Shown here: piece after piece, positions 1 to 42,115 of the stretch
Numbering within the stretch: the first letter of the stretch is position 1
Layout of the letters: every line of letters begins with the position of its first letter
From: Fragilaria crotonensis
Taxonomy: Eukaryota > Bacillariophyta > Fragilariophyceae > Fragilariales > Fragilariaceae
Assembly (NCBI GenBank): GCA_022925895.1
Contig: JAKSYS010000558.1
Location: forward strand, 1-42,115
DNA length: 42,115 bases
Direction of reading: 5' to 3'
Made by a program: the position numbers and the translations under genes
Notes under the pieces: model-generated
What the model was told of the DNA's origin: nothing
The model's input: the letters and a program-made list of their open reading frames with translations, nothing else
Database searches by the model: none

Positions 1-278
1 ATTGATTGCTGTCGTTGGCACCCACTCATTTTGTTTTGGCTTCAGGAGATCGCAACAGGACTCGTACCGTAGCCAGGCCATCTGAATTGTTGGATTGGGA
101 TCGGCAGGTGTTGTTGGTGCATGACATATGAATGTCTGATCGTCGTGAACACTTTGGCATCATCAAAACGACGAGAACAATAACAACAACAACCAGTTTT
201 TCGAAACATCAAGAAGTAGAACTACTAGAACATCAAGTCGAGCGTTAGCAGCAGCAGCATCCTATTATAGAATTTGTC

Positions 279-1510
279 ATGAGCGGATTTGGAAGAGGCC
301 GAGGTAGATCACCAGGAGGACGTGGACCTCCGGGTGGTGGCAGAGGAGGACGTGGAGGTGGACGTGATGGAGGAAGAGGAGGAGGACGCGATGGAGGAAG
401 AGGTGGTCGAGGAGGACGAGGTGGTCGGTACGTTCTCACAGTAGATCGGTCCATGTCATGACAGGATATCTGAGTTCTCTTTCTAACGTTGTATTGTTCT
501 CTTTCAATACTACAATGATTTATGCAATATGATTTATGCCCTCAACACATATGAACATGTTACTAAATCACAGTGATGGTGGCCGCGGAGGACGAGGAGG
601 TCGTGGAGGACGTGGTGCTCCTGGAGGAAGAGGTGGCCGAGGAGGAGGACGAGGAGGCATGGCAGGAGGAGCCAAGGTGATCATTGAACCGCATCGACAC
701 GAAGGAATTTTCGTGGCTCGTGGTAAGGAAGATGCTCTCGTCACTCTCAACTCAACTCCCGGAATTGCCGTCTACGGCGAGAAGCGTATTTCAGTAGATG
801 GTCCTCCTGGTCCTGATGGTAACACCACCAAGCTGGAGTACCGTGTTTGGAATCCCTTCCGATCCAAGAGTAAGTTATTACTGTTGTTCAAGACCTCTCT
901 TGATGGTACTTCTTGTAACTCTTGCATTGCATGGCATCGCTAACATTATCCTCCTCCCAATCCTTCAATAGTCGCCGCTGCCGTCTTGGGCGGTGTCAGT
1001 GACATTTGGATCAAACCTGGCTACAAGGTGTTGTACATTGGCGCTGCCGCCGGAACATCGGTCAGTCACGTGAGTGACATTGTTGGTCCGACGGGGGCCG
1101 TCTACGCGGTGGAATTTTCGCACCGTCCCGGTCGCGATCTCATCAACATGGCCAAGTCGCGCACCAATGTGATTCCCATTATTGAAGATGCCCGCCATCC
1201 GCTCAAGTACCGTATGTTGGTTGGCATGGTCGACTGTGTCTTTGCCGATGTCGCACAGCCAGATCAGGCGCGTATTGTGGCGTTGAATTCGCACTATTTT
1301 CTTAAAAATGGGGGACATTCTGTGATTGCGATCAAGGCGTCGTGTATTGATAGTACGGCAGCTCCAGAAGCAGTCTTTCGGAGAGAAGTATCCAAGTTAC
1401 AAGAGGAGAATTTCAAGCCATTGGAACAACTAACGCTTGAGCCTTACGAAAGAGATCACGCAGTTGTGATTAGTGAATACAGACCAAGCAAGAAGAAGGC
1501 CAAGGAATAA
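279..1510 (+). CDS. FBL: Fibrillarin, box C/D snoRNP 2'-O-methyltransferase (3 exons)
   Basis: Spliced from 279-427, 574-869 and 972-1510, giving 327 aa; both introns are GT-AG and both joins keep frame (split codons give R50 and I149). Residues 1-84 are a glycine/arginine-rich (GAR) domain of RGG/GGR repeats. Then come the fibrillarin core ([18 protein letters not shown]), the hallmark WNPFRSK..AAAVLGG, the SAM-binding loop [20 protein letters not shown] (residues 168-187), the [14 protein letters not shown] strand and the ADVAQPDQ motif. Length is normal for the family (about 300-330 aa). Known role of the family: the catalytic subunit of nucleolar box C/D snoRNPs, methylating ribose 2'-OH of rRNA and also a histone glutamine. 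The start at 279 is the first ATG and opens directly into the GAR domain. The gene is intact. The assignment is near certain; the only doubt is the exact splice points, chosen by phase and consensus. Confidence 0.97.
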
Positions 1511-2052
1511 GAGTAAAATATAGTATATAGGGAAGCGACGATCGCATTGCATGTTTGATGATACCGCACTTCGTCTTTTGCTAGAAGCTCTGCCGTATAG
1601 AAGAATCCAATGTACCCTGGAAAGTTGTCTTGCCCAGGTCGGAGGAAGGATATCACCCACAGTTGTTATTTGATTTGTGGCTTGGGTATAGTGGTACGAG
1701 GCTTTAGGTGCCTCAATGGCCTGCCGGTAGCAGTCGTTGTACTGGTTATCTGGTTATGTAGTAGAGTGAGGGTACTGCAGCCCTATTGCCTTGCGACCAC
1801 TGGTACCAGGTACTAGTACTGCACGACTGTACGACCCAATGATATTCCTGCCCGCAGGCTGCAGTCCAAGTTCAGTACTGGTACTAGTACTGGTACCGGT
1901 CGGAACAGCACACGCATTGACCATGCCACGCACACGGATTGACAACGATACTGGTACAGTACCTGGACGAGTAGTGGATATATGCATAGAGTCAGACAGG
2001 AAATCGGAATTCGATTTCAATCACAGTCGTTCGCGCCAACACATTAGGTGTG
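1511..2052. other. Intergenic, GTAC-rich patch
   Basis: No gene seen. Between about 1740 and 1965 the sequence is crowded with GTAC-containing palindromes (ggtaccaggtactagtactg and similar). This compositional theme recurs elsewhere in the window (8500-8660, 15500-15640, 21360-21420, 38900-39250). The 3' end must hold the promoter and leader of the downstream methyltransferase, but no defined motif is recognised. Confidence 0.5.
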
Positions 2053-3514
2053 ATGGTCGTGTCCCGTTCCCCCCTTGGTATCGTCCTTTCTGTTGTTGCT
2101 TCCCTCGTCTGCAACGCCGATTCCTTTGCTCCTTCTACTTTTCTTGTTCATCGCGTGGAGAGAAGTAACAGTCGCTTGAGCGTAGCGTCGGAATCACCTG
2201 CGTTGTTTGGTACGTCTTGCATGCCAGTTTGTGTCCCAGAGATGGACTACTCGAGAATTGCATGTCGATAGGTGGTCGCGAATACGATTGCAATTGCTAG
2301 CCGCCTTCGCATTCCCATTTGCATTCACGTTCGCATTCCCATTTACACTCACACAAATTTATTCCTCATATGAAATGAAATAATAATACACCATGCCAAC
2401 AGTCGATCAAGGACCCTCCATCATGAACAGCCAAGTTTCCGAGTATTACGGCAAGACATTGCAAACCACCGACGATCTCAAAACCAACGCATGTTGCACA
2501 TCAGCCGCTCCTCCGAGTTACATTCGTGAGGCAATTGCAAAGATTGATCCACTTGTCCTTTCCAAATATTATGGTTGTGGTTTGTGTTTGCCACAATATG
2601 ACATGACGGGATTGCGAGTCTTGGACTTGGGATGTGGAGCCGGTAGAGACGTCTACATTGCCGCACAACTCGTCGGACCCACGGGAAGTGTCGTGGGAGT
2701 TGACATGACACCTGAACAATTGGATGTGGCTCTGGATAAGAAAGCGTACCATGCAGAAAAATTTGGATTTGATAATGTGGAGTTTTATCAAGGATATTTG
2801 GAAAGACTTGATGAGATGAAGGAATTGGAGAAGGGATCATTTGATTTGATTATCTCCAACTGTGTCATTAATCTCTGCGAGGATAAGGAAGCTGTGTTGC
2901 GTCACTGTCGCGAACTCCTCAAACCGGGTGGTGAATTGTACTTTTCGGACGTGTACGCCAGTCGCCGTGTTCCTCAAGCCCTTCGCGAGGATCCCGTCTT
3001 GTGGGGCGAATGCCTGTCGGGAGCATTGTACTGGAATGATTTTCAGAATTTAGCACGACGCGTGGGATTTCCAGACCCACGTTTGGTGGAAGATGCACCG
3101 ATTACGGTCAATTCTAAAGCTGTTCAGCGTGTGATGGATGATGCCGGTGCTCAGGGATTGAAATTCTTTTCGGCAACGTATCGTTTGTGGAATATGCCAC
3201 CAACATTGCTAGAACCGCATTGTGAGGATTATGGACAAGCTGTCATTTACAAGGGCACACTTCCTCGGTATGCGTCGGGATGGCTGTTGGATAAGCATCA
3301 TTACTTTGAGACGGGACGCATCCTTCCTGTTTGTGGCAATACCTACAATATGTTGAAGGAGTCGTTATTGAAGGACCATTTTGAGTTTGTTGGTACATTT
3401 GACACTCACTACGGTATTTTCGAAGGCTGCGGAACGACAATGCCCTTTGATGTGACGGAGTCAACTGGTGGCAAAGGCGGTCCTTCTGGTAGTACTAAGG
3501 GAGGATGCTGTTAA
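2053..3514 (+). CDS. AS3MT: Arsenite S-adenosylmethionine methyltransferase with plastid-type presequence (2 exons)
   Basis: Exons 2053-2209 and 2403-3514 join in phase (split codon gives V53) to 422 aa. Residues 1-24 form a signal-peptide-like segment (VVSRSPLGIVLSVVASLVCNA), followed by DS-FAPSTF, the F-containing cleavage motif of diatom bipartite plastid targeting, and a Ser/Arg-rich transit-like stretch. The catalytic part is typical ArsM/AS3MT: a CC pair (83-84), SAM motif LDLGCGAGRDVY (126-137), VGVDMTPEQL, Cys206 in ISNCVINL and Cys256 in GECLSGALYW, and a C-terminal CC. These match the conserved cysteines that bind As(III) in the family, which methylates arsenite stepwise to mono-, di- and trimethyl forms using SAM and thiols. 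An internal ATG at 2393, just inside the acceptor side of the intron, could give a cytosolic form if the first exon were skipped. Enzyme identity is firm; plastid location is inferred from the presequence only. Confidence 0.95.
2306..2353 (+). repeat. 24-bp tandem duplication in the ArsM intron
   Basis: Two adjacent 24-bp copies (2306-2329 and 2330-2353) sharing the core TTCGCATTCCCATTT, with a few differences in the second half. They lie in the 193-bp intron between the presequence exon and the catalytic exon. No function is evident. Confidence 0.7.
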
Positions 3515-4774
3515 CGTTAAAGAGAGGCAGTACGAGCTGCAGACTTCTGTTCGACGTACTCCATTCTAGTTCACCAATACACAAATAGACTCTACTACTA
3601 GTGTCGAAACGCACCGTATCTGTTTTAAGGATCGCTTCCCGCCCTTACTCAACTTCAACACGTTATCGAAACAAAACAAAACCTGGCTGGTCTTTATGGA
3701 AGGCCCAGGCATGTTCCATGTCTTCATCATTTCTCGGTAAACTAAGCCAAGGAAGCATTTTGGTCGACCTTCATGGGCCTAAAGAGTCATCTTCGTAAGG
3801 GACTGTCACTGACTTTGGTTCTTGACCAAAAAGATGCAGCATGATAATGTTTCAGTTTTTGTGGTCGGAAATGCAGGCAAGACAAAATGCAGGTATCTGA
3901 GGCTTCAATGAACTCACTGACTTCATTGCCATCCACTTCAAATGAGACAAAAGACATAACTACAATTGTATTGAAAGCACTCTATTAAACTCAATTGTTC
4001 TGCCATACATACCTGTGCGTTGACCAGAATGCTTGTCAAGCATGAAGGTCCTAGGTTGTACATTGATGCATCTGCAGAAGTAAGCAAGGCATTGATTGTT
4101 GCTTCCCATCCTGAATAAAGTCATTTCTATGGGAGGAAGGCAAAAACAAGACATGCTGGGACTCGTTGTGTTCTTAAGTCACAACAATGCAACTTCTGGC
4201 CGAACCTGAGTCGCTTCATGAATTGTTGCAAATTACAAATAAAGCAACAATTTGGTAACATGCTGAGGAAGCTACACATTTGAAGTGTCAAGGCTTCTGC
4301 TGAATGCTTTTTGTTACTACGTGATGAGTGGACTCACCCTGATCTCATTGAATGTGAGAATCCAATCAACAAGGTTCTTGTCATATGGTCACCTGCTTAA
4401 CTATAATACTACAGCAAGAACAACAATACTCTTCATCAACAGCACAAGCAGCTAAACAAGACTGGAGCACAAGTGCAAAAAATGACCAACTGCTACATCT
4501 GTTGTCAGTCTGTGGTGGAACACCAGATAAGTGGACCCATCATACTAGTCGAAAGATTTGTGCTCAAGTGTTCAAATATGATCAAGGTGACACTTTGTTA
4601 TGAGTTTACTAGTATTCTATATTTGTCCTACCTCTGAAGTCACGTTTGTCAACTATCGTCTCAGTTTCTGTGATATGGCTTTCTCTGGAAACGAGTCCCA
4701 ACTGATAGCTTGTTGAGAGATTTAAAAGTACGCCTCAAATCTTCCACGGTGCCAGTCGATGGCAGCAGGCAGCG
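3515..4774. other. Gene-free stretch, possibly upstream part of a decayed element
   Basis: Only short, unconvincing reading frames here. Because the relic at 4775-6240 begins with what looks like the end of a longer polyprotein, decayed upstream domains may lie here, but I could not recognise any. Confidence 0.4.
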
Positions 4775-6240
4775 ATGTTAAATAGATTTCGGGTTTCTTT
4801 GCTTGCGGAAACGATCAATGACCTTCCAAAATATCAACGGCATATATTAACTCATGATAACACCCAGCAGTGCATGGATGATTCAGAAGTGTGGAGAGCA
4901 AGTTGGGAGAATGGTAAACTAATGATTGTGTTGGATGGAGGTTTGAGAGACGTAGCTAAGGGGGACTTTTGGTGGACGATTAGCACGAATAACAACACCA
5001 CTAGTATCTACAAAAGTGCAGGGCCAGTTGATGGCCCCCATGACGTGGCGAATTCAACTCGATGCAAGATTGCGGGATTTGCGGCTCCGATGCTCCTTCT
5101 TATGTTGTAAGCTAGTCACTTTGGAACGAAATACAAGTGTAACAAGTTTTGTTGGGTATGCGATTGTAAATTTGCATTGTCCACCAACGTGGACAAACAC
5201 ACAAAAGAACACGAAAATTGCCGACGCCAACCAGAGAACGTGGACCTTTTGTCGCCGATTCGAGCTATGAAGGGCAAACTGGGCATCCAAGTAGCTAACT
5301 CAGAAGTGGGAAAAAGGTCATCAGAAAGGGAAAACAGGCCCTACATCTCACAATGCATGTGACGTTGAATAATCGAACAGATGAATTGGCCACATGGTTT
5401 AGGGACCATAGAACCAGTGGTCATTTGAGGGAGAAAACTGATCATATTCCAGATGAATGCATTTCTGTGTGTGAAAAGTTGAGGACTGTATACGTTTCCA
5501 CATAGATGGATACCACATCCGTTGTTACCTTCAATCAAGACATCATTGGACCAACAATGTGGGACACACTTGATTTCAAAGTCCTAGGGCAGTTTTGTTG
5601 CTCACTCACACCAGCGAGACAAGTAGCACAGACTAAACTGATGTATGATCAAAGACATACGGGAGATTGACGGCATTGAGTTGCAACAATACGAACTCAG
5701 TCTTTGTTACAAACTGAGGAAACATCAGACCATGTTCTGCAGTGGTGTCAAGAAAATCTGGGAAGAAGTCTGGCTATCCAAACCTACCTTCAAAAATCTA
5801 TGGACTACTTGGGGGCACCATTGGCAGCACAAGCAATTAAAAGCCAGGTTCTGCATTGGGTCAATGCAGAGATAGCGGAAGTTGATAAGTTGATGATTCC
5901 ACCAAGACACGTAGCCAACGTCAAGATTGCATTACATCAAAAATCTCAAATCGGGTGGTCAGCTGTGTAACGAGGATTTTTTGCTGTTGTTGCTCGGATC
6001 GACTTGTCGGCACAACCCAACAATGGTAACAGTGACTACAATTATGATGCAAAAGGGGATCACGTCATGCGGAACAAGGTGATTCTGGCCGCAGTCCATA
6101 CGCTTAGTGCACATGTGGGCAGCTCGGAACCATCACCTACACCATACGTCGTCACTCGCCTGCAGACAACTACGGAATCCAGACTTGTTGGTGGAAATTG
6201 CAAGTCTTCACGAACAGGCACACATGGTAAATGCGGTTGA
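4775..6240 (+). pseudogene. Relic of an RNase H-like retroelement ORF
   Basis: Broken over several frames. In order I see an RNase H-like segment near 4900-5110 (LDGGLRDVAKGDFWWTIS, then SAGPVDGPHDVANSTR), then NNRTDELATWFRDH and IPDECISVCEKL around 5370-5480. Next come a DHVLQWCQE segment near 5730 and a KSQIGW segment near 5950 that runs into a stop. This order resembles the RNase H-like/C-terminal region of a repeated reverse-transcriptase-type ORF that I know from diatom genomes. The match is from memory and not a search. In the intact family the position after STR carries an acidic residue; here it reads CKIAG, so the domain is probably inactive. In-frame stops and frame changes separate every block, so this is a true relic. 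A second fragment of the same family lies at 20170-20564 on the other strand. Confidence 0.6.
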
Positions 6241-8058
6241 TAGACATTTCTGAGAAAGACCACATGAAGAGATAGTAGTGAATGCGAGCTCGCTTCGACG
6301 GCGTTGGTTACATTACATGCAAAAGGCGAGAGCAAAGGATCAAAACTGATGGCTAAAAACAAACGATGATGACAGATTTCTTCCGTAACAAGTGACGACA
6401 AAAACAAAGAGGGGGTTGGAAAGTAGGTCCAAAAGACGTGCGTGACGACAAAGATTATATCGCTACTAGCAGGTACCGTGGATTCTTTTGGATAGTTTGC
6501 CGTACCGGCCGGGGTACACACCTGGTTTTTGACAAAAGGACGAGGACGGTGATCACCCTCTTATTAGGTATGATTTACTTATGTTAAATGAATGATACTT
6601 GATGGTATGGAGAGTGTACTACTACTAGGCTTTGGCTAATCACAGCCTTCCCATCATCTCCTAGTATGTTCTTGCAATTGAAATTCCAGCATGTGCTTCC
6701 TGTGGAGACATTCTTTATTTCGCTGATGAGTCTTGTTCCGCAGAAGAAGCAGAGCAACATACTTCATTGATTGGCTAACAAAGAAGCACAGACAGGAGAG
6801 GTCATACTTAAAACAGAAAGCAAGGGCATTGCATGGGGCAATGAATTCAAATAGAATTGTATGAAGCGATTCTTTCAAATAGAATTGTATGAAGCGATTC
6901 TTTCCTTACTGCAGTGCCAGCAGTGCCAACTAAGATGAAGAGATATGGTTTGCAATATTGTTGTTTGGAGCGACACTCACTTGCTTGTTACATGTGGAGT
7001 AGTTGTTGAACAGCTAACAAGGCTACCAGCACCAGAAGGTGGTGAAAGGATAAGAAAGAGAGACATAATCTCATCCAAGACAATATACGTTTTTCCAAGA
7101 AATTGTTTTAGTTGAGTGCCAACACCAACAAGAACGGTAGCTCATCCAAGCAACAGCAGCTATTGGGGGGACAAGAACACCGGATCCAATTAAACTGCAA
7201 GGAAATGACGTCAGGCCGTACCAATCAGAATGCTCTCCCTATCATGCTACTGTCTTACTGGAGTACTGCATCACCATGGTTAGAACGTGAAGGGGTCTGT
7301 ACTGTGACGTCATGATTGACATCATTTCTTTGCATTCTAATTGAAACCATACATGATTGTCTGACAAACATGCCGCTCCACAGCTTGTTGCTTGTTTGCT
7401 TTGTGATTCCTCAATCAATTGTCATCATTGCCATGACATTATTGGAATTGAAAGCAAGCTTGTTGTCCAAAATTGTTCCATGCATGTTTTTGTCATTTTC
7501 CATAACAGTTTTTGTTTCCTGGTGGCTTGCATGCAGTCCTCAATGCAGGGTGATGGTGTAGCTCATGGAGGAGAATGAAGCAGATAGCAATATACGCATT
7601 AGCATCTGGCTAAAGAACTCATAGAACACGACTGCAAAATGCATATGGTGAATGTTCATCTTGAAATGTTGACAGATTCTGCAAGTACAGGTGCTGGGAG
7701 TCATGCTGGCTATCATGGTAAACTCTGCTCTGCAATGAGTGATTGCAGAAAAAAGAGGAAGTACTACTTAGCATCTGCTCTATAAGTCACTGACAATGCC
7801 CACTCTGTTCCAGGAGTTCAAGTCTCAGTTCAAATCATTTATTCCTTTGCACTGTTATCAAGATTTACAAAACTCCTCCTGATGAGTGAGATGATTGCCA
7901 CATATTCTGTTCAGCTTGAGTTGAGCCGAGAGTCATTGGTCCCATGTCATATGCCTTGCAAACAGAGTACACATTGAGAATCTCTTTCATTTCATGATTC
8001 TTTCTGCTCGAGATGATGTGCGATGAGCATGGGTGCCATGGTGCATCCTGCACAAGTG
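6241..8058. other. Gene-free stretch
   Basis: No supportable gene. The only structured element is a 28-bp tandem duplication at 6847-6902. The remainder is AT-rich to balanced unique-looking sequence. Confidence 0.5.
6847..6902 (+). repeat. 28-bp perfect tandem duplication
   Basis: Two identical adjacent 28-bp units (6847-6874 and 6875-6902; core AATAGAATTGTATGAAGCGA). Perfect identity indicates a recent duplication by slippage or an assembly artefact. Confidence 0.85.
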
Positions 8059-8463
8059 TTCATGGTTCATGGTTCATGGTTCATGGTTCATGGTTCATGG
8101 TTCATGGTTCATGGTTCATGGTTCATGGTTCATGGTTCATGGTTCATGGTTCATGGTTCATGGTTCATGGTTCATGGTTCATGGTTCATGGTTCATGGTT
8201 CATGGTTCATGGTTCATGGTTCATGGTTCATGGTTCATGGTTCATGGTTCATGGTTCATGGTTCATGGTTCATGGTTCATGGTTCATGGTTCATGGTTCA
8301 TGGTTCATGGTTCATGGTTCATGGTTCATGGTTCATGGTTCATGGTTCATGGTTCATGGTTCATGGTTCATGGTTCATGGTTCATGGTTCATGGTTCATG
8401 GTTCATGGTTCATGGTTCATGGTTCATGGTTCATGGTTCATGGTTCATGGTTCATGGTTCATG
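8059..8463 (+). repeat. Perfect 7-bp satellite (TTCATGG)n, about 58 copies
   Basis: 405 bp of uninterrupted TTCATGG with no variant unit. Because 7 is not a multiple of 3 and the unit has no stop in any plus-strand phase, all three plus frames stay open and encode the same heptapeptide repeat MVHGSWF. The minus strand meets TGA in every frame. The long plus-strand reading frames here (8013-8554) are therefore a by-product of the repeat and not evidence of a gene. The homogeneity points to recent expansion or active homogenisation, and real copy number may differ from the assembled one. Confidence 0.97.
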
Positions 8464-9596
8464 TTTAACATTTTTATTATCAAATGCGCGCAGTTGTCAA
8501 GAATATGTACTCGACGTATACCAGTACAACTACGTAACTAGTACCTTCCGGTAGTACTGGATTACTGTTTACACAGGTTTTTCGTAGTACGGTAGTCGAA
8601 ATTGCAATAGAGTAGTACCAGGTACTGGAGTACAAGTACCTCGTTGAACAGCAGTGCTTCGGCGCGTGGTACTGTGATGCTACAAGGCTAAAATGGTAGA
8701 CTGTATAATAGTGATATTAGAAGGCCATGCTGGTGCAACAAGGAGTGCGCTGCGTTGTCTCGAATCTTGCGAAAGAGTCTCACCTGGCCAAAGATAATAA
8801 ATTATCAAGAGTTTACAGTCTTCCAGGAACGCCCGAACACCGCGCTGGCAGTTCCCGAGAAGTAAAATGTGAGAAGGAGGGAATATGAAACATATTATAT
8901 ATGGAGAGCTATATACTTTGTATTTATATTCAAACTGCGCGTCATCCCGGCCCTCTAGAGAATCAACGGAAAACGAGTTCGCCGGGCAGGGCTGACTTTG
9001 TTTCTCGTGTTACTATATAGATTATATGACACCACGCGCATCCACTGCTAGTATCGACAGTACGGGAATACGGAAGAACGAGTGCGGCCGTCTTTCCAAA
9101 ACGTCCTTATTCTTGACTGTGCCAACCCGTCGTCTTTGCATACCATCATGTTCGTTGAGAGGAGGTTTTGCTTGATTCAAAACGCTCATCCCTGCCTGCC
9201 TGCTGCCTGTAGTGTATTGTCTGCTGTCTTGCAGCAAAAGCGACGCAGCCACAGCATCAACCATCGACTTGTCTGTACTCTCTCAACTCTCTGCTGCAGT
9301 CTAGCTACTCTTGGATAATAAAAAAGAGGGATTAGAGTAGATCGAAACAAGTGGGGTGAAAGCACAAGAACATCTTGCATTGGTATCACATTGCAAGCAC
9401 CATCTGATCTTCCACTACCGGTAGAGCTACGGATAGAGTGCTGAACGCTGCAGGGCACGAATACAGAGTTACTGCAGTACCACTGTCCCTTACTTTCCGA
9501 GCATTGGTTATTGATTCGGAGGATTGGAGCAACAAGTGATACACTCGATACGCGCTATATTGAACTGCCGTTGAAGCAACAGCAACAAAACCGAAA
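8464..9596. other. Intergenic between the satellite and the myristoylated-protein gene
   Basis: No gene supported. 8500-8660 is another GTAC-rich patch. The last few hundred bases should contain the promoter and 5' leader of the gene starting at 9597, which begins after a CAA/CAG-rich leader. Confidence 0.45.
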
Positions 9597-12500
9597 ATGG
9601 GAAACGCACCGTCATCCTCCGAAGAAGAAACTGCGGCAGGCAAGGCCAAGAAGCTTGTCGAAGAAGTGCAATCGTCCATCAAGACTTCGATTCGCAATTT
9701 TGATGAATCTCAGTCTGCAAACTTTTTAGATTCCATCTGCGGTCCAATCTTTGACGATGATCCAATGAAACGCAATCGTTCCTATGCCTACTCGGAAGAA
9801 TTGTCGGATGAAGATTCACGGACAGTTAGTGATGGCGATAATTCGACTATGGAAAGTAGCAGGCGAGGGACATCCAGCAATCGAAAGGGAATATCCACAG
9901 AAAGTGGATCCGTTTTTTCACAGAGTGACTATGAAAGCGAAGCCACTTCGAGAGGAGCGACTCCTCGCAAGTTCACGGATTCTTTCGAATCGGAGGAGGA
10001 TTCCTACCTTCATCGCAAAAACAAGGAAATTGAAAAGGTCAATACTACATCGTCGCGCGCACCATCGTCGGTCATGTCCAAACCACTTGCGTCGGCTTTT
10101 GCAAAGCGATGCTACTTCACAAAGGCTGGCATTGGAAAGACGACGCAGCATTATGAAGGTCTTACTCTCACGGGAAATGTCGTACTCATGTTGGCAACGG
10201 CCATGAAACTGAAGGGCTGTCCCACTATTTGCGATGAAGATTTGAGACGAGTCGAACAAACCTATCCCAATCAGTTCTCGAGACTGCCCGATGAACTCTT
10301 GCTCAGCAGCGGGTGGAGACGAATATCCAAGTACTGTCACTTTTCAAACAAGCCAATTCCCGATGGAGTGCCGTTTTTCCGTAAGTTCCTTTTTCGTCAC
10401 ACACTACCTCTCATTACTCCTTAGGATGTACATTGTGAGTGCCACTCGCCTTGGATTGGAATTTTTCTGACATGCCCGCCTCGTTTCTTCACCTTGACAG
10501 ACTCGAAAAAACGTGTTCACCCCCAGGGTGGTTACTATTTTTTATTAGCGGCAGCAGTTGGCATGATCCGACCCAGTGATGTGGAACCATTGACTCGTGA
10601 CACCCTTGTCTTGCTCGAAACGGATTACCCTACCCAGGCCGACGCTGCCCCTTCGTCTCTTGTGCACGATCCGACGGAATGGACGTTGGTGGACAAGTTC
10701 TGCTTCTTTTCTGGAGGACCCATCAACACGGAAGAAGATGTCTACTACCAAGCTGATTTTGATGGGAACCCCATTCACATGCTGGCATTCTTATCTCCAT
10801 CCTTGACACCAGAGGAACTCTATAAGTTGACTCAAGACAATACGGATGAACCTGGCCTCAAGAGCGTTGCTGCCGTTGAGGATGTAGAGTCTGTGTATGA
10901 CTTGACCGAACGGGATTTTGATGATTTAAAGCTGTATCATTTGGGACCATGCCGCGCGCTGTACGTATGACATGTTTTTGTCTTCAATATTGGGACCTGC
11001 CAAATTTCCTCATACTCACTTTGAACATACCTTGTTCCAAACAGCCCACCCTACATCTTGCAACCACAAGCATGGATCAAGGTCTTGCCCCCGCACTTCC
11101 TCGCTGCCAAGCATCGTGCACTCATGCGTGCGCAACGTTGGGAAGACATCCATGGTCCTTCCATGTCCATGACATCGAGTGCTGTGTTATCAAATCAAGA
11201 TTACAACTATGGAACGTTGCCAATGAATCCATTAACGGTTCAAGTTGCACCCCCTGTTCTTTCGCCTGCAGCGGCTGGTTTACCCTTGGGAACGCCCCAG
11301 TCTCCTGGTATGGTATCTCCGGGCATGATACCAGCCTCTGCCGCCTTTTACGGTTCGCAAGGAACGCCTATCGTGGAAGCAAGTTCTCCAAGAAGCAATC
11401 AATTTTCGAGTCCGAAGGCAACTAATCAAAATGGAGCTGGATACTATCATGCCACTCCTCCGTCGCCTCCTAAACCTAGAGAGATGGTTTCGTCACCCGA
11501 CGATACGGAACAATCGACATCGGTGGACGACGGGTCGTTTCAACGGGAAGTGGAAGAAGAAGGGGCGTTTGTTGACAAGACTCTTCCCATTGATGAAGCT
11601 ATGGCACTTCGATCTAAGAAGCAGAAAGCACCTCCGCCTCCGTCGCAGCGCGGTCCTATATCGCCACCGGGGTACCGTCCATCCGATTTGCAGGGAGCCA
11701 ATGCAAAGATGGATCCACCAGACGATGAACCGCCGTCACTTTCAAGGGATGACATTCCCGACGATGAAGACTACCAACCGTCGCCTACTTCATACTACAC
11801 CAGCCCTTCTCAGACAGTGGAAGCGTCCAGTCCTGCAAGTTACTATCCAAGTGGTGGTGAGTTCTCGCCCGAACAGAATCCAGAGGGTTCGGAGTACCAC
11901 TCAAGGGAAGACGAGTACTACGATTCGCCGGAACATCTAGGTAACAATCCTTACCATCCTCCTCCTCCAGGAGGCGAGTACTACCACCAGGACGAAATGA
12001 ACCTGTCTCCGGAAAGTATGCATCGTCCTGAAGTTTATCATAGAGATCCTCACTACCAGAGTCAGCCGCATCCTCATTACCATCACGAAGAGCCGCACCC
12101 CGACTATGGTCACCACGGCGGCTTGCATCCGGATTATCACGACGTTCCACATGGGCAGTATTACGGAGAATCCCGTCCCAGCTACGACGACGCCGACCCT
12201 CCTGCTTATCACGATCCAGCCCATACGGGCGCCTACCACGGACCCGACCATGATGGCTTTCACGGGGAATCAGTATCACCGGAGATGTATCATGGTCAAG
12301 GAGCGCCTGAATACTACCGTTCACCGGAAGCTGATGATTACAACAATACCGAAAACGAACCGCCCATGGATAGGTATGCACTGGCATCATCCCCTACCAC
12401 GATGCCGTCATCTCCGAAATCGGAAGTGACTCGCTCCACTGGCGGATCGGATCATTCGCAAAGTTCTGCCATGCGCACAGCTCAAGACCTGTTGAGACGA

Positions 12501-12928
12501 AACCGAGCGAAACGAATGGAAGCGTAAGTGTTGTTGTTTCTACATCAAGTTTGAAATACCTTTACACTGAACTCACAGTTGTCCTCTCTTTCTTGCACTG
12601 TAGCGATCGAAAGAAGCAACTGGGACAAGAAAATCTTCCGGAAGACGAACCCTCGGTCGGGAATGAATTTTCCGAATCTGGTTCCGAGATGACATCTGTC
12701 ATTTCCGGTTCTTCTGTATGGACGGACACGTCCGGCGCCAATGACCGTTCCTCGCGAAGGGCGCTCATTCTGCAAATGGCCAAGGCGCGCATGAAACAGA
12801 GCAAGTCGCACGTTGAAGACAAGACGAATGTGCCGATCGTAGAGGAGAGCTTTGATGAAAATCCTAGATTCGAGAAGACAGAAGCCGCTAACAGTGAGGA
12901 TGTGGAAGAGGAATTGGAGCTCGATTGA
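9597..12928 (+). CDS. Predicted N-myristoylated, largely disordered protein with an internally duplicated domain (4 exons)
   Basis: Exons 9597-10380, 10501-10960, 11045-12523 and 12604-12928 join in phase (split codons H262, L415, A908) to 1015 aa. The start MGNAPSSSEEE fits an N-myristoylation signal (Gly2, Ser6), suggesting membrane attachment. Residues 30-160 are acidic and serine-rich. Residues about 185-400 look folded and contain two related halves: each has LLA.A, then L....E..YP.Q, then W....K.C.FS..PI (ends near 254 and 337). Exon 3 continues with PPYILQPQAWIKVLPPHF and a basic RALMRAQRWEDIHG. It then turns into a Pro/Ser-rich tail with a Tyr/His/Pro/Asp-rich stretch (about 11890-12330). 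The C-terminus has AQDLLRRNRAKRMEA and SSVWTD...RSSRRALILQMAKARM, short motifs I associate with diatom hypothetical proteins. I do not recognise the family; no enzymatic motif is seen. Convergent with the NF-YC gene, 223 bp apart. Confidence 0.9.
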
Positions 12929-13151
12929 GATTGCGTATCAATTATTGTATCAAAAACACCTTACGTTAGAGTCGTACATTATTTGTTATCGAGCTTGTTT
13001 TCCCCCTGTGTTTGTCGTCTCAGATTAGATCATAAGAAACCGTCTTCTAGTCTCCAATTACTTGTATACATTGCACTATAACATTTCCCTACAGTTAACC
13101 CGACTCCCCAGGACATGAACCAGTGCACCTCTTGGAAAACAAACCACTCTT

Positions 13152-14893
13152 TCATTGAATGACATCCACCAAAAAATCGAAAACATCCGTCCTCTGGATG
13201 GCTTCCTTAATATCTTCCTTCTGCAACGTCCGGCGCTTATGATGTTGCGAAAAGGACCAGCTTCGCAAGGTCAATTCCAGAATGAACAATTCGCACGCCT
13301 TGGCAAACAATACTGGCGCTTCGGCCGAAATCATGCGCACATCCTCATCGGATTTCATGATGCGCTTGATGCGAGCGAGAGGCAAATCGTTGTGGGTCTT
13401 GAAATCTTGTTCCGTGCTGGCGGGAGGGAGCTGTTGGACCAAATGGAACTGTTCGGTCCAGAATTGGGACAGCGTGGCGTGGAGTTTTGCGAGGAATTGG
13501 GGTGATGTTGCAGATGGGGCTGGGTTGTCACCATTGTCCGTGTCCATGGAAGTAACTGAAGTGGTTACCAGAGCAGACGAGGGAGTGGTTGTTGTGGCTG
13601 CGGTCACAAGCGATGTTGACGTTGATGCTGCAGTTGTTGATGTGACTGATGTGGGTTTGGCCTTGGCGGAAGCACTGACGGGTGTGACGGCATTTTGTTT
13701 GCGAAAGGTGGCTTGCAAATCCTCCATTTGCTGCTTGTGAGTGGCACCTAGCTTCTCCGAAGTGGGACCACCGGCGGCAGCCGTCGTGGCAGCAGCGGCC
13801 TTTTCGCGCTGATGCTTCTTGACCATATCGTGCTGCTGTTGCTGCTGTGCCGTGGTCATTTTGCTCGTGTCGCCCTTGTAAATTCCGGCCTGAATCTGTG
13901 CTTGGGTGTGAGCATGTACCAAAGCTTGTGCCTGGAGTTGAATCTGGGTCTGAACTTGCTGCGGTGTTCCAGTTGTCTTGCGTGCGTGAACAATTGCTTG
14001 TGCTTGAATCTGAGAAAGGGCTTGAATTTGTGCTGCATTCATGGGCACCTAGTGTATGTGAATCGGGAAGGAACAAAAGGGACAACATTGTGTGAGCGTC
14101 GCACGAGACAGAAACGAATTCAAGTTCAAAGGTGATTGTGACGTACCAATCCATCACCTCGTGACTTGGCAGCCGCAACGACGGCCTGCGCTTGAGCAGC
14201 AGCCTGAACCATGGCTTGCGCTTGTTGTTGAATTTGTTCTGGAGTAATGTTGGCTTGGTGACCTCGACTCGCGGCGGCCTGAAGTTGTGCCTGGAGCTGC
14301 TGTTGGAGTTGTTGTTGAATCTGTTGCTGGAGAAGATGTTTCTTTGCCGGGGGAGGATTCGCTGCCGCTGCATCTCCCGAAGCCGGACGTTTCTTGTCTG
14401 CAGATGCGTCTTGATCTGTCGGTACTGCCGTGGTAGTGGCTGGTGTTGGTGTTGGAGTAGTTGCATTCGTAGTTGTTAATGTAGTGGCTTCCGAAGTCGC
14501 TGTGGTGGTGGGAGCAGTTACTGCTGGTGGAACTACTGTTTCTGCTTCTGGTGCTGCGGCTTCGCCTGCTTCCGCAGGTGCCTTGTCATCAGCATTGGCA
14601 ACTGGAGCCGTTACAGCAGCAGCGTCGACAGGAGTATCTTCTGCAGCAACTTGAGGAACTTCAGCTTTGGCAACTGCAACAGCTTCGGACTCTTCTTCGA
14701 CTTGATCTTCTACAGTTGTTGTCGCAGTGTCACCACTGACCTTGTCATCGGAAGTTAGAGAGGCAGTAGGTTCTGTCGGTTCTGACGTGGTCACTGTTGT
14801 GTTTGGCGGTTTCGTTTCATTGGCGTCTGTTTCTGCACCAGCTTCGGCAATAGTGACAGTGTCCGTCTGCATTGGATCATCAGTGTCACCCAT
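13152..14893 (-). CDS. NF-YC: NF-YC (HAP5), histone-fold subunit of CCAAT-binding NF-Y (2 exons)
   Basis: Minus-strand exons 14893-14147 and 14048-13152; the phase-0 join gives 547 aa. The C-terminal 78 residues (470-547) are the NF-YC histone fold: LPLARIKRIMKSDEDVRMI, SAEAPVLFAKACELFILELT, the KRRTLQKEDI loop-helix and TDVFDFLVDVI. An FW.EQ helix and DFK.H lead into it, as in NF-YC. In the family this subunit dimerises with NF-YB and then recruits NF-YA to bind CCAAT boxes. The N-terminal 440 residues are low complexity: acidic Ala/Thr/Glu-rich, then long Gln-rich stretches (QQQIQQQLQQQLQAQLQ and similar) spanning the intron. The first ATG of the open frame is at 14893; codons further upstream in that frame lack an ATG. 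Oddity: the histone fold sits at the very C-terminus, with nothing after the last helix. Confidence 0.95.
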
Positions 14894-15796
14894 GTTGTAT
14901 GTTAATGTTCTTCTCCGAGTGCTGGAGTGTGCTAACAATGGAGTAGTAGCCGTAGAGCCGTAGTGGTGCTCCTGATCCTATGATATATATGTATACTCAA
15001 AAGTACCGGTACGTTGCAGTACTACTCAAACAATTCTCAAGTAGGGAGTTGACTGACACAGCGGATTCTGGAGTGTTGCTTCGATGCGTCCTTCTGTGTA
15101 GAGATGGTTTTGATGTTTTCTCTGTTTGGCGCGGTTGTAATCTGTAATCTCTGATCTGTTCTTCGGCTCGTGACTGTGACGGCCTTGGTCTGTTGGCGGT
15201 TGGCGGGAGATGGCAGAAGGTTTGTTGACAAGTGTAATCAAGTCCTTGACTGGAGAAAAACAATACTCAAAACTCTGGTTCTCCGTAAAATCAATACTAA
15301 ACCTCCAGTGTAAAAAAGTGTGAGTGGTTGCGGTTTGTTGCGAGATCAGTTTGAGGGTGGGGCGCTGCAAAGTGCCAAATGGAACGACGCCACGAAGTTC
15401 CGAATTCGCAGATTCAATTTGTTGGGAATCGTAGATGATGACTCAAGATTCGAATTTAGTCCAATGACATCTGTCAAGATTCCAGTACACAAGTGTATCG
15501 TCGTCGGAGTACTACTGGTACTACGACCGGTAGTACTCGGAGCACTGAGAGCTACTACTACTAGTACTCGGAGTACAAATTTAGTCCTCGTATCTACTAG
15601 CTCCATCACTACTAGCTAGGACTCCGAGTACTACCGTAGGTTAAATGTCAAAAAATTCGATACACGGGATGATAACCCTGATAGGAATACTTTTGTCAAT
15701 TTCTAACCCTGACAAGGAGTAGTCTGAATCTATACTATACACCGGAGCATCTCAAGGATACCCCTTGCAACCTATCGGTACTGTACAAATAACATT
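14894..15796. other. Intergenic upstream of NF-YC; GTAC-rich palindromic patch
   Basis: No gene supported. 15506-15539 forms an imperfect palindrome (GAGTACTACTGG ... CCGGTAGTACTC) within a patch of GTACT/AGTAC repeats (15500-15640). The 14894-15300 part should hold the NF-YC promoter; no motif is recognised. Confidence 0.45.
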
Positions 15797-17596
15797 TCAA
15801 TTACCAATACCAACATTTGGTGGAAGGTATAGCTCGTCCAGTTGAGTCACCAGATAAGATGGAATGGTTCCCACCAAATCATTGTTGGCCGACAGGTCCA
15901 ACACCTTCAAGTGACTTAGATCCGCCAGCATCGTTTCGGGTATTGACCCACTAAAGTCATTGTCATTCAATTCCAAAACTTGTAAATTGGATGATGACGA
16001 TGCCACGACACTTGCAGTGTCTTGTGTCACGACGGCCCCCACGGTAAGTGTGTCGGGAAGCGAGCCAGTCAATTGGTTGTTACTTGCCACCAACGTCACG
16101 AGAAATGGACTGGTAAATGACGGAAGACGTCCACGGAACAAATTCTGGTCCACGTACAATTGCTCCAGACGTTCAAGTCCGGCACAACCTTGCAAACTCC
16201 CAACCATGACATTCTCTCCAACATTCAAGATTTCCAGCAGGGACAGTTGCTCGCCAAGGTTGTTTGGAAATGAACCATTCAGGAGATTCTTCCGAACAGA
16301 CAGAATCTTTAGATTACGTGATAAATTCCCCGGAATGGATCCAGTCAATTGATTGTCGTCGAGAATCAATTCTTCCAAATTGGGTGTACTCGGCACAGTG
16401 CCGGTGAAAAAATTGTGTTGTCCACGAAGTACACGAAGGGAGGTCAACAACGGAAGAGTCCCACGCAACTCATTTTCCTGCAAATTCAACACCTCTAAAT
16501 GAGACAGCTGCTGCCACGTGTCGGGTACATGCTGCGAAAGATTGTTGTTTGCAAACGACGCGGTCGTTAGAAAAGGAGGCAAGATTTCCGGCAGGCTGCC
16601 ACGTAAGGAGTTTTGCGACAGATCCAACGCCACAAGAGAATCCAAATATTGCAGCTCCATTGGCAAAGTTCCGTTCAAGTTGTTATTGTTCAGTATCACA
16701 TGAGTCACAGTCGAAAGACGCATGGACGTTGTTATTGTTGTTGATTGATTTGTATTGCATGCAATGCCGTGCCAAGTGCAAGGGTTCTCCAGAGAACGAT
16801 TTAGCCACCTGTCCGCTGATGACCACTGATGACCTCGAGTGGAATAATACAGAACTGCTAATGAGTAGAGTTCAACGAGATTTCGAAGAGCTTGTATTGT
16901 CTTCCAGTCCTTGTTGAAATGTGCTCTGTTCAATTGATGCTTCGAGAGAGTGGATCCGACCAAATAAATGACAGCCAAGTGTTGAGGCGACTGAGTGTCT
17001 CTAAAATCGTGAACGTCCAAAATATCGTAGTGTATCAGCAAGGAACTGACCAATTCGTGCGCAAACGTCTGTTGAACCGTATGCTTGTGCGGTGGTGATG
17101 TTGGACGACGAGTTAGTGTCCGGATGGGTGACGGAGCTGGTATTTCCATGTTGCTGGTCTTGCTTGAGACACCAATTGCGCATCCGATGGTGATCATGAT
17201 GACCAACACAATAATAATGACTGCGAGGAGAACGTAGGATCGCCTCGAAAGTGTAATGTTTCCGGTCCAGCATGATAGACAGCGGAGGAAACAAGATCCG
17301 TGTCTCGGCTGGTATATCTCGGGGTCAGTGTCTTTCATTTCTTCTTGGGTCACATTCTGGAACCCAGACGAAAACTTGGCATCGTCACCAGCTGCATGTA
17401 TCAACATATCGCCGTCGCCATGTTGAAGGACCGTTGATGACGAAAATCTCCGTGTTTCGTCGTCCACATCGTCCTCATCCCTGAAAATGGTGCTTTCTGT
17501 CGATAGGGACGTTTGTCCTTCCCACACATTCACAATTGAATGACGATACTTTTGCCCACCTGAATGATCTGAGCTTGATTCAAACGTGTATGTCAT
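15797..17596 (-). CDS. Single-pass membrane leucine-rich-repeat protein
   Basis: Single exon, 599 aa, intact, ATG at 17596 and TGA at 15797. Residues 1-120 are a polar, acidic N-terminal region with a short Cys-rich piece just before the membrane (CFLRCLSCW). Residues 121-143 (YVLLAVIIIVLVIMITIGCAIG) are one transmembrane helix. A Pro/Thr/Arg-rich linker follows, then the N-terminal cap common in diatom LRR proteins (about 241-281: LAVLYYSTRGHQW, WLNRSLENPCTWHGIAC). From about 297 to the end run plant-type LRRs of the LxxLxLxxNxLxGxLP form (for example LVALDLSQNSLRGSLPE). No kinase domain is present. No N-terminal signal peptide is seen, so an internal signal-anchor with the LRRs outside or lumenal is likely. 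N-glycosylation sequons are frequent in the LRR half. Probable role: ligand or surface recognition; the partner is unknown. Confidence 0.93.
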   Translation of the reverse strand: MTYTFESSSDHSGGQKYRHSIVNVWEGQTSLSTESTIFRDEDDVDDETRRFSSSTVLQHGDGDMLIHAAGDDAKFSSGFQNVTQEEMKDTDPEIYQPRHGSCFLRCLSCWTGNITLSRRSYVLLAVIIIVLVIMITIGCAIGVSSKTSNMEIPAPSPIRTLTRRPTSPPHKHTVQQTFAHELVSSLLIHYDILDVHDFRDTQSPQHLAVIYLVGSTLSKHQLNRAHFNKDWKTIQALRNLVELYSLAVLYYSTRGHQWSSADRWLNRSLENPCTWHGIACNTNQSTTITTSMRLSTVTHVILNNNNLNGTLPMELQYLDSLVALDLSQNSLRGSLPEILPPFLTTASFANNNLSQHVPDTWQQLSHLEVLNLQENELRGTLPLLTSLRVLRGQHNFFTGTVPSTPNLEELILDDNQLTGSIPGNLSRNLKILSVRKNLLNGSFPNNLGEQLSLLEILNVGENVMVGSLQGCAGLERLEQLYVDQNLFRGRLPSFTSPFLVTLVASNNQLTGSLPDTLTVGAVVTQDTASVVASSSSNLQVLELNDNDFSGSIPETMLADLSHLKVLDLSANNDLVGTIPSYLVTQLDELYLPPNVGIGN

Positions 17597-19792
17597 GATG
17601 ACATGGATGATTACAGAACTCTTGGTAGGTGTTCTTGCGGAGGTTCTTCACACCAAGGATCGACAATAATTTTTCATTGGAACTCGACGTCGCGACACCA
17701 CGTGATCTGTCTGTCAGTATTGTTGATGGATGGAAATTCTCTTGCACGACTTCCCACACAGTTCACTTTTCCCCGACAAAAAATCAGCAAGGTAGACTGT
17801 ATGGGTGCGTCGCAAAAAATAGAATCCGAGTACCGTAAATACCGGGAGTTAAGCACCGGGAATTGTGCATTAAAATAATGAAATGGAGCTTATCTGGCGA
17901 GATTTCGATTTTTTTTGGTCGGACTGCGAACTAAAAAAATGAAGATTCAAACTGAACTTCCTGTATTTGAAGTTATACAACCATTTAAACCTCTCAATAA
18001 GCTTTATGTGAATGACCGGACGTTTCGGTCAAATGCCAGGTTATTCTCGATGCAAAAAGGAAAGAGCGATTTTTTCGAGACAGAGGGTGTACGTAAGATT
18101 CCGTCTAGATTCCGTCCTTGGAGCTTATGTCCCGGTGGAGTTTAACTGCCGGCGTTGAATACGTTGGCCTGCTTAAAGAGAGAACAGCAAGTACGTACTC
18201 GTACTTGTACCGTTAACGATTACTGGAGTACAGTACACGCAGGCGCTTATCAATGTCCTGTGCTTGTCTCGTGGTCTTTCTGTCAAGTCATTTGCCCGCC
18301 CTTGTGACCTGCAAACTCGTCCCACATAAATTCCAATGAGTACAGCACTAGTCTTTGCCCACAACCTACCAACTGCATCCAACTAGAACCTTCCGTCTTT
18401 GTTGTTTCAGACACATTCTAGGGATGGGCAAAACCCACTTTACGAGTCCGAACGCCTTCTGCGGAAGCACAACCCGCAACGTTTAACTAGCTCAGAAAAC
18501 CATTTCTTTGGCGCTCAAGTTGAGGGGTTTTTTGCCTTTCTGTTAAAGCCACAGAACTGTACCACCAGTAGCATAAATATAGTACTCTCAAAATTCTAAC
18601 AGACTGGCGTACTCCTTCCTAATTCTTCCTTGTTCGCTATTGTCGACGAATGTAAGGAAGCAAATAGGTCATCCCAAAAGAATGTATAGGACTACAACTA
18701 GTAGTAAAGAAAATGTGAACTAGCTAGTTATCGGGCTCTCACCTCATCTGAGGCGTTAGGCCAAGAATGTGTACCCAGAACCCAGACACAGCAGCGTAGT
18801 ACTATAGGACTGTATTTTGCAGGTTGAGTCCTCCATGCCATGAGTACCTCAGAAGCAGCACATAAAATAGATATGGGAATAAGCACAGTTGCAGGACTAC
18901 AGTTCTTGATACTGCTGCCCTTCTTGTTCACAAGCAAGCAGCAGCAACAATATCCTCAATATCAATTCTTTACTCCTGCTCAATGCCGTTGTCCAGCACC
19001 ATATGTGTAACAAGAGGAGAAGGTTTAATCATCGTTGATGCAATGCGCAGCAAGAACTCGCAATTCCCATTTCGAAACAAGTTGAAATAGTCCTAATGAC
19101 AAATTTGAGCAGCCTTGGAAATCACCTATTCACATTTAGAACATACTAGTAGAAGCATATTTTGACAAAAAGTCCTACTTATTTGCAGAATATAGCAGAG
19201 GTCTTTTGCAGTGGCTGGCTGGTCACCAAGAATTGACCAATTGGGCCACAGAATACAGACAAACAAATCTATGGGCCAATCACGACCAACAAATTTAACA
19301 AATCTTTGAGCAAAACTATGCTACTAAATGAAGCCATTCATGGGAACACTAAGACTATATGTATTGCATTCCTTTTCATTCATGATTGTGGTGTACAGCA
19401 GGAATTCTTGCTTTTCTCCAGCACTTGCTGTTTGTTGTCGAAACTGACTTTGACTATCTAAGAAATCATTGTGAGGTATCACTGTCAACTTTTTTCCTCA
19501 TCAATCCTCCCACATTGGGATAATGCATGGCAAGATGTTGGAATGATGCATAATTTTGATCCTTCTGTCTATAGAAGAATGCAGTCAAGAACAAGCATGT
19601 CTTGTTGACACCATGATGCTTGGATCAGCACAGATCAACTGGCTGGATAATAATATATTTTAAAAAATCCCAGATCTATTTTACGTGCTGCCGCTGTGCT
19701 CATGATTAGGAGAACTTGACCCACACGGTACAATACTACCCTCCAGTGGATAACATCATACTGCAGGTTCATGAATCAATAGGTTTTTGACT
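17597..19792. other. Gene-free stretch
   Basis: No gene supported on either strand; the frames are short and of atypical composition. 17597 onward should contain the promoter of the minus-strand LRR gene. A small GTAC patch lies near 18190-18240. The rest looks unique and AT-rich. Confidence 0.5.
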
Positions 19793-19855
19793 TTTCTGCA
19801 GGACTTGAACCCACAGCCTCACTCAAAAGGATACCTCTGCTTGAGATTTTAGCCA
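19793..19855 (-). other. tRNA-like segment with a B-box, possible SINE remnant
   Basis: Read on the minus strand, 19811-19801 is GGTTCAAGTCC, a good polymerase III B-box / T-loop sequence. It is flanked by GTGGG and by TGC, which allow a weak 5-bp T-stem. Upstream, GAGTGAGGCTGT and TTGGCTAAAATC are loosely tRNA-like, but no complete cloverleaf or acceptor stem can be drawn. It might be a fragment of a tRNA-derived SINE, or chance. Confidence 0.2.
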
Positions 19856-19901
19856 ATACAATACACCAATCCCCGGATACTGGTAGAATAGGAGGAACAA
19901 A

Positions 19902-20591
19902 CTCATCAACTCTGCATTATAATCACACATTTCAACACACCAGAGAAGGTTATTCAAAATTATAATTATTATCATTGTTGTAGCAATATCTACAATCTCA
20001 TCAACTCCTGCACTATAATCACATATTTCAACACACATTCAACACACCAGAGAAAAACAAAACGTAAACTAATTATGGGGTTAACACCTCGTCCTCTAAA
20101 CCGTGAGGTTCAGAATGCGTACCCCACCCCGGCAGGTCGCCCCGCGAGTGTTAAAAACTTGTTTCATATACATTTTCAAGTAGCCGTTACCTCGCCGTTT
20201 TTGAGAAATAATTTGTGATCACAGATTGACTACCACCATCCAATCTGTTTTCCTCAATAGATCTCCGAACCCGTCTCAGTCACCGTCGGCGAGTTGATGC
20301 AGGACCATTAACTAGACGTTCCAGTGGTCGTTCGCAATAGTGTCTATCGCCGGGTCTCACTAAGTGTGGTTGCTTATGCAGCGACCGAATCTCCGCAATT
20401 TCCAAAGACCATATTTGTAGTTGCTCGTTAGCGCCTTTAGTGTGTAGAATACCATTACGAGCAATCCACATTCTGGTGGCATGATCGTATAGTGCATTCA
20501 TACAGGAGGATCGCATGCGTTTCATTCCCGTGGCAGTTTCAACACACCAGAGAAGGTCATGCAAAACTATAATTTTTAATCATTGTAGCAA
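19902..20591. repeat. Three dispersed copies of a 55-87 bp repeat
   Basis: Copies at 19902-19988, 19997-20055 and 20537-20591 share TTTCAACACACCAGAGAA. Copies one and two also share CTCATCAACT...ATAATCACA before it. Copies one and three share TTATAATTATTATCATTGTTGTAGCAA-like sequence after it, in part. The third copy is at the upstream edge of the minus-strand retroelement relic, so the repeat may be part of that element. Confidence 0.65.
20170..20564 (-). pseudogene. C-terminal fragment of the RNase H-like retroelement ORF
   Basis: On the minus strand the 20564-20280 frame holds LYDHATRMWIARNGILHTKG, which resembles the W..RN..LH motif near the C-terminus of the same diatom retroelement-like ORF family as the 4775-6240 relic. 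It is followed in another frame by LRRVRRSIEEN and QSVITNYFSKTARR (to about 20170), which fits the expected tail. The piece has no upstream catalytic domains here. Family match is from memory; orientation and order are seen in the sequence. Confidence 0.5.
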
Positions 20592-21916
20592 GATTGATGT
20601 AGTATCACCTTCGGCGTCGTCATGGCAAAAACTAAATAATTGGTAAGTCGTCGTAGCAATAAAAGTTTCAATGTATGGCAAAGTGTTTCATAGGGTCTGT
20701 GTGGTTCTGACACAATGCAGATTGCTATTGTACATTCCAGTCTGATTGAACTGTTGTTCCATGCAGAATTGGCAAGATTGACTATTCTGTGGTGAATTGG
20801 ATTGATTTACTACTAACGCTGCAGGAAATCATATGATTGAAGGTCTCAATGAGAATGTATTATTGACAAGCGATTACATTGGTGTGAGCAAATCAATTAT
20901 AAACTCCTCCAGTAGTGTCTATTGTCTATCCTCCCTTATTTGCCGATTTCAAACACGACTCCCCATCTTGGACACCGTCCAAAGCCGTAGCTAGTATCCC
21001 TCAAACAATCAAACGTTTGAGATTTAGTACTACTGTACCGAGCTTAACGTTAATACTCGCTTCGATGCTACAGTGCGTATTGCTGCAGAAACGTCAATCA
21101 TTTCGGAATCTGGAATTCATATAACAAGGGTCATCGTCGGCCTACCAACGGGGAGTCAATGACCTGAGCATACGCACAGTACATTACATAAAACACATCG
21201 TCGTTAAATCGGTACTAAAGGATATTCCACGACCACCTACTACTACACCCATTCTCCTGCATACTTTGGTTCTCTATCTTCCGTTCGGAATTCTATATTT
21301 TCACGACAAAAATGACCAGATGCCTCATCAAAAACCGGTTGTGCACAATAAACTAGAGGAGGCACTCTACGGTAGTACAAGTACCAGGTACTGTACCTCG
21401 AGTACCTGGTACTTGTACTCTTATCGCATGGTAAGAACCGGTTCACGGATCTCCAACGAAATGCCGATCTGACATCTGACCACTACGACTACCGTAGTAG
21501 TCATATGCCTAGAGAGTCCATAGATGACCTCAATTGTCTAAGGTCTCAGCCACCATGTGACGCCACAGAATGTCGCGAAAGGCTCGGCTTGTGGCATAAG
21601 ACCTCCTATGCGATGACTAGGACCGACGAATGTGACCACAGGACAAACGAAGACTTGCATATTTCACACCCAACGCCATGAACCGATCGCCGTATCACCT
21701 GACCGGCCCTGCCCTGACGCTGCCCCCTCAGAGAATAGCACGCTCAAGACAACGAAAAGTCGAAGAAAGCCACAGATCCGAACTCCAGTGTTAGTAGGAG
21801 ATGAGCCGCACCATGACGTTCCATACTCAAATCCAATATTTCAGCCACAGCTTGATCTGCTCGTCGATATGGAGCATCTCGATCCATGATGGCGCAGCAC
21901 TGCTATCCTTCTGACA
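20592..21916. other. Gene-free stretch with a GTAC hairpin
   Basis: No gene supported. Contains the perfect 19-bp inverted repeat at 21374-21419. A short frame at 21632-21889 ends just before the methyltransferase gene, but I cannot show that it is an upstream exon. Confidence 0.45.
21374..21419. repeat. Perfect 19-bp inverted repeat, GTAC-rich
   Basis: Arms 21374-21392 (AGTACAAGTACCAGGTACT) and 21401-21419 are exact reverse complements around an 8-nt loop. Each arm holds three GTAC tetramers. It could form a stable hairpin or cruciform. Not next to a gene end. Confidence 0.9.
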
Positions 21917-23425
21917 ATGGTATTCCCTCTGGTGAATCATCAAGGGATGCTTGGAATCAATCCCATCCATTGCAAAGCAACCCAAGACGGACAATGCCTC
22001 AAAACCACTTGCTGGAGAAAAACTCCATTGTCAAAATCACGAGGAGTAGTGAGAGCATTGCAAAGAACATTAACAAAACAACTGAATACAGCACTGGCGT
22101 ACATTGAGGAACAAGAAGAAGTGCCCTTTTTCTTGAATCAACATTCGGATGTAAAAAAAACGAGAGTCATCAACAAAGCTCGCCTTGCCCGACTAGTGAT
22201 ACCTTGCGTCGTCGTTGTGCTTGCCACCTTTACAGGACTGTTACCGACCCGTCTGTTCCGAAGATCAAATAGCTGGGATCGTCTTGAAGAGCGACACTTG
22301 GGTGGACGTCAATGCGTCATGAATCTTTTCGTCGATAAAGTGAGTGAGCAACCATCGTGCATGTATTGGGATCTGGCTTTGACGTGCGTCAGCATTCGAA
22401 AAAACTTATTTTCAATTTCTCACCCATTCTCTTGCTCCTTCACAGCACGAGGAAAACGAATTCAATCCAGATTTTGATCCATCAGCTGATAAGGAACATG
22501 CACTTAAGCCACAACCCGTGGAAGGAACCTACCGGACAAAAGGGCAAGTTGAGGTCATTAATCGATTCATTTCTTCCGTGGCGGCTGCGTTCCGACCGAA
22601 TGTATCCCTTCAACAGCACGTTGTGTTTGCCGGTACTCGTGATGGTGGGCATTTGGCACAAGAGGCATTGAAGCATTGGCCGCCGAGAGGAACCTACCGA
22701 ACCCAACTTCATGTATTCGCAGACCGGGCCTCGGACGATCTTGACTATGAAACTGTGCAGCGCATTGAGGATAGATTCAAAGGCAACGAGGAAGATGTTC
22801 ATATTTATGATTTCTTTGGGAATGTTGCTGGTAATCAAAATTCTGAAGACGATGATGCTGTGGACGAACACTTGAAACAACAGAAGCAACAACAGCACCA
22901 GGAGAAGGAGCCAGAATATGATACCCTCCCAGACTTGAAAAAGGTTGTTTTTCAAAATGATGACGATGAAGTCACCGTCATTCCTTATTTGCACGTTGAT
23001 GGAACGAGCATGGCAATGCAAATGTCGATTCTCTCACAAGCAGAGAATCTTTTGCAAGATCGAAAAATTGTTGTCGTTGGTTTGGAGCATTCACCTGATC
23101 TCGATATCAACGACTTGATTGAGTTCTTCAGAAAAGTGAACTACAAGACGTTCATGCTTGGACTTCGTCAATTGACACGTATTGACAATCTTTGTCCCGA
23201 GATTCTGGACAATGTCATGCAGCACCCAACCTTGGCATCTTCCAATAGAAATAATTGGCTTACCGGCAACAGCATGCTTAGCATGCCTCCGTTCTTGTGG
23301 CCATGCCACGGGGACGTCATAGCAAGGAGGAGATGGGCATCCAGCACATGTACGATCTCTTCTCCGGAGCATCCGGTGTGTTGCAGGTCAAGACTGCCAA
23401 TGATCGTGTCGCCAACGTGAAGTAA
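21917..23425 (+). CDS. FkbM-like methyltransferase with N-terminal membrane anchor; one frameshift (2 exons)
   Basis: Exons 21917-22339 and 22446 onward; GT-AG intron of 106 bp, phase 0. As sequenced the frame stops at 23418-23420 after 465 codons. A change of frame near 23298-23302 gives a better C-terminus ending at 23423-23425, containing GRHSKEEMGIQHMYDLF and VKTANDRVANVK. One base appears to be missing from a GG run. Residues about 91-107 (LVIPCVVVVLATFTGLL) form a single transmembrane anchor with basic residues on its N-terminal side, suggesting a type II membrane protein. After it come a Rossmann-like start (HVVFAGTRDGGHLAQEALK), a low-complexity Gln/Glu insertion, then PYLHVDGTSM.MQMSIL, VVVGLEHSPDLDINDLI and FFRKVNYKTFMLG. 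This resembles the second half of FkbM (Methyltransf_21) domains. Substrate unknown; glycan or lipid methylation in the secretory system is a guess. The N-terminal 60 residues are uncertain because another frame is also open there. Confidence 0.7.
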
Positions 23426-23967
23426 AATGTCTGAAATCAGACATTTTTGATCTTCTAATAATAAAGTTTTGTTCATTTACCACTACAGTCCAGGATATTT
23501 GCGGCTAATTTCATTGACAATAGTTAGGACAAGTGAAAGGAAATTCTGGATTCAGGAGGGCTTTGTCTCTCACCACATACGGTTTAGCGCGCTCGCTCGC
23601 TGCCACGCTGTCCCTTATGTGTATCGAAGTTGTGGATTTTCATCTTGGTCGCCAAAATTGTGGCGGCGTACTTGTCAAGTTGAGTGCCGACAAGAAAAAC
23701 ATAAACAACGTTGCGCCGCCATTCATGTGAAGTGACAAACGGCATTCGTGTGAAGTACAGAGTCATCTCTCTCGAATTTGGAAATCACAATGGCCTACAC
23801 ACTTGCTTTTGAACGACAGAAGGCGAACAGATACCGCTAGTTCAATTTGTCACATGTTTTTGAGACCTGACAAATAATAACGACAATCCTAAGATCGACT
23901 TGGTATCAAGATAATACATGAGCTTTGGAGAATGACTAAATGTAGTTCAACTTTATAACTCCACAAA
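23426..23967. other. Intergenic between convergent genes
   Basis: No gene supported. Holds the 3' ends of the methyltransferase (+) and the DHHC gene (-); an AATAAT/AATAAA-type run at 23455-23466 could serve the plus-strand gene. The short duplication CATTC(A/G)TGTGAAGT near 23723-23757 is the only repeat seen. Confidence 0.45.
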
Positions 23968-26191
23968 CTACACTGCATTGTCATCTCCTCGGGGTTGACG
24001 TCGATGGTCCAACAGTGGCTGGGTCTGTGATGGCAACGTGTAGACCGAAGGTGATGGGACGAATCGGCTGATAAAGTTGGGGACCCAACCTCTGTAGAAT
24101 GGATTTCGGTATTCTCCGCGTTCACCCTTCAGGTAGGCGTACCTCGACACATTAATATGCTCGTTGGTTGTCAGATTCATCATGCTCAACTGAGTGTGAT
24201 ACACGCACATGCCACCGCCAAATATAATAAAGGCGGAAAGATAAATTCCGAAAATGCACAAGAACCAAGAGAATTCGCGTTGAAGGTAAATGGAAAGCGT
24301 GATCGCAAAGCTGATGCAACACCAGGTCATGCAGAGAAGAGTCAAGTAGAACCACTTGTAATTGTAGAGTCCCACTGTGTTTCCGACGAAGGACAGTGAT
24401 GATCAAACAGCAATACACAACGACGAGCATCGCGACAGTGTTTTGATCGCAGGGTCGAAGGATGTGACAAGTGTGACATAGTTGCTGAAGTGTACCGGGA
24501 CCATGTTAGTCAGCACGTGGAGAAGCAAATTATTGGAAGCAGCAACTTGTCGACGAGTGTCACTTACCCCGACATTTGTATGTGACGCTGATTCGTCCGA
24601 AAAGGATTCAATTGCCTCTTCGTAAAGCTTGCGGTACTTCGCTGTTTCAGGGTTCGACTCGATCAATCTACCAGGATCCGTGGTGCGAACCTTGTAATGG
24701 CTATACCAGAACAAGATCACGACACAAATGTTGATCGCATGAAAGCCTGAGTAATCCCAAAGAACACCATTCGATACATTGAAGATAGGAGTAAATACGA
24801 ACGGATACCAGAGAGTAAAGAAGCATGTGAAACATCATGAAGTAAAGTGGAAACTTGGGAGATACATCGACATCGTGGGCAGTGGAGCATCCCAACCAGA
24901 TTTTCCAGGAATGATAAGAAAACATCTGCGTCAGCATGGACCGCGTTCGTTTGCCCCACTTGTCATACTTCTCCATAGTTTCTCTCAACACCAGTTCGAC
25001 GGTAGGTTTCTGTTTGGTAATGGCCAGGTCAAGTGGTGTCTTTCCGTTCTTGTCTGGCATGTGGAGAATGAGCTTGGCATCTTGTTCGGTGCCTTCCTGC
25101 AATAGGTATCGAACCACGGCCGTGTTACCGCGGATTGCTGCCAAGTGCAATGGGGTCTGATTGTAGGCATCCGAGTCGTCCAGCTGAGTTCACCTCGAAA
25201 CAGCAAGTGACCGCACACCTGGATCGACCCTTGTAGGCAGCCCAGTGCAGTGCCGAATCTCGATTTTTATCAACGGCTTTACCGTTGGCTCCTCTCTGAA
25301 GAGAGTGCCACCAAATCAACGTGACCATACTGAGCAGCAATCAACAGAGGCGTGCATCCAGCTCCGTCAGTTCCTTCCAAGTTGGCTCCATGTTTGAGCA
25401 AGGTGGATGCGTGAGGTAGACCTCCTTCTGTTGCAGCCCAATGGAGGGGACGCATGGCTACATGATCGCTGGATGGGATATTTAACATTTCTGGTTTGAC
25501 CTTTGAGCAAAGGAGCTGGAGGAATCGAACGTCGTCAGCTGTCACGGAGAAGAAGAGAGGATGCAAGACAGAGGGTTAGTGATACGGGTTGAGGATGGCA
25601 CAGTGGTAAAACCAAATGCAGTGTTTGAAGTATGCCAGGGCAAATTCTGCTGCACAAGATCGCTTGCAAGCCGATTGCCAATGTGCTTAGCACACCTTAG
25701 TATCAGGTAGTCATGAGTTGTACGTACTTCGCTTGGCTGCCCAATGCAGCAAAGAGTAATGATCCTCCCAAGGCATTGAGTACACTGTCATAGGCATCGG
25801 GTCATTGTCAAGAATGACAGTCAAGAGAGGTTCAAAGGTATCCTCATAGCCTCCAAGGCGGATGAGAGTTTCCAGCGACATTCGCATCTCTTGAGGCGTG
25901 GCCTTGTCTAATTCTTCCTTACTTGGTGGTGTGTAAACGACTAACTTGTGGAACTTTGGGAACAGCACAGCAACTGTTTCCTCCTCCACTGTGACCATGA
26001 CCATGTCCGTGAGAGTGCGAATGTGAATGCGCTGAGTGATCATGGGAAGCATGGGACGCATGGGAAGCGTGATGATCATGATCATGATCCTGATATGTCA
26101 TTTCAACTGTCGAGCCTTTCTTCACCTCCATCCCACTCGCAGGCTTTGTCCTATCAATTAGGGTAGCTCCTGTCAAGGTCAGTTGATCCAT
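23968..26191 (-). CDS. Ankyrin-repeat DHHC protein S-palmitoyltransferase, disrupted by about seven indels (3 exons)
   Basis: Minus strand, start at 26191 (MDQLTLTGATLIDRTKPASG). Introns 25539-25727 and 24485-24567 have good GT-AG ends and fitting phases. N-terminus: a His-rich stretch (SHDHSAHSHSHSHGHGHGHS) followed by CC. Ankyrin repeats follow (HYSLLHWAAKR, AMRPLHWAATEGG, AGCTPLLIAAQYGHVDLV, SALHWAAYKG, LHLAAIRGNTAVVRYLL). Then come membrane segments, DPGRL, and the Cys-rich domain QLCHTCHILRP...RSKHCR...CV..FDHHCP with DHHC at 24404-24393, then LYNYKWFYLTL, two more membrane helices and TTNEHIN..RY. This is the HIP14/Akr1-type order. The family transfers palmitate from palmitoyl-CoA to protein cysteines at Golgi or other membranes. 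Frame changes lie near 25960, 25305, 25226, 25178, 24815, 24452 and 24388; none is a stop made by substitution. Either a young pseudogene or assembly indels. Confidence 0.85.
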
Positions 26192-28540
26192 TGATGCTGT
26201 CGTTGCTGTTCTTATTCCTATCAATCTTGCTAACCAGGCAACAGTGGCTGCACCTTTGGTGCTTTGTTGCTGCTGTGGCGTTGCCTTGTGTGCTGTCAAA
26301 GTTGTCACGCTCGATACAGTACCAATGCTGAAAGCGTTCCCGGTTAACGTTAAGCGCTGCCGTCTGCCAGTATGGCCAATTCAAACTGTGTGCCTTGTAC
26401 ATGTACCGACACAGGAAATTGTGTATAGCAATCATAGCGTCTGCACTGGAAGGTCAGGCCCATCAAGCACACATCCGGCTATTCATTTTGGAGGCCATTC
26501 AAAGCAAATCATTCGGCCTGTCTGAAGCAGCGCTGCCAACAGCAAAACAAAACCTAAAAGTTTCAAAATCAAGATAACGTTTTTGGAGTTTCGATCAAAG
26601 AACCAGAAAACCTAAATTTAGGTTTTTGAACTTAGTGTACATGGTAACACGGTGGATGTTCCCTACCGTAGCTGAGGCATACAGTAGTAGAAGATACGAG
26701 AATCGAATTCATAAGTGCCATTGATTTCTTTTTGTGATGGCTATCAGATCCTGGTACAGAGAAGCATCATCAGCCATAATTGGTAACAAGACAATCATCA
26801 GATATCAAAGTGCAAGTGTGAAAGACATTCATATAGATCCATTTGATATAAACCAGCTTCCATAGTAGTACCTTTGCATCATGATGCAGGCTGTTGTGTT
26901 GCTGCAAGCGCTTTAAAGAAATGTTAAATACCTTGTTAGCTACATGATCAAACTGCAATGGCCAGTGCCTTGGACTTTTTAGCTGCTACCACCAGTCAAG
27001 CACGCTGATTGGCTTGTTGACGTGCGCTGGCTGTCAGGGGTTAGCAAAAACCCAGCAACCAGCATGAGTTCTGAAACAGTTAGGTTTTTGCCAAAAACCG
27101 AACGTGCCACCCCTGCTCTGAAGTAGTTGCCCGATTTATGGTCACCACCATTTTGTTGTAATATAATTTTGACTGTCCTTCAGCGCCATTTTTTTAATAT
27201 AGTAGCCCTTTGGGGGTACTTCATCTTTTAAAGCCGGGCATTATTCTTTATCCACGTGTACTTGTTCAGAATAGTTGACAATCAGCCTTTTTTCAGTCCG
27301 GGAGTTCATTTTGCCATATCTCAACCAATTCCTGAAATAACGATAGGAGCGTGCAGATTATGAGACTGCAGCAATACTCCATACAAAGTACACTAATGTA
27401 CAATGTACAGGCTCCTGCCATCGTTTCAGAAATTGGTCGAGTTATCGCAAACGAAGCATACGCGAGTATTGTACCAGGTACGTGACTCACCCATTAACAC
27501 TCTAAAATAAACACATTTCACATAAATGTTTAAAACAACTACATTAATAACCTTCATATAACGTTGAGCCGCCTGGATCGGCCCACTGCTTAGAGCCTGA
27601 TCAGTATGTCAGTATGTCACATGCATACTTGAAGGGGAAATGTGAAGCGAAATTTTTGGTTGTCCAGTTGATCCATTGATCCGGCAAGGTTTTTTAATTG
27701 TCAGCAGCGATTCAGCAGATTTCTATCTGTCAAGTGGTATGTCCTACGCATAACAATGCAATCGTATCCATGTGCGTGCGACTTTTTTCCAGGACTTTCG
27801 CGACTCTCCTAACTCGCACAATTCAACTCATCGGACGATAATACTTTGCTAGGACCTCAATTGCCGTAGGACAAATGTGTATTGTCAACTTTTAATGCAC
27901 CAGTTGACAAAACAGTTCGATGCACATCAAAATACTCTTTATGTGTAAAATGTGTTCCCGCCGAAGACGAATTTTTCGGCATGATCAACATTGCTATCCA
28001 TGTGTAGACCTACTGTACTAACTACTCACTACTCACAACTCACAACTCACTATTGGTCCGAGTGTGCCATACTGTACTCAGATACTGTATGAGCAGTTCC
28101 ATAACATTGAGGATAATATAGTCGATGCTGGAGGCGAAGACAATTTTTAATAGACCACATCAAGTGTGATAGTGCTGGACACTCTATGCGGAATATTGAA
28201 AGTGCAAACCATATATATAGAATGATTTAATTCCTGATAGTGGAAAGCAGAGCACCTCCTGCATCATGATTTAGAACATGTTGTTGTTCCTGGGCCGTAT
28301 ATGCACTACATGTACTACTAGAGACTCAGTACTATTGGCATGCGTCATAGTAGTACTTGTGTTGAACACACACAAGTCCAACAGAGGTGCGAAGAATTGA
28401 CAAAAAGAACCTAATGGAGACAACGAGAACCCAAGAGACAAACTGAAGTCAAGTGAAGTGGAACACACAGAAGGAAAGTGGACTGTGACGTGACACCACG
28501 GTGTGATTTCTTGCCCTTTATTCGTAGAAGCTAAAGAAGC
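26192..28540. other. Gene-free stretch
   Basis: No gene supported. Contains an imperfect foldback at 27304-27457 and a short CTCACTACTCACAACTCACAACTCAC run near 28024-28050. The promoter of the minus-strand DHHC gene should lie at 26192-26600 and that of the plus-strand gene before 28541, but no motif is recognised. Confidence 0.5.
27304..27457. repeat. Imperfect foldback repeat (about 47-bp arms)
   Basis: 27304-27350 and the reverse complement of 27411-27457 align over about 47 bp with roughly four matches in five (shared AACCAATT.CTGAAA and AGGAGC). The 60-bp loop is AT-rich. Could be a small MITE or foldback element, or an old hairpin; no target duplication was identified. Confidence 0.6.
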
Positions 28541-29197
28541 ATGAATCTTCCACGCGACGAGCAGCACTACTGTAGCGACGATGACAACTTTGACAGCGAT
28601 AAATTGGACTTGAGCCTTGCCGTGCGATACGAGCCATTACGAGACGCATATTTCAACCCATTCTATGATGAGGTACCACCAAACGACGGTCTTGGACCCA
28701 ATGTTGTCGCTGCAGCTGCAGCTGATTCGAAACTACAACAACCGGCCGTTCCGACTAAACAACGCCAGAAACTTGCCAATCATCTTTGCAGTCCAAAGTC
28801 AAGAGCATTATCACGATCGCAATCACAATCACAAATGATACAAAAGTCGCAGCATCGATCATTGAATCATGATGGTGGACGTGGTGATCGAGATCGTAGT
28901 CGTGGTCGACGAACAGAATCCATGCGTCACATGAATATGAAGACGACTCCCGGCAGTCGATCCAATTCGACACAGACACTCTTGGCACAAAATACTCGGA
29001 GGGATACTGTTGTTGCTGCCACAAACACTCATCAACACGCCAATCACAGTCATGAGGATTCCAACCGAAACGCTCCTCCGAGCACACCGTTATCATCATC
29101 TCTGGCAGGATTGCCAACAGAATTACCGTCACCTTCGCCCTTGCCATCACCCACTGTTGCAGAAGTAGATCTTCCTAGATATACGTTGAGCGTTTAA
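28541..29197 (+). CDS. Ser/Arg/His-rich protein of unknown function, truncated by the copia LTR
   Basis: ATG at 28541 with an open frame of 218 aa. The first 60 residues are acidic and aromatic (DDDNFDSDKLDLSLAVRYEP, YFNPFYDEVPP). Then follow a Ser/Gln/Arg-rich stretch (SRALSRSQSQSQ, RGDRDRSRGRR) and a His/Asn/Pro/Ser-rich tail. No domain is recognised; the composition suggests a disordered, perhaps RNA- or nucleus-related protein. From 29155 the frame is LTR sequence: the last 14 residues (TVAEVDLPRYTLSV) and the stop come from the copia element, so the host gene is cut in codon 205. Its original 3' part is not certain. 41522 onward begins a short open frame (MNESCHECGIFGQHTRRVSH) that would be in frame if joined directly, but this is weak. 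An unseen donor splice site before 29155 could also exist. Confidence 0.6.
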   Translation: MNLPRDEQHYCSDDDNFDSDKLDLSLAVRYEPLRDAYFNPFYDEVPPNDGLGPNVVAAAAADSKLQQPAVPTKQRQKLANHLCSPKSRALSRSQSQSQMIQKSQHRSLNHDGGRGDRDRSRGRRTESMRHMNMKTTPGSRSNSTQTLLAQNTRRDTVVAATNTHQHANHSHEDSNRNAPPSTPLSSSLAGLPTELPSPSPLPSPTVAEVDLPRYTLSV

Positions 29198-29419
29198 CTC
29201 CGTATAGTCTATCTCCAGGGGATCAACCGATGTTGAAAAATAGTCGGAAGTTGCTAAACAAACTTCGGTCCTACTTAACAGGATTGTTTCGAGAAAGTGA
29301 TCTCGTGCGCAATCCTTTACTTTCTACTTTCAGCTTTTGCTTCGTTTCGGCCACATGTCCCTTTACTACGTCTGCCCACGTGGTTCTACTGGCATGGTCC
29401 TTACCGCTTACTTCGTCCA
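29155..29419 (-). repeat. Copia 3' LTR (left copy)
   Basis: 265 bp, TGTTGCAG...CGTCCA on the plus strand (TGGACG...CAACA on the element strand). The pol reading frame appears to run into it and stop at 29273-29271, so the C-terminal tail of Pol is LTR-encoded. No clear polypurine tract precedes it on the element strand. Confidence 0.85.
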
Positions 29420-32400
29420 GAGGCGACGTGTTGCGAGCAGGCGCGGAATCATGTGCATCGATTCGTCTTTCTTCAACACGCTCCTCGATAGATGCATTGG
29501 GGTCGCGGCGAAGGGAGTCAACGTGACGGTATCCTAAAATGACATCGCGGAAACGTCGAAACTGGGCTCCTTGGAGCGGCTTTTAAAAAATCGGCCAGCA
29601 TTTCAAGCGTAGGGCAATGTCGGATGTGGATTCCATTGGCCTCTGTCCTGTCCTTGATCCAGAAGTATCGTATGTTGATGTGCCTTGACTTTTGGCCTGC
29701 TGACATGCGTCCGTTCTTCTCTAGTTTCATCGCACTTTCGTTATCCTGTCCCATAATACTCTTTCATTTTGTAACCCTGCTTTTCCAGAAACATGTGCAC
29801 CCAAATGATGTTCGGCAAATAGTCGCTCGCTCCAACCACTTCTGCCTCGGTGGAGCTCCTTGTGTTTAATTTTGCTTTCCCGACTTGCAGATCAAACCTC
29901 CTGTTCCGACAACAAACCACCTGTGTGGCTTTTCATGTCGGGATGTACCGCATATGATGCGTCAACCCACGATCTGATCTTTGCGACGTCATCGATTCCT
30001 ATCGTGTACTTGTAGTGTAGAGTCCCATTCAGGTACTCCAGCACGCGCTTTAGTTTCTCCCAGTCGTCCGTCGTACTCCTCGACACGCGCGTACAAAGGT
30101 AGATCACTGCCAGTAGTATATCCATGCGTGCTCTGATCGATACGTATAGGAGCTTGGCCACGACACTGTGGAATACCTCAGCAGTCTTTCTGTCTAGGGG
30201 CGCAGCGTTGGGGTCGTCCTCAAATAAATCACGTCTCGCCGGAGTGGCAGCCGACCTGCGTATATTCATACCCGATTCTGCGATTGCTTCTTCCAGATAG
30301 TCGCGCATGGTTATCTCTGCGGTTCCATTTTGCTTGTACACAATTTTCATGCCGAGAAAATGTGCTCGCGCCCTCGGGTGACCGTCATCTTCCGAACCGC
30401 TCCTCAATCTGCTCAATTATTTGTGATACCACGTTCGCATCGACGTGGGAAATTTTCATATCGTCCACGTACCATGCTATGGTGCACTGCTTTCCGTTGA
30501 TGACCTTGTTCGCTATACATGGGTCGTATGGGTTCAGTACGAAACCCATCTTTTGCAGGTGCGAGTAGAAGAGCTTGTACCATAGCAGTGCGGACTGTAC
30601 GCAACCATAGATCGCTTTGATTAGCCTCACGTAAAGCACCTTGACTCCGTTTTCGATCGTCACAAATGGAATGTATTTTGATTCATCTCGCAGAGTATGT
30701 CCACCGATATTCCCGTGAATTTCATTATCACATAGTCCTTCATGTAGGCCTTTAGGTAGGCGCCTGCTATATCGGATGTCCCAACGTCACGCTGTTCGTG
30801 CGCATCGATTCCAACGGAGATCATGAGCGAGTCGGTGGCCACGGTCGGGGAGGCCGTTTCCGATTTGTCATACAGTGATTTCTGCTTTCGTCCGTCAGCG
30901 ACAGTTCTCCCTTTGAGCTTTACATTTTCTCTTTGATAGTTGGGATTGCGCGAAGGGCCTCCTTCTGCTCCTTGGTTAGATTGTTCGGGTCGAGGGGCTC
31001 GTATACGTTCAAATCCTCGAACTGCGAAAACTCGGTCAGTAAGGCTTCTTCGGCTCTCCGGCCGTGCTTCTTTATTCCTGCATTTGCTGACATTTGCGTC
31101 ATTGTGTGTCCTCGCACAACGTTGTCGTCGCCAGTCATGATGTGCTTGAAAATGTCGTAGTATAGCAATTGGGTCGGCGGGAAATAGGATTTATTGCTGA
31201 AAGGCTCATCCATGGCGGCTCGGAATCGATGCGTGATCCGGTTGGACCTGTCTCGGAGGTCATATTGCACCCGTTGCGCTCCTTGGTTTGTGCTGGTTGC
31301 ACCTCCGACCAGGGACGATGCTTCATCAATGTCGTCGCCCTCGATTTCCCTGCTTCGTACCCGGCAGCGTCAGGGATGTCCTCAGGCTCCTCGATGAGCG
31401 TCGATGTCGTCCTCGGCGTCGACGGCGTCCTCGGCTTCGATGTCATCTTCGGGAATGCCATCTTGGCGTCCTTCATCTCCATAGGCACCGTATTGGTAGT
31501 CGTCATCATCAGCACCGGATTGGTAGTCGGCGTCATCGTCGTCGGCGTCGGCGCCATGGGCTGCGTCGCGGTCCTCGGCAGCGTCTGCGTCGTATGCTAC
31601 GTCGTCGTCATGCTGTCGCTGGTGCATGGGCGCTCCTTGGTCCGGGACCGTGAGAACGGGGGGAGGAACATCGTGAGCAGCAGTGTCAGCATGTAGGTCG
31701 GCGAGTTCGGAAGCGTCGACGGAGGAGAAATCGCCAGCGGCGAGGGGGTCGGTGGGGACACGAGCGGGGCGGACGTAGTCCCGATCGTACTCGTCGTCGG
31801 GGACGGGGTGGTCGGGGCGCCATTCGACGACGAGACCGGTCTCTGGATAAGCGGTTGGTCTTCGAGTTTCGCAAGGGCCTCAACGCGAGCGATGGCCGTG
31901 TCAGTCATGGGTAGAGCGGTCCAGCGGTGGCGAGCGACGCGGAAACCAGAGGCAAGGAGAGAAAATAGTCGCCTTGGGCATTACCGGTGGGGGTAAGGGC
32001 AATGGCGCCAAGGGTCCGCGCGCGAATGGTGTTGGACGGTTCGTGGTTGTCGAACAGTTGCACGTATGAGCCAAATTCCAGACGGAGGTGGTTGTAGTCA
32101 GGGGGACACCCGTTACCAAGGAAAGGGACTGAGAGACTCGGAGATGCCGTGGGGAGCAGGGAACATGTTGAGGCACCGGACGACATCGACAACCATGTGC
32201 TCGATCATAATTTTGGGAGCCGCGTGAAGGGCAAACCGTGCACGCAAGCTCGAAGGCGCTCCTTGACAGTACGTATGGAACGCTCGACCTCCCGACGTGG
32301 CTGTCGGCGGGCACAATATCGACGCGAACGGGTGAAGGTCGTCCCTGATGCATGCGAATTCGTGATCGCCATGGATCGCGACGATGTTGAAACCTCGTGA

Positions 32401-34137
32401 GGTATACGTGCGGCAGACGGTAGTCAGCTCGTGCAGGATGGTGGAGCGTGTGCGGTCGGACACGAGACGCACCGTGCGAAAGAAAATGTTGCGGGAGATG
32501 GTGTGGAAGAAAATGTGCCCTTGCACAAAGAAAAATCCACGCACAGGGTGACGTCGCGGTGATGCTCAAGCACGGAGGGGGTAGAGCCACGGCAGTGAAA
32601 TTCGGGGCTCGCGTGCAACACCGGCGCGCGTGGTCTTCCTTTGAGGGTTGCGATGTCAGGCCCGTAGATCGTGAGCGCACGCTTGGCGTCCAGAGAAGTG
32701 ACGGGGCAGTTCCGAATACACCCACTGTCGAGGATACGCTGGAATTCGGCCTCGCTGGGGCGGCCGATGGCGCGGTAGAGCGTGCGTGCCATGTCGGCGT
32801 TCGCAATGTCGCGCCGACTAAAAAGTTTCTTCTGTTCCGCCACCGTGGACACCAGAGTATAGGCACCAACGTTATTGCTACTATTACTCGGAAAATATAC
32901 GTAAAGCCCGCACTCGTGCTCGACGAACTTCATGGTGGAGCCATCGAGGCGGTGGACGTGCATGGCAGGCTCGGCTATCGTGTCCATCGTAACACGGCAC
33001 ACCTTGCGTACGTCGGCGAGCGAGAGGATATTCGCTATGGACGCCGGATTGAACCACACGGGTCCGAGGTTTGGGAAATCACCCACGAGCGTGGAGTCCT
33101 GAACCCTCCGTTCGTAACCGCCCTGAGAGTACGGTCGCTCGGCCGAATGTTGGTGAGCATGTCGGGGTTCCTGAAAACCGAGATCGTAGATTGCGAGTCA
33201 AGCAATATCCACGATGGGTCGATTGCGGTCGTCCCCTGCGCCAACATGAGTCCGTACTGCAGGAGGGTGGTTCCGGAGGTGGTGCTGCTCGCCTGTTCGT
33301 CCGGACAGTCCGATGCATAGTGTCCAGTGTTGTTGCACCTGTAGCACGTGATCCCTTCGTGCGTCACGCCATTCGTACCTGGCGTGCTCGTGGATCGCTG
33401 TGCGAAAGTCATGGCGCTTCCTTCGTTCGCAGCGCTCGCTTGCGCAGGCGTCGTGCTGGACTCGCTGGCGACGGCGCTGTTCCGGGCACGGTACGTGGCG
33501 TTCACAGGCGTCCGGTAGTTCACGAGCAAGCTGTAAGCGGACGTGATGTCGGTGGGATACTCATCCTTACCTTTACTGTACTGGTTCGCAAGATCAGCCA
33601 CTAAGGTTCCGTATCTCGTGGGATCTGAGCCGCGAATGAGAGCGGCGGCCAGGGTGCAGTCACGTGCAATCCTTTGCCCTTTCCTCGGCGGTGTACATGG
33701 TTCCGTCGTCCTTGGTCTCCGGCGCGAGCTTTGATTCAGTACCAGCGTTCCGCCGTGGTACTCAATCGTATCGGTGTGGCTCTTCATGGCCTCCAAGTAG
33801 CTGTCGGCGCTCTGTCCCTGCTGCTGTCTGCAGTTGAGGAATGCAGCGGTGGCGTCCAGCAGAGATGTACCCGTTGTGTTTTGCATCGAACTGCATCGTG
33901 ATCGCCTTGATGTTGTTGAGCAACCATTCGCAGTCGTCTTCTTTCGCACTGGCTGCGTATCCGTCCAGGGACTTCACCTTAGCCTTCATGGCTTCGCTGC
34001 ACTGGCCCCAGATGACGGCCTGAAGTGCTGCCAGGTTGCCTCGTAGCACTCGTTTGCGCTTCGCGTAGTCACGTATGTCCTCGTTCCAGATTGCGAGGTC
34101 AGTCTCGTCTGCGTCTGGTCCAGGTCTCATGCATCTA
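29271..34137 (-). pseudogene. Copia gag (C-terminal part)-pol, several frameshifts
   Basis: From right to left on the minus strand: remaining gag (34137 down; KRKRVLRGNLAALQAVIWGQ) and the zinc knuckle CYRCNNTGHYASDC (33346-33305, CX2CX4HX4C). Next are the protease site LLDSQSTISVF (DSQS at 33199-33188), a GAG-pre-integrase region (near 32820-32630) and the integrase core (32560-32110, HGDHEFACIRDDLHPF). A Pro/Ser/Thr-rich linker with low-complexity Asp codons (31400-31900) follows. RT comes next (30840-30385; DIAGAYLKAY, KAIYGCVQSALLWYK, YVDD at 30471-30460), then RNase H (29990-29600; SWVDASYAVHPDMKSHTGG, RHINIRYFWIKDR), ending at about 29271. Frame changes occur near 33880, 33090, 32550, 31560, 30670, 29900 and 29590. 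As written it cannot make a full polyprotein, but the motifs themselves are intact. Confidence 0.85.
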
Positions 34138-34156
34138 AGGGGTGCCAAACCAAGTC
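34138..34156 (+). repeat. Left terminal inverted repeat of the DNA transposon
   Basis: AGGGGTGCCAAACCAAGTC; pairs with 40770-40752 with one gap and about three mismatches. Preceded by TA. Confidence 0.7.
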
Positions 34157-34282
34157 GGCTCTTGGATATGAAAACCAATCATCTTTGATATGATATTTTT
34201 TGCTCATAATGTTTACCTAAATACAGGTAAAAACTTAGGACTAAAGAGCTTGTACATCATGTGTATGAAGTGGGTTTCGTAT

Positions 34283-34490
34283 TTCCTGAACTCGAAATTT
34301 ATTTTTCCTGAATTTTTCATCTCTTGCATAGGATCTCGTACTTTGTATTCCTGAGCTCCAAAATTTCAAATCCTGAAATTCAATGACTCATTTTAACTAG
34401 CTTCCAAGTGGAATTCCTGAGCTTTGGGACTCAAAATATCTGAACTATACCACTTCTTCATTTGTGATCATGAATTTCAATTCCTGAATC
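34283..34490. repeat. Left subterminal cluster of TCCTGAA motifs
   Basis: Six TCCTGA(A/G) units plus a degenerate one in 208 bp, all in the same orientation. Mirrored by the cluster near the right end, as expected for transposase-binding sites. Confidence 0.65.
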
Positions 34491-34683
34491 TGACATCCGA
34501 AAAGAAGAAGTTTCCTGTGTAGTGTGTATGAAGTAATCACCACAGTAGTTCTGAGCTGACATTGTTCATATAATTGACATACATGTCACGCATTTTAACT
34601 TTTGTTGGATATTAGTGTTAATGTGCCTATTCGTGTGGCTTTGATGAAGCATTCTACTATTCATACTAAGTGTCTGATCAATT

Positions 34684-36217
34684 CTAAACTGCCTCCACTT
34701 TCACTTCACTGTAGACAAGTTCAGAAGCAAGATGCCTGGAGTAGTTATCATCCTCCTCATTAGAGTTGTCGTCAAATACATCCATGCGCTTGTGTGGGCG
34801 TTTCTTACCCTTGTCATCAAATTGTTTCCTGACCCCCTGGCCAGACTCCTTTTTCCTTCTCGACAGAAACATTTTTAGTAGTTCCTGGTTGAATGTTTGG
34901 GCTGATTTCTTTCTATCATTCTTGATGGCCATGTATAATTCATCGTATTTCCTCATTCCAGCCTGTGACCAACCACAGCCTCCCCCATTATCATGAGCAC
35001 CCTTGTTCCTGGAGAATGTGTAAAGTGGTGGCTGCGGAACATGAGAAAAGATTGGTCAGAATTTAGGATGTGGTTTTTTCATTTCACTTATCATAGTGTA
35101 ACTTACGGGTAGGTTTTTGTTGTTGTCATCTGTCCATGTACCAATTTGCTGTTTCCAACAACAAGTGATAACAAAGCAAGTCAGTTAGTTCCTTGTTGTT
35201 TGTTCTGTGACAAACCACTCGGATAAACTTACCATTTTCTCTGTCTTTACTAATTCGGCAAACCACCTCTTCCCATAGTTGATCAGGCACAGCAAAATGA
35301 ATGCTTCATCACTTATGGACAGGATTTTCTTGCTCCATACTTTCCTGTCAGTTGTTGCACAGTGGTTCTCCATGTTGTTGATAATGTTATTCCACTTGCT
35401 GCTGCCGAGTAAGTGTCTATGATTTGGGCATTGTAGCAGATGTTATCCCTCATCTTGAGGAGGTAACTGGTTTCATCCTTGCATCCACTGTACAGGCTGT
35501 GTCCATGTGTTCCTAAATGGGAAGTGAATCCCTCTGAATGCAAGGTGTTTGATGTTGAAAGCAAGTGGGTGTGAGTATGCTCGGGACTTGGCAAAGTACA
35601 CCCACTTCAAATCCTCACCATTGAATTTCATTTGCATGTTTTTTATTGCATTGTTCCGAAGATCAGTGTGTGTTTTTACAACTATTCTCCGCATCCCAAG
35701 CCACCAGTTTTCGGTTCCTCGAATGTTTGTGTACTTCATGATAAAGCCACAAAGTGTTTTCTCATCTTCACTGAAATGAGAATGATAGTCTTTTGATAGA
35801 ACTTCCAAATAGAGAACACGTGTTTTTTTCATGCAAGTCTTGATCATACTGATTTGATCTCTTCTGAGATTTCCGTCATGCTCATGTCCATTAAGCTGCT
35901 TAGCCCTGGAACCGATGATGTTAGTTGGCTGTCACTTGATTCCCGACTTTAATAGTTGAAGGTAGGGATGGTGGATTTCTGATGCATGCTTCCAATAGTT
36001 GAAGGTAGGGATGGTGGATTTCCGTATGCATGCTTCCATCCTTGTTTTGCATCCATTTTCCATGGCACCAACTCCTCCTCCTTGTTGTCACTTTGAATCA
36101 GATCATTGGGATCTGTGGTCACTATTGCACGCCTTTCATGAACTCTCTCCTTTGTTTCCTAGAGCTGGGCTTTAAGGCAGTGATGCCTGCTGTTGTTTCC
36201 TGTGGCATTGATGCCAT
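34684..36217 (-). pseudogene. Transposon gene, minus strand, unknown family; spliced, a few frameshifts
   Basis: Reads from 36217 (MASMPQETTAGITALKPSS) through TTDPNDLIQSDNKEEELVPW and NGHEHDGNLRRDQ. Then come RGTENWWLGMRRIVVKTHTD (about 35730-35670), DETSYLLKMRDNICYNAQII and WSKKILSISDEAFILLCLIN, and after two introns GGGCGWSQAGMRKYDELYMA and a Lys/Arg/Asp/Asn-rich tail ending at 34684. Introns: one between TEKM and QIGTW (donor GTAAGTTTATCC near 35233, acceptor near 35152) and one at 35032-35106; both have GT-AG ends. Frame changes near 36125, 35910, 35490 and 35390, one of them inside a 43/44-bp tandem duplication. I remember similar proteins, with NWW..(M/L)(K/R)RIVVKTHTD and GW(S/T)..G...Y.EL blocks, as repeated hypothetical proteins of diatoms, but know no function. 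It may be the transposase or an accessory factor. Confidence 0.55.
35951..36037. repeat. 43/44-bp tandem duplication within the transposon gene
   Basis: Copies 35951-35993 and 35994-36037 begin AATAGTTGAAGGTAGGGATG and end GCATGCTTCC, differing at two or three positions. It falls inside the minus-strand gene and duplicates a PSLPSTI-type peptide while ending one frame. Confidence 0.85.
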
Positions 36218-36439
36218 GGTCGTATTTGTGCTTGCTTGTTGTTGGAAAAACTTTGATGGTGCACCAAATTTTGAACACTGGAAATCCTTTTTGTGGGATA
36301 GTATTTTGCACCATTTGAATTTTGTACCAAGTACCAAGTTCGTAGGTAGGTTCTACACATTCATGCAGAGGTTTTGAATTTTGAATTCATACCACACCCT
36401 CCTTCATTTTTACATACACCAAAAATGTACCAAAAGTAC

Positions 36440-38390
36440 ATGTACAATTTGAATGCATGCTTTCCCAAAATTCTGTGCTGGTGTGCAGCAGTGCATGACA
36501 TCTGAGATAAAAACGGTACCGAAGCCGCAGCCGGCCGATTTTTGCAGAGGCTTTTGGCCGCAGCCGGCCGTATGCCAATATGTGAGCCTGGCCGTACCCG
36601 TCTGCAGTCCGACAGTCCCTGCCTGTACCCGGACCCGGCCGCAGTCGTAAGGAAGTACAGTACATAGTACAAACATAGTACACAGTACTGTACTGACAGT
36701 ACGTTGTCAGCAACCACCGTACCCGTGAAAATGACAGGTGATCCGCCCTTACCCGCGATTGGCCGAAAAGATAGGAATCGACCGGAGCCGGCCGGGACAG
36801 AAATAGTACACGGACCGCAGCCGCCCAAATCACGGCCAGCCCGCGTTTCGGGCCGGTTGCGCTAACGGCCCCGATGTCATGCACTGGTGTGCAGTGAATC
36901 TGTGCCCTGTCATCTTTGACATCTCATGTTCAATTCACTTGTCCCTTCAAAATGTTGTCCTCAAAGGCACCCTGCTCTTCTGTCAAAAACCCTTCTGCCT
37001 GAAGTTCAACAAGAAACCATTTTCCAATCAAGCAGCATATACACAGCATATTGATAGAAACATCGGGTGCTATAATTTCATTGTGAAGAAATCACACCTT
37101 GCAGCAACACATGGTGCTTCTGTTTCACACCGTCGCCGTCTTCATGAGGATGGGAATGTCACATGCACAAGTAACAAAAGGCCTGCTGCCCTTTTAAGGT
37201 GACATTTGGTGAATGATCCCTGAATGGATTTTGTTGGCACAGACAACCTTCTGCAGTACAACCTTCTGCAGTCTCCGGCTGGCAATGGTGTGGAAGTTGA
37301 AAGCACTTCTTTTGAGGATATTGAGGATTGCAACAAAAGTGATGATTTGTCCGTGTTATGTGATGACCCAAACATTCTTACCTGTACCAGCAATTCTGCA
37401 CTTGATGAAGATGTGGAAGCCCCATCATTTTGTTCCAACTTCATGTATACTACCGATCAGAAACGCACTGTTTCTCTCCTCAAGATCCTGGACCATGCCA
37501 ATGCACCCAACTACACTTTGGTGAAGTTCTGGAGGCACGCCTCTGCATCTGCTGATAATTATTCTTACAACCCAGTGGGTGGACTCTCACGTGCAAAAAC
37601 GTTGATGCCCTAATCAACTCAGTTTGTAATGGGAAGAAACTGCTTCCCTTTGTACAAAGAGTGGATGTAGATCATGGCTCTCCATCTGATGTGATAGGAG
37701 GAGTGGAGTCGGCATCAGCGACAACACTTTTATCACACAGTGCCCATGATGACCTTACTCGACAAAGCTTAAGGTGGCAAGCGAGCATCATTCACTTCTG
37801 ACAGAGATTGTATACTAGTACACTCTGAAAAGAGCAAAACCAAGAAGTCCATGGGCACAATGCGCGGACTCATGCAGATGCTTCCAAGCGTGAAGTGCGA
37901 AGACAACTCATCAACATGTACAAAATTCATGCTGTGCAGAAGTTACTCCATCAAGATATTGGCAATCATGATCAGCACATAAGCTGTCACAAAGAATTGG
38001 TTCTCAGCCAATGCTTCCATTTTCCAGAAAGCTAGCTACCGAGGATTAAGCAGCGCACTGCGCATCCATTTGAGATTATTTCAACAACAGTGAATTTGGC
38101 TTTGGCCACAAGTTCCATCCAACAGTACGCGATGGCTACTACACCTCCCAATGTGGAGCCCATCTGTGTGAGTCAAATGCCCCTTTGTCATAGGCACGTA
38201 AAATATATTTGGTTTTTTGCTGGCATGGATTGGGAGAGGAAGTGGCATCAGTACAGTAGCTTGAGGAGCTTTGCAATCATCCGGTTCCCTCCACCTTTCT
38301 TGATGCTTTGTCTGTACTGGAATAAACGTATGAATTGTTTGTTGGCTGTTTTTCCTGGCAGGGCAGGGGATGAATTTACACCTCATTCAT
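36440..38390 (+). pseudogene. Transposon gene, plus strand, with a C2HC zinc-finger-like motif; split by the MITE and frameshifts
   Basis: From 36895 the frame reads LCPVIFDISCSIHL, then a zinc-finger-like segment CQKPFCLKFNKKPFSNQAAY..HIDRNIGC (C-x4-C...H-x5-C, 36980-37070). After a frame change come MYTTDQKRTVSLLKILDHAN (37445-37500) and NYSYNPVGGLSRAK. After another come KNVDALINSVCNGKKLLPFV and QRVDVDHGSPSDVI (37600-37690). Pieces near 38090-38300 (FGFGHKFHPTVRDGYY; MPLCHRHVKYIWFFAGMDWE) probably belong to it, but stops intervene. The block order resembles a repeated diatom protein with FMYTTDQKW.VSLLKLLD. I associate that with DNA transposons, from memory. If the MITE and one 8-bp duplication are removed, the frame is open back to an ATG at 36440. 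The C-terminal half is decayed, so this copy is probably not autonomous. Confidence 0.5.
36489..36886. mobile_element. hAT-type MITE, 398 bp, with 14-bp perfect TIRs and 8-bp target duplication
   Basis: TIRs CAGTGCATGACATC (36489-36502) and GATGTCATGCACTG (36873-36886) are exact inverted repeats. The 8-bp sequence GTGTGCAG lies directly outside both (36481-36488 and 36887-36894). An 8-bp target duplication and TIRs beginning CAGTG are the hallmark of hAT elements. The inside is GC-rich with repeated CCGCAGCCGGCCG-type motifs near both ends in both orientations, and a GTAC-rich core (36655-36710). It encodes no protein; the long minus-strand frames across it (36361-36884) are by-products of its GC content. 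Confidence 0.93.
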
Positions 38391-38953
38391 AGCAACTGCT
38401 GGTTTGCGAGAGACTTGGGACAGTGATGGATTGTGCAACATTTTGCTGGTTTAAATAAGAATGATCTTGCAACTGGCTTGTGTGTATACAACTCTTGAGC
38501 ATGCAAACAGACAACTGACAAACAGAACCTATACCGGTAGATCAACCTGGTTTGATTCACTCATATCAATGAGAATCTCTCGCAGGTGACCGAATAAAGA
38601 TTCTGAAAGTCTGATTGCCTTACATGCTCAATCGAAGCACACAAACAGAAGAAGCACATTTTCCATCAAAGCACAACAAAATGAGGCACTCAACATTCAT
38701 TGTCACAAGCAGCCTCCTAAAAGAAAAAGCAGAACAAAGGCGGGACAATGTGAGATTGAATGCAAAAGAAAGAACAATAGTACCAGCCTGCCTGTAAGCA
38801 ATACAATGAAGCAGCAGCATACTGCTGCCAGCGTACTGTAGAAGTACATCGGGATGAAGGTGCCATGACTGGACAAGAACAATGACGTATCTTTGTCTTC
38901 AACTGGACGGGAACATCAGCAGCTGTACTAGTACTGGTGTACAATGCCATCAC

Positions 38954-39240
38954 CACAGTACTGTACAATGCAGCAGTGTCATAGTGGGAGGAGGGGAGAT
39001 CAGTAGAAGTACTACTGGTCTGTAGCCTCAGGCTACTCCGAATACTGCAGTCCATTGTCATGAGTACTGTAGGTAACACAGTACTGTACAATGCAGCAGT
39101 ATCACAGTGGAGGAGTGCACTGGAGTACTGGAGTACTGGAGTAGTAGTACTGCTGGTTCACCGTAGCCTCAAAGATACTCCAAGTACTACAGTACTACAG
39201 TACTGCAGTCGGTGATCGGTGATACCAAAATGAGTACTGT
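38954..39240 (+). repeat. Diverged direct repeat, two copies of about 115-165 bp
   Basis: Copy 1 (about 38954-39067) and copy 2 (about 39076-39240) share in order ACAGTACTGTACAATGCAGC, AGT.TCA.AGTGG.GGAG, TGTAGCCTCA or GTAGCCTCA, TACTCC, TACTGCAGTC and ATGAGTACTGT. Copy 2 is longer through extra GGAGTACT and AGTACTAC units. It lies in the gene-free right arm of the DNA transposon. Confidence 0.75.
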
Positions 39241-39287
39241 GCGGGAGGCAGTACCCACACAACAGGAGCACCTCAAAAACTCATCAT

Positions 39288-39322
39288 GAGTGTTGATTGA
39301 TTGAACAAATCAATCAACACTC
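39288..39322. repeat. Perfect 15-bp hairpin
   Basis: GAGTGTTGATTGATT (39288-39302), loop GAACA, exact reverse complement at 39308-39322. Stem is AT-leaning. It could be a terminator-like or foldback structure; no gene ends beside it. Confidence 0.85.
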
Positions 39323-39699
39323 AAACAATCACCAGGAACAACTCACCAACAAGGAGAGCAAAGTGTGCTTGGTGGGAAGAGGAAGAAGGGGCAAAGGTGC
39401 CGAAGAATGGAGTATTCAATATGGGGTGACAGCAAGTGGTGGAGTTCACAAAACAACGAACGAATTGATGTGATACTTCGTACAAAAATTCACAGGTAGG
39501 GTTCTACGAAGCGCAATACCATGGCTGCATGAGTTTGCATTTTCGAAGCCAGTAGAAACGTACAGCGTGCACTGGTATTGGTGATGAAAGAATAAATCTG
39601 TGTTTATGACATATTCCACCTACAATACCTTTTCTACGTAAGATCTACAGCGTAGTATCATGTTCTCTCTACGAACAAACCAGAAGTACTTGTAGTGTA

Positions 39700-40540
39700 T
39701 TCATACCTGGTACAATTGTACGGAATGCCGTTCGGATCGTCTCGCATGCGCAAGAACGGTGTAAAACGCGCAGACACTTGGCATCATTTGTCATACGAGT
39801 AGCTACAGTACGCAATACACCACCTTACCATGTACATGAAGCACCGTACCAGTACCATTCCGTTAATAAACAGTACCTGGTATGACTCCGTACACGACAC
39901 CATAAACCGCGCCATCATACCGTATTCCACCATACCATAAGAAAATGCACTATAGACAGTACACTACACAAGAACTGTACGTACTGAGTACCACCATAAA
40001 ACTGACCGTATCGCACCAGAAAAGATAGAAGGACTAGTAGACTGTACTCCAGTACGATAGACTCCGTTCCACAAACACACACAACGCACAACAACGTACG
40101 GTACTATGTATGAACCATACCAGGGCTTGTAGTACGCCACTACGCCACTAAATGCTGATACACAAACCATGCAGCACACCATACGATACACCGCAACGCC
40201 TGGTGCCATGCACAACAAGCATACACAATACAAACAAATATACACCACCATCCTTCATACTACAACATATAACCCAGTGAGCGATAGACGCGATAAACCA
40301 TACTACCATACTTCGTAGAACGTAGACCGTCTACAGTAGACCATGAAATGTGCACCATGCTTGTAAACAATAATAGAACACCGAATATTGCACCGAATAC
40401 CGTATGCCAGAAACTGTAAAAGCTGTATTACTCGTATACTGTATGGCGCACAGAAGCAACACTCCGCAACAATAACACAATCTACAATACACCATGCTCC
40501 AGTACATCGTAAACAGCGCATACAGTACCAGCATTTTTAT
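39700..40540. other. Strand-asymmetric, A+C-rich low-complexity block
   Basis: About 840 bp in the transposon's right arm where the plus strand is rich in A and C and poor in G, with recurring ACCATAC, TACACCA and CGTAC words. Minus-strand frames here (for example 39964-40251) are compositional and carry no recognisable domain. Confidence 0.6.
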
Positions 40541-40565
40541 TGATGTCGAAATTATGAAGAAAAAG

Positions 40566-40710
40566 CTCAGGAATAATACTGCAGTAGTTCAGGAGTGAAA
40601 AATTTTCTTCATAAAAATGAGGAAACTGCAAACTTCCAAATCCTGAACTAAATAAGTTAACCTGAACAAAACTTCAGGAATCCTGAACTACATTTGGGAA
40701 TCCTGAAATT
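40566..40710. repeat. Right subterminal cluster of TCCTGAA motifs
   Basis: Seven (T)CCTGAA or inverted (T/C)TCAGGA units in 145 bp, in both orientations, including a back-to-back pair TTCAGGAATCCTGAA near 40673-40687. Counterpart of 34283-34490. Confidence 0.65.
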
Positions 40711-40751
40711 TTTCCAATACATATGAGAAAAAATTCTTGTATCAACTATGG

Positions 40752-40770
40752 TACTTAGTTTTGGCACCCT
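40752..40770 (-). repeat. Right terminal inverted repeat of the DNA transposon
   Basis: Read on the minus strand AGGGTGCCAAAACTAAGTA; followed on the plus strand by TA (40771-40772). See the left TIR. Confidence 0.7.
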
Positions 40771-40772
40771 TA

Positions 40773-40942
40773 GATGTGGGCTTCTCGAGTGTGGGGAGTT
40801 TCATCTCCGTGGCAAATAAGGTTGCAAGGTCCTCGGCATACTTGAGGTTCTTCTTCGCGTACCCTTCGAGGGCTTCTACTGTCTTTGCATACTGTCGCCG
40901 GTCGGTCTGCTCGTCATAACACTCGAACACGTTGCCGTTCAT
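40773..40942 (-). pseudogene. Copia gag, N-terminal part, cut by the DNA transposon
   Basis: Starts at the ATG at 40942 (MNGNVFECYDEQTDRRQYAK) and runs through GYAKKNLKYAEDLATLFATE to KPTS, where the transposon begins. The rest of gag continues at 34137 on the same strand and in the same frame. Beyond 40773 the open frame ends in seven residues and a stop supplied by the transposon. Confidence 0.85.
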
Positions 40943-41261
40943 CTCGGTTGTCGTTCTTTAAAACCTGTGGTTCTTGTGCTCGGTGGCTCGCCCGCTTTGC
41001 TGGCTCTGCCGCTTTCCGCTACGGTTCCGCTGTTCACTGCAACCCGCTCTGCCTCCGCTTCTGCCTGTCTCTGTGGTCAAACCACTCACGCTCGTATCTC
41101 CGGCTGTGTTATTGCTGCTCATTATGGCATCGTCTGTATTTCCAGGTTGTTCGGGGCCCTCCAGGTGTTTGTTCCGTTGTCGGTGCGTATGTGCACTTGG
41201 TCGGGTATGAGTTCGTCAACCGATCTCTCTTCTTCCATCTAGTTCGAACCTTCTCAAACAA
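40943..41261 (-). other. Copia untranslated leader between 5' LTR and gag
   Basis: 319 bp. A primer-binding site should abut the LTR at 41261. The sequence there on the element strand is TTGTTTGAGAAGGTTCGAAC, which lacks the usual TGG start, although GGTTCGAA resembles a tRNA T-loop. The primer could not be identified. Confidence 0.45.
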
Positions 41262-41521
41262 TGTTGCAGAAGTAGATCTTCCTAGATATACGTTGAGCGT
41301 TTAACTCCGTATAGTCTATCTCCAGGGGATCAACCGATGTTGAAAATAGTCGGAAGTTGCTAAACAAACTTCGGTCCTACTTAACAGGATTGTTTCGAGA
41401 AAGTGATCTCGTGCGCAATCCTTTACTTTCTACTTTCAGCTTTTGCTTCGTTTCGGCCACATGTCCCTACTACGTCTGCCCACGTGGTTCTACTGGCATG
41501 GTCCTTACCGCTTTCTGTCCA
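41262..41521 (-). repeat. Copia 5' LTR (right copy)
   Basis: 260 bp, matching the left LTR base for base except for a few indels: a missing A in an A-run near 41345, a missing TT near 41468, and small differences in the last 15 bp. The outer boundary is placed at the CA of GTCCA. Confidence 0.85.
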
Positions 41522-42115
41522 GATGAATGAATCCTGTCATGAGTGCGGGATATTCGGACAGCATACAAGGCGCGTGTCCCACGATGACGTGGAGGACTGC
41601 TGACGCGCACGCACGGATAACCTGTTGGTCCATATGGTGGGACCGGTTTTGGAACCAGATTCTGATCTGCTCACTCTTTTATAATTGATCAAGCTGCATG
41701 CCGCTTCTTGTCGATTGTTATATTGTTAAGGGTCAATCTCCGGCAATGGCGGATTCGCCGCACTTGCGGGAGATTTCACTGAGTTTATCAGACCCACATG
41801 CTTTGCAGATGAGCTGCATTGGTGAGTGATGCGAGGACTTGATCAATCCGAGCATGATTGCTGATTCTGTGCAAATGCGACCATCATTGTTGTGTTGGTC
41901 ACACAACTTGCGCGCGGCGGCAATTGACGATGATGGTGACGACACCATAGGCGCTATGGTTCAAACCAGAAGCGCAGGAGGCCAGAATCCCCATGGTGGG
42001 GATGTGCTTGTCAATGTTGACAGGAAAGCACAAGGACCAACTTCATCAAGGCAAAATTCCGTGGAAAAGTTTCCAAAATTAGTCATGCATGATGTGGCGC
42101 GTCATGGGTACGCGA
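41522..42115. other. Right flank of the retroelement
   Basis: Directly after the LTR a plus frame reads MNESCHECGIFGQHTRRVSH and stops at 41603; it may be displaced host sequence. On the minus strand 41948-41733 is an open frame of 71 aa with LCDQHNNDGRICTESAIM and SPMQLICKACGSDKL, mildly repeat-protein-like. It has a stop just upstream of its ATG and no recognised domain, so I do not call it a gene. Confidence 0.35.

Follow-up and report, generated by a model that had tools for sequence, protein, structure and literature searches.

Termini, copies and genes of a Plavaka-type transposon family in the diatom Fragilaria crotonensis, including an apparently defective, internally deleted copy

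EnSpm/CACTA elements are known for subterminal repeats, CA...TG ends, large size and accessory genes, subterminal repeat arrays combined with CA...TG ends being CACTA-like features, and RAG1/Transib elements duplicate 5 bp of their target. In fungi, Plavaka has been placed within the CMCT group, and PlavakaB is described with CATCA..TGATG ends and 2- or 3-bp target duplications in the available text of PMC12730594. Outside fungi, the name is used in the accessible parts of two reports, for EnSpm-Plavaka elements of the green alga Auxenochlorella (PMC12633428) and for Plavaka repeats of Amoebidium (PMC11244446); the accessible part of PMC2836005 describes Ginger DNA transposons, with a Ulp1-type protease and an integrase-like transposase. 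In this study, a transposon copy in a 42,115-nucleotide stretch of Fragilaria crotonensis DNA (the window) was compared with its relatives across the 62.1-Mb assembly of this diatom (881 contigs). The unit is almost certainly a defective non-autonomous cut-and-paste transposon related to Plavaka, within the CMCT group (CACTA/EnSpm, Mirage, Chapaev and Transib).

Comparison with the ends of other copies and with empty sites corrected the span of the window copy to 6,645 bp (Table 1). Its terminal inverted repeat (TIR) is 24 bp long and starts CATCTAAGGG; an earlier, sequence-only reading had recognized the inverted ends, but its TIR of about 19 bp began at 34138, 6 bp inside the outer edge at 34132. 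The TIR of other copies is CATCTAAGGGTGCCAAAACYAAGT, and the window copy ends in CATCTAAGGGGTGCCAAACCAAGT on the left and, read inward, in CATCTAAGGGTGCCAAAACTAAGT on the right. Among the ends examined, the best-scoring of 40 matches per side plus one, CATCTA formed the outer edge of every left end (21 of 21) and TAGATG that of every right end (30 of 30), two of the right ends carrying a single mismatch further inward. With at most one mismatch allowed, the TIR pattern matched the genome 119 times (55 and 64 by strand) and the reversed control not at all, bearing out the inverted ends and multiple genomic copies that had been proposed. Among 100 listed of these 119 matches, 34 elements with ends 6.6–12.7 kb apart were paired by hand (14 of 6.7–6.9 kb, 4 of 7.3–8.0 kb and 16 of 10.8–12.6 kb); the 32 listed matches left out of the pairing included closer pairs on contigs C21 and C405.

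A 2-bp target duplication was present in 18 of 23 paired copies, about 1.4 being expected by chance, and a 3-bp duplication in none. The matching pairs carried TA (six), CA (four), TG (three), TC (two), AA, CG and AT, and the five pairs without a 2-bp match were C402, C521, C55, C69 and C836. Since C512 and C694 have identical flanks, counting their insertion once gives 17 of 22. Further, a genome search with the joined flanks of the window copy and one TG returned 13 matches, four of which, read directly, were uninterrupted across the whole query (100, 100, 99 and 97%); four others were the flanks of C512 and C694, two crossed the junction at 73%, and three were short. These results indicated that the element duplicates 2 bp of its target, TG in the case of the window copy. 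The TA duplication reported earlier was a misreading, because the near-identical empty sites give TG; the TA adjoining each end of the shorter TIR belongs to the common CATCTA terminus. A Tc1/mariner TA target was rejected, with TG at the window copy and TA in just six of the 18 matching pairs.

Table 1. Coordinates of the transposon copy and its parts in the window
Feature	Position	Strand	Remarks
Whole transposon copy	34132..40776	.	internally deleted, Plavaka-type family; ends common to other copies, and empty sites
Target site duplication TG, left	34130..34131		single TG at the joined flank in four near-identical uninterrupted sites
Left TIR	34132..34155	+	one extra G and one A fewer than in other copies
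Left subterminal array	34284..34488	+	six TCCTGAR motifs
Gene A (NWWLGMRR protein)	34684..36056	-	several pieces, split by introns or frame breaks; outward transcription
Nested hAT-like MITE (presumed)	36489..36886	.	398 bp; TIR CAGTGCATGACATC; 8-bp TSD GTGTGCAG; between the two genes
Transposase N-terminal remnant	36963..37696	+	P0001 residues 5-243 (tblastn); catalytic core absent
Deletion region	37696..38376	.	no match to the 11.8-kb form; replaces B1 3156-9607 (blastn)
Right part	38377..40776	.	matches B1 in pieces 38377-38763, 39258-39601 and 40484-40776
Right subterminal array	40566..40707	.	three TCCTGAR and three reverse
Right TIR	40753..40776	-	
Target site duplication TG, right	40777..40778		copy pairing and empty sites

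The long relatives (~11.8 kb) code for a transposase of ~980 aa with the Pfam Plavaka domain; PF18759 scored 31.1, 40.7 and 42.7 bits in long relatives and a homologue, against a cut-off of 26.3, and the corresponding region is absent from the window copy. Among the ORFs and proteins scanned, Pfam returned Plavaka and no other transposase family, with no match to EnSpm. The suggestion of a possibly undescribed family without a nameable transposase signature was not borne out, the Plavaka scores lying above the gathering threshold. The fold check proposed at that time, for a DDE core, gave a supportive model: the predicted structure (pLDDT 81) suggests a RAG1/Transib-like fold with a BAH-like C-terminus, and a putative DDE triad, D319, D425 and E732, was invariant in 55 of 55 sequences, D319 and D425 being modelled directly after predicted strands and E732 on a helix. 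Between the second D and the E, an H(3-4)H motif is present, with H708 and H712 in all 55 sequences; of the C(2)C expected in the same interval, the second Cys stands in all 55 and the first in 37 (His in P0001). Seven long copies fell into two groups, 99.7–99.9% identical within and 95.1–95.7% between groups; none of the seven fetched had an uninterrupted full-length transposase stretch, and the broken frames may reflect decay or long-read assembly error.

When the window copy was compared by blastn with B1, the majority sequence of the long form, B1 1–3155 was matched piecewise at 83–91% and B1 9608–11859 at 68–87%, while 6.45 kb of B1 was missing and 681 bp without match stood in its place. 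Gene C had no match anywhere in the window copy, and none of the three element proteins matched the right part. The copy carries no transposase signature because that region is deleted, and, judged by its sequence, it is a defective, non-autonomous, internally deleted family member. Of the two divergent genes described earlier, the divergent coding regions stood, but the C2HC/MYTTDQKRTVSLLKILD gene is not a whole gene, corresponding to residues 5–243 of the ~980-aa transposase.

The nested 398-bp insertion, which from its features we take to be hAT-like, had 44 matching stretches genome-wide (40 of 47 candidates scored), and comparison of their positions with the TIR matches placed 15 inside other copies of the transposon. 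These 15 insertions, each full length in the query, lie in C511, C694, C658, C521, C34, C549, C599, C482, C402, C563, C186, C42, C154, C702 and C836, making 16 copies with that of the window. In the 15 other copies the two ends are separated by 6.7–6.9 kb, and the list of transposase matches includes no contig of theirs; their size points to a deletion in them too. The 16 MITE-sharing copies suggest that a single deleted ancestor multiplied, an amplification for which transposase would therefore have been needed in trans.

Gene A of the window was delimited by a tblastn match of P0121 (36056–34957) and a C-terminal ORF (34684–34956). A search with the NWWLGMRR protein matched five proteins, and it yielded no known domain; coding constraint on gene A was not clear in the window, which counts against a working role. 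In the long relatives, gene C codes for a protein of ~1,430 aa that combines GNAT-like, SENP/Ulp1-like and papain-like parts. The linkage of the genes was followed in twelve diverged loci, nearly stop-free, with a best stretch 51–63% identical to P0001. At 11 of the 12, gene A shared the strand of the transposase and lay ~5.8–8.6 kb past it, the exception (C307) being located at a contig edge, and gene C was convergent behind the transposase in all 11 loci checked (C147 and ten 2-kb stretches; C307 left out). Both genes are thus near the transposase at 11 diverged loci of the Fragilaria crotonensis genome, some of which are probably copies of one family. Consistently, the earlier proposal that both proteins belong to one multicopy DNA transposon held: the TIRs were not confined to this locus (119 matches), the genes recur together in the genome rather than apart from these ends, and the element accounts for at least one previously unexplained hypothetical protein, MHU86_11663 of Fragilaria crotonensis.

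In one diverged relative (C147:11131-23587), all three genes were matched and the transposase frame runs uninterrupted for 967 aa. The apparent boundaries of this element are CATCTAA..TTAGATG, 12.5 kb apart and flanked by a TA duplication; the right end was chosen by eye, and no inverted repeat longer than the short CATCTAA ends was found in it. Gene A lies at the left end in the family of the window copy and at the right end in C147, transcribed outward in both. A piece of gene A also opens P0123, an F. crotonensis protein that carries the name Transposase IS4 and a precomputed Pfam assignment to PF13843; a fused gene model on C34 might account for this.

The TCCTGAR motif, counted on both strands, occurred six times in the left 420 bp of the window copy (shuffle mean 0.21) and six times in the right 260 bp (shuffle mean 0.10), and did not occur in the remaining 5,965 bp, for which shuffling predicts 1.5 copies. 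The long form has 18 motifs, 6 of them interior, which makes the motif end-enriched without being restricted to the ends. The mirrored TCCTGAA clusters of the sequence-only reading were accordingly right in their enrichment at the ends and wrong in their symmetry: the left array has six forward motifs, the right one three forward and three reverse.

The element is flanked by near-identical direct repeats (29147–29362 and 41254–41468, ~12.1 kb apart), likely LTRs, with a zinc-knuckle, gag-like ORF on the minus strand beside them; from this position it was apparently inserted into an LTR retrotransposon. Elsewhere the window holds a fibrillarin (986–1510; Pfam 270 bits), a methyltransferase (2393–3514; Pfam Methyltransf_31), presumably an arsenite methyltransferase, a tandem repeat with FMVHGSW units in two frames (8023–8541) and a histone-fold protein of the CBF/NF-Y type (13152–14048; Pfam).

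As to the mechanism, a DDE transposase supplied from elsewhere would bind the 24-bp TIRs, the subterminal TCCTGAR arrays probably assisting, excise the element and insert it at a target cleaved with a 2-bp stagger. With no transposase beyond residue 243 and no match to gene C, the window copy would depend on a more complete relative to mobilise it in trans. The five pairs without a 2-bp match, the His in place of the first Cys in P0001, the interrupted transposase stretches of the fetched long copies and the one-letter difference of the termini from PlavakaB weigh against the reading as a Plavaka-related cut-and-paste transposon; the five pairs and the interrupted copies, like the unclear coding constraint on gene A, also speak against a working role. 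In complete copies, the fused BAH-like domain might direct the transposase to marked chromatin, the GNAT/SENP/papain-like protein might counter silencing, by removing SUMO or in another way, and gene A might encode a TnpA-like accessory factor; these are guesses, and it is predicted fold and linkage that point to such roles for the helper proteins and the BAH-like domain. That diatoms hold a separate RAG1-fold transposon lineage working as a three-protein machine, with a BAH-fused chromatin-reading transposase, a GNAT/SUMO-protease/papain-like protein that disarms silencing and an outward-transcribed conserved accessory protein that binds the TCCTGAR arrays, seems to us doubtful. Ends, empty sites and target duplications are now documented for a Plavaka-type transposon of a diatom, and one element links two diatom protein families that had lacked an explanation. 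A predicted BAH-like domain on a RAG1-fold transposase, together with a SENP-like partner, also makes it testable whether elements of this kind recognise chromatin marks and influence SUMO-based silencing, with a parallel in RAG1 and the PHD finger of RAG2.

Taken alone, the window copy, with no named transposase and with TA flanking the shorter TIR, might pass for a member of an undescribed superfamily that targets TA; however, that TA is part of the common CATCTA terminus, the empty sites carry TG, and the long relatives code for a transposase that has a Plavaka domain and is predicted to fold like RAG1, which leaves this reading hardly credible. It is also very improbable that the unit is a canonical CACTA/EnSpm element, with CACTA at its termini and duplications of 3 bp, and not a Plavaka relative: the subterminal repeat arrays and CA...TG ends would suit such an element, but the 3-bp duplication was found in 0 of 23 pairs, the ends are CATCTA, and Pfam matched Plavaka and no other transposase family. 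Rather than an undescribed superfamily, this is a relative of Plavaka in a diatom, with three genes and a BAH-like domain in its layout; no published account of this layout was found in the literature searched.

Transposons in general pick up host genes, and gene C could likewise be chance cargo outside the working set of the transposon, yet all 11 diverged loci checked have it convergent behind the transposase, some of these loci probably being copies of one family, and we regard the cargo view as unlikely. A closer question is the rank of this Plavaka relative. That it stands as a CMCT lineage of its own, beside fungal PlavakaA and PlavakaB as their sister and inside neither, is a real possibility, although we lean somewhat against it: the CATCTA instead of CATCA ends, the BAH-like domain, the GNAT/SENP/papain-like partner and gene A speak for it, as does the absence of the words "BAH", "Ulp1" and "protease" from the available text of PMC12730594, while the Pfam score exceeds the Plavaka cut-off and the ends and duplication are close to those of PlavakaB.

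Compared with fungal PlavakaB, as far as the available text of PMC12730594 describes it, the element of this diatom is alike in the Plavaka transposase domain, the predicted fold, the CATC start of its ends, the 2-bp duplication (2 or 3 bp in PlavakaB) and the H(3-4)H before the last E. It differs in its termini, CATCTA/TAGATG vs. CATCA/TGATG, which are close but differ by one letter, in its host, the word "diatom" not occurring in that text, in having three genes with BAH-like and GNAT/SENP-like parts, and in that the TET/JBP family is missing from the Pfam matches of the diatom ORFs and gene C homologues scanned. With RAG1/Transib it shares the predicted fold at ~10% identity, whereas its duplication is 2 bp and its transposase would end in a BAH-like domain. 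Like EnSpm/CACTA elements, it has subterminal repeats, CA...TG ends, large size and accessory genes; in contrast to them, it has no CACTA terminus, no 3-bp duplication and no Pfam match to the EnSpm transposase. Ginger, from the accessible part of PMC2836005, offers a precedent for a Ulp1-like protease in a DNA transposon, but in the diatom element the protease-like part is joined to GNAT- and papain-like parts and stands beside a Plavaka transposase.
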